This document shows, piece by piece, positions 1-45,018 of a stretch of 45,018 nt of DNA. The position numbers and the translations under genes were made by a program. The DNA is from a virus. The DNA lies in the IMG/VR virus record IMGVR_UViG_3300045747_000249, positions 1 through 45,018 of that record, one strand, 5' to 3'. Below the pieces are notes generated by a model. It saw only the letters and a list, made by a program, of their open reading frames with translations, was not told where the DNA came from and did no database searches. How positions within the stretch are numbered: position 1 is the stretch's first letter; the number at the start of each line of letters is the position of its first letter.

Positions 1-477
1 TATACCGCTTTCGGCCTGACAGACTTCGCGAGCTGGAAGGGCGAGAACCACACCTACAAGCCGACTGCGTACCGCGTCGCGGACGCAATTAGCAGCGAGC
101 GCAAGCTGGCCTGGATGACGTACGACAACTTCCGTATGACCTTCCTGACCGGCTCGCAGACGCCAGGCGTTGTGCAGTACTGGTCGATCTCCCCAACCGA
201 TGAGTTCCTGCTGGGCCCAGCCCCGGACAGCGCTCACTTCGTGCGGGCCGACTACGTCAAGGACTACGCCGACCTGGTAGCCGATGCCGATATACCACTC
301 CTGCCGACACGCTTCCACATGATCATCGTGTGGCGTGCGCTCATGGAGTACGGTGGCTTCGATGCAGCCGGCGAAGTGTTCCAACGCGCTGAGAAGAATT
401 ACAACGAGATGTGGACTGCCCTGGTGCAGAGCCAGCTCGAACCCCTGACGATCCAGGCCCGGAGTCTCGGCCGATGA
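1..477 (+). CDS. Head-tail adaptor-like protein, 5' truncated by the window
   Basis: The frame is open from base 1, so the N-terminus lies outside the window and 158 residues remain. The C-terminal half has a helical pattern ending in a WRALMEYGGFDAAGEVFQRA-type segment. From memory this resembles the short adaptor proteins of SU10-like podoviruses, which sit between portal and tail; that family link is inference. Its stop overlaps the start of the next tail gene in an ATGA, so the two are translationally coupled. A position directly before a large tail protein fits a connector role. The missing upstream part should lie next to the major capsid gene, which is not in the window. Confidence 0.6.
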   Translation, partial: YTAFGLTDFASWKGENHTYKPTAYRVADAISSERKLAWMTYDNFRMTFLTGSQTPGVVQYWSISPTDEFLLGPAPDSAHFVRADYVKDYADLVADADIPLLPTRFHMIIVWRALMEYGGFDAAGEVFQRAEKNYNEMWTALVQSQLEPLTIQARSLGR

Positions 478-2507
478 AAATGCCGTCCACCCAGTACGAC
501 ACCTTTCAGATGGCGGGTGGGCTGGACCAGTTGACGCCAACCCTCTCGCTCAAGAGTGGTGCGGCCCGACGCGCTGTTAACTTCGAGTGCAGCATCACCG
601 GTGGCTACACCCGCATCGGAGGCTACGAGCGCTTCGACGGGAGGGCCCGACCCTCGCAGGCCTTTTACGTTATTTTGAATTGCACGCTCGGCGGCTCCAT
701 TGCCGTGGGCGATACCGTGACCGGCGCCACGTCGGGCGCGACTGCAAAGGTGATCGGCCTGGTTGGTGGAGCCGTTGCGGTTACCCGCCAGGTGGGCGTC
801 ATGGTTACCGGCGAAAACCTAACGGTGCTGGGCACTGTCCGCGCCGTGCTGAACTCCATATCCGGAGCCGTAGCCGATGGCCTCCTGGACGCTACCTACC
901 TATCGCTGGCTGCCGGTGAGTACCGGACATCCATCGCAGCCGTGCCGGGCTCCGGCGCTGTGCTTGGCGGCTTCGCATTCAAGGGACTGAACTACGCCTG
1001 GCGTAACAACGCCGGCGCAACCGCGGCCATCCTCCATGTGCAGAGCTCGACGGGCTGGACGGCAGTCGCATTCAGAGAGCTGCTCTCCTTCACGAATGCA
1101 AACACCGGTGTAGGCGAGGGCGACACCATCGCCCAGGGGGCTGTCACGGCCACGGTCGCGCGGGTCATTCTGCGCAGCGGTACTCTGGGCAGTGGAGTAA
1201 ACACCGGCGTCCTGGTACTGACCGGTCGCGCGGGTGGCAACTTCGCTGCTGGCGCGGCCACGACTACAGGCGCTGGGGCCCTGACCCTTTCAGGCGCACA
1301 AGCTGCTCCCGTCCAGGCGCCCGGCGGCAAGTACCGCCACAGCATTGGCAACTTCGGCGCGAGCTCAGCCAACCAGGGCGTGTACGGGTGTGATGGCATC
1401 AACAACGGATTCGAGTTTGACGGCACCGCGCTCATCCCGATCAGCACCGGCATGGTGGTGGACACGCCGAGCTTCGTGGCTGTGCACAAGCAGCACCTCT
1501 TCTTCGCGTTTGACTTCAGCCTGCAGTTCTCCGGCATCGGAGACCCGTTCTCCTGGACGGCCGTTGTTGGCGCCGGAGAGATCGGGCTGCCAGACACACT
1601 CACCAACCTGATGGTGCTGCCTGGTAACGACAGCACTGGTGCGATGCTGGTCACCAGCAAGAACGACATGGTGGTGCTGTACGGAACCAGCGGTGCGGAC
1701 TTCACGCTCACGACTTTCAACTCAGGGGTCGGCGCCCGCGCTGACTCCACGCAGAACTTGGAGCAGGCTTACTTGCTCACCGACTTCGGTGTGACGTCGC
1801 TCACTGCGGCCAAGGAGTTCGGGAACTTCAACCCAGCCACCTTGACGCAGAACCTACGGACCTATGTGTCCGAACGCACACCGTTGATTTCGGCCAGCGG
1901 GGTGCAGCGTTCCAAGGGCCAGTACCGCCTGTTCTTCTCTGACGGCTCGGGCCTGTACACCACGGTGCGCGAAGGCCAGTCCATGGGCTCCATGCCCGTA
2001 GAATTTCCCAACCCGGTGGTCACCACCTGGGAAGGCCTGGACGTCAACGGTAACGCCACCAGCTTCTTCGGTTCCAGCAACGGGATGGTGTACGAGCTCG
2101 ACGCCGGGACCTCCTTCGACGGGGCCGAGATTAACGCCAGCTTCCAGCTCGTATTCAACAGCACGCAGAGTCACCGCTTGCTCAAGCGCTACCGCAAGGC
2201 GAGCCTCGAGCTGGCCGGCTCCTCCTACATCGCCCTCGATGTCGGCTACGACCTGGGCTACAAGTCGCTGGACATCGCACAGTCATCAGCCCAGAGCTAT
2301 GCACAGTTCTTGCGCACCGACTACTGGGACTCGTTCACCTGGGACAGCTTCGTCTGGGACGGCAGTGAGATCATACCGGCCGAGATTTATCTGGACGGGA
2401 CAGCCGAGAACATTTCGTTTCGCATTGCTAGTCTTTCCGCGCTCGTTGCGCCGTTCACTATCAACACGATAACCACGCACTACACACCGCGCCGAGGGCT
2501 TCGATGA
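474..2507 (+). CDS. Large tail structural protein (nozzle or tube candidate)
   Basis: 677 residues from the ATG at 474, which overlaps the previous stop; an in-frame start at 411 would lie inside the adaptor gene and is rejected. The N-terminus (MAGGLDQLTPTLSLKSGAAR) is of a kind seen in podoviral tail proteins that thread DNA. The first half is rich in Gly, Ala, Thr and Val with beta-strand-like repeats, and the second half looks globular. No enzyme motif is visible. Its place between adaptor and tail fibre supports a tail tube or nozzle role, but the exact structural slot is inferred from order alone. Confidence 0.6.
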   Translation: MKMPSTQYDTFQMAGGLDQLTPTLSLKSGAARRAVNFECSITGGYTRIGGYERFDGRARPSQAFYVILNCTLGGSIAVGDTVTGATSGATAKVIGLVGGAVAVTRQVGVMVTGENLTVLGTVRAVLNSISGAVADGLLDATYLSLAAGEYRTSIAAVPGSGAVLGGFAFKGLNYAWRNNAGATAAILHVQSSTGWTAVAFRELLSFTNANTGVGEGDTIAQGAVTATVARVILRSGTLGSGVNTGVLVLTGRAGGNFAAGAATTTGAGALTLSGAQAAPVQAPGGKYRHSIGNFGASSANQGVYGCDGINNGFEFDGTALIPISTGMVVDTPSFVAVHKQHLFFAFDFSLQFSGIGDPFSWTAVVGAGEIGLPDTLTNLMVLPGNDSTGAMLVTSKNDMVVLYGTSGADFTLTTFNSGVGARADSTQNLEQAYLLTDFGVTSLTAAKEFGNFNPATLTQNLRTYVSERTPLISASGVQRSKGQYRLFFSDGSGLYTTVREGQSMGSMPVEFPNPVVTTWEGLDVNGNATSFFGSSNGMVYELDAGTSFDGAEINASFQLVFNSTQSHRLLKRYRKASLELAGSSYIALDVGYDLGYKSLDIAQSSAQSYAQFLRTDYWDSFTWDSFVWDGSEIIPAEIYLDGTAENISFRIASLSALVAPFTINTITTHYTPRRGLR

Positions 2508-3889
2508 GCAACAATTACTTCACCAAATCCGGGAACCCGCAGTCAAATTCTGCAGGCTCTTCGTCTTTAATCCGCGCAGAGTTTGCAGCCGTCGAGGCGA
2601 TGGGCGACAAGCTCGCTCCCCTCACGGGCAATGGCGACAAGGTTGTTGTCATCAACACCCCTGGCACTGGCCAGGACGTAGTGGCGCGTGACGTTCTAGT
2701 GGCTGGTGCCATGCATGCCGCCGCAGCAAAGACGCCACCCGTAGATGCCGACGAATTCGTCGTGGCTGACAGCGCTTCCTCTTTCGCCCTGCGCAAAATA
2801 ACCTGGGCCAATATCAAGGCGGCTCTCGATGCGATCGTATCGGGCGTGGCCAGCGGTGGCACCGGCGCGGGGTCCTTCACATCAGGCGGCCTGCTGCGCG
2901 GCAATGGAACCAGCCCGCTCACTGTCGCTTCGGCCGCTGACATCGTCGCCGCCATCGGCGCCACGGCGGTAGCCAACGCGACGAGTGCAAGCTCGGCCAC
3001 CAACGCAACTAACCTAAACGGCTCGGGCACGATCAGCAGCACGACAACAGCCACCACGCAAACTGCAGGCGACAACTCTACCAAGGTGGCAACCACTGCG
3101 TATGTGGCGGCGGCCGTTGGCGCTATAAGCGCTGGCGCTGCGGTACGCGGAGAACTTAAAAACCTCGCCGCCTCGGCCACCGGTCTATCCGCTAACGTGT
3201 TGGTGTCAGCCGATGAGATCGTAGTGTCCAGCGCAGCCAATGCATACCAGACCCTGCGCTCGGTTTCGCTCACCATTGCTGGCACAACCACTGGGGCTAA
3301 CGCCCTTGACACTGGAACCATCGCGGCCTCTACGTGGTACACCGTCTGGGTGATCTGGAACGGAACCACCACAGCGGGCCTGCTGTCACTTGGAACCTCA
3401 GCGCCAACGTCACTGCCAAGCGGCTACACCCACTACGCTCGCGTCGGCTGGATTCGCACTGATGGCACAGCTAACAAGTTCCCACTCGGATTCAAGCAGT
3501 ACGGGCGCAAGGTTCGTTACTTGATAGCCTCCGGCGGGAATATGACTGGGGCACCCGTCATCGTTGGTGGCGCAGCAGAAGGCAGCACCGCAACTCCTAC
3601 TTGGATTGCGCACTCAATTACGGGGGTCGTACCCACAAGCGCGTCGCTTATCACCGTTCGATTTACAGATCAAGGCGGAAGTTCTCAATCCATCTTGGCA
3701 CCGAATAATTCATACGGTGCGTACAGCAGTACCTCAAACCCACCGTTCATGGTAGCGGGCGTTAATTCAGCCACGCAGATAGCTATTGCAATGATGGGCG
3801 ACATGATGCTGGAAAGCACAAACGTGTATACCGCGCTCGGATCATCTGGAGCGTACCTGCACTGCCTCGGCTGGGAGGACAACCTGTGA
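2504..3889 (+). CDS. Tail fibre protein
   Basis: 461 residues, ATGA-coupled to the tail protein. Roughly residues 165-205 are Ser/Thr/Asn/Ala-rich and include an AGDNSTKVATTAYV segment, a stretch very common in the shafts of phage tail fibres. The region before it has low-complexity Gly/Ala repeats typical of a trimeric shaft. The C-terminal 150 residues are less repetitive and would form the receptor-binding tip. No chaperone or assembly gene follows; the next gene is a small membrane protein. No variable-repeat or reverse transcriptase signature for receptor diversification was seen. Confidence 0.8.
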   Translation: MSNNYFTKSGNPQSNSAGSSSLIRAEFAAVEAMGDKLAPLTGNGDKVVVINTPGTGQDVVARDVLVAGAMHAAAAKTPPVDADEFVVADSASSFALRKITWANIKAALDAIVSGVASGGTGAGSFTSGGLLRGNGTSPLTVASAADIVAAIGATAVANATSASSATNATNLNGSGTISSTTTATTQTAGDNSTKVATTAYVAAAVGAISAGAAVRGELKNLAASATGLSANVLVSADEIVVSSAANAYQTLRSVSLTIAGTTTGANALDTGTIAASTWYTVWVIWNGTTTAGLLSLGTSAPTSLPSGYTHYARVGWIRTDGTANKFPLGFKQYGRKVRYLIASGGNMTGAPVIVGGAAEGSTATPTWIAHSITGVVPTSASLITVRFTDQGGSSQSILAPNNSYGAYSSTSNPPFMVAGVNSATQIAIAMMGDMMLESTNVYTALGSSGAYLHCLGWEDNL

Positions 3890-4278
3890 CGCGCCAGCTC
3901 CAACGCCTGTTTACTGCAGACGTATTTGCGCTGCGCGTTCTCTTGGCGGTCTGCTCGTTCCTGTTCGCCTTCGGCCTATGGTTCGCTGACTCCAGCGGCG
4001 GGGCCTACAACTCCATGTTGCGTCACGCCCCGGCGTTTATATGGGGCTGCGCCTTCTTTGCCTACGGCTCGTTCGCCGTCGCAATGTCGGTGCGCCCCTA
4101 CAGAAAGCTGGTTGCTTACGTTGTCTCCATCACAGGCATCTACCTGTGGCTATTCACGCTGCTGAGTTTTGCCGATAACCCGAACCGTCCAATGGGCAGT
4201 GGAGACATGATACTTTTCGCGCTAGTCTTCATTGAGGTCTGGGTTGGTGCAGCAAACATATCTGGAGCAAGTGAATGA
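3886..4278 (+). CDS. Small multi-pass membrane protein
   Basis: 130 residues starting at a GTG that overlaps the previous stop (GTGA). About four hydrophobic segments are visible, roughly at residues 10-27, 43-62, 68-92 and 103-122, with few charged residues between them. It lies between the tail fibre and lysis genes, so it may take part in lysis (holin or antiholin) or superinfection immunity, but nothing in the sequence decides this. The next gene overlaps its stop by four bases. Confidence 0.6.
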   Translation: MTRQLQRLFTADVFALRVLLAVCSFLFAFGLWFADSSGGAYNSMLRHAPAFIWGCAFFAYGSFAVAMSVRPYRKLVAYVVSITGIYLWLFTLLSFADNPNRPMGSGDMILFALVFIEVWVGAANISGASE

Positions 4279-4712
4279 TTCCACCGAGCCAATGGGATGT
4301 TTCCGAGCAGGTTCTTGGTGGCACTGGCGTACTCGCTGGGCTGGCCTACAGCATCACAAAGATGATGACCTTCTGGCGTAACGAGGCCAACAACCAAGCC
4401 AGCGCCAGCGCAACCAACGCGCAGTTCACCACACTGCAAAACCAAATCGAAGCACAAGACAAACGCATCGCAGCGCAGGACGCAAAGATCGCCATGCTGC
4501 TGGTCGAAATGCAGCGCCAAGATGGTGTGATCCACAAGCAGCAGACCAAGTTGACCCGCACTGAAATGCTGGTGCGCCAGCTAGTGGGCTGGTCAAGGAA
4601 TAAGGGCGATGACATCCCCGAGTACATCCAATCAGAACTTGATGACCTCATCAAGCCAGAGGAAGACCGTAGCCCCAACGCAAAGACACGGAGTACAGAC
4701 AATGGAAATTGA
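4275..4712 (+). CDS. Coiled-coil protein with N-terminal hydrophobic segment
   Basis: 145 residues, ATGA-coupled to the membrane protein upstream. Residues 14-30 are moderately hydrophobic (LGGTGVLAGLAYSITKMM) and could insert in a membrane. Residues 40-100 are rich in Gln, Ala, Lys and Glu with heptad-like spacing and predict a long coiled coil. The C-terminus is acidic and polar. I do not recognise the family. Its place in the lysis block allows a role as a membrane-anchored lysis accessory factor. The stop lies 11 bases inside the next gene. Confidence 0.6.
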   Translation: MIPPSQWDVSEQVLGGTGVLAGLAYSITKMMTFWRNEANNQASASATNAQFTTLQNQIEAQDKRIAAQDAKIAMLLVEMQRQDGVIHKQQTKLTRTEMLVRQLVGWSRNKGDDIPEYIQSELDDLIKPEEDRSPNAKTRSTDNGN

Positions 4713-5106
4713 AGTCCGCCGTCCGCTGACATGCGGCCCGAGTTGCACCATCGGTGAGATGTTCATCGACGGTGAGCGTAAGTGCTACACGCTGGAAGAC
4801 GTAGTGCGTCCAGATGGAGTAAAGGTATATGGAGAAACTGCCATTCCTGCTGGGCGGTATCGCGTTGTCGTTACTTTTAGTAATCGCTTTCAGCGCGATA
4901 TGCCTTTACTTGTGGATGTACCTGACTTTGAGGGCATCCGAATCCATCCGGGTAACACCGCCGTCGATACGCATGGATGCATTCTTGTCGGAATGGGCAG
5001 AAGCGGAGAGTCCATCCTCAACAGCCGAGTTGCATACGCGACTGTTTACGCCGACATTGGGGATGCCATCCAGCGCGGTGAAGAAGTCTGGTGCGAGGTG
5101 AAGTGA
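4702..5106 (+). CDS. DUF5675 family protein, possible lysis enzyme
   Basis: 134 residues from the ATG at 4702, the first start giving the conserved N-terminus; an upstream in-frame start at 4609 is deep inside the previous gene. The order R-R-P-L-T, then Y-T-L-E-D near residue 30, then I-P-A-G-R-Y-R-V and I-H-P-G-N, and finally T-H-G-C-I-L-V-G matches DUF5675. The conserved His and Cys of the last motif recall cysteine-based cell-wall enzymes, but activity of this family is not something I can assert. No other endolysin candidate is visible between the tail genes and the spanins, so this protein may fill that slot. Confidence 0.7.
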   Translation: MEIEVRRPLTCGPSCTIGEMFIDGERKCYTLEDVVRPDGVKVYGETAIPAGRYRVVVTFSNRFQRDMPLLVDVPDFEGIRIHPGNTAVDTHGCILVGMGRSGESILNSRVAYATVYADIGDAIQRGEEVWCEVK

Positions 5107-5498
5107 TGAAAGCCAAGGCATACCTAATTTGCATCTGCCTGATCGTCTGGGGGATGGTATTCATTGACCGCGCCCACTCGCAGGCCCTCGACCCACTGAA
5201 GGATATTCGCTATGCAGGCCAAGTCAATCGCGGACCTACAGGAGCTACGGCTCGCAGTACAAGAACTATCGCTGCGTTCAAATCGCAGTGGGCTTGCCCC
5301 GCTACCGGAAAGCACGCAGGGGCCTGCCCCGGCTGGGCTATCGACCATGTTGTCCCCCTTGACTGCGGCGGTGTCGATGCTGTCTGGAATATGCAGTGGC
5401 TCCCTGACCAGATCAAGTCTGCCGCAGGACCCTTCAACAAGGACCACTTCGAGCGCCGCGTCTATGGCGGGAACAAACTCAGCGTCGGTTGCCCATGA
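5106..5498 (+). CDS. Exported HNH-like endonuclease in the lysis block
   Basis: 130 residues; the ATG at 5106 overlaps the previous stop (TGATG). Residues 1-25 form a signal peptide: a positive start, a hydrophobic core around residues 6-18, then A-H-S-Q-A as a likely cleavage site. The mature part has paired cysteines (C-P-A-T-G-K, then A-C-P-G-W), the HNH core A-I-D-H-V-V-P-L-D-C-G-G, a later N-M-Q-W-L, and a D-H-F-E-R helix. These are the parts of an HNH fold with structural metal or disulfide cysteines. A nuclease directed out of the cytoplasm next to lysis genes is unusual. Confidence 0.7.
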   Translation: MKAKAYLICICLIVWGMVFIDRAHSQALDPLKDIRYAGQVNRGPTGATARSTRTIAAFKSQWACPATGKHAGACPGWAIDHVVPLDCGGVDAVWNMQWLPDQIKSAAGPFNKDHFERRVYGGNKLSVGCP

Positions 5499-5704
5499 GC
5501 CGGATCAGCTATGACCTCAACAAGCCTGAGTTCTCCGAGGAAGTGCGCACAGCACTGCGCAACATGATCGACAAGCACGAGCAGTACGAACGCCAAGGCC
5601 GGATGCACGAAGCCAATGCCATGGCCAAGGCCTTCCGCATCGCCAAGCGTGCGTACCTGCCCGACTTTGAAGACACGGAACCAACAGGATGGGGGTCACT
5701 ATGA
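5495..5704 (+). CDS. Small hypothetical protein
   Basis: 69 residues from the ATG at 5495, which overlaps the previous stop; a TTG two codons earlier is also possible. The product is soluble, helical and charged, with a basic C-terminal half (K-A-F-R-I-A-K-R-A-Y) and an acidic tail. No family is recognised. It sits between the exported HNH gene and a holin-like gene and is coupled to both by ATGA overlaps, so it is expressed with the lysis genes. Confidence 0.55.
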   Translation: MSRISYDLNKPEFSEEVRTALRNMIDKHEQYERQGRMHEANAMAKAFRIAKRAYLPDFEDTEPTGWGSL

Positions 5705-5922
5705 ATCTAAATCAGTACGGTGGGCGCAAGTTCATCGCCGCAATCGGCGCGGGGTTTGTCACCGCATTCCTATGTTGGTTCGGTAAGGTGACCGACTCGG
5801 TGTACGCCACCGTAGTCATCGCCACAGTCGGCGCTTTCATCGCAGGAAACACCATAGACACCCACCTCAACACACGCAAACCGGGAGACAAAGATGCTGG
5901 CACTGATCGACCTAATTCCTAA
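5701..5922 (+). CDS. Holin-like membrane protein
   Basis: 73 residues starting at the ATG at 5701 that overlaps the previous stop; the ATG at 5689 is an alternative. Two hydrophobic segments (about residues 9-24 and 31-48) are separated by a short charged turn, and the tail is polar and charged, the topology of a class II holin. The start (NLNQYGGRKFIAAIGAG) resembles annotated phage holins. It is followed immediately by Rz and Rz1, the expected order of a Gram-negative phage lysis cassette. A membrane role is clear; holin function is inferred. Confidence 0.65.
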   Translation: MNLNQYGGRKFIAAIGAGFVTAFLCWFGKVTDSVYATVVIATVGAFIAGNTIDTHLNTRKPGDKDAGTDRPNS

Positions 5923-6379
5923 GTGGGTATGGCTGGCGTTGGTCGCCGCCCTATCCGCTACATCCTGCAAGCTCAAACTTGAAAACGGTTCCCTCTCACT
6001 GGAGATTGAAAAACATGCAACACACATCGCCCAACTCGAGACCCGAATGGCTGAAGCCAATGCCGATGCTGCCCAGCAAGCTGCCGACAACCAAGCTCGC
6101 GCTAGGGCGGTGGAGCAGCAAGCTTCTGCTCGGGCGTCTGCTAATCGTGTCGCTGCTGCTAGTGCTGCTAGTGAGCTTGAGCGGCTGCGCGTTGCTCTGT
6201 CCGGCTACACCCGGCCCCGACTTACATCGAGCGCAGCTACCCTTGCCCCCGGCCTTGACTACGCCGATCCCCTCCCAGAGTTATTCCTCGACTGCAGCCG
6301 ACGATATATCGACGTGGCGAGCAAAGCTGACGGCCACGCCCTCGACGCCCAAACCCTGATGGGCGCCTGGCCTAAGTAA
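5894..6379 (+). CDS. Rz: Rz-like inner-membrane spanin
   Basis: 161 residues with a G-G-G-A-G-A ribosome-binding site just before the ATG and a 29-base overlap with the holin-like gene. An N-terminal anchor (about residues 10-24) is followed by a long Ala/Gln/Glu/Arg-rich coiled coil (about 30-105) and a conserved-looking end containing L-F-L-D-C-S-R-R-Y. This is the plan of an i-spanin that links the inner membrane to the outer-membrane partner to fuse the membranes at the last step of lysis. The partner Rz1 is encoded inside it in another frame, as in lambda. Confidence 0.8.
   Translation: MLALIDLIPKWVWLALVAALSATSCKLKLENGSLSLEIEKHATHIAQLETRMAEANADAAQQAADNQARARAVEQQASARASANRVAAASAASELERLRVALSGYTRPRLTSSAATLAPGLDYADPLPELFLDCSRRYIDVASKADGHALDAQTLMGAWPK
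6066..6359 (+). CDS. Rz1: Rz1-like outer-membrane spanin lipoprotein, embedded in Rz
   Basis: 97 residues, wholly inside Rz in the +1 frame. The chosen ATG at 6066 gives a basic N-region (K-L-P-T-T-K-L-A-L-G-R), a strongly hydrophobic core of Leu and Val, and the lipobox L-S-G-C; the cysteine would be lipidated. The mature part is proline-rich (L-P-L-P-P-A-L), as in known o-spanins. Starts at 6060 or further upstream at 5979 are possible and would only lengthen the signal region. Embedding, lipobox and proline content together make the call strong. Confidence 0.8.
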   Translation: MLPSKLPTTKLALGRWSSKLLLGRLLIVSLLLVLLVSLSGCALLCPATPGPDLHRAQLPLPPALTTPIPSQSYSSTAADDISTWRAKLTATPSTPKP

Positions 6380-6417
6380 TTCGCAGTTGTCTCCCCTGCC
6401 CGGGTAACCGGGACTTA

Positions 6418-6449
6418 GCCCCTGGGCCTCACGGCCTGGGGGCCTTTTT
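6418..6449 (+). terminator. Rho-independent terminator after the lysis genes
   Basis: An 11-base-pair stem (6418-6428 with 6433-6443, two G-T pairs) with a TCAC loop is followed by a run of Ts to 6449. It would end rightward late transcription after Rz/Rz1. Its T-run just touches the last codon of the convergent integrase gene. Confidence 0.85.
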
Positions 6450-7440
6450 ATATGGAGCGCGCAATGTCGCCCAGGGTGGGGCGGTAGTAGGTATTCATCA
6501 GCAGGGACAGGTCCTTGTGTCGGCTCACCTTGGCCAGGTCCATGACGGCCAGCTTCTTGCTCATGTGGGTCAGGGCAGTGGCGCGGGTGTCGTGGAATGT
6601 GAGGCCCTCGATGAGGAGCTCCTTGCACAGTTTGCTGAACAACACGCTGGCCTCGTTGGCTTCGACCGTAAACGGCGCCCGGCGCAGCAGCTTGTCGGCC
6701 TTGCGTCCTATCGGCACCCTGGCTACGAGGTCGGTCTTGCGGGCACCAGCCACGTCGTTCAGGGTGACGATACGATCGTAGGGGCTATAGCGCTGGGGCG
6801 CTGCCAGCACCTCGCCCAGGCGCATGCCCGTGCGCAGGGCGATATGGAATGCCGCCTGCATCTCAGCGGTCTTGCCGACCCGCTTGGCCCGCAGCACCCG
6901 CTTGATCTCGCGCCAGCCCCAGACCGCCTGGCGTGGTTGGTTTTCGGCTGGCAACTTGACGCCCTCGAAGGGTAGGTGGTCGGTCCACTTCCATTCGTGC
7001 TTGGCCACGCGGAACAGGTTGCGCAGGATATTGGACTCGCGCACCACGGTCGATCCGCTCACCGGGGGCTGGGCCTTGATGCCCTTGGCTGGGTCAGCCT
7101 TGATGCCGGCCAGGCGCTCGTCGCGCCAGGCTGCGACCTGGGGCGTATCGATCTCGACGAGCAGGGTGTCGCTGCCGAAGTGGGCCCGGGCGGCCTCCAG
7201 GCGCCGGCGCTCCCAGACAGCCCCGTCTTTCTTGGAGCTCACCTCGGCCAGGTATTTGTCCACGGCGTCGCCAAAGGTATAGCCGCCGCCGGCCCGGTCG
7301 CGCTTAGCCTTGGCCTCGATAAGCAGGGCCCAGGCCTGGGCTTCACGCTTGGTGTCGAACACCTTGCTGGTGCGGGTTCCGTTGCGGTTTACCTGGGCGA
7401 TCCAGCGGCCGGATGTTTTGATCTTGTCTACGTATGCCAT
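6448..7440 (-). CDS. int: Tyrosine recombinase, phage integrase
   Basis: 330 residues from the ATG at 7440, which has GGAGAG a suitable distance upstream; a GTG at 7446 is too close to that site. The N-terminal 60 residues (residues around G-R-W-I-A-Q-V-N-R-N-G) form a small arm-binding domain, then a core-binding helical domain, then the catalytic domain. Catalytic residues are Arg207 (T-G-M-R-L-G-E), His283 and Arg286 (H-D-T-R), His308 (S-R-H-K) and Tyr318 or Tyr319 (N-T-Y-Y-R-P). It would catalyse recombination between attP, just upstream, and a bacterial tRNA gene. It is the last gene of the leftward operon. Confidence 0.95.
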   Translation of the reverse strand: MAYVDKIKTSGRWIAQVNRNGTRTSKVFDTKREAQAWALLIEAKAKRDRAGGGYTFGDAVDKYLAEVSSKKDGAVWERRRLEAARAHFGSDTLLVEIDTPQVAAWRDERLAGIKADPAKGIKAQPPVSGSTVVRESNILRNLFRVAKHEWKWTDHLPFEGVKLPAENQPRQAVWGWREIKRVLRAKRVGKTAEMQAAFHIALRTGMRLGEVLAAPQRYSPYDRIVTLNDVAGARKTDLVARVPIGRKADKLLRRAPFTVEANEASVLFSKLCKELLIEGLTFHDTRATALTHMSKKLAVMDLAKVSRHKDLSLLMNTYYRPTLGDIARSI

Positions 7441-7483
7441 TTGCACTCTCCATTTGCATTCTATTTGCGGAGGTACTGGAAAC

Positions 7484-7508
7484 TAAAAAGCCTCCAGAGG
7501 GGAGGCTT
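7484..7508 (-). terminator. Rho-independent terminator between attP core and int
   Basis: On the - strand an eight-pair stem (7501-7508 with 7488-7495, loop of five) is followed by a run of Ts ending near 7485. It lies downstream of the tRNA-like core in the same direction, so after integration it could terminate the restored tRNA transcript. It also separates the excisionase-like gene from int. Confidence 0.75.
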
Positions 7509-7549
7509 GTAGTGTATCTGTAGCATCTTTCCCCTGTAAAGGGGTTTAG

Positions 7550-7568
7550 TGGTGCCCGGGGCCGGAAC
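7550..7568 (-). other. attP core: tRNA 3'-end identity segment
   Basis: On the + strand the bases are tggtgcccggggccggaac. Read on the - strand this is the 3' part of a tRNA gene: the 3' side of a T-stem (CCGGC), a seven-base acceptor strand (CCCGGGC), discriminator A and CCA. Phage integration into a tRNA 3' end restores the gene from the phage copy. An acceptor beginning GCCCGGG would fit a leucine tRNA in beta-proteobacteria, but that identity is a guess. The rest of a tRNA is absent. Confidence 0.65.
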
Positions 7569-7796
7569 TTAACTCGCAGGGGCCGAAGTGTTGTATTTGC
7601 GATTCATTTGCGAATCGCCCAACCTCCGGTGCAAGAACCAGTGTACCTCAACGCGTAGCCACAAAGGGTTGCGGGGCGTCGACCCCGGGGCTATCTCCGG
7701 GAATCCTACCAGCTTTGTGATCACGTCCCTGGCATGCCGACGTGTGCAGCGGTAGAGCTCTGCAATGTTGTCCAGGTCGAGGAGCTCTTCACTCAT
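7569..7796 (-). CDS. Excisionase-like small DNA-binding protein
   Basis: 75 residues from the ATG at 7796, which overlaps the upstream gene's stop by ATGA; a longer in-frame start at 7856 is inside that gene. Residues 8-32 (D-N-I-A-E-L-Y-R-C-T-R-R-H-A-R-D-V) read as a helix-turn-helix of the kind that lets a protein recognise DNA in excisionases and AlpA-like regulators, followed by a basic wing with P-L-W-L-R-V-E-V. The position directly before the attP and int supports an excisionase role, which would set integration direction. No closer family match was recognised. Confidence 0.6.
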   Translation of the reverse strand: MSEELLDLDNIAELYRCTRRHARDVITKLVGFPEIAPGSTPRNPLWLRVEVHWFLHRRLGDSQMNRKYNTSAPAS

Positions 7797-8410
7797 TCCC
7801 CACCCCCAATCCCATGCGCGGCTTCTGCAAATTCGACGCCAGCCGTAAAACTCCATGCCGATGAAACAAAAGCATATTTAAGGTCATGCTCTAAATACCC
7901 TTCTTTTATCTGCTCCGGTGTTAGCGGCTTGGGCGCTCCTTGTGGTGCTGCGTAGAGTGGCATCGCTGTGCTTCCGAAAAATGTCACTGGCTTCTGTATT
8001 GACAGCCCTATAAACTGCTTGTGACCATCAAGCCTGTCGTAGCCGCCTTCGCCAACAACTGCCCACGCCACAGGCTCTTGCTCCCGTACTGTCTGCGCGG
8101 CCTGTGGAAAGCCACGCAAGCATGGAGACTCTGTAGCGCATTCACATTCTGGATAGTTACAAGATTCTTCTTTGTATATATCTTTCGCTGTAAGGTTCTT
8201 CGTCATCACAACGCCATCCTCAAACCATGTCTTTGTAGCGAGGATTGGCTGTGGTGCTGCGAGTGCTTCCGTCAGTGCTGCGTGGAGGTTGTGCTTCGCT
8301 GCAATAAGCGCCTCAAGTTCTTTCAAGGTTGAGCATTCATGAGCGTACTCAGCCGCAGCGTCAGCGACTGCATCAGCCAGCGCCATCAGTGTCTCTACTG
8401 TGTGTGTCAT
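7793..8410 (-). CDS. Phage accessory protein with EPVAW...LYAAPQ motif
   Basis: 205 residues. The N-terminal 50 residues are Ala/Glu/Leu-rich helix. The middle contains E-P-V-A-W-A-V-V-G-E-G-G-Y and, 35 residues on, M-P-L-Y-A-A-P-Q, a motif pair spread through many hypothetical phage early proteins and thought to mark a small exchangeable domain. A cysteine cluster (C-N-Y-P-E-C-E-C) lies between. Function is unknown. It is ATGA-coupled to genes on both sides and belongs to a stretch of lower GC than the rest of the window. Confidence 0.6.
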   Translation of the reverse strand: MTHTVETLMALADAVADAAAEYAHECSTLKELEALIAAKHNLHAALTEALAAPQPILATKTWFEDGVVMTKNLTAKDIYKEESCNYPECECATESPCLRGFPQAAQTVREQEPVAWAVVGEGGYDRLDGHKQFIGLSIQKPVTFFGSTAMPLYAAPQGAPKPLTPEQIKEGYLEHDLKYAFVSSAWSFTAGVEFAEAAHGIGGGE

Positions 8411-8631
8411 TTAATTCCCCCGATTGCTGCAATTGCTTCGACTTTTGTAACCCATGCTCCATTACGCGGTATTTCGTGCACAGCTTGCTCCGCCTCCTCC
8501 CGCATATCCTCACGCCCTTGTTGGTAGGCTTGCTCTAGCTGGGAGAGTGTGTACATTGTTCTATGCACCTTCTCTGTTGGACTTACCCACTCAGAGAAAA
8601 GGTAAGGGCTATGAGGTGGTGTAAATTTCAT
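8407..8631 (-). CDS. Small hypothetical protein
   Basis: 74 residues, overlapping both neighbours by four bases. The central part (L-S-Q-L-E-Q-A-Y-Q-Q-G-R-E-D-M-R-E-E-A-E) is a strongly charged amphipathic helix. No family is recognised. It is supported as a real gene by its exact ATGA junctions within the operon. Confidence 0.55.
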   Translation of the reverse strand: MKFTPPHSPYLFSEWVSPTEKVHRTMYTLSQLEQAYQQGREDMREEAEQAVHEIPRNGAWVTKVEAIAAIGGIK

Positions 8632-9182
8632 GGTGTTTCCCGTTGTTCAATCTCAGCGCAGACGATGCGCAGTAGGTCGGCTTGTACTTCCCAAGCAGCG
8701 GCCCAAGCAGCGTCCCCAGCAGCGGACCTAGCAGCGGACCTAGCAGCGCCCCAAGCAGCGTCCCAAGCAGCGGACCTAGCAGCGGCCCAAGTAGCGCCCC
8801 AAGCAGCGTCCCAATCAGCGCCCCAATCAGCTTCCCTAGCAGCTTCCCTAGCAGCGCCCCTAGCAGCGGCCAACTCTGCCTCTGTTGCCAAACCATCTGC
8901 ATAGCGCTCTGCAACATCAATAGCCGAAATACTTCTTGCGTCTTTCCTCCTCAGATGCTGCACAGACCGGGCGCAATCAACTGCGTACAAACGCATCTCT
9001 CGTTGGTAGCCGTCAACTGCACGAAGACACCACAGCGCATCGTCTAATCCGTTGCTGTCCAGAATGGTAGTGATTGATAGCAGTTCATCGTCTGCTTTTG
9101 TTTTGCCTAAGTTGCGCAGTAGCTTTGTCCACCCTGAAGCGCATGGTGAACATTCTCGTATTTTGTTAAGTGTTGATTTCAT
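8628..9182 (-). CDS. Phage protein with Ala/Trp tetrapeptide repeats
   Basis: 184 residues. Residues 1-95 form a conserved domain seen in many hypothetical phage proteins (T-K-A-D-D-E, then I-L-D-S-N-G-L-D-D-A-L-W-C-L-R-A, then A-I-D-V-A-E-R-Y-A). Residues about 105-164 are some 15 tetrapeptides of the form Trp/Arg-x-Ala-Ala that would make a long helix with Trp and Arg on one face. A short non-repeat end closes it. Function is unknown. The repeat DNA is described separately. Confidence 0.65.
   Translation of the reverse strand: MKSTLNKIRECSPCASGWTKLLRNLGKTKADDELLSITTILDSNGLDDALWCLRAVDGYQREMRLYAVDCARSVQHLRRKDARSISAIDVAERYADGLATEAELAAARGAAREAAREADWGADWDAAWGATWAAARSAAWDAAWGAARSAARSAAGDAAWAAAWEVQADLLRIVCAEIEQRETP
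8692..8870. repeat. 12-base tandem repeat inside a coding sequence
   Basis: About 15 imperfect copies of a 12-base unit, AGCAGCGNCCYA on the + strand, run without interruption. On the - strand each unit encodes Ala-Ala plus Trp/Arg and one variable residue. The unit length keeps the frame, so copy-number change would only alter helix length. Confidence 0.85.
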
Positions 9183-10072
9183 GGTGTTTCCTTCATTGCT
9201 GCGTCTACTGCTGCATCAAGTCCTACAGTGGTGAAGTACGGCATTTGCACTTCGTCAATTTGCTGAACAAATGGGTACTGTGAAATATGAGGCACTCTGT
9301 TATTGCCTTTGTGGTCACGCAGCCACCGATACCGCGCAGCATCAGCCGCATCCAGCAACTTCATTAGCTCCAATGGTTCTGCTGGCACTGCTTGTAGTGC
9401 TGCGTAGAGTGGTGTGCCGACATTCGGCATTGCCTCGCCTTTGGTAAGTAGCACATGAAATCCACCAGCACCAATCGCCGCAGATTCAACAGTGCCAACT
9501 GGCTGCGCCCTGTTTACTTCCAGCGCTTTCCACCATCCAGCAGCGTAGGCCAGCTTCTCGGCTTCTGTCTTGCATTCGTGTGGTGCTACTGGCTGCGCGG
9601 CCTGTAGTGCTAACTGTGAGCGCAGTTCCAAGTTCTCCATTGCCAACTTGTCTGCAGCGACTTGGTATTCGTCGCGCTCGGCAAGAACTTGCTTGTAGAC
9701 TTTGCCGCCAAAATCATTGTCAGCAAGTAGTTGATCACGCTCGGTAGTGAGGTTGTCAATCACTTCAAAAAGTGCTTTGAGTTCGGAGAGTTTTGCAAGC
9801 ACCCTCTTTGTGGCCTCATGCTTACCGTGAACACGCACTGCAAACAGTTCATTGCGCAGGGAGTTAATCTTGTCGCGCAGCTTGTTGATGTACGGCCCTT
9901 GGTCAGCCATCTGCGCGGTCAAATCAGCGTTCTCAGCTTCAAGATCAGCACGGGCGAGGTGGGCGAAGCGTTCTACACAGCCTTGCAGTCCCTTGAAATC
10001 ATCGGGCCAGAACTCGGCAGACACAAAGCCAGCCTCACGCGCCCACGCTTGGATTTGTTCTGGTGTTGTCAT
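9179..10072 (-). CDS. Coiled-coil early protein, Ead/Ea22-like plan
   Basis: 297 residues. An N-terminal W-A-R-E-A-G-F segment of the type found in phage early proteins is followed by a long coiled coil (about residues 40-155). The second half holds K-L-A-Y-A-A-G-W, then G-T-P-L-Y-A-A-L-Q, the same exchangeable motif seen in the gene at 7793, and A-A-R-Y-R-W-L-R-D, common in DUF-type phage accessory proteins. The plan recalls Ead/Ea22-like proteins, but no specific function follows. ATGA-coupled on both sides. Confidence 0.6.
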   Translation of the reverse strand: MTTPEQIQAWAREAGFVSAEFWPDDFKGLQGCVERFAHLARADLEAENADLTAQMADQGPYINKLRDKINSLRNELFAVRVHGKHEATKRVLAKLSELKALFEVIDNLTTERDQLLADNDFGGKVYKQVLAERDEYQVAADKLAMENLELRSQLALQAAQPVAPHECKTEAEKLAYAAGWWKALEVNRAQPVGTVESAAIGAGGFHVLLTKGEAMPNVGTPLYAALQAVPAEPLELMKLLDAADAARYRWLRDHKGNNRVPHISQYPFVQQIDEVQMPYFTTVGLDAAVDAAMKETP

Positions 10073-10209
10073 GCTTGACTCCTAAACAGTGCCGCCACTA
10101 CGACAGCACAGATAAAACAGTAGGCCCAGACGCGCTCATACAGGGCACGGAAGTCCACAAGCAGGATGCAGGCTAGGCCGATGAGGGCGATGATGATGTT
10201 GTGGATCAT
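10069..10209 (-). CDS. Small two-segment membrane protein
   Basis: 46 residues, found by reading between two overlapping genes. The ATG at 10209 overlaps the upstream stop (ATGA) and its own stop overlaps the next start (ATGA), which is strong support for a real gene despite its size. Two hydrophobic stretches (about residues 3-18 and 28-42) surround a charged turn (D-F-R-A-L-Y-E-R). Family and function are unknown. Confidence 0.6.
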   Translation of the reverse strand: MIHNIIIALIGLACILLVDFRALYERVWAYCFICAVVVAALFRSQA

Positions 10210-10397
10210 TTGTTTGACTCTCGTAGTAGGCGCATGGCATCACGCAGATCGCGCAGGCCTTGCTCGACCGCGGCACGCAGAAGCAGGTTCTCGTCGGCTG
10301 TCTGTCGGGCGAAGCGTTCAAGGCTGCCGCGCTGCCAGGTGCTGAAGTCGGTACGGTTGGGGCTGGGCTCGCCCAGCGCATTCAGGTAGGGGTTCAC
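10206..10397 (-). CDS. Small hypothetical protein
   Basis: 63 residues starting at a GTG that overlaps the previous stop (GTGA). It is helical and rich in Arg, Leu and Glu (F-A-R-Q-T-A-D-E-N-L-L-L-R-A), with two amphipathic helices likely. A competing - strand frame at 10136-10381 is low-complexity and is taken as a shadow. No family is recognised. Confidence 0.5.
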   Translation of the reverse strand: MNPYLNALGEPSPNRTDFSTWQRGSLERFARQTADENLLLRAAVEQGLRDLRDAMRLLRESNK

Positions 10398-10864
10398 ATC
10401 GCCTCCACAATCTTTTCGGCGTGGCCGTTGGCGACGGTGACGTTGACGATCTCGATGGCGCGCTCCAGGTCTTTGATGGTCGCGGCGTCAAGCTGGGCGT
10501 CGTGCACCGCCATCGCCAGGTTGACGGCGGTGAGCTCTTCGCCTGTGAACAGGAAGCGACCGCGGTCATGGCCACGACGGCACATCGCCTTGATGGCCGC
10601 ATGCCCGGCATGAATCTCGACTTGCCAGTCTTTGCCCAGCCCCATGCCCATGAGCGCCTCGGCCACGTTGATGCTGCCCACCAGGTCGCTGGCGACAGCC
10701 TTCGTCCCCTGGCCGTCCACCATCGCTTTGAGTGCGCCGTGGTTACGTGCACGCAGGATGACGTTGGCGTCGCCCAGGGCGGCGATCGGGGTGAGGCCTT
10801 CCTTGACGTAGGCCATGGTGTCCAGGCGCACGCCACGCGGCCGGTACTTACTACGCTTGCGCAT
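10394..10864 (-). CDS. Conserved phage hypothetical protein (MRKRSKYRP family)
   Basis: 156 residues. It begins M-R-K-R-S-K-Y-R-P-R-G-V and has A-L-N-V-A-E-A-L-type helices (here G-S-I-N-V-A-E-A-L), then R-F-L-F-T-G-E-E-L and N-L-A-M-A-V-H-D-A-Q-L-D-A near residues 105-128. This order is familiar from many siphovirus and podovirus early regions, always unnamed. The basic start suggests nucleic-acid contact, but that is inference. It overlaps the zinc-ribbon gene upstream by 14 bases. Confidence 0.65.
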   Translation of the reverse strand: MRKRSKYRPRGVRLDTMAYVKEGLTPIAALGDANVILRARNHGALKAMVDGQGTKAVASDLVGSINVAEALMGMGLGKDWQVEIHAGHAAIKAMCRRGHDRGRFLFTGEELTAVNLAMAVHDAQLDAATIKDLERAIEIVNVTVANGHAEKIVEAM

Positions 10865-11054
10865 TCTTCTCTCCTTTCTTGTGTTTGATGCAGACCCAGT
10901 GGCGGGAGCCCATCACCAGCTTGATGGTTCCGCCGAGCTGGGGCTTGTGGGTCCCGCATACGGCACACCACTTGACGATGCCCGTACCTTTGAATTGCTG
11001 ATTGCCAACGTACTCGCTGCCGTCCTGCATCTTTGCCGGGTAGACCTTATGCAT
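10851..11054 (-). CDS. Small zinc-ribbon protein
   Basis: 67 residues. Two metal-binding pairs are visible, W-C-A-V-C-G-T-H near residue 30 and W-V-C-I-K-H near residue 54, the layout of a Cys3-His zinc ribbon. The end is strongly basic. Such small proteins often bind DNA or partner proteins of the replisome; its place beside the DNA polymerase allows that. Function not established. Confidence 0.6.
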   Translation of the reverse strand: MHKVYPAKMQDGSEYVGNQQFKGTGIVKWCAVCGTHKPQLGGTIKLVMGSRHWVCIKHKKGEKNAQA

Positions 11055-11142
11055 GGCGGGCTACCTGCCAGGCGCGGCGTGCCGCGGGGATGATGGCCCA
11101 GCCTAGGTCGCGGTAGCGTCTGTAGAGTCGATACGTTCTCAT
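11047..11142 (-). CDS. 31-residue basic microprotein
   Basis: Found between the polymerase stop and the zinc-ribbon start. The ATG at 11142 overlaps the polymerase stop (ATGA) and the stop lies 8 bases inside the next gene. The product is Arg/Tyr-rich (M-R-T-Y-R-L-Y-R-R-Y-R-D) and would form a basic amphipathic helix. I recall similar tiny Arg-rich open frames near replication genes in other phages. Function unknown. Confidence 0.5.
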   Translation of the reverse strand: MRTYRLYRRYRDLGWAIIPAARRAWQVARHA

Positions 11143-13163
11143 TCGATTTCTTTCATGTGGTAAAGGGTTTCAAATCCATCGGCGCGCAGCAGCAGGCCTG
11201 GCGCCCAGGGGATAGCCATCCCCATAATTGATTCGGCGAGGTGCACATCGCGCGGCCCGTCGATGGGCTCCTCGCAGATGTCTTGGTCGTGGACCGTTAC
11301 GAGTTGGGTGAATCCCTTCGCGTCGAGTTGCAGCATCGACTCGGCCAGGCAGTCACGGCTGATGGCTTGGCAGAGGTTCTCCACCAGCTTGCCGCCGTAG
11401 CTGGACAGCCGTGTCCACTTCTTGGTCTTCTGGTCGGAGCCTTCATAGGTCAGCGACCCAGCACGCGCCACGACATACTTGGCGCCGCTTGCCAGCTCAC
11501 GTACCAGGTCTTCTTGTTCGATGTGCGGCTTGACGTAGAAGAGCTTGCGGCCCATGGGCAGGAGGATGGTCAGGAAGCCTGACTCGTAGGCGAACACCAG
11601 CTTGGCGCGGCCTCCTGCAATGGGCAGGCTGACGCTTGTCTTGTTAGCCACTGCCTGCTTGGCCGCGGCCTCGCATGCGTACCAGAACTTGACGACCTCC
11701 GGGTTGGCCTCGCGCCAGGCGACCTTGATCGGGTCCAGCTCTTCCATGGTCAGGCCCATGTCCAGGGCGCCCATGGTGACAAGCGCATTGGCTCCACCCT
11801 GGTAGCCCAGCGCGAGCTCAGCGACCTTGCCGCGCTGGCGGTACGGGCTCTTCTTGGTCACGCTGCCAGCAGGCAGCTTGAACATCTGCTCGGCCGAAGC
11901 TTCGTAAATCTTGCCGTGTGTGGCGAACACTTCCAGGCGCCACTTGCAGTCGCTCAGCCAGGCCAGCATGCGGGCCTCGATCGCGGAGAAGTCAACGTCC
12001 ACAAACTTGTGTCCAACCTTGGCCTCGAACGCTGTTCGGATGAGCTGGCTCAGTGTGTCGGGCACGTTGCCGAACAGCATCTCGAACGTGTCGAGGTCGC
12101 CGTCGATCAGCAAGCGCCGGGCCAGGTCGATGTCGCGGAGTTTGTTCTGCGGCAGGTTCTGGAACTGGACCAGGCGACCAGCCCAGCGGCCTGTGCGGTT
12201 GGCGCCATAGAACTGCGTGAGCCCGCGGATGCGGCCGTCGTTGCACACAGCCCGTGCCATGGCCACGTACTTGCTGGTACTGGACTTGGCCAGCTCCTGG
12301 CGCAGCTCCAGCACGCGGGTGATGGTGGCGTCGTTGACACCGGTCAGCAGCTTCTTGACGGTCTTCTTGGTGATGTCGGTCAGCGCGTCTTCACCCTCGG
12401 GCATCTCCTCCTGCAGCCAGGCCAGGAGCTGCTCGCGAGAGCCTGGGTTGTCCAGTCCGGTGAGCTGCATGGCCTCGGCGGTCAGACGCTCTTTGATGGC
12501 GGCGTCAAAGCGGATGGCATTGGCCACCAGGGTCGTATTGACTTGCAAGCCGGCGCGGTTCATACGCTGATCCAGTACCCAGAGCTGCTGCTCGCGGGCA
12601 GGGAGCGGGAACTTGTCTATGCGGCGGGCCACCTCGCGCTCAGCCTCGACGTCACGGCCGCCATAGTCTTTGAACTGGGTCCACTTCGCTGGGTCGTGGC
12701 GCGGCAGGTTGCGCGTGCGCTGGCCGTTGGCCTTGGTAGGCTTGCAAGGCATGCAGAAGTAGCGGATGAGGGCCCAGCCGCCGAGCTTCTGCTTGGTGTC
12801 GTCCAGGCCAAGCACCTTGCCGACTTCACCCAGGCTATTGGGCAGGCCCAGGTAGAGCGCGTGCACGCTGGTGCACTTCCATTGCGCTGGGTCGAGCTCA
12901 ACGCCCAGGTGCTTGGACAGGCAAGTGATTTCAAACGCTGCGTTGAACGCGGTCTTGGTCACGGTCGGGTCGGTCAAGCTGCGCAGGACGTGCTGCGGGA
13001 TTTGCTCGCCCTCCAGCAGGCTGATCACGTTGACTTCCGATTCGCCAAAGGCGTACTGGAACATCGTGACTTCAAAGTCTGGCGCCTCAACGTAGCGGTG
13101 GACGCCGCAGGCTTTGAGGTCCACGCTAGAAAACGATTCAATGTCGATTCTGAGTATGCTCAT
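11139..13163 (-). CDS. Family A DNA polymerase with 3'-5' exonuclease domain
   Basis: 674 residues. The N-terminus has the DnaQ-like exonuclease motif I (Asp7 and Glu9 in R-I-D-I-E-S), with further exonuclease residues by about residue 175 (K-D-Y-G-G-R-D-V-E-A). The polymerase part has motif A (V-D-F-S-A-I-E-A-R, Asp391), motif B (R-G-K-V-A-E-L-A-L-G-Y) and motif C with His625-Asp626-Gln627, where Glu is usual after His-Asp. It should copy phage DNA and is the core of the leftward operon. The start overlaps the HNH gene by four bases. Confidence 0.95.
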   Translation of the reverse strand: MSILRIDIESFSSVDLKACGVHRYVEAPDFEVTMFQYAFGESEVNVISLLEGEQIPQHVLRSLTDPTVTKTAFNAAFEITCLSKHLGVELDPAQWKCTSVHALYLGLPNSLGEVGKVLGLDDTKQKLGGWALIRYFCMPCKPTKANGQRTRNLPRHDPAKWTQFKDYGGRDVEAEREVARRIDKFPLPAREQQLWVLDQRMNRAGLQVNTTLVANAIRFDAAIKERLTAEAMQLTGLDNPGSREQLLAWLQEEMPEGEDALTDITKKTVKKLLTGVNDATITRVLELRQELAKSSTSKYVAMARAVCNDGRIRGLTQFYGANRTGRWAGRLVQFQNLPQNKLRDIDLARRLLIDGDLDTFEMLFGNVPDTLSQLIRTAFEAKVGHKFVDVDFSAIEARMLAWLSDCKWRLEVFATHGKIYEASAEQMFKLPAGSVTKKSPYRQRGKVAELALGYQGGANALVTMGALDMGLTMEELDPIKVAWREANPEVVKFWYACEAAAKQAVANKTSVSLPIAGGRAKLVFAYESGFLTILLPMGRKLFYVKPHIEQEDLVRELASGAKYVVARAGSLTYEGSDQKTKKWTRLSSYGGKLVENLCQAISRDCLAESMLQLDAKGFTQLVTVHDQDICEEPIDGPRDVHLAESIMGMAIPWAPGLLLRADGFETLYHMKEIE

Positions 13164-13579
13164 ACTGCGGGCCCCCGCTTACCGTGCAGCCTATTCACCC
13201 CTCTGGCGTAATCCATCTTCAAGTTTTCAGACCTGGTTCCATACTTGAGATTGCACAGCCTGTTATCTGCTGGGTCATGGTTTAGGTGGAGCACCTCCAT
13301 TCCGCTTGGCGCTGGACCGACAAAAGCAGACATGACAAGGCGGTGTACTAGTTGGCCAAAGGAGCCGCGTCCCAAGGGCAGACTTAGATGCCCGCAAACC
13401 ATGCGGCCCGGCTTAAGCACCTTGCCGCTGAGTGTGCGAGTGCTGGCCGCTTTAACGGCCCCATCCGAACGTACATAGGCCTTGAAGTGCTGTACCCGGG
13501 TTTGAGACCTTACGCGACCGTAGTCACTAACTTGGTATCGGCCTTCGTAGCCCGGTACATCTTTCCAAACTTCTTCCAT
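13160..13579 (-). CDS. HNH homing endonuclease with NUMOD4 domain
   Basis: 139 residues from the ATG at 13579, preceded by AAGGAG; an in-frame start at 13669 would cross a terminator. The start (E-E-V-W-K-D-V-P-G-Y-E-G-R-Y-Q-V-S-D-Y-G) is a clear NUMOD4 motif and V-L-H-L-N-H-D-P-A-D-N-R-L-C-N-L is the HNH_3 core. Such free-standing genes cut an allele lacking them and spread by repair. It is wedged directly before the DNA polymerase with an ATGA overlap, a favoured target, and seems to have arrived with its own leader. Confidence 0.85.
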   Translation of the reverse strand: MEEVWKDVPGYEGRYQVSDYGRVRSQTRVQHFKAYVRSDGAVKAASTRTLSGKVLKPGRMVCGHLSLPLGRGSFGQLVHRLVMSAFVGPAPSGMEVLHLNHDPADNRLCNLKYGTRSENLKMDYARGVNRLHGKRGPAV

Positions 13580-13629
13580 GTCAGCTCCTTGTTTGTTTTT
13601 GGTGTGGCCCCTGTGGGCAAGAACTACAC

Positions 13630-13667
13630 CGAAAACAAAGAGGACGGGCCTTTTGGCGTGCCCGTCC
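13630..13667 (-). terminator. Terminator between SSB-like gene and HNH gene
   Basis: On the - strand an eight-pair stem (13660-13667 with 13642-13649, ten-base loop) is followed by a T-rich run with two interruptions. It would attenuate transcription before the HNH and polymerase genes. The surrounding non-coding stretch 13580-13809 holds nothing else that I can identify. Confidence 0.6.
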
Positions 13668-13809
13668 ACCGCTATTGCTCACCATTCCTTCTTAAGTTAC
13701 CTGGCCGGTTTATGCAGGGTGGGCCTCATGTCTGGGGAGCCGTACCGTAAGCATGGAGAGCCTGTTTCCCAGGTCGCGATCCCAGGTGAAAGTGCCAGTC
13801 CCCGTGATG

Positions 13810-14361
13810 TCAGGAGAGGAAGTCGTCTTCGACGGCTGTGAAGTCGTCGCTGGCACGGCTGCCACCTGCCAGGCGGTCGCCGCCCTGCAGAACTTGCACG
13901 TTGTTCAGGTACAGCTTGATGCCTAAATTGCCGTCCTTACTGAAGGCCGCGGGGACTACGCTTACACGGCCATTGCAACCGCTATAGATCGCGGATGGGT
14001 CGATGATTTCCTGCATCTTTGCGTCCACCACGCCAGGCTTGGTGTACGTGTTGGCATTGATGAAGTAGTGGCCCTTGTACTCAGGCGACTTGTCGGTATC
14101 GCGCTCGGTGTCGCCATCGCGCAGAGGCTGTTTCATGGAAGCCAAGAACTTGCTGCCCCATTTAGCTGTGGCTTTGGGATCAACTTTGAATGCGTCAATG
14201 ACCTTCTTCAGCGCGTTGACCGTTGCAACGTCGGTTTTGGGGATGAGGAACATCACCGAGTAGCTGCCGCTCTCATCAGGTGTGAGCAGGTTTTTAGTGA
14301 AGCCCAAGCGGCCAGTGCCGGTCGTGACTTTGTAAGGGTTGACGTTGGGTGTAGTAGCCAT
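13810..14361 (-). CDS. DUF2815 single-stranded DNA-binding protein
   Basis: 183 residues. The opening (V-T-T-G-T-G-R-L-G-F-T-K-N-L), the Y-S-V-M-F-L-I-P-K segment, G-H-Y-F-I-N-A-N and the acidic C-terminal end D-D-F-L-S mark the DUF2815 family, described in other phages as OB-fold ssDNA-binding proteins. It should coat single strands in replication or recombination, with the acidic tail as a partner-binding site. It is next to the DUF2800 nuclease-like gene, a common pairing. Confidence 0.8.
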   Translation of the reverse strand: MATTPNVNPYKVTTGTGRLGFTKNLLTPDESGSYSVMFLIPKTDVATVNALKKVIDAFKVDPKATAKWGSKFLASMKQPLRDGDTERDTDKSPEYKGHYFINANTYTKPGVVDAKMQEIIDPSAIYSGCNGRVSVVPAAFSKDGNLGIKLYLNNVQVLQGGDRLAGGSRASDDFTAVEDDFLS

Positions 14362-14383
14362 GGTTTACTCCGGTTGGCGTGGT

Positions 14384-15586
14384 TTAAGAAAAGTCTGCGA
14401 TGGCGGATGCCGTCGAATTGATTGCTTCGCGTTTGTCAGAAGCGGGGACCAGGGCGGGCTTGCCTGCTGGCTTGGTAATGAGGTCGGCGCCGGCTTCAGC
14501 CAGGACCTTCTTGCCCACGGCTTTCTCCAGGGCGGTCAGGCCCAGCATGGAGCGCTCGTAGAGCACGGACTCTGGGGTACCTGCGGCGATCAGGCGCTTA
14601 GCCAGCTCGTCGGGGTTGCTGATGACACGGTTGCTGCGTCCTTCGACGAGCTTGTAGCCAGCGAATACACGGCCCTTGGTCGCGGCCTGGGTGAGGGCGT
14701 AGGCCTTCACGTCGTTGAGCCACTTGATGGCGTCGTCGGCCTTGTCCAGCACCTTGGCCATCTGGTCATCGCTCAGCAGCTCGGGCTCCAGAAGGGCGAA
14801 GTCCTGGCGGGCCACCTCGAGGTTGTGCTCGGCACGGGCGCCGCAGGTAAAGCGCGCACGGCAAAAGCCGGAGCTGCAGTGCTCGCCTGCAACGAAGTCG
14901 CCCTTGCCTTCCCAGGCCGCTTTGGCCGCTGGGACTACGACTTGCTCGGCCCAGTTCAGGAGCTCGTCGGCCTCGAGTGATTCGATGGACCAGTTGTTCA
15001 GACGTGGCTGCAATACGATGCCCTGGACCCGGGTTACTGGGTACAGGTGGCCGTAGGTGTGCAGTGCGCCCAGCATGTACAGGCGGAACTGACTGTTGCC
15101 GACGGCGTCGACCGCAATGCCCTTGCCCATCTTCAGGTCCAGCACCTTGATGTATGCGTCGGTGATGATGACCAGGTCGCCCGTGCCAAAGCCTTCTGGG
15201 ACCCACTGGCTGAAGTCCAGGCGCTGCTCCAGCAGGACGATGGCGTCGGGGCAGTCCTTGCGTGCCTGGTCGATGTGCTCGATAGCCACCTCGACCGCGG
15301 AGTCGACGCTGTCGGATAACTCCTGGGTCCAGTACTTGCCGTGGCCTTCGATCTTGTCCTCGAAGGGCACCTCAGTCGGGCGGACCAGGTAGACCGACAG
15401 GCGGTGCTCGAACAGGCTGTGGCCGAACGTGCCCTCGGCTGCGAACTCAGACGACTCGTCGGGGAACTGCTCTTCCAGGCGGGCCGACCGTGTGCAGGTC
15501 AGCCACTTGCCCGAGCCGCTGGCGCTGAGCTTGGCGTGGGCCAGCTCGACGACCGGCACGATTGCGATGGCTTTCTTCTTGCTCAC
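14384..15586 (-). CDS. DUF2800 PD-(D/E)XK nuclease family protein
   Basis: 400 residues. Nuclease residues are visible: E-G-T-F-G-H near residue 51-56, G-T-G-D-L with Asp137, and V-L-D-L-K with Asp150 and Lys152, the plan of RecB/Cas4-type enzymes. Cys31 together with Cys237, Cys242 and Cys248 gives the four cysteines of an iron-sulfur cluster as in Cas4/AddB. It probably processes DNA ends with the neighbouring ssDNA-binding protein. Activity is inferred from motifs; the family is known, and the cluster is my reading. Confidence 0.8.
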   Translation of the reverse strand: MSKKKAIAIVPVVELAHAKLSASGSGKWLTCTRSARLEEQFPDESSEFAAEGTFGHSLFEHRLSVYLVRPTEVPFEDKIEGHGKYWTQELSDSVDSAVEVAIEHIDQARKDCPDAIVLLEQRLDFSQWVPEGFGTGDLVIITDAYIKVLDLKMGKGIAVDAVGNSQFRLYMLGALHTYGHLYPVTRVQGIVLQPRLNNWSIESLEADELLNWAEQVVVPAAKAAWEGKGDFVAGEHCSSGFCRARFTCGARAEHNLEVARQDFALLEPELLSDDQMAKVLDKADDAIKWLNDVKAYALTQAATKGRVFAGYKLVEGRSNRVISNPDELAKRLIAAGTPESVLYERSMLGLTALEKAVGKKVLAEAGADLITKPAGKPALVPASDKREAINSTASAIADFS

Positions 15587-16092
15587 AGCGCTGCTGCCTT
15601 TTCCAACAGGTCGCCGAACTTCTCAGGCGCCACGGTGGACAGGTTGGTGGCGCCCATCTCGGTGATCAGGGCCTTGACCTGGGCAGCCTTGCCGGCCTGG
15701 CTCAGCTTGGCCAGCACTGCGCGCACCTCTTCCAGGGTGACTACCTTAGAAGGGGATTCCGAAGCAGTCTCGGCCGCAGCAGGCGCTTCTGGCTCGACAG
15801 GCGGTGTAGTAGTCGCGCTCGCAGTTGGGGTAACTGCAGCGCTCTCGCGCTTTGGGTCAAAAGTACCACCGGCCTGTTGGGCCGCGGGCTGCTCGGCGGT
15901 CTCGCTTTTCGCGGACTTTGTCAGACCGGGCTTTGCGCCCTTTGGGGCAGCTCCAGCCTCCCGGCCGGATGTGATATTCGGCAAGGCCGCGGCCGAGTAT
16001 TGGGTAGCGGCTTGAGGGGCGCCAGCCAGCATGGCTGTCAGGGTGGCGTGCATTTCGCCGACATTGGCGAAGGTGAGGTTAAGTGTGATCAC
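15583..16092 (-). CDS. Phage protein with Pro/Ala linker and C-terminal helical domain
   Basis: 169 residues from the GTG at 16092; the longer frame upstream reads as shadow of other genes. An N-terminal strand-helix segment is followed by a Pro/Ala/Thr-rich linker (about 30-110) and a C-terminal 55-residue helical domain with L-E-E-V-R-A-V-L-A-K-L-S-Q-A-G-K-A and E-K-F-G-D-L-L. That C-terminal domain recurs next to SSB-like genes in many phages. Its function is unknown; a partner-binding role in DNA synthesis is a guess. ATGA-coupled to the DUF2800 gene. Confidence 0.6.
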   Translation of the reverse strand: MITLNLTFANVGEMHATLTAMLAGAPQAATQYSAAALPNITSGREAGAAPKGAKPGLTKSAKSETAEQPAAQQAGGTFDPKRESAAVTPTASATTTPPVEPEAPAAAETASESPSKVVTLEEVRAVLAKLSQAGKAAQVKALITEMGATNLSTVAPEKFGDLLEKAAAL

Positions 16093-16106
16093 GATGGGCT
16101 CCGGGG

Positions 16107-16196
16107 TTAAAGGACAAGGAAAAGGGTTACGAAGGCGGCGAGGTAGGTGAGGGCCAAGGCCACTCGGATCGGGGTCCAGAAGGGGTCGCGTGCCAT
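16107..16196 (-). CDS. 29-residue single-pass membrane microprotein
   Basis: The ATG at 16196 overlaps the upstream TAA (TAATG). After a short polar start (M-A-R-D-P-F-W-T-P-I-R) come about 18 hydrophobic residues (A-L-A-L-T-Y-L-A-A-F-V). It fits exactly in the gap between two genes. Many phages carry such tiny membrane proteins; function unknown. Confidence 0.5.
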   Translation of the reverse strand: MARDPFWTPIRVALALTYLAAFVTLFLVL

Positions 16197-16417
16197 TACT
16201 GAAAAGCCTTCTTGGGTTGTTTGTTGATCTGGGCCACGAGCACCTTGGCGCGGCGTGCAGTGACGCCTTCGTTGAAGCGCATCTCGTACTTAGGCAGGCC
16301 GTCCACGCGGACCACGAAGGGGTTCTGGCGGGCCTCCTCATGGGTGGGCCGGGCTGCAGCGTTGATAGCTGCAGCGACGCCAGCGCGGTTTTCGACGATG
16401 TACTCGGTGGGGTTCAT
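16196..16417 (-). CDS. Small hypothetical protein
   Basis: 73 residues from the ATG at 16417, which overlaps the stop of the gene before it (TGATG). It has an N-terminal helix (V-A-A-A-I-N-A-A-A-R), a central strand-rich part (P-F-V-V-R-V-D-G-L-P-K-Y-E) and a basic end (Q-I-N-K-Q-P-K-K). No family is recognised. Confidence 0.55.
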   Translation of the reverse strand: MNPTEYIVENRAGVAAAINAAARPTHEEARQNPFVVRVDGLPKYEMRFNEGVTARRAKVLVAQINKQPKKAFQ

Positions 16418-16743
16418 CAGATACCGCTCCGAATTTGCAAACCGGCCATCAGTGCGCAATCGCGGAACTCCTGCACCACGGACTTCGGCGCGTCCAGATA
16501 AACCAGCTCGCCGCGGCTGTTCATCAGGCCAACGTCGATCCAATAGTCCGGCGTTGCGCGGTAGTCTGCGAGGGCATCAGCGGGCAGGCCGTTGCGCACA
16601 ACAATTCGGCACTGGCCGGCCTGGTCGGACCACGCGGGGACGATCAGGTAGGTCTTCGGCTTTGGATCAGCAGCACGCAGCCCGCCAGGCTGGACGTTGT
16701 TGGTGCCATTGCGGCGGTCGTGTTGTGCTGGTACGTGCATCAT
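16417..16743 (-). CDS. Hypothetical early protein
   Basis: 108 residues from the ATG at 16743, with GGAG upstream; a longer in-frame start at 16800 lacks such a site. The second half is rich in aromatic and hydrophobic residues (Y-W-I-D-V-G-L-M-N-S-R-G-E-L-V-Y-L) suggesting a compact beta domain. No family is recognised. It lies between the DUF932 gene and small proteins of the leftward operon. Confidence 0.55.
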   Translation of the reverse strand: MMHVPAQHDRRNGTNNVQPGGLRAADPKPKTYLIVPAWSDQAGQCRIVVRNGLPADALADYRATPDYWIDVGLMNSRGELVYLDAPKSVVQEFRDCALMAGLQIRSGI

Positions 16744-16818
16744 GGTTTGGGCTCCAATAGGTGGTGGGGTAAGGCTGTTAAGCACATGGGCTGAGCCCAC
16801 TTGTCCCCCGTTAATCTG

Positions 16819-17670
16819 TTACTGGGCGAAGCTGTGTTCGTGGCTGGCGACGAAGGCGTCGATGGCCTGGTCGGCTTTGAGTTGGGCCATGCTGTCGGCC
16901 AGGCTCCACAGGGCCTTGTTCAAGCGGATGTCTTCAGTGACACCGGTCACAGCACGGGTGGACATGCGGCCACCGTTTGCGTTGCGGCCACGGACACCGC
17001 CCTTGATCAAAGACTCTTGCACCCGGTTAAAGGTGGTCCACAGGTCAGAGCCGCGGTCGTCCCAACGGCGTGGTGTCAAGAGGCTGGGTGCTACCACGGG
17101 GGCTTCGCCTTCGTTCCAGCGCAGTTGCAGGGCGGCGTTGGCAAATGCGATCTGTTCGTCGCCGCGCAGTTGGATGCCTTGGAACTCTTCAATGCGGCTC
17201 ATGCCGATTTGCAGGTCATCAAGGATGCGGGTGGCGCCTTCGATCACTTCGCCCATCACGTTGCCACTGTGGCGGACCTTGACGGTGGATTGGTTTGTGC
17301 CGACCACCATGCCGTTGCTGCAGACCAAGCGGAAGAAACCGCTGGAGAGCTGGTAACCGGAGCTGCCGTCGTGGCTGTTAGTCAGGACTATCTCTGGCAG
17401 GCTGTCGCCTACTTTGAGGCCGCGGCCGACGTGGTCTTGGTGACGCAGACGCAGAACGTGGCGAGTGAAGTCACGCTTGTCAGCCAGGCGGGTGCGGGAT
17501 TGGCCAGCGGCGTAGACCTCGAAGCCTTCTGCTTTCAGGCCGTCCAGGATGGACGCTGTGGGGATGAAGGTGTACTTGTCGGAGCGGCTGCCGTGAGCTG
17601 CCTGGGCGAACACGCTGGGTACGTGGTACTGGATTTGGGAAACGGTGAGGGGGCTGTGTGAGCGGATCAT
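16819..17670 (-). CDS. DUF932 family protein
   Basis: 283 residues, first gene of the leftward operon, with AGGAGT before its ATG. Key stretches are S-D-K-Y-T-F-I-P-T near residue 30, L-V-C-S-N-G-M-V-V at about 137 and R-H-S-G-N-V close by, followed by W-T-T-F-N-R-V-Q-E near 218 and G-R-x-x-x-G-G-R-M-S-T-R; this order marks DUF932 of phages and plasmids. The family has no settled function; its frequent position at the head of early operons suggests an early takeover or DNA-metabolism role. Confidence 0.8.
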   Translation of the reverse strand: MIRSHSPLTVSQIQYHVPSVFAQAAHGSRSDKYTFIPTASILDGLKAEGFEVYAAGQSRTRLADKRDFTRHVLRLRHQDHVGRGLKVGDSLPEIVLTNSHDGSSGYQLSSGFFRLVCSNGMVVGTNQSTVKVRHSGNVMGEVIEGATRILDDLQIGMSRIEEFQGIQLRGDEQIAFANAALQLRWNEGEAPVVAPSLLTPRRWDDRGSDLWTTFNRVQESLIKGGVRGRNANGGRMSTRAVTGVTEDIRLNKALWSLADSMAQLKADQAIDAFVASHEHSFAQ

Positions 17671-17730
17671 GGCGGTACTCCTGTTAGGACTGGTTTAGGA
17701 CTGGTTTACTAGGCCGGTTTGTTTTGGCCT

Positions 17731-17787
17731 GTGAGTAGTGTAAACACAAAAGTGAGCAGATAAAACCAAAGTGAGTAAATTAGTGAG
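17731..17787 (-). promoter_or_regulatory. Operator cluster upstream of the leftward operon
   Basis: Four CTCAC elements on the - strand (+ strand GTGAG at 17731, 17752, 17771 and 17783), two of them in the longer form CTCACTTT. Spacings are 21, 19 and 12 bases. The same element lies in the rightward promoter, so it is probably the binding site of the repressor, Cro or both. The rest of 17671-17975 holds the promoter, a terminator and no convincing gene. Confidence 0.5.
17737..17764 (-). promoter_or_regulatory. Candidate leftward early promoter (PL-like)
   Basis: On the - strand TTTATC (17759-17764) and TACACT (17737-17742) are 16 bases apart, giving a start near 17730 and a 60-base leader before the DUF932 gene. 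The -35 is weak. The spacer contains CTCACTTT at nearly the same place as in the rightward promoter, which is the main reason for choosing this pair. Confidence 0.5.
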
Positions 17788-17853
17788 TAGACAAGCCACA
17801 TTTATTTGAATCGACCACAGCTAATCGATTGATCCAGGCTATTCTGCAGGCGT

Positions 17854-17876
17854 AAAAAAGCCCGCGCGGGGGCGGG
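17854..17876 (-). terminator. Terminator after the repressor gene
   Basis: On the - strand a five-pair G+C stem (17872-17876 with 17861-17865, six-base loop) is followed by six Ts at 17854-17859. It would stop repressor transcription before it enters the leftward operon. Confidence 0.75.
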
Positions 17877-17975
17877 TAGTTTATGCACATAAAACACTGT
17901 TGTTCTCCACAGGTTGTTCTATTGCGCTCCAGCGCTGGCGCTGATTAAATCGGTGTTTTGTGGGAGATTAAAACA

Positions 17976-18185
17976 ATGTACGAAGCAGAGATCGTTGGGC
18001 GTGGTGCCTTTGCCGCAGCCGCTATGGACTTGTCACGGCCGGTGCCGTTCTTGCCGGGTCAGGACGACCTGGCTACTTGCTGGGTGGGGGCGGGAGGTGG
18101 TCCAGCAGCAACTCTGTCACTGCTACAAGGGCTGCGGCCCTGCCACTCTCTGGTATCTGGTACAGCACTGCCAGGAATCGCGTAA
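17976..18185 (+). CDS. Doubtful small open frame antisense to the repressor end
   Basis: 69 residues. It has a fair ribosome-binding site (GGGAG, 10 bases before ATG) but its last 113 bases run antisense through the repressor 3' end, where the amino acid content is Gly/Ala/Leu-rich and shadow-like. The first 35 residues (Y-E-A-E-I-V-G-R-G-A-F) look more protein-like. It could be a small gene opposing the repressor or chance. Confidence 0.25.
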   Translation: MYEAEIVGRGAFAAAAMDLSRPVPFLPGQDDLATCWVGAGGGPAATLSLLQGLRPCHSLVSGTALPGIA

Positions 18186-18492
18186 GACGCTGCTCGGTCT
18201 CGGTGCCCATGGCCTGGGGCCGAACGATGGGCGCCCAGCCTGCGGGTGTAGCCGTGGCTGCCGGCCCGTCTTTATCCCCGATGCCGTGCGCGAGCCAGTC
18301 GTAGCTGACGCCTAGCGCTTTGGCGATTTGGGGCACCGTGCCGGGGATGCCTTCTTTATTGCCGCGTTTCCCGGACTCCATCATGCCGACGGTGCCCGTG
18401 CTCACGCCAGCGGCGGCGGCCAGATGCGCCTGAGTCCAGATTGGGCCCTTGGCCACCCGTGCACTCTTTAATCTTTCGGCCAATGTGGTCAT
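18073..18492 (-). CDS. CI-like lysogeny repressor (XRE family)
   Basis: 139 residues. Residues 1-75 form an XRE helix-turn-helix domain (L-A-E-R-L-K-S-A-R, then T-Q-A-H-L-A-A-A-A-G-V-S-T-G-T-V-G-M-M-E-S-G-K-R-G and I-A-K-A-L-G-V-S-Y-D-W-L). The C-terminal part is a short helical region ending in four prolines; the Ser-Lys peptidase domain of LexA-like repressors is absent, so induction by RecA-driven self-cleavage is unlikely. It diverges from Cro across an operator-bearing promoter region. The ATG has no obvious ribosome-binding site. Confidence 0.85.
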   Translation of the reverse strand: MTTLAERLKSARVAKGPIWTQAHLAAAAGVSTGTVGMMESGKRGNKEGIPGTVPQIAKALGVSYDWLAHGIGDKDGPAATATPAGWAPIVRPQAMGTETEQRLTRFLAVLYQIPESGRAAALVAVTELLLDHLPPPPSK

Positions 18493-18522
18493 AACCACAG
18501 AACCATAACGCCGCAAAAGTGC

Positions 18523-18551
18523 TTGGCGCTCACTCACTTTCGTTATATGAT
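18523..18551 (+). promoter_or_regulatory. Rightward early promoter (PR-like)
   Basis: TTGGCG (18523-18528) and TATGAT (18546-18551) with a 17-base spacer form a good sigma-70 promoter. The start should fall at 18557-18559, at or next to the Cro start codon. The spacer carries the operator motif. Confidence 0.75.
18529..18540 (+). promoter_or_regulatory. Operator inside the rightward promoter
   Basis: CTCACTCACTTT fills most of the promoter spacer; it matches the CTCACTTT elements of the leftward promoter in the same orientation relative to transcription. An AGTG half-site about 11 bases upstream could pair with it as a wider dyad. A protein bound here would block PR. Confidence 0.5.
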
Positions 18552-18558
18552 GCAGGCC

Positions 18559-18789
18559 ATGAATATTCTCGAACAGGCCATCGCCGCTTCTGGGGGCGTT
18601 TCCGCTCTCGCCCGGCATCTCGGAGTCAACCCCACAGCCATCCAGAACTGGAAAACGCGCGGGATACCACGCCCATGGGCGGGCTGGCTCGTAGCTATGC
18701 AACGCCATGGGGAGGGTGTGTTCAGTGGTCATGTCACAAATGTGATTGATGAGAGCGCAAATGTATGTGCGGTAGGGCACAAAGGCTAG
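18559..18789 (+). CDS. Cro-like helix-turn-helix protein (YdaS type)
   Basis: 76 residues. M-N-I-L-E-Q-A-I-A-A-S-G-G, then A-L-A-R-H-L-G-V-N-P-T-A-I-Q-N-W-K-T-R-G-I-P is the typical YdaS/Cro-like fold, with Trp near the recognition helix. The ATGs at 18547 and 18550 lie within the -10 box, so 18559 is the first usable start and the mRNA would be leaderless. It probably opposes the divergent repressor at shared operators. The C-terminal 25 residues are not conserved-looking. Confidence 0.8.
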   Translation: MNILEQAIAASGGVSALARHLGVNPTAIQNWKTRGIPRPWAGWLVAMQRHGEGVFSGHVTNVIDESANVCAVGHKG

Positions 18790-18860
18790 ATGCAATTTAA
18801 CCCATGGGTATGCGTACATGCCCGGCGCCGGTGTCCCGCCCTCTGAGACACCAAAAAGAA

Positions 18861-18902
18861 AACCCCACCGGTCATCGCTGCGCAAACAGCTCGGGTGGGG
18901 TT
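18861..18902 (+). promoter_or_regulatory. Strong hairpin in the leader between Cro and next gene
   Basis: Nine perfect pairs (18861-18869 with 18894-18902) close a 24-base loop. No T-run follows, so it is not a standard terminator. It lies just before the ribosome-binding site (ACGGAGTG near 18910) of the gene at 18926 and could affect its translation or serve antitermination. Function is open. Confidence 0.45.
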
Positions 18903-18925
18903 CAACGAAACGGAGTGAATTTTAC

Positions 18926-19174
18926 ATGAGCACAGAAAACCAATCAACTGATTTCGGTCTGTTGCCTCTGAGGATTGACGGTAAGGGCGTTATCGCACTC
19001 GTACCGCCGACGCAAGAGCACCTCAACACCGTGGTCGAGCAGGCCGGCGGAGCAATTCGCTTCTGCGCTTTTGCTGATGTTTCGGTGGACGATTTATTTC
19101 TGTGGCGACCGGAAAAGAAGGGCGCCTCTCAACGCATCAATGTGGCGGTCCACAACTGGGGTCCAACACGATGA
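18926..19174 (+). CDS. Small hypothetical early protein
   Basis: 82 residues from the ATG at 18926 with ACGGAGTG upstream; the longer frame from 18818 crosses a hairpin and is rejected. The sequence has an alternating strand-helix feel (L-P-L-R-I-D-G-K-G-V-I-A-L-V-P-P-T) and no known motif. It is ATGA-coupled to the primase-helicase, so it may assist replication initiation. Confidence 0.55.
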   Translation: MSTENQSTDFGLLPLRIDGKGVIALVPPTQEHLNTVVEQAGGAIRFCAFADVSVDDLFLWRPEKKGASQRINVAVHNWGPTR

Positions 19175-21807
19175 GCGCTGTGATTAACCCACAGACCCCA
19201 GGCGACAGCCTGACTGTGCTCACCTCGGCGGGGCCGCGCCTCACCAAGGTGTGGGACAGCGCAACGGGCAAGCCCCAGGCCTACGAGAAGGTGCAGCAGG
19301 TCTCTGTCCAGGAGCGTTTCGTTTCTGACATTTACGGGGTGTCTGCTCTACTCACAGAACTCGAAGGCGAGCGCAACACCTGCATCATCCGCGGCAAGTT
19401 CATCGGCCACACCAAAGCCAAGGAGCTGTACCCCGCAGAAATCGAGAACGAGCTGCGCGTAAAAAAGAAAGTGCTGCAGACCCCCCGCGACGGTTTCACA
19501 TTGCGCCGGCTCACGTTCTTCAAGCCGCAGGCGCTGCACTTCTTCTACATCGACATCGACTCCTATAAGCCCGAGGGCCTGGACCCCGTGTTGGAGCCTG
19601 AAGCCTGCATCAACCAGTACATCGCCAGGCACTTGCCGGTCTGCTTTCAAGGGATCACGTTCCACTGGCAGCTCAGCTCCGGCGCTGGCCACCCTGATAA
19701 CCCGGGTGTGCTCAAGGCCCACGTCGCGTTCTGGCTATCTGCACCACAGCTCGGCGACGACCTTGACGCCTGGGTCAAGTCCGAAGGATTGCTCATCGAC
19801 GTGTCTGTGTTCCGCACGGTGCAGCCCAACTACACGGCCGCTCCTGTATTTGTCAACGGCGTGCAGGACCCCGTGCCTGTCCGATCGGGCCTCTGCGAAG
19901 GGTTCCTTGGCGACGCGGTCGATCTGGTAATCCCGGCCATCATCGTTCTACGCGCCCGCTCCGAGCGCAAGGCCCGGGCAGAGATGGTTGACCCCCGTGA
20001 CAAGGAGACCGTGCACGGTTTGTTCTGCCGCACGTACGAGATCGAAGACGTTGTGGCCAACTGGCTCAGCGACCAATTCGAGTTTGTCACCGAGTGGCGT
20101 TTGAACTGGTTGGGCGGCGGTGGCTCCGGCGAAGGCGCCGGTGTGACTGAAAACCGCCAAGGCATTTTCAACACCCACAACACTGACCCTTTCCGCGGTC
20201 GTGCTGCAAACAAGTGGGACCTGGTGCGGTACTACAAATTCGGCCATCTCGATGCTGGGCTGGATGAGTTCGAGCTGATGGACATGCGAGACCGTCCAAG
20301 CGAGCAGGCTATGCGCGAGTTCGTGCGTACGCTGCCAGAGATGAAAGACACTGGCGCCGAAGAGCGTGCAGCTCAAGCCACGTCGTTCGTTGACCAGATG
20401 CTGCTGGAGATCGAGGCAGCCACGCTGCCAAGAACCTTGGAGCACGACATCGCACCGCGTATCGCTGGTGAGTTCTCCCTGGCTGACTCCGACCGCGCTG
20501 TGCTCGCCGGGCGCATAGGCGCAAAGCTGCGAGCGCTGGGCGCCACGATGCCCATTGCCCAGGTGCGCAACTGGCTACGCGCGCGGCCTGCTACCGCTCT
20601 CGGGGCCACCTTTCCAGACACCAACGCAGACGGCAATCCACTAGGCACCGTTGACAACTTGGAAGTCCTGCTCGACCAGTTGGACATCGTCGTGCGCTAC
20701 AACGTGATAGGCAAGCAGACCGAGATTCTCATACCCGGCGCCAGCGCAACGCGTGACAACCGTGACAACGTGACTGTGACCCGCATCATCAGCGAGTGTG
20801 AGCGCATTCAGATGTCAACGCGGTACACGCAGCAGTACCTGCTCAACCTGAGTGACTCCAACCCCTACAACCCCGTGATGACGTGGATCGAGTCAGAGCC
20901 ATGGGACGGCGTTGAGCGAGTACAGGACCTGATCGACACCATTGAGCATGACCCGGCCGAGATCAGCGAAGAGCTCAAGGTCATGCTGGTGCGCAAGTGG
21001 CTTACCCAAGCCGTGGCCGCAGCGTCGAGCGAGGACGGTATCGCCAACCAAGGCGTGCTCACTTTCACCGGCGCGCAGAACAAAGGCAAGACCACCTGGC
21101 TCAAGAACCTGGCGCCGCGCCATCTTGACGTGACCCTGTCAGGCCACACGCTGGACGTCAAGTCCAAGGACAGCCTGCTCGTCGCTCTGCGCCACTGGAT
21201 CGTGGAGCTCGGTGAGATCGACGCCACGTTCCGCAAATCCGACGTGTCGAACCTGAAGTCGTGGATCAACAACTCGGTTGACAACATCCGCCGCCCATAC
21301 GCGGTATCTGAGTCCAGCTACGGCCGCCGCACCGTGTTTGGCGCATCGGTCAACGACGAGCAGTTCCTGGCCGACAAGACCGGTAACCGCCGGTTTTGGA
21401 CCATCCCCATCCTGGGCTTCAAATTCGACCACGGTATCGACATGCAACAGGTCTGGGCCGAGGTCTGGGCCAACTTCCAAAAAGGCGGTGAGCACGCACG
21501 TTTCAACCTGAACGAGCAAGAGCTTGCCCTGCTCAATGTCCACAACGCAGGCTTCGAGGTGACAGACCCCATCGAAGAGCGCATCGCCGCGTACTGGGAC
21601 TGGAGCACCGACCCGGCTACTTGGACCTGGATCACCGTGACCGAATGCCTCATGCAGACCGGCATCAGGGAGCCGAAAAAGCAGGACACGATTGCTGGAG
21701 GGGCCGCTTTGAAGAAATTGAGCGGTGGACGGCGCCGCAAGTCCCACGGCCGTGTGTTGCACGCCATTCCGGCCATTCAGGTGGCAGCAAACGACTTTTT
21801 AGCTTGA
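19171..21807 (+). CDS. VapE-type primase-helicase
   Basis: 878 residues from the ATG at 19171 (ATGA overlap). The N-terminal third resembles an archaeo-eukaryotic primase domain: Y-I-D-I-D-S-Y carries the Asp128-x-Asp130 pair and a later H-V-A-F-W-L offers the histidine motif. The C-terminal part is a virulence-associated E (VirE/VapE) SF3-like ATPase with Walker A G-A-Q-N-K-G-K-T-T at about 634-642 and the family signature D-K-T-G-N-R-R-F-W-T-I-P near 730-750. It should prime and unwind at the phage origin, which may lie directly downstream. Confidence 0.85.
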   Translation: MSAVINPQTPGDSLTVLTSAGPRLTKVWDSATGKPQAYEKVQQVSVQERFVSDIYGVSALLTELEGERNTCIIRGKFIGHTKAKELYPAEIENELRVKKKVLQTPRDGFTLRRLTFFKPQALHFFYIDIDSYKPEGLDPVLEPEACINQYIARHLPVCFQGITFHWQLSSGAGHPDNPGVLKAHVAFWLSAPQLGDDLDAWVKSEGLLIDVSVFRTVQPNYTAAPVFVNGVQDPVPVRSGLCEGFLGDAVDLVIPAIIVLRARSERKARAEMVDPRDKETVHGLFCRTYEIEDVVANWLSDQFEFVTEWRLNWLGGGGSGEGAGVTENRQGIFNTHNTDPFRGRAANKWDLVRYYKFGHLDAGLDEFELMDMRDRPSEQAMREFVRTLPEMKDTGAEERAAQATSFVDQMLLEIEAATLPRTLEHDIAPRIAGEFSLADSDRAVLAGRIGAKLRALGATMPIAQVRNWLRARPATALGATFPDTNADGNPLGTVDNLEVLLDQLDIVVRYNVIGKQTEILIPGASATRDNRDNVTVTRIISECERIQMSTRYTQQYLLNLSDSNPYNPVMTWIESEPWDGVERVQDLIDTIEHDPAEISEELKVMLVRKWLTQAVAAASSEDGIANQGVLTFTGAQNKGKTTWLKNLAPRHLDVTLSGHTLDVKSKDSLLVALRHWIVELGEIDATFRKSDVSNLKSWINNSVDNIRRPYAVSESSYGRRTVFGASVNDEQFLADKTGNRRFWTIPILGFKFDHGIDMQQVWAEVWANFQKGGEHARFNLNEQELALLNVHNAGFEVTDPIEERIAAYWDWSTDPATWTWITVTECLMQTGIREPKKQDTIAGGAALKKLSGGRRRKSHGRVLHAIPAIQVAANDFLA

Positions 21808-21819
21808 TTGGGGCAATGT

Positions 21820-22050
21820 ATGACGATTCTTGAAATCAATTACCCCGACCAATTGCCCCGCGCTAAGTCCTTGATTCTATTAGCTATTATCTACATTGGG
21901 GTAATAGGGGTAATAGTAATTTGGTATTTATATAGGGAGGTAGAAGGTGAAAGTGAGAAGGGAAAATATACACAGCCTATAGGGTTTGTGAGTCCCTATT
22001 CCTATATGCCCCCAATGCCCCTATTACCCCGGGGAGCCCGTCATGCTTGA
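21820..22050 (+). CDS. Doubtful small membrane-like open frame over repeat DNA
   Basis: 76 residues from the ATG at 21820 (a TTG at 21808 is an alternative). A hydrophobic stretch (L-L-A-I-I-Y-I-G-V-I-G-V-I-V-I-W) looks like a membrane segment, but it is encoded by the AT-rich GGGGTAAT repeats and may only mirror their composition. The frame ends inside the VRR-NUC gene. It may be a real gene overlapping an origin or a by-product of origin DNA. Confidence 0.3.
   Translation: MTILEINYPDQLPRAKSLILLAIIYIGVIGVIVIWYLYREVEGESEKGKYTQPIGFVSPYSYMPPMPLLPRGARHA
21839..22030. repeat. Iteron-like repeats, candidate replication origin
   Basis: The octamer ATTACCCC occurs four times in 192 bases: 21839-21846 and 22023-22030 forward, 21898-21905 and 21907-21914 reversed. 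Two of the copies form an exact 13-base inverted repeat (21898-21910 with 22018-22030). Between them is a marked AT-rich, purine-rich tract. It follows directly on the primase-helicase gene. Repeats plus AT-rich DNA beside an initiator-type gene fit an origin; this is inference. Confidence 0.5.
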
Positions 22051-22309
22051 GCGCCGTATTGAAGCGGCCATGGTCAAGGCGGCGCGCGATGTTGGTGGTA
22101 TGGCCCTGAAGTGGACAAGCCCGGGCATGACCGGCGTGCCAGACCGCATCGTGTTCCTGCCCAACGGCCGGATCATCTTCGTGGAGCTCAAGGCGCCGGG
22201 CAAGAAGCCAACGCCGCTGCAGCTCAAGGTCCAACAGCAAATTCGCGATCTGGGATTCGACGTCCGCGTCATCGACAGCTTGGAGGGCGCCCATGCGATC
22301 TCTAAGTGA
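22043..22309 (+). CDS. VRR-NUC nuclease
   Basis: 88 residues. The PD-(D/E)XK residues of the stand-alone VRR-NUC family are clear: G-V-P-D-R with Asp34, then V-E-L-K with Glu48 and Lys50, and Q-L-K-V-Q-Q-Q downstream. Single-domain members of this family in phages cut branched DNA such as Holliday junctions. It overlaps the next helicase gene by 17 bases, a standard VRR-NUC plus SF2 helicase pair in phage replication modules. Confidence 0.85.
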   Translation: MLERRIEAAMVKAARDVGGMALKWTSPGMTGVPDRIVFLPNGRIIFVELKAPGKKPTPLQLKVQQQIRDLGFDVRVIDSLEGAHAISK

Positions 22310-23654
22310 TTTCCGCGACTACCAGCACAAAGCCTACGAGCGTTTCACGACCTGCCGCCGGGGCTACCTGGCTGCCAAGGCCGGAGCCGGCAAGACGGCA
22401 ATTGCACTGCGCCTGGCGAACTACGTGCTGCATGACGCCTTTGAGACCGCCAAGGTCTTGGTGGTAGGCCCCAAGCGTGTGGTGGCTCAATGGCCAACAG
22501 AAGCAAAGGGCTGGGACTTTTCAAGGCACCTGAGATTCAGCGTGTACGTGGGCGACCCCGGCCAACGGGCCGCAGCGCTCGCAGCGCCACATGACGTCCT
22601 GGCATGCAGCTTCGAGTTCTTTGCCGAGCTCGTCGCGGGCTTCGCAGCCCACGATTGGCCATTCGGGCTAGTAGTGTTCGATGAGGCCAGCAGGCTGCGC
22701 CAAGGTGGCCGCAAGGGCGCAGTGGGTTGGAAGTGCATGAGCAGCATTGCCCGTAAGACCAACGCCCGCATCCTGATGATGTCGGGAAGCCCACGTCCGG
22801 GTACAGCGCATGAGCTATTTGCACCCGTGGCGATCCTGGACGGCGGCGAGCGACTGGGCAAGACGTTGACTGCGTTTCGTGCTGCCTACCTGGAGCCCAA
22901 CAAGCAGAACCGCCACACGGGTCAGGTGTATAGCTGGAAGTGCAGAGCGGGCATGGAGTCAGCGCTGTATGACCGCATCAGCGATTTGTACTACGCCGTG
23001 GCGCCCGACCTGGGGCTGGAGTCGGTGGTCGTGGATAGGCCCGTGGTGCTGCCAGATAGGGCCGCCAAGGCGATCCGTGACCTGATCAAGGACCAGGTGC
23101 TGGATTTGGATGGCCTGGAGCTCGTAGCGGCCAGCCAGGGCACCGTAGCGGGCAAGGTGCACCAGATGTGCCAGGGGGCAGTGTTTGAGGCCTCCGGGGC
23201 TGTCAAGCAACTGCACAACGTGAAGATGGACGAGCTGGCCGAGATCATTGAAGAGGTCGACGCACCAATGATCGTGACGTACTGGTATTCGCATGACGCC
23301 GAGCGGCTACTAGAGCGATTCCCCGACATGGTGGACATCACGACAGAGCAGGGGCTGGCTGATGCCAAAGCGGGCAAGGTCAAGCTGGCCATGCTGCACC
23401 CGGCGTCGGCAGCGCATGGCATCGACGGCCTGCAATTTCACTTCGACTACATCACCTGGTTCTGCATCCCTGCGAGCTTTGAGCTGTACGACCAGACCAA
23501 CAAGCGGATCGTGCGGTCGGGGCGGACGGGCACGGCCACGATTTACCGGATTGTGGCGAGTAACGGAGTGGCCGATCCGCGAATGATTGAGAGGCTTGCC
23601 GAGAAGGAAGCCGATCAGGACGAATTCTTTGAATATTTGGAGGGCAAGCAATGA
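22293..23654 (+). CDS. SF2 DEAD/SNF2-like helicase
   Basis: 453 residues. Motif I is K-A-G-A-G-K-T (Lys34), motif Ia V-V-G-P-K-R-V-V-A-Q-W, motif II V-F-D-E-A-S (Asp130, Glu131), motif III M-S-G-S-P-R-P, and motif VI region Q-T-N-K-R-I-V-R-S-G-R-T-G. The Q-x-x-R-x-x-R-x-G-R pattern and length are as in phage SNF2-like ATPases. It should remodel or unwind branched DNA together with the overlapping VRR-NUC nuclease. It runs on into a MazG-like gene by a four-base overlap. Confidence 0.9.
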   Translation: MRSLSDFRDYQHKAYERFTTCRRGYLAAKAGAGKTAIALRLANYVLHDAFETAKVLVVGPKRVVAQWPTEAKGWDFSRHLRFSVYVGDPGQRAAALAAPHDVLACSFEFFAELVAGFAAHDWPFGLVVFDEASRLRQGGRKGAVGWKCMSSIARKTNARILMMSGSPRPGTAHELFAPVAILDGGERLGKTLTAFRAAYLEPNKQNRHTGQVYSWKCRAGMESALYDRISDLYYAVAPDLGLESVVVDRPVVLPDRAAKAIRDLIKDQVLDLDGLELVAASQGTVAGKVHQMCQGAVFEASGAVKQLHNVKMDELAEIIEEVDAPMIVTYWYSHDAERLLERFPDMVDITTEQGLADAKAGKVKLAMLHPASAAHGIDGLQFHFDYITWFCIPASFELYDQTNKRIVRSGRTGTATIYRIVASNGVADPRMIERLAEKEADQDEFFEYLEGKQ

Positions 23655-23935
23655 ACGACGAAAAGAAGGAGTGGGAACCCGTGCGTGCGGGCGTTGAGAC
23701 CATGAGTACGCCAGGCGGATTCGTCCGGGCCACAGGGACCGAGGCCGAGGTATGCAAGTTGATTGCACGGCGCCAGGCCCTTGGCGTGAACAAGTACGGC
23801 ACCACAGTGCGTGACAACGTCCTGACCCTGCGTCAGTGGCTTGTGCACCAGCAAGAGGAGCTGGCTGATGCCTTGGTGTACTGCACCAGGGCTATCGAGG
23901 AGCTGGACCGAGCAAACGAGGAGTGCGGCAAATGA
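23651..23935 (+). CDS. MazG-like nucleotide pyrophosphohydrolase candidate
   Basis: 94 residues. R-R-Q-A-L-G-V-N-K-Y-G-T-T, then L-R-Q-W-L-V-H-Q-Q-E-E-L-A-D-A-L-V-Y is the helix pair of the all-alpha NTP pyrophosphatase group; the E-E-L-A-D acidic residues would bind magnesium. Phage members change nucleotide pools. Substrate cannot be told from sequence. Coupled to genes on both sides by ATGA overlaps. Confidence 0.7.
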   Translation: MNDEKKEWEPVRAGVETMSTPGGFVRATGTEAEVCKLIARRQALGVNKYGTTVRDNVLTLRQWLVHQQEELADALVYCTRAIEELDRANEECGK

Positions 23936-24135
23936 TCAGACAAAGCACCGACGGGGCAGCGGTCGTGAACACCGAGCTCAATTGGATTTCATTGGGTGAT
24001 AGCCAGCCAGGCGGTGGCCAACGTGTGCTGCTTATCAACCGACCGGATGGGGTGGCAAGGATCGACCTCTATCGGGCTGGTTGCCGGGCGACCCATTGGC
24101 AAGCGCTGCCAACCTTCAACGAGGCCGAGTCGTGA
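23932..24135 (+). CDS. DUF551-like small protein
   Basis: 67 residues from the ATG at 23932. N-W-I-S-L-G-D-S-Q-P-G-G-G-Q-R-V-L-L and the ending T-H-W-Q-A-L-P are the two conserved blocks of DUF551, a short family frequent in phage early regions with unknown function. ATGA overlap upstream and GTGA overlap downstream. Confidence 0.7.
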   Translation: MIRQSTDGAAVVNTELNWISLGDSQPGGGQRVLLINRPDGVARIDLYRAGCRATHWQALPTFNEAES

Positions 24136-24449
24136 AGCCGGCCGTTGGAATCAAGGCCCGCGTGGCCAAGGTGCTGGAGCTGGCCCAGGCGCCGCTGACC
24201 ATGGGCGAGATCATGGATAAAGCCGACATCCCCAAGACGTCAGCCAGCGAGGTCTCGAGTGCACTTTTCAAGCTGCGAGGCCAGGCAAAGGTCAAGACCG
24301 TTGGCGGTGAGTCAACGAGCAAGAGCGGACCGCGATACGTCAAGCGGTACGTATGGGTGCGAGTAGCACACAAGGCGCCTGTGGCTCAGCCACGGGTGGA
24401 ATCAGCAATCAGCCCATTTCAGATGCTGGGCATAGGGAGACTTGGATGA
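24132..24449 (+). CDS. Winged-helix protein
   Basis: 105 residues from a GTG that overlaps the previous stop. Residues 8-60 (V-L-E-L-A-Q-A-P-L-T-M-G-E-I-M-D, then S-E-V-S-S-A-L-F-K-L-R-G-Q-A-K-V) form a winged helix-turn-helix of the MarR/ArsR-like shape, followed by a basic wing (R-Y-V-K-R-Y-V-W-V-R). It could be a late-gene regulator since terminase genes follow, but there is no direct evidence. Confidence 0.6.
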   Translation: MKPAVGIKARVAKVLELAQAPLTMGEIMDKADIPKTSASEVSSALFKLRGQAKVKTVGGESTSKSGPRYVKRYVWVRVAHKAPVAQPRVESAISPFQMLGIGRLG

Positions 24450-24991
24450 GCAGAACGAACAAGAGCCCAGATGGCCCTCTTACCGCAGAGCGCCTGCGCG
24501 AGGTGCTTAACTATGACAGCGATACCGGCGCCTTCACATGGAAACAGTCGAAGGGCAACCAGTTCACCAAGGCCGGGATGCGAGCAGGGAGCGTCCACCA
24601 CGATGGGTACAGAGTTGCACGGGTTGATGGAAAAGGCTACTTGGAGCACCGCCTTGCGTGGCTTTACATCAACGGAGCTTGGCCGCCCGGCGATCTAGAT
24701 CACATCAACCGTGACAGGGCAGACAGCCGCATTGCAAACCTACGTGAGTCCTGCGACCTTCTTAATGGCCAGAACAAGAGCGTAGCCAGCAACAACAAGA
24801 GCGGAGCCCGCGGTGTTCACTGGTGCAAGACGTACAACAAGTGGCGCGCGGTTATACGCGTCAACTGGAAGCTGAAGCACATAGGCCGATTCAACACAGT
24901 CGAAGAAGCGCGAGCAGCGTACCTTGAAGCTGCCGCTATCCACCACCCTTTTAACTCTGACCTGAAGGACCGCAATGAGCAACGAGTTTGA
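24446..24991 (+). CDS. HNH-AP2 homing endonuclease
   Basis: 181 residues, ATGA-coupled to the winged-helix gene. The N-terminus resembles a NUMOD-type DNA-binding start, then H-R-L-A-W-L-Y-I-N-G and D-L-D-H-I-N-R-D-R-A-D-S-R-I-A-N-L-R make the HNH_3 core (about 70-100), and G-V-H-W-C-K-T-Y-N-K-W-R-A to I-G-R-F-N-T-V-E-E-A-R-A-A-Y is an AP2 DNA-binding domain. It is a mobile endonuclease rather than a phage core gene. Confidence 0.85.
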   Translation: MSRTNKSPDGPLTAERLREVLNYDSDTGAFTWKQSKGNQFTKAGMRAGSVHHDGYRVARVDGKGYLEHRLAWLYINGAWPPGDLDHINRDRADSRIANLRESCDLLNGQNKSVASNNKSGARGVHWCKTYNKWRAVIRVNWKLKHIGRFNTVEEARAAYLEAAAIHHPFNSDLKDRNEQRV

Positions 24992-25280
24992 TACTGATGA
25001 ATCTGAAGATTTGGACCTGATGCAGCTATGCATACCCGGCCAGGCCGTTACATGGGCTGGCATAACGCGACCAGGCGGCAACGTGTACTTGCAGGGTGAT
25101 CTGCACGCTTTAGGCAGCGCAACGGCGTTGATCAAAGCGGCCAAGGAGCATGTGCCATACGTACCTGTGAGCGCAGTGCAAGTTCTCTTCCCAGCCGAGT
25201 GGCTTGCGGCCGAGTGTTTGCATGACACAGATCGCTTGCGTGTGATTGCCAACCTATCGTCTTTTGTAAGGAGCCAATAA
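24975..25280 (+). CDS. Hypothetical protein
   Basis: 101 residues, 17-base overlap with the preceding endonuclease gene. The start is acidic (D-T-D-E-S-E-D-L-D), the rest mixed strand and helix with a V-S-A-V-Q-V-L-F-P-A-E-W-L motif. It is not in a family I recognise. A good AAGGAG site for the next gene lies at its end. Confidence 0.5.
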   Translation: MSNEFDTDESEDLDLMQLCIPGQAVTWAGITRPGGNVYLQGDLHALGSATALIKAAKEHVPYVPVSAVQVLFPAEWLAAECLHDTDRLRVIANLSSFVRSQ

Positions 25281-25281
25281 C

Positions 25282-26061
25282 GTGGCCAAGGCTTGTGCGT
25301 CCTGCGGTGGACGGGTTGAGAGGCTTGGTAATCGTGCCACCCGTTGCAAGGCCTGCCAGGGAGAAGTTCGACGCCTGGCACAGATAGAAAAGTATCAACG
25401 CCGAAAAGAAGCAGGTAAGGTTGATGCTTATAAAGAGGCAAACAAAGACGCAATACAGCAAGCAACCAGGCAGCGGTACTTGGCCAAGCGGGGGGAGAAG
25501 ATCGCCTACGCCAAGCAATACCGTGAGCAAAACCGCGAAGCCGTCCGGCAGGCTTTGAAAGACTGGCGTGCTAAAAACCGCGTTCACGTCGCTAAATACA
25601 ACGCCGGATACATGAGGACATACAAGAGCCGTGACCCTGCACGCTGGAAGGCCTACGGCGCCCAATACCGTGCTGAGCACGGCCCACGTCTTCGGGAGAG
25701 GGCCCGATCGCGCCATGCGCGCAACAAGGAACAGCTCAACGCCGTCTCACGGCAGTGGTACTACGCTAACAGACCCAGAGCCAAGGAGAACGCGCATACC
25801 CGTCGCGCACGGGTGCGCGGCAATGGCGGCAGGCTTAGCTACGGAATCACCAAGAAGTTGTATATGAAGCAAGAAGGCCGGTGTGCCTGCTGCGGTGAAA
25901 GCCTGACAGATGGATACCACCTGGATCACATCATGCCAATAGCGCTTGGTGGTACGAACACAGACGACAACGTGCAGCTACTTACACCGCGCTGCAATCT
26001 TCAGAAAGGTGCAAAGCACCCGGACACTTTCATGCGAACCAGGAGAGCCCAGCATGGCTAA
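25282..26061 (+). CDS. HNH endonuclease upstream of terminase
   Basis: 259 residues from a GTG with AAGGAG upstream. The N-terminus has a zinc ribbon (A-C-A-S-C-G-G, then C-K-A-C-Q), the middle is a long Arg/Lys/Tyr-rich helix, and the C-terminus is an HNH domain with C-A-C-C-G-E near 205, Y-H-L-D-H-I-M-P and N-V-Q-L-L-T-P-R-C-N. HNH proteins next to terminase genes sometimes assist genome cleavage; here it may be that or a homing enzyme. The stop overlaps the small terminase start. Confidence 0.8.
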   Translation: MAKACASCGGRVERLGNRATRCKACQGEVRRLAQIEKYQRRKEAGKVDAYKEANKDAIQQATRQRYLAKRGEKIAYAKQYREQNREAVRQALKDWRAKNRVHVAKYNAGYMRTYKSRDPARWKAYGAQYRAEHGPRLRERARSRHARNKEQLNAVSRQWYYANRPRAKENAHTRRARVRGNGGRLSYGITKKLYMKQEGRCACCGESLTDGYHLDHIMPIALGGTNTDDNVQLLTPRCNLQKGAKHPDTFMRTRRAQHG

Positions 26062-26587
26062 TTTACCCAAGAACGCGCATGGGCTAACCCAACCGCAGGA
26101 GACCTTTGCGCAGGCCCTTGTGCGCGGCGCCAGCCAGTCGCAAGCCTTCCGCGAGGCCTACCCCACCAGCGCGGCATGGAAGGATGCGTCAGTGTGGAAT
26201 AAGGCTAGTGCATTGGCTAGGTTGCCCGAGGTTCGGGCTAGGTGCGAGGCTCTGCGCGCGCCTGTTGCAGAGCGCGTCCAATACAACCTTGAGGTCGCTA
26301 TGCGTGAGGCACATGACGCATTCGAGGTGAGCCGGACCAACCGCCAGGGCGGTGCCATGGTGGCAGCGGCTCAACTCCGGGCCAAGCTCAACGGGCTTCT
26401 GGTGGACCGCCGCGAGATCAGCGTTACGCAGATGGGTGACATGACGCCGAGCGACAAACAAACACTGCTTGAGGCCGCGCGCGCTGCCTTGGAAGAGAAG
26501 AAGCGGCAGGTCATGCTTGTGGATAACTCGATCAGTGACGCCGTGGTCAAGGGCGAAGTGCAAATGAACAGCGACAAACATATATGA
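26054..26587 (+). CDS. terS: Terminase small subunit
   Basis: 177 residues from the ATG at 26054 with AGGAGAG upstream. L-T-Q-P-Q-E-T-F-A-Q-A-L-V-R-G-A-S-Q, then A-F-R-E-A-Y and L-P-E-V-R-A-R-C-E-A-L form the DNA-binding helix set of Terminase_2-like small subunits; the rest is helical oligomerisation region. It recognises phage DNA for packaging and passes it to the large subunit. The recognition site may lie in the 339-base gap before the large subunit gene. Confidence 0.8.
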   Translation: MANLPKNAHGLTQPQETFAQALVRGASQSQAFREAYPTSAAWKDASVWNKASALARLPEVRARCEALRAPVAERVQYNLEVAMREAHDAFEVSRTNRQGGAMVAAAQLRAKLNGLLVDRREISVTQMGDMTPSDKQTLLEAARAALEEKKRQVMLVDNSISDAVVKGEVQMNSDKHI

Positions 26588-26641
26588 ATCAAGCACTTAG
26601 CGCACAGGTTATGTTCCTACAGGAGGAACTAAACCCCGAAG

Positions 26642-26677
26642 AGGGGAGGAGAGAGGGAGGGGGGAGGGGTAGGGGGT
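26642..26677 (+). other. G-rich tract with G-quadruplex potential
   Basis: About 34 bases are nearly pure G and A with at least four runs of three or more Gs. It falls in the gap 26588-26926 between the terminase genes. No convincing gene fills the gap; a frame at 26584-26919 has composition of non-coding DNA. Other structure in the gap is listed separately. Confidence 0.6.
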
Positions 26678-26765
26678 CACCTCGCAGTGCACGACACGCT
26701 GCTGCCTTGTGCTGGCTTGATCTGCGTGGCGTGCTGCGCATGACGCGATGCGCCGCGGCTGCGCG

Positions 26766-26815
26766 ACCAGGCAAAAAGAACAGGCCACCCCCTGCGAAAA
26801 AAGCATTCTTTTGCC
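26766..26815. repeat. Long imperfect inverted repeat between terminase genes
   Basis: Bases 26766-26778 (CAGGCAAAAAGAA) and 26804-26815 (TTCTTTTGCCTG) pair over twelve positions with one extra A, enclosing a 25-base loop. It could act as a regulatory hairpin or part of a packaging site. Function open. Confidence 0.55.
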
Positions 26816-26856
26816 TGAATTCGAGGGGGAGTGGCCCCGGAAATCAAAAACGACCC

Positions 26857-26874
26857 ACCCCATTTATATGGGGT
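26857..26874. other. Perfect seven-pair hairpin before the large terminase gene
   Basis: ACCCCAT and ATGGGGT pair perfectly around a TTAT loop, 52 bases before the large terminase start. The T-run after it is weak, so terminator function is doubtful; a packaging or regulatory site is possible. Confidence 0.5.
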
Positions 26875-26926
26875 ACTTTCTACAAATGTTTGAAATCGAC
26901 ATTGCTCCTAAAAGGATAGCAACCAA

Positions 26927-28333
26927 ATGAGCCTAGCAAACCTATCTGAAGCCCAGCTCGCCGCATTGATCGACCAGCTCCAGTACGAGTCCAAGCGGGA
27001 GGGATGTCGGCTTTACAAGCCATACCCCAAACAGATGGACTTCCACGCGGCCACGAAGGACTACCGCGAAACGTGCTTCGCCGCCGGTAACCAGATTGGC
27101 AAGACGTTCGCTGCAGCTAACGGTCTCGCGATATGGCTAACAGGCGAGTACCCGGACTGGTGGGAGGGCCGGAGATGGGATCGCCCGGTGTCCGCCTGGG
27201 CTGCGGGGGTTACGGGGGAATCCACGCGAGACACTCTGCAACGGCTATTGATGGGGCGTCCAGGCCAGTTCGGAACGGGGGCTATTCCGGCTGACAGAAT
27301 TGTCAGCTATACCAGTGCCAGGGGTGTCAGTGATGCTCTGGACACCGTGATCGTCAAGCACAAAAATGGCGGAACATCCACGCTTGGATTCAAGTCGTAT
27401 GCCCGCGGCCGTGAGAGCCTGCAGGGCGAGACCTTGGATATCGTGGAGCTGGACGAAGAGCCAGAAGAATCTATCTATACCGAGGCCTTGACCCGTACCA
27501 ACGCCACAGGCGGATTGGTGGCCATGACCTTTACGCCACTGCTCGGGATGTCGACCGTGGTCAAACGGTTCTTCATGGAAAAATCCCCCGACCGTAAGTT
27601 AATCAACGCGACCATCGATGACGCTGGCCACTACACCCAGGAAGAGCGAGATCGGATTATTGCCAGCTACCCGGCCCATGAGCGCGATGCTCGAGCGCGG
27701 GGTGTTCCGGTGCTCGGCTCTGGGCGCGTGTACCCCGTAGACGAGGAGCTAATACGCGTGGAACCCTTTGCGCTTCCGAAGCACTGGGGGCGCTTGGCCG
27801 GTATCGACTTCGGCATATCGCACCCAACAGCCGTATCATGGATGGCGCACGACAGGGATACCGACTGCATCTATGTCTACGACACCATGCGGATAGCGGA
27901 TACCAGCGTGGTCTTGCAGGCACCGCTCATCGCGGCCAAAGGACGCTGGGTGCCTTGTGCGTACCCGCATGACGGCGACAACCGTGAGAAAAGCAGCGGT
28001 AGAACCCTGGCAGAGCAATACCGAGAGCTCGGGGTCAACATGTTGCCCGACCCAGTAAAGCATGCCGACGGCGGTAATTCGGTCGAGGCTGGTATCAGCG
28101 ACATCCTTAACCGGATGCAGACCGGCCGGTTTAAGGTGTTCAGCAACCAGACTTTGTTTTTTGAGGAGATGAGACTTTATCACCGCCGCAACGGGCTCAT
28201 CCACAAGGTCGATGAGGATTTGCTAGACGCGGTGCGCTACGGGGTCATGGGCATTCGCTATGCGGCGGCCGAGCCAAGGCCCATCGGCAAAGTCCTATCT
28301 GTCAACTTCGCTGCCCGGCGCGGCGGTTATTGA
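26927..28333 (+). CDS. terL: Terminase large subunit
   Basis: 468 residues. The ATPase has a Walker A variant G-N-Q-I-G-K-T at 54-60, Walker B D-I-V-E-L-D-E-E at 171-178, then a C motif T-F-T-P near 201. The nuclease domain begins G-I-D-F-G-I with Asp294, with H-D-G-D-N later and L-D-A-V-R-Y at the end. It cleaves concatemers and drives DNA into the prohead through the portal. An AAAGGA site precedes the ATG. The last 7 bases overlap a convergent HNH gene. Confidence 0.95.
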   Translation: MSLANLSEAQLAALIDQLQYESKREGCRLYKPYPKQMDFHAATKDYRETCFAAGNQIGKTFAAANGLAIWLTGEYPDWWEGRRWDRPVSAWAAGVTGESTRDTLQRLLMGRPGQFGTGAIPADRIVSYTSARGVSDALDTVIVKHKNGGTSTLGFKSYARGRESLQGETLDIVELDEEPEESIYTEALTRTNATGGLVAMTFTPLLGMSTVVKRFFMEKSPDRKLINATIDDAGHYTQEERDRIIASYPAHERDARARGVPVLGSGRVYPVDEELIRVEPFALPKHWGRLAGIDFGISHPTAVSWMAHDRDTDCIYVYDTMRIADTSVVLQAPLIAAKGRWVPCAYPHDGDNREKSSGRTLAEQYRELGVNMLPDPVKHADGGNSVEAGISDILNRMQTGRFKVFSNQTLFFEEMRLYHRRNGLIHKVDEDLLDAVRYGVMGIRYAAAEPRPIGKVLSVNFAARRGGY

Positions 28334-29025
28334 ACGGTGAAGCGGTTGTTCTTCCGTATGTTCTCCGAGGCGCTGAGTATCTGCAGGTTGTGTTCAACGT
28401 GTAGCCCGCACACAAGTCGGTGCTTCAGCGGTATTACGTGGTCGACGTGTCGCCGTACTCCATCCAGAGCCTCAAGCCGACGGGCCTCTTCGTACACGGC
28501 TCGAACGGCCTCCAAGTTGGCCCAGCCAGGAGTCGCCTTCGCTTTGTTTGCTTGACGGGTTCTGACGTAGGCCCGGGCCCAGGAGAGAGCGGCACTTGCC
28601 CGGATACCGGCGCAGGCTTTGCACTCATGCCAAAGGCCATCGCGTCTTACCTCATCACCCGTGAAGTCGGATGCCGGCTTCTCCGCAGAGCAGGACGGGC
28701 AGACCTTGGAGGCGACAGCCCGGGCGCGAAGGCGGCCGGTAGCCCGAAACTGCCGCGTCGCTAACTGGGCGCAGGATGAGCAAATACCCTGGAGGCCGTT
28801 GTATTTGTTCGGGTGGTAGGCAGACGCGGGTTTTGACAAGCCGCAACCCGGGCATTGTTTTGAATCAGGCAGAGCCTTGACCGTTGGTTTTCGTTTGCCG
28901 GCCCGGGTCGCCTTGAAGCAGTCTTTGCAGATCGACTGGTATCCATCCCGGCGGTGCGTGTAGAAGGCCCCTAGCGGTTTAGTGCAGCCGCACTTGGTGC
29001 AGCATTTAGAATCAGGATCAGGCAT
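28327..29025 (-). CDS. HNH endonuclease with repeated zinc fingers, inverted in the late operon
   Basis: 232 residues from the ATG at 29025. Three C-x-x-C...C-x-x-C modules occur (C-T-K-C-G-C-T-K-P, C-P-G-C-G-L-S-K-P, C-P-S-C-S-A-E-K-P), each about 45 residues, then a helix and an HNH end (H-V-D-H-V-I-P-L-K-H, then H-N-L-Q-I-L). It faces against all the late genes around it, which marks it as an inserted mobile gene. Expression must come from its own promoter, possibly the palindromic element at 29133. Confidence 0.8.
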   Translation of the reverse strand: MPDPDSKCCTKCGCTKPLGAFYTHRRDGYQSICKDCFKATRAGKRKPTVKALPDSKQCPGCGLSKPASAYHPNKYNGLQGICSSCAQLATRQFRATGRLRARAVASKVCPSCSAEKPASDFTGDEVRRDGLWHECKACAGIRASAALSWARAYVRTRQANKAKATPGWANLEAVRAVYEEARRLEALDGVRRHVDHVIPLKHRLVCGLHVEHNLQILSASENIRKNNRFTVQ

Positions 29026-29132
29026 GATGACCTCTAGTTCAGGTTGATTGCTTAGAGCCCGTATCGCGTTCCACCGCTTTACGGGCTCGCCTATTTTAGC
29101 GGCGGCCTCCAGGCCGTGCAACAGGCTATTAG

Positions 29133-29195
29133 CCGGCATATATGCCAGCGTAGACCACCCACCCGGCGCTCAACAGAATAGGGCTAACTACTCTT
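29133..29195 (+). repeat. Palindromic intergenic element, copy A
   Basis: Begins CCGGCATATATGCC, continues with GCGTAGACC, a short variable part and CGCTCAACAGAATAGG. It is about 80 percent identical to copy B at 31425 over some 60 bases by eye. Both precede structural genes, so a phage-specific promoter or regulator site is likely. Confidence 0.7.
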
Positions 29196-29204
29196 GGAGC
29201 CGCC

Positions 29205-29468
29205 ATGCCCTCCTCCTATTCCAATAACGTATCCCCTACCGACCCGTGCGTAGAGCTCGCGGCGATCACGACAAGCGACACGGTTGACTTGCCGAAGATA
29301 GCTCGTACGATCTACGTTGGCGCAGGCGGCAACATCGCTTTGATCGCCGCTGGCGACAGCTCCGCGGTAACGCTGGTTGCTGTGCCAGGCGGAACGATTC
29401 TCCCTATCCGGGTGAAGCGGGTGCTGGTGACGGGCACCACGGCGGCGTCCCTGGTCGCGATGTACTGA
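29205..29468 (+). CDS. Small virion surface protein candidate
   Basis: 87 residues. T-T-S-D-T-V-D-L-P-K-I-A-R-T-I-Y-V-G-A-G-G, then V-P-G-G-T-I-L-P-I-R-V-K-R-V-L-V-T-G-T-T-A is a beta-rich family common beside phage structural genes and sometimes named spike base protein; naming is from memory. TTGGAG lies upstream of the ATG. The next gene starts two bases after the stop. Confidence 0.6.
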   Translation: MPSSYSNNVSPTDPCVELAAITTSDTVDLPKIARTIYVGAGGNIALIAAGDSSAVTLVAVPGGTILPIRVKRVLVTGTTAASLVAMY

Positions 29469-29469
29469 T

Positions 29470-31146
29470 ATGTTTTTAGGCGTAGGCGTACCCCTAACCG
29501 CTGTTGCCAAGGCGGTAAGCGGAGGCGTACCAGCGGCAAGCCTTCTTCTTAATTTTGTAGACATAGGCACGCTCGACCCTCGCATCACCTTCACCCGCGC
29601 CGACGCAACAAGCTGTGCAACGTACTTCGACTCCACGGGCCGGATGCAGACTGCAGCGGCTAACGTGGCACGCTTTGACTACGACCCAGCCACGATCGCT
29701 GGTACTACGGGTGTAAACATTGCCCCTACGCTACAAACGTCAAGCTGGGGTACAGCAAGTGGCTGGTCGTTCGATGGTACGGGCAATATGGTTGTCTCTG
29801 GCGCGGGGGCGTTTACCAATATCGGCAGCATGACAAACCCGTTGACACTGGGGAAAAGATACCTTATATCATTTACCGTGTCTGGGTTTTCTGGCGTGTC
29901 TATTTTCGTAGGCCCTTCTGGCCAGCAGGGTATTACAAATGTCCCGGCGACTGGCAATGGGACATTTTCTGGGTACATCCCAGCTCTTAGCGTAGCCCTT
30001 TCTTGGCAGGTAGGCAATGCCTCTACCTCCTGTGTTATCTCTAATTTCTCCATCCAAGAAGTAGTCTTCACCCCCCGTGGCCTGTTGATCGAAGAATCCC
30101 GCACGAACCTGCTGTTGCAGAGTCGGGATATGACGAACGCGGCGTGGAACAATACTGACACAGCAGCGGCCCGTTCACAGGTCGGCATTGACGGTACAGC
30201 CAATTCAGCCTGCCTGTTGACGCAGGGCGTAGCTGGAACCGCCCAAACATTCCAGAACCCAGCGACGACATTTACCGCAGGCGCTGCACTTGCAGGGTCA
30301 TTCACGCTCAAGTACGGGAACAACCCTTGGGTTTTGTTGATTCTCTCTGACTCCACCGCTGCCGCAACCCTAAACGTTTGGTTCAACATTCAGACGGGTG
30401 CGGTAGGGTCGTCATCAGTTGGGGGCGTTGCCACGGGTGTATCTGGGTCAGTCATCAACTGCGGTGGTGGCTGGTACCGGTGCGTAGTGTCAGGCTTGCT
30501 GAATGGCGGATTCACCGCTGGTCGGCTTACCCTTGTTGGGGTATCTGCAAACGGCGGAGCAACCCGCGTCAACAACTCCACCTACATCGTAGACTGCGCC
30601 CAGCTTGAAGTAGGCGCTACCGTATCCAGCATCATCCCCACAACAACGGCGGCGGTGACACGGGCTGCGGATAACGCGAGCATGACGGGAACGAACTTTA
30701 GTAGCTGGTTTTCTCAGCCTCAAGGTACGCTGGTATCAGTTTTCGACTGTACCTACGCTATAGCGGAAGGCGCGAACCACCACTACTCTGCCACTATTGC
30801 TCAAGATGGCAGTCAAGTATTGGCCCACCGCATCCGATCCAATCTTGGTGACTTCATCGGCATGTATAGGGCTGGTGCGTACTCAGGCGACCAAGCGGTA
30901 TCCAATGGAGCGTACACATCGGGGACGGTCACAAAAGCTACCTTAGCCTATTCGTCTGTATCCTTGGGTGTCGCTAAAGACGGTGGCCCCGTTGCAGTTG
31001 GGGCATCGCCTACGCTTATCCCAGCTCCGATAGTGCTCTACATCGGGAATAACAATACGGCTTCATACCTGAACGGTCACATCCGCAGCATCACCTACTA
31101 CAACACCCGCCTACCCGACGCAACGCTACAGGCGCTCACAGCATGA
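29470..31146 (+). CDS. Head spike or tail spike fibre-like protein
   Basis: 558 residues. The N-terminus (L-N-F-V-D-I-G-T-L-D-P-R-I-T-F-T-R-A-D-A) and the block G-L-L-I-E-E-S-R-T-N-L-L-L at about 205-217 are typical of phage spike proteins carrying carbohydrate-binding or LamG-like jelly rolls. Two such beta-rich domains seem present, before and after that block, and a third at the C-terminus (Y-N-T-R-L-P-D-A-T-L-Q). It should sit on the virion surface and bind host glycans. The preceding small protein may be its base. Confidence 0.7.
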   Translation: MFLGVGVPLTAVAKAVSGGVPAASLLLNFVDIGTLDPRITFTRADATSCATYFDSTGRMQTAAANVARFDYDPATIAGTTGVNIAPTLQTSSWGTASGWSFDGTGNMVVSGAGAFTNIGSMTNPLTLGKRYLISFTVSGFSGVSIFVGPSGQQGITNVPATGNGTFSGYIPALSVALSWQVGNASTSCVISNFSIQEVVFTPRGLLIEESRTNLLLQSRDMTNAAWNNTDTAAARSQVGIDGTANSACLLTQGVAGTAQTFQNPATTFTAGAALAGSFTLKYGNNPWVLLILSDSTAAATLNVWFNIQTGAVGSSSVGGVATGVSGSVINCGGGWYRCVVSGLLNGGFTAGRLTLVGVSANGGATRVNNSTYIVDCAQLEVGATVSSIIPTTTAAVTRAADNASMTGTNFSSWFSQPQGTLVSVFDCTYAIAEGANHHYSATIAQDGSQVLAHRIRSNLGDFIGMYRAGAYSGDQAVSNGAYTSGTVTKATLAYSSVSLGVAKDGGPVAVGASPTLIPAPIVLYIGNNNTASYLNGHIRSITYYNTRLPDATLQALTA

Positions 31147-31412
31147 TCTTCGCCATGCGCCTCTACATCCTCCTCGGAGCGCTGCTGCTGGCTACCCAGT
31201 TCTCTGGCTGCACAGGCATGGTGAAGGAGCGTGACGTAGCGACTACCGAGATCACATGGATTCGCAAGGCTCCCGTGAACTGTGGCGGTGAGATGCGTGA
31301 TGGCTGCGCTGTGACCCGTGGCCCGGCTTGCTTCATCTACATGGATGAGGATGCGCCTGACTTCATCATCGCCCATGAGTTTCGACACTGCTTCGGGTAC
31401 AAGCACGTCTGA
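31143..31412 (+). CDS. Small lipoprotein with HExxHxxGxxH zinc motif
   Basis: 89 residues; the ATG at 31143 overlaps the previous stop, with ATG 31155 as alternative. Residues 5-23 form a lipoprotein signal ending F-S-G-C (Cys23). The C-terminus reads H-E-F-R-H-C-F-G-Y-K-H (His78 to His88), an exact metzincin zinc-binding consensus, one residue before the end. Two cysteine pairs may form disulfides. A 66-residue mature protein is far below any usual metzincin, so it may be a minimal peptidase, a zinc-binding fragment or a coincidental relic. Confidence 0.7.
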   Translation: MIFAMRLYILLGALLLATQFSGCTGMVKERDVATTEITWIRKAPVNCGGEMRDGCAVTRGPACFIYMDEDAPDFIIAHEFRHCFGYKHV

Positions 31413-31424
31413 GGTACTGAGCAC

Positions 31425-31487
31425 CCGGCATATATGCCGGCGTAGACCCACTGCGCACCGCTCAACAGAATAGGACCAATCACTGTA
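31425..31487 (+). repeat. Palindromic intergenic element, copy B
   Basis: CCGGCATATATGCCGG is a perfect 16-base palindrome here, followed by CGTAGACCC and CGCTCAACAGAATAGG, matching copy A. Two further small hairpins follow (CACTG/CAGTG and GTCCGC/GCGGAC) before the portal gene. A third copy of the 14-base core lies inside a gene at 44126. Confidence 0.7.
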
Positions 31488-31533
31488 GGCAGTGGTGCGT
31501 CCGCCCTTTGCGCGGACATCAACAGGTCCGCAA

Positions 31534-33777
31534 ATGAACCCACTTGAGCAGCAGATCACAGAGGCCTTGCAGTCTGGAGACATAGCCCCGGAAGATGCAC
31601 TGGCGGCTGTGCAACAGCTCATGGCCGACCCCGAGGCGATAGCCAAACAGCAGCAACAGGATGCAGAGGACCGCAGACAGCGGTTATCGGCGCTGGGCCT
31701 ACGCCTTGCAGGCGAGGCGCAGACCCAGGTTGCCCTTCGCCAGATGACCGAAGAGCGCTGGTACAAAGACGTGCGCCAGTTCAACGGCCAGTACGACCCC
31801 GGCACCTTTGCCGAGGACAGCCAGTACGGCTCTCGGGTATTCGTGCCCCTGACACGGCGCCTGGTGAACCTGTGCGAGGCCCGTCTGTTCGACATGGTCT
31901 TCCCCAGCGACCTGCGCTTCTACGTCATTGAGCCCACACCAGTCCCGGACATGGACAACGCCGACCGCCTGGCGGACCAACTTCCAGAGGACCACCCGGT
32001 CCAGCTACCCGGCGGGCCCCAGGTCCAGGCCGGCACCATCCAGGCCGCCATCAAACAGGTTATTGAAGAGGCAAAGCACAAGAACGATGCGATGCAACGC
32101 GAGATCGACGACCAGCTCTCCGAGTGCAACTACGCCTCGGTAGCGCGTGACGCGATCCACGACGCTGTGCTCCTGGGCACCGGCGTCTTGAAGGGCCCCG
32201 CGCCCATGATGAAGACGGCCAAGCGCTGGACGCAGGGCCCGGATGGCGCACATACGCTGCTGATGGAGAAGAAACCGACACCCGTCACCGTGCGCGTGGA
32301 CCTGTGGAACTTCTTCCCCGACATGGCCAGCACCACGATGGGTGACTGCGAGCGCGTGTGGGAACGCCACTTCCTGACTAAGCTGCAGATGGCAGCGCTC
32401 AAAGACATGCCCGGCGTGGACCTGGACGGCCTGCGCGAGATTCTCGAAGGGCAGCCCTCGGCGCCAACGAACAACTACCGCGAGCGGTTGCGTGCCATCA
32501 ACGGCGCCAACGGTGCGCCAGACAAGCGATACGAGGTGTGGGAATACCACGGCCCCGTGGACTACCAGGACCTGGTTGACTGCGGCGTGGAGGACGTGGC
32601 CGAGGAAGAGGACCCCCTGGACCAGTACACCGGCATCGTCTGGTTCTGCGGCAACACCGTATTCAAAGCGGCGTTGAACCCCATGGACGGGGGCGACTTG
32701 CCTTACCGCGTGTTCAACTGGCAAAAAGACGAGAGCTCGATCTTCGGTTTCGGCCTGCCCTACGAGGTGCGCGACCAGCAGGTCAGCGCGAACTCGAGCT
32801 GGCGCGCGATGCTGGACAACATGGGCCTGTGCGTCATGCCCCAGATCGTGCTGGACGAGAACAGTATCGAGCCGGTCAACGGCTCCTACGGGCTGGAGCC
32901 CGGCAAGGCCTGGCGCAACAAGCGCCCGGGATCAGACGGCCGCCAGGGTATTCAGTTCGTCGAGATCGGCTCCCGGCTCAATGAGCTGCAGGCCATCTTC
33001 GCAGCAAGCAAATCGCTCATCGAGGAAGTGGGCACCATGCCCGGCTTCATCCAGGGCGCCGACGCGCCGGCCAAGATGCAGTCCGCAACCGAGGCCAGCA
33101 TCAGTTGGACCGCGGCCAACCTGTGGGTACGCCGGTGCGTGCGCAACTGGGACGACGACATCACCACGCCGACCATCCGCGGGTACTACGACTACAACAT
33201 GCAGTGGTCCGAGAAGGAAGACATCAAGGGCGACAGCAAAGTGCGCGCCCTGGGTATCGCCGCACTGGCCGAACTCGAGGGCCAGGCCGGTCGTATGCAG
33301 CAGCTCGCCAATGCCGCGGCTGCCATGGGCCTGCCGATGTCCACGCAGATGGCCATGTTGCGTGAGCTCAGCCGGTCTCTGAAGCTGGACCCCGATCGCT
33401 GGCTGCCAAGCGACCAGGAGATTCAGAAAATGAAGGCCGCCGAGCAGCAGAACCCCAAGCAAGACCCCGAGACCATGAAGTGGCAAGTGGCCAAGCAAAA
33501 CAACGAGATGGACTTCAAGCTCGGAGAGGAGCAGATTGCTCTGAAACGCGAAGAGTTGCAGGGCCGCCGCGAGGACAACCAGGCGCGCATGCAGCTCGAG
33601 ATCGCAGATACCGCAGCGACCAAGGACATGACGCAGCAACAGGCCATGCAGAAGTACGGGTTTGAGCAGAACCGCATCAACACCGAGATCGCCGACCGCA
33701 AAGACGCACGCGACCACAAGGCGCAGATGCTCAACGCCGAGATGGCTCTCAAGGCCCAACTGGGTAGCGGCGTATGA
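31534..33777 (+). CDS. Portal protein
   Basis: 747 residues from the ATG at 31534. The middle has L-P-Y-R-V-F-N-W, then S-A-N-S-S-W-R-A-M-L-D-N and M-P-G-F-I-Q-G-A-D-A-P, all landmarks of podoviral portals of the P22-like class. The C-terminal 130 residues are a Gln/Glu/Lys-rich coiled coil that would form the long barrel. It forms the dodecamer at the vertex where terminase docks and the tail is built. The gap 31413-31533 before it holds regulatory repeats only. Confidence 0.85.
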   Translation: MNPLEQQITEALQSGDIAPEDALAAVQQLMADPEAIAKQQQQDAEDRRQRLSALGLRLAGEAQTQVALRQMTEERWYKDVRQFNGQYDPGTFAEDSQYGSRVFVPLTRRLVNLCEARLFDMVFPSDLRFYVIEPTPVPDMDNADRLADQLPEDHPVQLPGGPQVQAGTIQAAIKQVIEEAKHKNDAMQREIDDQLSECNYASVARDAIHDAVLLGTGVLKGPAPMMKTAKRWTQGPDGAHTLLMEKKPTPVTVRVDLWNFFPDMASTTMGDCERVWERHFLTKLQMAALKDMPGVDLDGLREILEGQPSAPTNNYRERLRAINGANGAPDKRYEVWEYHGPVDYQDLVDCGVEDVAEEEDPLDQYTGIVWFCGNTVFKAALNPMDGGDLPYRVFNWQKDESSIFGFGLPYEVRDQQVSANSSWRAMLDNMGLCVMPQIVLDENSIEPVNGSYGLEPGKAWRNKRPGSDGRQGIQFVEIGSRLNELQAIFAASKSLIEEVGTMPGFIQGADAPAKMQSATEASISWTAANLWVRRCVRNWDDDITTPTIRGYYDYNMQWSEKEDIKGDSKVRALGIAALAELEGQAGRMQQLANAAAAMGLPMSTQMAMLRELSRSLKLDPDRWLPSDQEIQKMKAAEQQNPKQDPETMKWQVAKQNNEMDFKLGEEQIALKREELQGRREDNQARMQLEIADTAATKDMTQQQAMQKYGFEQNRINTEIADRKDARDHKAQMLNAEMALKAQLGSGV

Positions 33778-34010
33778 GCTGGAAAGACCTCATCCAAACG
33801 ACCAGCCCCACCTGGAATGGGCTGGAGAAGTACGCCGAGGAACGCATCGCCGACCTCACAGCGGTATGCGCGTCGATTGATTCGACGGACAAAGACATCC
33901 GCGTGGCGCAGGCCGGCATCCTGGAGCTGCGCAGCCTGGTCGCTATCCCCCAACGCATTCGGGCGGAAGCCCAAGCCCGTGCAAGCACTAGCGCACGCAA
34001 GGAGTATTGA
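33774..34010 (+). CDS. Small hypothetical virion-region protein
   Basis: 78 residues, ATGA-coupled to the portal gene. It is helical (L-E-K-Y-A-E-E-R-I-A-D-L) with a basic, alanine-rich C-terminus. Small genes right after portals often encode scaffolding or assembly factors; no specific family is recognised. Confidence 0.55.
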   Translation: MSWKDLIQTTSPTWNGLEKYAEERIADLTAVCASIDSTDKDIRVAQAGILELRSLVAIPQRIRAEAQARASTSARKEY

Positions 34011-34798
34011 TGGCAACGAACGATCCATACAGCACCTCGGTCACGTCCACGACGGCCGACGCTACGCCCGCCAACCTGAATGACAGCAGCACGACGCAGA
34101 CCGTCGATGTGACGGGAACCAAGGCGCCAACGGCCCTGAACTTGCAGTCGATGCAGGGTTCTACCGACTGGAGCGTGGACCCCAAGACGCAGACGGTCGC
34201 TGGCCAGCTCGGCACCATCATGTCGGCAGACAGCCCATTGATGCAGCAGGCACGTACGCGCGCTATGCAGTCCATGAATCAGCGCGGCTTGACCAACAGC
34301 TCCATGGCCACCAGCGCTGCTGACTCGGCGATGTACGACACCGCTTTGAAGATCGCCCAGCCAGACGCCCAGACCAACGCGTCGGCAGCGCAGACCAACA
34401 CGGCGACCAAGAACCAGTTCGCCAATACGGCCAATACCCAGGCGTATGACACGAACAAGTACAACACCGAGACCACGAACCAGTTTGCCGACAAGGCCAA
34501 CCAGTTTGCCTACGACTCGGCTAAGCTGGGCACGCAGACCAAGGCCGCAACGGACGTTGCCGCGATCGAAGCCCAGTACAAGAACCTGACGCAGGGCAGC
34601 GCCAGCGCGACGGCCATCGTCAACAAGATGCAAGACTCTTTGAATGCCTTGATGGCAAACAAAGACATCACCGACCAGACCAAGCGCGATACGCTGGCAG
34701 CCGACATCAAGGCCAACGCCGCCGAGTCGCTGAACCTCATCGGCGCCCTGGCCGGTGACGTCAACCTGTCCGACTACATCAGCCAGGTGGGCCTGTAA
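34010..34798 (+). CDS. Probable internal virion protein
   Basis: 262 residues from the ATG at 34010 (TGATG overlap). The sequence is rich in Ala, Thr, Gln and Asn, with L-M-Q-Q-A-R-T-R-A-M-Q-S-M-N-Q-R-G-L near residue 85 and further helical blocks. Such proteins placed between portal and polyvalent genes are often ejected with the DNA. Role is inferred from position. Confidence 0.55.
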   Translation: MATNDPYSTSVTSTTADATPANLNDSSTTQTVDVTGTKAPTALNLQSMQGSTDWSVDPKTQTVAGQLGTIMSADSPLMQQARTRAMQSMNQRGLTNSSMATSAADSAMYDTALKIAQPDAQTNASAAQTNTATKNQFANTANTQAYDTNKYNTETTNQFADKANQFAYDSAKLGTQTKAATDVAAIEAQYKNLTQGSASATAIVNKMQDSLNALMANKDITDQTKRDTLAADIKANAAESLNLIGALAGDVNLSDYISQVGL

Positions 34799-36094
34799 AT
34801 GGACCTGCTACAGGCCCGGCGTAAGCTCCTCGGCCGGCCGTTCCGTAGCACGGACGACGGCGAGGCAGGGTATGACAACTGGGCGCCGACGCCACCGGCG
34901 ACGGTAGGCAGCGGAACCCCGGTCACTCCCGTTGAGACCCCGGTCGCGCCTCCCGCGGAGACCCCGGTTTACAACTGGTACGACGCCGGCCTCACGGGGG
35001 CAGGATGGAGCGCCGGTCCCGAGGGTGTTGCGAAGCCTGTAGCCGACAAGGTTGACGCCAAACCCGGCGAAGCAGCTACCGTAGAGAAGCAGGCGCCTGC
35101 AGACGAGAAGAGTCTCGTGCAAAGGGTAGACCTTTTAGGTCGTCCGGTCCCCCAGATGTCGATGGACCCCAACCAAACTGAGAACGCAAAACTAGTGCGG
35201 CTTGGAGTGACCGGCCCGAAGGACGACAACTTCAGATACCAAGGGGTGATGACCCAGCAGCAGAAAGAAGCGTTCTCTGGCTGGAGTAAGGACACGCAAG
35301 AGGGATACCTCAAGGCGACCAACAAGCCCGTAAGCGAGGCCTACACCTATAACCCGGTGAACCCCGGATGGCGCGAGAAGCTGACCGACATGACGACCCC
35401 AGCCAGGGGGTCCCTGTTCGACAAGCTCGGAGCGAAAGGGGCAGGCACAACGTCTGAGCAGTTCTTCGACAACGAGACCCAGGCCGAGCGCGAACTGCGG
35501 ATGAAGACCATCAGCGATGGTCTCGAGCGCGCTGCCAAATTCGTGATCGGCGCCATGCCAGGTGGCGGCGCGGCGATGACGGTCGCCAAGGCAATCAACG
35601 CCGTGCAGAACGAGGGCATGTCGCCCTTCGATGCGTTCAAGGCCGCGGCCTTTGACATCGGTGGAAGCAAGGTGGCAGGCGCTATCAACAAAGATGTGTT
35701 CGGCGCGCTGGGCCCAGAAGCCACAAAGCTGGCCAGCTACTACAACCCCTTTGCATCTGTCGTAAATCTGGGTGCACCAGGCACTTTGCCGGCAGCCAAC
35801 CCCGGCGCCATGGCCGTTGGCGCAGCGCGCGACGCCCTGAGTATTCCAAAGCTCGGCGACCCATCGGGCATGACGACCCCAAGCGGCGAATCGATTATGA
35901 GCACCGCGGGATGGGCAGCGCCCAGCGGGGGCTCGCACAGCAGCGGTGTCAGCGCTCCGGCGGCTGACTCTGCATTGCTGCAGCAGGCCGATCCAGTAAG
36001 CACCGCAGCGGGCCTGACCGGTGTGAACACCAACATGAGGGTCAACCTCAATGACCAAATCAACCTTTTCCGCCAAAAAGCGGGAACCAAGTAG
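34799..36094 (+). CDS. Hypothetical virion-region protein
   Basis: 431 residues starting one base after the previous stop. A Pro/Val/Thr-rich low-complexity part (about 35-60) is followed by mixed regions, then a hydrophobic, Gly/Ala-rich helix block (about 240-290) that could contact membranes. No catalytic motif was seen. Together with neighbours it may form the ejection set that carries DNA across the envelope. Confidence 0.5.
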   Translation: MDLLQARRKLLGRPFRSTDDGEAGYDNWAPTPPATVGSGTPVTPVETPVAPPAETPVYNWYDAGLTGAGWSAGPEGVAKPVADKVDAKPGEAATVEKQAPADEKSLVQRVDLLGRPVPQMSMDPNQTENAKLVRLGVTGPKDDNFRYQGVMTQQQKEAFSGWSKDTQEGYLKATNKPVSEAYTYNPVNPGWREKLTDMTTPARGSLFDKLGAKGAGTTSEQFFDNETQAERELRMKTISDGLERAAKFVIGAMPGGGAAMTVAKAINAVQNEGMSPFDAFKAAAFDIGGSKVAGAINKDVFGALGPEATKLASYYNPFASVVNLGAPGTLPAANPGAMAVGAARDALSIPKLGDPSGMTTPSGESIMSTAGWAAPSGGSHSSGVSAPAADSALLQQADPVSTAAGLTGVNTNMRVNLNDQINLFRQKAGTK

Positions 36095-36103
36095 GAGCGA
36101 GCC

Positions 36104-36589
36104 ATGGACACGAACGACGGCGAACTAGAAGCCCAAGACTGGTACACACAATTCAAGGCGCGGTTGCCGGCCGTGCTGCAGGAGAGCACGTCCACGGCAG
36201 GAATTGGCGCAGGCTACGACGCCGGGACGGCCACCCGCCGTTCGGACTTCGCCCCTGGCGGCAAAGACTACCAAACGCCACCGAGCTTCTTCGAGAAGCT
36301 GCAAGGCGGCGTGCAGCAAGCCTGGGACAAGGACCCACTGGAAGTACTGAAAGCCGGCTTTGGTGCTGTCGGCGGCGCCTATACGGCTGAAGAGAACCGC
36401 AAAGCTGCAGCACTGCGCGCGCAGAGCTATCTTGACCAGCAGAACAACGCCGACGCCCTGCACCAGGGTGAGGTCAGCCGCTACAACGCGTCGTTCAACA
36501 ACGCCAAGCGCACGGCCGCAGCGAAGAAACCGCTCTCGCGCCTGAACGGCACACCGATCTACGGCAACACCGGAACCATCAAGGGGTAA
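36104..36589 (+). CDS. Hypothetical virion-region protein
   Basis: 161 residues, with GAGC-type site upstream. An acidic N-terminus, a Gly/Ala-rich middle (G-A-V-G-G-A-Y) and an Asn/Gln-rich helix follow. No family is recognised; context suggests an internal or assembly protein. Confidence 0.5.
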   Translation: MDTNDGELEAQDWYTQFKARLPAVLQESTSTAGIGAGYDAGTATRRSDFAPGGKDYQTPPSFFEKLQGGVQQAWDKDPLEVLKAGFGAVGGAYTAEENRKAAALRAQSYLDQQNNADALHQGEVSRYNASFNNAKRTAAAKKPLSRLNGTPIYGNTGTIKG

Positions 36590-36592
36590 GAC

Positions 36593-37111
36593 ATGGCCAT
36601 GAATCCAGAAGACAAGATGCAATTGCAGAAGTACACGATGGTCGCGAAGAAGATCATCTATGACCCTGCCCGCATGAAGGCATTTATGAAGATGCTGGGG
36701 TCCAAAGAGGGCGCAGTGACAGCGGTGCACACCGTCGTGGCCGCCATCGATAAGCTCAAGCCCGTGCCACCACAGCTCATGCCGCTGCTGGGCGTCAATG
36801 CCTACATGCTCATGGTTGACGTGGCCCAAGAGGTCACCAACATGAAGCCTGATCCGGGCATCATGCAAGCCGTCGTCGGGACCATCATGTCCGAAGTCGG
36901 TGGCCAGGCGGCGCCAGCCCCACAGCAGGGCATGCTTGCCCAGATGCAGGGACAAGAGCAGGGCGAGCCTGCTGGTGACCCAAGCACACCGGACAACACG
37001 CCAGCGCACGAGAACGCTGAGTCGCCAGAACTCGAGGCCCAAGAGGGCGACGAGGAAGATCCACAAGCGGGCATGCTTGCAAACATGCAGCGCCGGGGAG
37101 CACCAGCATGA
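36593..37111 (+). CDS. Hypothetical virion-region protein with acidic Pro/Gln tail
   Basis: 172 residues. The first 100 are helical and Met/Lys-rich (Q-L-Q-K-Y-T-M-V-A-K-K-I), the rest an acidic disordered tail with repeated G-M-L-A-x-M-Q segments at about 119-125 and 160-166. The repeat may be a short binding peptide. ATG at 36599 is an alternative start. Function unknown. Confidence 0.55.
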   Translation: MAMNPEDKMQLQKYTMVAKKIIYDPARMKAFMKMLGSKEGAVTAVHTVVAAIDKLKPVPPQLMPLLGVNAYMLMVDVAQEVTNMKPDPGIMQAVVGTIMSEVGGQAAPAPQQGMLAQMQGQEQGEPAGDPSTPDNTPAHENAESPELEAQEGDEEDPQAGMLANMQRRGAPA

Positions 37112-38238
37112 GCTTCTTCGCCGACTTAGTGGGTAACGCCGCGCTGTCTGGCGAGAAGGTGCTGGGCGACCACATCAACCACCAGCAAGCGCTGGACCGC
37201 GAGGACCACGCCTCGCAGTTGATGATGGACCGCGCGCGCACGACCGAGGCCTTGAAGCTGGACCTGCAAGAGCAGCAGCGCCAGGCCCAGCAGAAACGCA
37301 CGTCTGAGCAAATGGACCAGGCAGCAACTGGTGCCGTCGATGTAGGCAAGTCACGCCGGGCACAGGAGTTGCTAAACGCTGGCGCCGGCGACGCGTCGAC
37401 CATCACCCCGGAACAATCTGCTGTACTCAAGCAGGCTGGCCGCATCCAAGGCGACACGCCGCTCACCGGCATCGACGACCAGCTCACGGCTGCACGCAAG
37501 GGCGGGCTCCACGACGCCGAGGCCCAGCTCACGGCCGCGCGCAAAGAGACTGTCCAGTCCATGAAGGACGAGTTTACGCGCCAGCACCAGGAGCGCCAGG
37601 ACAACAACGTCATGGACCGCAATGCTATTGCTGACAAGCAGGCGAACAACCAACTCACCGGTGTCCTGGCTGCGATCGAGGGGCGCAAGGCTGTTGCCGA
37701 TTCAAAGGCAACGGGTAAAGCCGGCGGCGACAACATCACCAAGATCATGGATCAGACGCGTAAGCGCATGGACTCGCTTCTCAAGCAGGGCGACAGCGAC
37801 ACGCAGGAATACAAAGACCTGCAGGAATATTGGAATTCGCTGCTTGAGGACGCGAAGACTAGCCGTGCCGCCCGCAGGGGGGAAACCAGCCCAGCGCCGG
37901 CCCCCGGGAAACCAGCCGACAAGCCAGAGCCTGCCAAGGCTTTAACCGCCTTCGACCAGGAGACCAACTCGATCCAGGCGACCGCTAAGCGTGAGGCAGA
38001 AAGCCTCACCCGCGAAAAGATTAACGGGATGTCGTCTGCCCAACTGGACGCCCTCTACAAAAGGGCCAGCCCATACCTCTCTGAAGAACAGAACAGTGCG
38101 ATCGGCGCACGCATGCGCTCATTGGTCAAATGGGGGGAAACCAGCCCAGCGCCGGCCCCCGGGAAACCGACAGCAGCACCGGCGCCCGTTGCCCAAAAAG
38201 AATTCACCTACGACCCCAAGACCCGGACATTCAAATAA
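37108..38238 (+). CDS. Coiled-coil virion-region protein
   Basis: 376 residues, ATGA overlap upstream. The bulk is Gln/Ala/Arg/Asp-rich coiled coil. Two copies of G-E-T-S-P-A-P-A-P-G-K-P (near residues 256-268 and 341-353) form Pro/Ala linkers and come from a 37-base direct repeat. No catalytic motif. Likely an internal virion or ejection protein by position. Confidence 0.55.
   Translation: MSFFADLVGNAALSGEKVLGDHINHQQALDREDHASQLMMDRARTTEALKLDLQEQQRQAQQKRTSEQMDQAATGAVDVGKSRRAQELLNAGAGDASTITPEQSAVLKQAGRIQGDTPLTGIDDQLTAARKGGLHDAEAQLTAARKETVQSMKDEFTRQHQERQDNNVMDRNAIADKQANNQLTGVLAAIEGRKAVADSKATGKAGGDNITKIMDQTRKRMDSLLKQGDSDTQEYKDLQEYWNSLLEDAKTSRAARRGETSPAPAPGKPADKPEPAKALTAFDQETNSIQATAKREAESLTREKINGMSSAQLDALYKRASPYLSEEQNSAIGARMRSLVKWGETSPAPAPGKPTAAPAPVAQKEFTYDPKTRTFK
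37877..37913 (+). repeat. 37-base direct repeat, first copy
   Basis: Identical to 38132-38168, 255 bases apart and in frame. It begins with six Gs and encodes the linker G-E-T-S-P-A-P-A-P-G-K-P. Exact identity suggests a recent duplication or gene conversion. Confidence 0.85.
38132..38168 (+). repeat. 37-base direct repeat, second copy
   Basis: Exact match to the first copy at 37877-37913. Recombination between the two would delete 255 bases (85 codons) in frame from the coiled-coil protein. Confidence 0.85.
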
Positions 38239-41200
38239 TGCCAGTAGTCAACCTCCCCAACGGCACGCGGCTCAACTTCCCCGATGGTCTGTCGTCGGAG
38301 GAGATGGCTGCAGCGATCGACTCGAAATTCCCTGAGTACGCGAGCAAGCCAACCGAGGCGCCCGTGAAGGACAACCGGTCTTTCTTCGAGCGTATCGGCG
38401 ATGCGATGAATAGCGCCCAGGACGCCCCGACGGACTATGCCGTGGAGCCGAAGAAACAAAGCGTGCTCGAGGGTCTACAACCGGGTTTACCGGTCGGAGA
38501 CAACTACGACGCTCGAAGCCTCACAGCTCTATCCAATTTGCCGAGGTGGCAGGGGGCTGTAGATCAAGCAGTGGCCAAAGGGAAGCAAGTTCTCGCTGAC
38601 AAGAAAGCCGAAGCGGAAGCCCCGCTGCCAGAGCGCACGACAGCCGACTACATCAAGGACATGGGCCTATCGGTTGCGGAAGTAGCGCCAAGCATTGCCA
38701 AGATCGGCACTGACGTAATGAACATGGTGACGCTCGGGCAGCTCGGCTTTGACCAAGCGTCCAAGCTGTTGGAAGTTTCAATGAGCGAGGCCGAGCGCAA
38801 GTTCGGAAGTGCGGCCGCCAAGGCCCAACGTGCCAAGCTCCAGGCCTTGAAAGCGGGGGGCGCTTCAGCCGTCGACCTGGTAACGTTCTTTGTTAACAAC
38901 CCAATGCTCGCAGCCACCATGGCTACGCCATCGGTTGGCTCAGTGCTGGCCCCTCTCGGGGCCGTGAAGCTGGCGACCAAGGTACTGGGCCCGCTATCTG
39001 CCGAGGCCGTAACCGGAATATCCAATGCCACAAACATTGCGATGAACGCCGGCGATACGTTTACGCAAACCGACGGAAATGTACTGGATAAATTGAATGC
39101 GGCCACGGTCGCTGGCGTTGGGACCTACGTGGGTGGCCAGCTTACAGGAGGCGGAGCCGAGGGAGCCCTGGCCCGCAACATGAGCGGAGCCGCGCCGCGC
39201 GTTAACCCCTTCGCCGCGGTAGCCAAAGACGCCTTGGTTAAAGAGCCTACGCAGGAATTCATTGAGAACGCGTCCCAGTCGATCGGTCAAGACTTCGGTG
39301 AACGCCGACCCGCAGATATCGATAAGGCCATCCAAGAAGGAACTATCGGCGCCATCCTCGCGCCTGTTGCCGCGGGCCCAATGTCTGCGATCGGCGCTCA
39401 CGGGGAACACCTAGCAAACAAGCCGGCCGCCGCGGCCGAAGCGGCAAAGGTTGACGCGCTTGCCAAGTGGAAAGCCTTCGGCGATCTAACTCAGACGCCA
39501 GCGCCGGGCGTCGCCCCGCGCGTCGAGGACATGCCAACCACCCCCGTGGCGCCTACCGTTACACCGAAAACAAATGCGAACCAAAATACCGTTGACCAAA
39601 TCCTCGCGGCAGAAGGCGCCACGCCTGACGCTGTACCAGCGGGAGGAGTTGCGGCTGATGCAGTGCAGCCCGTGGGACCTGCTGGCCCTGGAACTACTGA
39701 TGCACCACAAGTCGGTGGATCAGACGCGGGTGGACCCACCGCCGCAACTCCTGCCAACGGCTCGACTTCTACAGTAAGCAATCCAGCCTCGGCAATCCCC
39801 GACACCACGACGGTAGCTGAGCGCCTGGCCAAGATCGAGGCCGAGCTCAAAGCCAGCCGCGAGCGCCAGGAGAAAGAGTGGGCTGACAAGCTGGCCAAGC
39901 AGAAGGCCGATGCCGAGGCTGCCGACGCAGAGAAGCGGTCCAACGGTGCAGCGTACCAGCAGACCAGCGCAACGCCGACGCCCCAGGCTGGCGTGGTGCC
40001 AACTTTACAAGAAGGCCCAGCAACGCCTTTGCCAGCGGCATCCTACCGCCAGACCAGCGGCACACCGACCACGCCAACTAATGTTGCAACAGGCCCCGCG
40101 CCGGCGGCCAGTACCCCAGCCGTGGCTTGGGATGCCGACACAAAGGCAGCCCTTGACACTGCGCCCCCGACACCTCTGAGCCAAGGTATGGTCAACATGG
40201 CCATGGAGCGCTGGAAGAAGAACTCTGACCTGACAGACGCCAAGGTCTACCCAGAGAAGGTGCTTTATGGCATCATCAATTCGTCGGACGTCGGCCCCGA
40301 CCTCTTAGCGGCCGCCCGTACAGAACTGAGCCGTCGCCGTGGAACCCTCACCCAACCAACAGTCAGCACCAGCGCCAGCACCTCTGGAACAACAAGCCTC
40401 GGAGTGGGTGGCCCGACGCAATCAAGCGATCAAAGCGGACAAGGAACTCAGGCCGCTGGTGATACTGTCGCCCAACCCGGACCAAGTGGACCCACTGCGT
40501 CTGCCCCAACCGCTGCAGTCGGAAGTGCTCCGACAGCTCAAAGCGGCCGGGGACTGGGACTAGCCCCGCCCACACCGGTCAAACGGTTCGTAGAGGTCCG
40601 CAACAGCATTGCGGCCAGCAAGCCAGGCGTAGAAGTTGCCATCAGCAAACAACCTCTGGATGAGCAACAGAAAGTCGCAAGCGCGTTTGCCAACCTGACA
40701 GGCAGCACGTTCACCCTGGTAGAGGACGAAGGCACCACGGGCAACATGCCCAACGGTTTCGTGGACGGCTACGGCGGTAAGCACATCTACATCGATGCCA
40801 AGAGCACGCACGCGCCTCTGATCGTCGTCGCCCACGAAGCGGTCCACGGCCTGCCAGATCACATACGCAAGCCGCTCATCAAGGCCCTCAACAAGATGGC
40901 TACCCCTGGCGCCAAGCAGGAATTCCTGAAGCGCTACGGCTACACCAAGCTGCTGGCCAGCGACAAGGCTGAAGAGATCGGCGCCTACCTGGGCCAGCTC
41001 TCAGCCCAACGCCCAGGGTTCTGGCAGGAGCTGCGCCAGAAGATGGGCAACAAGGACTTCTCGGCCCTGGCCGCGCACATTCTCTCCAAGTTCAAGGAGC
41101 TCGCCGGCCTGGCCAAAGACAAGACCGACGACACTTTCCTGGATCGCCACTTCAACGAGGGTGAGATCGCCAAGATGCGCAGCATGGTCACGGACGCCTA

Positions 41201-43991
41201 CGCCCAGTCCATGCGTGAGCAGGGCCTCAAGGCCGATGAGAACCTGACCGGAGCTCCCATATTTTCACAGAAGAAAGTCAACCCGCTGGACAAGGTCGCT
41301 GAGAAGGAAGGCGAGCGCGCGGTTAGCACCATATCGTCCAAGCCCGGTCGTGACTTCACGGCGAATGGCGCACCCGTCAAGATAGTCAGTTATCCGAAGA
41401 CCAAAGACGTCGAGTTCGCAACAAGCCGCCTGCACGCTCGAGTGCGCCAGATCATTGGCGGCTCCGGCTTTACCAAGTACGTTCAAAGCACGTTGGGCCT
41501 GGCCGGTGCAAAGGTGGCCATTGGGGATATTCGTGGTTTGTGGGCGGATGAGCGTGAAGACACGTTCACGTTGCGCATTAGCGACAGTGAAAACAACCCA
41601 ATCGGATTCAGCCAGGCCCGCAAGATCACCAATTTGCTGGGCTTTGCCTTCGTTCAAGAGGGGGCCGTTACGGCAGCCCCATCCACCGAGGCCATCGACG
41701 GCATCGACCCCGTTCCAGCGGTCTTGATTGGCAAGCCAAATGGGGCTAAGATGGAACGGGGCGAGGTTAACGGTGCGTTGGCCGCAGCCAGGGATGCGGG
41801 GTTCTTCGGCGCCAGCGAGGCCATGAGTGGTCGGGGCATCAAGTTCCTGTTCTTCCCTGACGACAGCTCCGCAAAGAGCGTAGACGAACAGCACGACGAT
41901 TTTGTCGCGCAAGTCCAGGCGGTCCAGCAGAAAACTGGGCTCACTGGATGGTCCGCCTACAAAAACGTTAGCTCGCTCGACGGAGCGAAAGACTATTGGA
42001 GCAACGTAAATGGTAATGACACTAGCGCAAAAACTGGAAGCAGCGGGCTGCAAGATGGTTCCGGACAATCACTGGATTTATTCAGAGGGACCGTCGATAC
42101 ACTTCTTGCCCCGTACATCGCAGCCCTCCGAGTCGAAGGATTCGGATTCGACTACAAGGCCTGGGCCGCAGTCAACGGTGCAACCCCAGGACAACAAAGC
42201 TACCTAGAGTCCAAGGTCGCCGAGCTTGAGGACATCAACAAGCACGGTGTCGTCAAGAAGCTGCGTCAGACGGTATCCATTGTCGGCAAGAAGGGTATCG
42301 GCACCGACCCGAAGATCAGCCAGACTACCACCAACGCCAACGCAGTAAAGCAGCTCGCAGCTCTTGATGAAGTACTGGCCGCTTCCAAGGACCCAACGGC
42401 CAGCGTAGACGCCTGGCTCCGTATGAACGCCTTGGCCTACGGCACAAACGACGTGCCGATGGCGCCCGCCCGCTTCATCGAGATGCTGAATGACAATAGC
42501 ATCTACACCCAGCTCAAAGCGCTGTCGCCCGGCCAGGTGAAGGACGCGGACCACGGTTTTGCAAATGCCGCCGAGTTCCGCAAACTCTACGAGTCCGGCA
42601 AAGTCAAACCGGCCACCACGGCCAAGCTGATGCTATGGTCATTCCTGTCACGCGGGGTATCCCCCTATGTGCAGGAAGGCGGATTCATCGACCTGGTCGG
42701 CAAGGTAGAACCCTTCGTGCAGAAGATGCTGGACGGCCAGTTCACCGACAGCGACGCGATTGCTTGGAACAAGGTTGTGTCAGCTTCTATCGTCAAGGGC
42801 ACGGGCCAACCCGGTGCTGGAACGACACACAACGCCAACGCCTTCGGCTCCTCCTTCATGCGCAACATGGCAGAGCGGATGCCCGACGGCCGCACGAAGA
42901 TGGCGTTCATGCACGACCTATTCTCTGATCCAACAAAGACTGGCCGCGAAATCCGCCGGGAGTTTGTCAAGATCGGCGAGGGCGCCGGCATCGACAACAA
43001 GGTGATCAGCTTCACGCTCCTGGTTATCGGGCACCCGGATGTGGCTGTACTTGACCGCGTGCAGATCGACAATACGTTCAACGACGGACGCCTTGGAAAG
43101 TACAACCTGTACGACGGCGTTACGCGCTACGGTGTGCGGGATAGAGAGACGTTTAAGGTGGAGTGGTTCGGAACCAGTGCGGCCGCGAAGGAAGAAGCCG
43201 AAACCCGTGTAGCAGAGTCTGGCAAAAAAGCTGAGATGGTTGCCACGGTGCAGCCTGGCTCCGGTATGGCTGGGCTCACCACCGGTGCGCAGGGCCTGCT
43301 CATTTATGAGCCCCTTGAGAACGCGTTGGAAAAGGTGCTGCCCGACATCTTCGGCCGCCTAGCCGAGGAAGGGTTGCGTTCGAAGGACATGGCGGCGAGC
43401 GTTGGACGCTGGCACTGGGAGTCTTGGGTAGCGCACTCGGGTCAAGAGGCGAGCCACCAAACGCTGGACGCGCTGCTTAACGAAGTGCGCGGGGACGCTA
43501 ACCCCTTCGCCGATGTGCCAGCCAAAGAAGGGGAGTACGGCGCTTACAACTACGGCACCGAGTACGCTATTGGAAAAGACGGGAAACCGTACAAGACCTA
43601 CTCCAGCAGTACCGGCCAGGGCTACAAGATGGACCTGGACTCATACAACAAGTTCATAGAGGCCGTAAAAAAAGCCGGGAAGAAAGGCGTCGTCCCCTCG
43701 GGGTTCAAGGTGTCAACAAACCAAGACGGTTCCGACCGCTCGGCCCCTTGGTTTAACGATAGCCGGGTCAACCGCGAACGCCTCGATGCCTTGGTGCAGC
43801 AGTTCGGAAAGCCAACCGGTAACGCCCCAGCGTTCTCCAACAAAGCCCAAGACCTCGACCAGGACATCACCTTAGAAATCCCAGTGGAGGGCGGCAAGGT
43901 GGCCAAGCTCACGGTCAACGCCCAGACTTACATCAAACAGCTCGACGCGCGCCAGTCAGCGCTCGAGATGGTCAAGGAGTGCATGCTATGA
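38238..43991 (+). CDS. Giant polyvalent/ejection protein with HExxH motif
   Basis: 1917 residues from the ATG at 38238 (TAATG overlap). It opens with V-N-L-P-N-G-T-R-L-N-F-P-D-G-L-S, a short domain usual at the start of phage polyvalent proteins. Next come helical and Gly/Ala-rich membrane-like blocks (about 215-265 and 300-410), Pro/Ala/Thr linkers (about 430-775), then V-A-H-E-A-V-H with His866, Glu867 and His870, a zinc-peptidase-like site, and several long globular domains to the end. It probably enters the host with the DNA, as T7 gp16 does, and may act on cell wall or host proteins. The segment 40339-40563 may have changed reading frame. Confidence 0.75.
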   Translation: MPVVNLPNGTRLNFPDGLSSEEMAAAIDSKFPEYASKPTEAPVKDNRSFFERIGDAMNSAQDAPTDYAVEPKKQSVLEGLQPGLPVGDNYDARSLTALSNLPRWQGAVDQAVAKGKQVLADKKAEAEAPLPERTTADYIKDMGLSVAEVAPSIAKIGTDVMNMVTLGQLGFDQASKLLEVSMSEAERKFGSAAAKAQRAKLQALKAGGASAVDLVTFFVNNPMLAATMATPSVGSVLAPLGAVKLATKVLGPLSAEAVTGISNATNIAMNAGDTFTQTDGNVLDKLNAATVAGVGTYVGGQLTGGGAEGALARNMSGAAPRVNPFAAVAKDALVKEPTQEFIENASQSIGQDFGERRPADIDKAIQEGTIGAILAPVAAGPMSAIGAHGEHLANKPAAAAEAAKVDALAKWKAFGDLTQTPAPGVAPRVEDMPTTPVAPTVTPKTNANQNTVDQILAAEGATPDAVPAGGVAADAVQPVGPAGPGTTDAPQVGGSDAGGPTAATPANGSTSTVSNPASAIPDTTTVAERLAKIEAELKASRERQEKEWADKLAKQKADAEAADAEKRSNGAAYQQTSATPTPQAGVVPTLQEGPATPLPAASYRQTSGTPTTPTNVATGPAPAASTPAVAWDADTKAALDTAPPTPLSQGMVNMAMERWKKNSDLTDAKVYPEKVLYGIINSSDVGPDLLAAARTELSRRRGTLTQPTVSTSASTSGTTSLGVGGPTQSSDQSGQGTQAAGDTVAQPGPSGPTASAPTAAVGSAPTAQSGRGLGLAPPTPVKRFVEVRNSIAASKPGVEVAISKQPLDEQQKVASAFANLTGSTFTLVEDEGTTGNMPNGFVDGYGGKHIYIDAKSTHAPLIVVAHEAVHGLPDHIRKPLIKALNKMATPGAKQEFLKRYGYTKLLASDKAEEIGAYLGQLSAQRPGFWQELRQKMGNKDFSALAAHILSKFKELAGLAKDKTDDTFLDRHFNEGEIAKMRSMVTDAYAQSMREQGLKADENLTGAPIFSQKKVNPLDKVAEKEGERAVSTISSKPGRDFTANGAPVKIVSYPKTKDVEFATSRLHARVRQIIGGSGFTKYVQSTLGLAGAKVAIGDIRGLWADEREDTFTLRISDSENNPIGFSQARKITNLLGFAFVQEGAVTAAPSTEAIDGIDPVPAVLIGKPNGAKMERGEVNGALAAARDAGFFGASEAMSGRGIKFLFFPDDSSAKSVDEQHDDFVAQVQAVQQKTGLTGWSAYKNVSSLDGAKDYWSNVNGNDTSAKTGSSGLQDGSGQSLDLFRGTVDTLLAPYIAALRVEGFGFDYKAWAAVNGATPGQQSYLESKVAELEDINKHGVVKKLRQTVSIVGKKGIGTDPKISQTTTNANAVKQLAALDEVLAASKDPTASVDAWLRMNALAYGTNDVPMAPARFIEMLNDNSIYTQLKALSPGQVKDADHGFANAAEFRKLYESGKVKPATTAKLMLWSFLSRGVSPYVQEGGFIDLVGKVEPFVQKMLDGQFTDSDAIAWNKVVSASIVKGTGQPGAGTTHNANAFGSSFMRNMAERMPDGRTKMAFMHDLFSDPTKTGREIRREFVKIGEGAGIDNKVISFTLLVIGHPDVAVLDRVQIDNTFNDGRLGKYNLYDGVTRYGVRDRETFKVEWFGTSAAAKEEAETRVAESGKKAEMVATVQPGSGMAGLTTGAQGLLIYEPLENALEKVLPDIFGRLAEEGLRSKDMAASVGRWHWESWVAHSGQEASHQTLDALLNEVRGDANPFADVPAKEGEYGAYNYGTEYAIGKDGKPYKTYSSSTGQGYKMDLDSYNKFIEAVKKAGKKGVVPSGFKVSTNQDGSDRSAPWFNDSRVNRERLDALVQQFGKPTGNAPAFSNKAQDLDQDITLEIPVEGGKVAKLTVNAQTYIKQLDARQSALEMVKECML

Positions 43992-44401
43992 AGATGATGA
44001 CGGCGGACCAGGTTAAGCGCCTGGCCCTCGCGCACGGCGGCAAGGCCCAGATCGATGGCCGAGCCATCAATGCTGCGAGGCTGCAAATCGGCAACGTGCC
44101 GGCCGCCAAGCAGGGCCCGCCCAAACCGGCATATATGCCGCCAGAGCCAAAGCCGCCCATGGTGCAGACAATCGAAGCAAAGCCAGACCCGGCCGTGCGC
44201 GAGGCTGTGCAGTCGATTGACCAGTATGCGGCAAGCCAGTTTCTGCTCAATGAGTCCAACGCTCAATTGATGCAGACCGTCAAGGCAATGCTGCAGCAGG
44301 TATCGGCCGCCAAGCCCGAAGCCCGGCCCACGCAGTGGGTGTTCAAGATCAAGCGTGATGCCCAGGGCCTGATGGAAACCATCACAGCTAAAGCGATATG
44401 A
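43988..44401 (+). CDS. Hypothetical virion-region protein
   Basis: 137 residues from the ATG at 43988 (ATGA overlap). Helical start, a Pro-rich middle (Y-M-P-P-E-P-K-P-P), a helix with Q-L-M-Q-T-V-K-A-M-L-Q-Q, and an end (W-V-F-K-I-K-R-D-A-Q-G-L-M) that resembles small phage assembly proteins. The CCGGCATATATGCCG core lies inside it at 44126-44140 and encodes P-A-Y-M-P. Confidence 0.55.
   Translation: MKMMTADQVKRLALAHGGKAQIDGRAINAARLQIGNVPAAKQGPPKPAYMPPEPKPPMVQTIEAKPDPAVREAVQSIDQYAASQFLLNESNAQLMQTVKAMLQQVSAAKPEARPTQWVFKIKRDAQGLMETITAKAI
44126..44140 (+). repeat. Third copy of the palindrome core, within a gene
   Basis: CCGGCATATATGCCG matches the cores of the elements at 29133 and 31425, but the following GTAGACC and CAACAGAATAGG blocks are absent. 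It may still bind the same factor or be chance in a Pro-rich segment. Confidence 0.5.
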
Positions 44402-44595
44402 CCGACATACCACTCATCTGGACTACAAAGGGCAACGTCCCAGTCGCGGCCCTGCGCCACGAAGTCGAGTGGCGGAACTCCCCCGACCAAATCATTTTCA
44501 TCGAGCGGTACTACAGCGGCGACGAAGTCGTCAAAGAGTCCGCCCACGTCCAACTGCTCACTGGCGTTTCGATGTCCGGTGAGGCTTCCCTCTAG
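44398..44595 (+). CDS. Small hypothetical virion-region protein
   Basis: 65 residues, ATGA overlap upstream. Strand-rich (L-I-W-T-T-K-G-N-V-P-V) with a second half E-R-Y-Y-S-G-D-E-V-V. Small proteins of this kind ahead of head genes are common in phages; no function is assigned. Confidence 0.55.
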   Translation: MTDIPLIWTTKGNVPVAALRHEVEWRNSPDQIIFIERYYSGDEVVKESAHVQLLTGVSMSGEASL

Positions 44596-44611
44596 GATAT
44601 AGGAGTAATTC

Positions 44612-45018
44612 ATGGCCCTCACCACTTGCATGCCTTTCCGCGCCAAGGTCAACTTTCTGTCTGGCGCGCACGCTGCTGCTGACACCTACAAGATGGCCCT
44701 GGTCAAGGTCGGCCACGCTGGCACCTACAACAACACCTTCGACGCAGTTGGAACTCCCGGCACCGGCTCACCCACGGTGACCAATCTGGGAACCGACGAA
44801 GTTGCAGCCTCCGGCTCCTACGCTGCAGGCGGGTTCACGATGGCAGGCTACGCCGCTGGCAACAACGGAACGACCGAGGCATGGATCGACTGGACGACTG
44901 ATCCGTCATTCACAACTGCCACCATCTCCGCAGTCGGCGCGATCATCTACAACGACACCGACTCCGGCAAGCCTGCTGTGTCTCTGCACGATTTCGGCGG
45001 AACGATCACCAGCACGGC
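44612..45018 (+). CDS. Head decoration-like structural protein, cut by the window end
   Basis: 135 complete codons are present and the frame is still open. Unlike its neighbours it has a strong separate ribosome-binding site (AGGAG, six bases before the ATG), which fits high expression of a virion protein. It reads M-A-L-T-T-C-M-P-F-R-A-K-V-N-F-L, then Gly/Thr/Ala-rich beta-type sequence with G-A-I-I-Y-N-D-T near residue 110. This style resembles phage head decoration or capsid-associated proteins. The major capsid gene would be expected next. Confidence 0.6.
   Translation, partial: MALTTCMPFRAKVNFLSGAHAAADTYKMALVKVGHAGTYNNTFDAVGTPGTGSPTVTNLGTDEVAASGSYAAGGFTMAGYAAGNNGTTEAWIDWTTDPSFTTATISAVGAIIYNDTDSGKPAVSLHDFGGTITST

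What the first reader, a model, noticed from the sequence alone, without database searches (positions are those of the whole stretch)
29133..31487. Repeated palindromic element ahead of two structural transcription units
About 60 bases beginning CCGGCATATATGCC are repeated before the surface-protein pair (29133) and before the portal (31425), sharing GTAGACC and CGCTCAACAGAATAGG blocks. The core recurs at 44126. No phage RNA polymerase is visible, so this may be a site for an unknown late activator, a host-factor promoter or an unusual stable RNA element.
Basis: partly seen in the sequence, partly recalled or inferred. Interest (0 to 1): 0.55.

Follow-up and report, generated by a model that had tools for sequence, protein, structure and literature searches.

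The report
Shared late promoter of temperate podoviruses
The repeated palindrome is most likely the switch that turns on the particle-building genes of a temperate short-tailed phage family; the same switch also heads phage-derived capsid genes that lie scattered between ordinary genes in several Acidovorax bacteria.

Summary
Both copies carry GCATATATGC, a -35-like hexamer (TAGACC), exactly 17 nt, then CAGAAT. The palindrome lies 28 nt before CAGAAT. A third copy at 44129 keeps the same spacing. Ahead of the portal, 18 of 18 loci with upstream sequence (window and 17 relatives at 55-86% identity) keep GCATWWATGC plus a -10-like NA[CG]NNT 28 or 29 nt on, although neighbouring genes change. None of 8 distant loci (26-37%) has it. 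Over 43 palindromes, 41 have that hexamer at 28/29 nt; other spacings average 1.2 of 86 oriented sites. Best reading: an activator-dependent, sigma70-type late promoter, activator dyad centred near -46. The activator is inferred: a winged-helix protein (24132-24449) or its 101-aa neighbour (24975-25280); both accompany the motif.

Unexpected: in four Acidovorax genomes the same promoter heads separate clusters (portal; scaffold/capsid; giant protein; toxin-like protein; fibre) that lie between host genes, are syntenic, are under purifying selection and have no integrase nearby. With a separate terminase/lysis locus they look like a domesticated, gene-transfer-agent-like element. Particle production, DNA packaging and promoter activity are untested.

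The parts
29133..29182 (+). Late promoter copy 1: dyad GCATATATGC 29136-29145, -35-like TAGACC 29151-29156, 17-nt spacer, -10-like CAGAAT 29174-29179; predicted start near 29186
   Evidence: sequence; spacing statistics; -35 comparison
31425..31474 (+). Late promoter copy 2: dyad 31428-31437, TAGACC 31443-31448, 17-nt spacer, CAGAAT 31466-31471; predicted start near 31478
   Evidence: sequence; kept ahead of the portal in 18 of 18 homologous loci with upstream sequence
44126..44172 (+). Probable third copy inside ORF 43979-44401: dyad 44129-44138, -10-like GACAAT 44167-44172 at 28 nt, no good -35
   Evidence: kept in L030:7511 and L038:12569
29205..31146 (+). Tail-fibre-type gene pair served by copy 1 (29205-29468, 29470-31146)
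   Evidence: phrog_12296, phrog_5939
31143..31412 (+). 89-aa lipoprotein-like ORF closing the inserted cassette between copies 1 and 2
   Evidence: translation; no PHROG
31534..33777 (+). Portal gene (ORF listed from GTG 31492), first gene after copy 2
   Evidence: phrog_332/phrog_1216; start aligned to relatives
24132..24449 (+). Winged-helix protein, 105 aa, first candidate for the late activator
   Evidence: hmmsearch E 2.8e-16; model pLDDT 73.4; VIA best Z 9.7 to winged-helix regulators
24975..25280 (+). Conserved 101-aa protein next to it, second candidate activator or partner
   Evidence: A3; model pLDDT 86.7; weak APSES-like fold matches, Z 4.1 or less
26927..28333 (+). Large terminase, last gene before the late promoter in L004/L005-type genomes
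   Evidence: phrog_2
28327..29025 (-). Endonuclease-VII/HNH-like gene inserted between terminase and copy 1
   Evidence: phrog_1035

Best explanation
The element is a phage late promoter read by the host sigma70 RNA polymerase and switched on by a phage-encoded dimeric activator. Shown by sequence: a GCATWWATGC dyad; 28 or 29 nt; a -10-like hexamer with A2 and T6; in the window group also a weak -35 17 nt before the -10; position directly ahead of virion genes. Inferred: transcription starts about 7 nt after the hexamer; the dyad, centred near -46, binds a dimer that compensates for the poor -35; the activator is the winged-helix protein at 24132-24449 (first choice) or the 101-aa protein at 24975-25280, both encoded just upstream of the terminase, in the operon that runs before the late genes. 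The window has two copies because a fibre cassette was inserted between terminase and portal, so that a promoter stands on each side of it.
For: Spacing: 41 of 43 palindromes in 26 record/region sets have NA[CG]NNT at 28 or 29 nt (12 + 30 oriented hits); other spacings from 10 to 60 average 1.24, maximum 4, of 86 oriented sites (several regions had been fetched because the composite matched, so the next count is the cleaner one). Loci chosen by portal homology alone: 18 of 18 non-identical loci (window plus 17 relatives at 55-86% portal identity) with upstream sequence have both blocks, with the upstream gene being terminase, HNH, lipoprotein, sulfotransferase or other; L048 has no upstream sequence. 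Some of the 18 are close pairs, so independent lineages are fewer. Stray palindromes in two non-member phages lack the hexamer. -10 columns in 31 representative elements: A2 31/31 and T6 31/31 (both were part of the search rule); position 4 was free and is A in 27/31. The -35 match is best at 17 nt (mean 2.94 of 6 against 1.52 and 1.65 at 16 and 18; best-of-three 3.13 against 2.18 for shuffled spacers). The winged-helix and 101-aa proteins occur in the motif-bearing phage loci that cover that region and in none of 9 motif-less loci, some of which have short upstream cover. An independent look-up by the 101-aa protein gave 19 loci; all 6 of the 18 scripted ones in which terminase and portal both lie (L135, L136, L137, L148, L150, L049) have the motif ahead of the portal (L045, the L004 record, was the 19th and was not put into that script).
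Against: No transcription start, binding or expression data. The -35 and -10 are weak by E. coli standards, and the promoter scanner does not list either copy. The clade is related by descent, so part of the conservation reflects shared ancestry. G007 has two palindromes (L071:10950 and L072:15236) without the canonical hexamer. The activator assignment rests on co-occurrence and fold only, and both candidates are neighbours, so co-occurrence cannot separate them.
Confidence: 0.8

Rival explanations
1. The dyad is the site of a host transcription factor, so the phage borrows a host regulon.
For: Composite matches occur at several places in host chromosomes.
Against: Of the 24 matches in the four carrier genomes, those examined (L058-L060, L063-L067 and the portal loci) head phage-derived genes; two others (G012:C10:327882, G027:C6:40220) look like or may be chance sites. 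43 of 47 Acidovorax-genus genomes lack the clusters and only 2 of those have a match to the stricter pattern.
Confidence: 0.1
2. It is a packaging (pac/cos) or recombination site near the terminase, repeated by cassette insertion.
For: The first copy follows the terminase gene in L004 and L005; copies flank an inserted cassette in the window and in G007.
Against: Copies also head scaffold/capsid, giant-protein and fibre genes far from the terminase, in the gene's direction and with a fixed distance to a -10-like hexamer. The dispersed terminase loci lack it.
Confidence: 0.05
3. It is a structured RNA element (leader, riboswitch or stable RNA).
For: The palindrome can form a hairpin, and copy 2 with its leader folds better than shuffles (z -2.61).
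Against: No Rfam family; flanking positions do not covary (19 of 41 complementary); copy 1 z -0.55; the dyad would lie upstream of the predicted start.
Confidence: 0.03
4. It is a promoter of a phage single-subunit RNA polymerase.
For: The second block ending AATAGG resembles T7-class promoters by eye (recalled).
Against: None of 28 distinct window proteins scanned with PHROGs is an RNA polymerase, but the window is incomplete. A 16-nt block plus a dyad 28/29 nt upstream, with a loose hexamer, is unlike contiguous T7-type promoters (recalled).
Confidence: 0.02

Closest known systems
Activator-dependent late promoters of temperate phages (Mu C/Mor, P2 Ogr; recalled)
   Same: A dyad upstream of a host sigma70 -10 with poor -35, ahead of virion genes, with a small phage-encoded DNA-binding protein as the presumed activator
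   Different: The dyad sequence GCATWWATGC, its centre near -46, and candidate activators that match no named Mor/C or Ogr family in Pfam
Pseudoalteromonas phage vB_Pun_Y3 and Stenotrophomonas phage StenR_269 (nearest annotated phages by portal and capsid)
   Same: Gene order terminase-portal-scaffold-capsid (in vB_Pun_Y3 a hypothetical protein at the scaffold place) and N4-gp56-type capsid
   Different: Terminase and portal abut or overlap, with no promoter element between them; the only palindrome in vB_Pun_Y3 lacks the hexamer
Gene transfer agents (RcGTA, BaGTA, VSH-1)
   Same: The Acidovorax clusters are phage-derived, spread over several loci, inherited with the host and under purifying selection
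   Different: Podovirus-type gene set, betaproteobacterial host, loci tied by one palindromic promoter; no particle or DNA transfer shown

Membership tests
Activator-dependent sigma70 phage late promoter | -10 hexamer with A at position 2 and T at position 6 at a fixed place relative to the activator site | tested here: met
   41 of 43 palindromes, spacing 28/29; 18 of 18 portal loci chosen without the motif
Activator-dependent sigma70 phage late promoter | Weak or absent -35 | tested here: met
   Best -35 mean 3.1 of 6 matches in 31 elements; 28 have 2-4, three have 5
Activator-dependent sigma70 phage late promoter | Placed ahead of late genes | tested here: met
   portal, scaffold/capsid, giant protein, fibre
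Activator-dependent sigma70 phage late promoter | Dependence on a phage-encoded activator that binds the dyad | not testable with these tools
   Only co-occurrence and fold of candidates
Activator-dependent sigma70 phage late promoter | Transcription starts about 7 nt after the hexamer | not testable with these tools
   needs 5'-end mapping
Mor/C or Ogr activator family | Sequence match of the candidate activator to the family | tested here: inconclusive
   No such Pfam match for either candidate at E 1; HMMER filters may drop weak matches
Gene transfer agent (feature list of PMC9662315, passages read) | Caudoviricete-derived proteins | tested here: met
   capsid PF25209 E 4.2e-11 and 39% to named phage capsids; portal, terminase, lysozyme
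Gene transfer agent (feature list of PMC9662315, passages read) | Endogenised, often across multiple loci | tested here: met
   separate clusters between host genes in 4 of 4 genomes; of 34 integrase matches none lies on their contigs except one 117 kb away, while both intact prophages have one nearby
Gene transfer agent (feature list of PMC9662315, passages read) | Vertical inheritance, co-diversification with host | tested here: met
   12 of 12 phage-derived genes and 4 of 4 host genes favour the same split of four taxa (weak for the 101-aa gene 4/3/2 and the TerL nuclease part 10/7/5)
Gene transfer agent (feature list of PMC9662315, passages read) | Genome not fully packaged into particles | not testable with these tools
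   head capacity unknown
Gene transfer agent (feature list of PMC9662315, passages read) | Particles package mostly random host DNA and deliver it | not testable with these tools
   no experiment
Structured RNA family | Match to an Rfam model or covarying pairs | tested here: not met
   no match at gathering thresholds; 19 of 41 flanking pairs complementary

The most novel reading that the evidence does not exclude
The palindrome is the shared command line of a domesticated podovirus in Acidovorax: a gene-transfer-agent-like element, which would be the first in a betaproteobacterium and the first of podovirus type that I know of. Its portal, scaffold/capsid, giant-protein and fibre loci (plus, in three strains, a toxin-like protein locus) lie between host genes and fire together through the GCATWWATGC promoter. 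A separate terminase/lysis locus also encodes the two candidate activators. The particles may carry host DNA, a variable antibacterial toxin, or both. The window's phage is a still-mobile relative that uses the same code.
Probability: 0.35. Interest if true: 0.9.

Novelty: new variant of a known kind. Interest (0 to 1): 0.72.

Why it matters
A sequence signature for the late regulon of a whole clade of temperate podoviruses lets anyone list its late operons, find its cassettes, and test two named activator candidates. The same signature exposes phage-derived structural clusters, some of which IMG/VR holds as separate short viral contigs. If these make particles, they would be a new lineage of host-owned gene transfer or toxin delivery, regulated by a single palindrome.

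Tried and rejected
Exact long composite patterns in viral contigs found nothing; the second block alone found two unrelated contigs. A looser composite gave 16 stretches, of which two were the relatives already known and the rest looked like chance coding matches. A pattern of the dyad plus the -35 region gave 3 stretches: two known relatives and one chance match. The palindrome as the CI operator was considered and set aside: the repressor region holds AAAGTGAG-type repeats instead (by eye). The promoter scanner does not list either copy. DNA-level search of the region in named phages found nothing. A covariance-model route was not taken because the RNA reading had already failed. tblastn of the window's integrase, repressor, primase and polymerase against the Acidovorax contigs gave no hit even in the intact prophages, so it says nothing about the clusters; the PF00589 search replaced it for integrase. 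Foldseek gave no significant match for the 101-aa model; APSES/KilA-N-like rows lead the VIA list with Z 4.1 or less, which is not proof. A clean empty insertion site was not obtained: three other Acidovorax genomes have the flanking gene block but no capsid cluster next to it, and the far flank was not found nearby.

Literature: six searches on gene transfer agents or Acidovorax prophages and one on late promoter palindromes showed no report of such an element or promoter in the titles and abstract starts listed; a search for HMO-2011-type late promoters held 0 papers. I read passages of PMC9662315, ran a term search that returned 0 passages in PMC11841831, and saw PMC5512222 only in a listing.

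Full report
What is there. The two 50-base repeats at 29133 and 31425 are real and exact in three blocks. Read as a promoter they have one architecture: dyad GCATATATGC, 5 nt, TAGACC, 17 nt, CAGAAT. The third palindrome, 44129, has GACAAT at the same 28-nt distance but lies in an ORF.

Genome context. The window is an IMG/VR virus record of a temperate podovirus: integrase 6448-7446, CI-like repressor 18073-18495, DNA polymerase, primase-helicase, helicase, terminase 26927-28333 and portal. It seems incomplete: no capsid or scaffold homologue of the Acidovorax clusters is found in it, and its ends do not overlap. The nearest named phages are at most 33% identical by portal.

Conservation. Portal look-ups in viral contigs and bacterial genomes gave relatives whose portals are 55-86% identical to the window's. 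In 18 of 18 non-identical loci with upstream sequence (window, L003, L004, L005, L033, L034, L035, L036, L037, L038, L039, L040, L046, L047, L049, L051, L053, L056) the portal is preceded by GCATWWATGC and a -10-like hexamer 28 or 29 nt further on. I dropped repeats of the same record or genome (L014, L018, L029, L044, L045, L050, L052, L055) and L048, which starts at the portal. L034/L040, L036/L047 and L033/L039 are close pairs. The elements of L047 and L055 were read. In 8 loci at 26-37% identity (L006, L007, L008, L009, L041, L043, L054, L057) there is no such element; L008 has a stray palindrome 1.25 kb upstream without the hexamer. L042 starts at the portal and was not counted. L006 and L007 carry instead a conserved TTGC..16 nt..TATGAT at the same place (by eye), so a host-type promoter ahead of the portal predates the dyad or replaces it.

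Spacing and composition. Over 26 record/region sets (742,312 bases), 41 of 43 palindromes have NA[CG]NNT at 28 or 29 nt, against a mean of 1.24 (maximum 4) of 86 oriented sites at other distances. The set includes regions fetched because the composite matched, which inflates that number; the portal set above is free of this. The hexamer's free position 4 is A in 27 of 31. The -35 is weak but favours 17 nt. The centre WW is AT 35, TA 5, TT 1, and the base after the dyad is C in 37 of 41, while the base before it is free; this asymmetry and the lack of pairing fit a protein site on DNA rather than a hairpin.

Regulon. Within phages the motif heads the portal operon, the scaffold/capsid operon (L062, L066, L067; G004), the giant internal protein where that gene has a promoter of its own (G004, G007; by the reading of the downstream start), and inserted cassettes (window copy 1). 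In the window and in G007 a cassette sits between terminase and portal with a palindrome on each side.

Activator. Two small genes just upstream of the terminase go with the motif. The winged-helix family (window 24132-24449) was found in window, L003, L004, L033, L037, L039, L046 and L056 and in four Acidovorax terminase loci; the 101-aa family in the same. Neither was found in the 9 motif-less loci, some of which have little upstream sequence. The winged-helix model has topology H-H-H-E-E with pLDDT 73.4; 223 of 1000 VIA rows reach Z 8 or more, best 9.7, mostly winged-helix proteins. The 101-aa model (pLDDT 86.7) has only weak APSES-like rows. A dimeric winged-helix protein on a GCAT-WW-ATGC dyad is the simplest inference.

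The Acidovorax clusters. In four genomes (A1169 G010, Root219 G012, A. soli G027, CF316 G030) the motif occurs 4 or 5 times at phage-derived clusters that lie between host genes and are syntenic: portal cluster; scaffold/capsid cluster; 896-aa gene (three of four); 2342-aa gene; fibre cluster (three of four). A separate locus holds lysozyme, a holin-like gene, winged-helix, 101-aa, small terminase and a split large terminase with an insertion. Ten IMG/VR records (L139-L147, L149) show the same locus without a portal (L146 and L147 end before the second terminase part, and by record number L144 belongs to the same isolate genome as L052, that is Root219, and L147 to that of L055, A. soli). A1169 and Root219 also hold an intact prophage of the clade. 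Capsid identity among the four clusters is 98-100%, omega 0.02-0.07, with dS like that of flanking host genes; other cluster genes have omega 0 to 0.36, host flanks 0.07-0.33. Twelve of 12 cluster genes and 4 of 4 host genes favour the same four-taxon split. Of 34 integrase matches none lies on the cluster contigs except one on G012:C10 about 117 kb away, while both intact prophages have one within about 45 kb. In 47 genus genomes the capsid occurs in 5 (one at only 38%); in a sample of 399 family genomes in 7. Contigs are draft, so chromosomal distances are unknown, but on Root219 C21 and CF316 C119 two clusters are separated by about 28-35 kb of host genes.

Toxin-like gene. The 896-aa protein keeps its first 400 residues (80-98%) and changes its C-terminus (mostly 10-40%) between species; one C-terminus weakly matches WHH and colicin-DNase nuclease models below their cut-offs. 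This is the layout of polymorphic or polyvalent proteins (recalled; PMC5512222 seen in a listing only). Its function is not known.

Verdict. The promoter is a new variant of a known kind; the dispersed clusters it reveals could be something new, but particle production and gene transfer are untested.

Noticed in passing
R219 contig C21 (L078:11360-14050, -), CF316 (L091:2684-5050, +), A. soli (L094:13233-15722, -): Phage-derived gene with conserved N-terminus and species-specific C-terminus, one with weak nuclease matches, headed by the same promoter and followed by small ORFs: polymorphic-toxin-like layout.
   Followed up: partly
window 31498-31531: Portal leader holds GTCCGC..GCGGAC..GTCCGC, two mutually exclusive stems near the start codon, kept in L003 and L004.
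   Followed up: no
L034:3934, L046:9968, L051:2241, L056:9915: In several relatives the -10-like hexamer ends 6-7 nt before the first ATG, which predicts leaderless late mRNAs.
   Followed up: no
window 17746-17790 and 18515-18545: AAAGTGAG-type repeats near the repressor and the start of the minus-strand early genes, possible repressor operators.
   Followed up: no
L006 and L007, just upstream of the portal gene: Distant relatives have a conserved TTGC..16 nt..TATGAT promoter-like sequence where the dyad promoter sits in this clade.
   Followed up: no
L121, L122, L123, L124 and L139-L145, L149: Large terminase is split into ATPase and nuclease ORFs, with other sequence inserted between them; the A1169 C2 prophage has the split without the insertion.
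   Followed up: partly
window 26584-26919: 111-aa ORF between small and large terminase with low-complexity content, doubtful as a gene.
   Followed up: no
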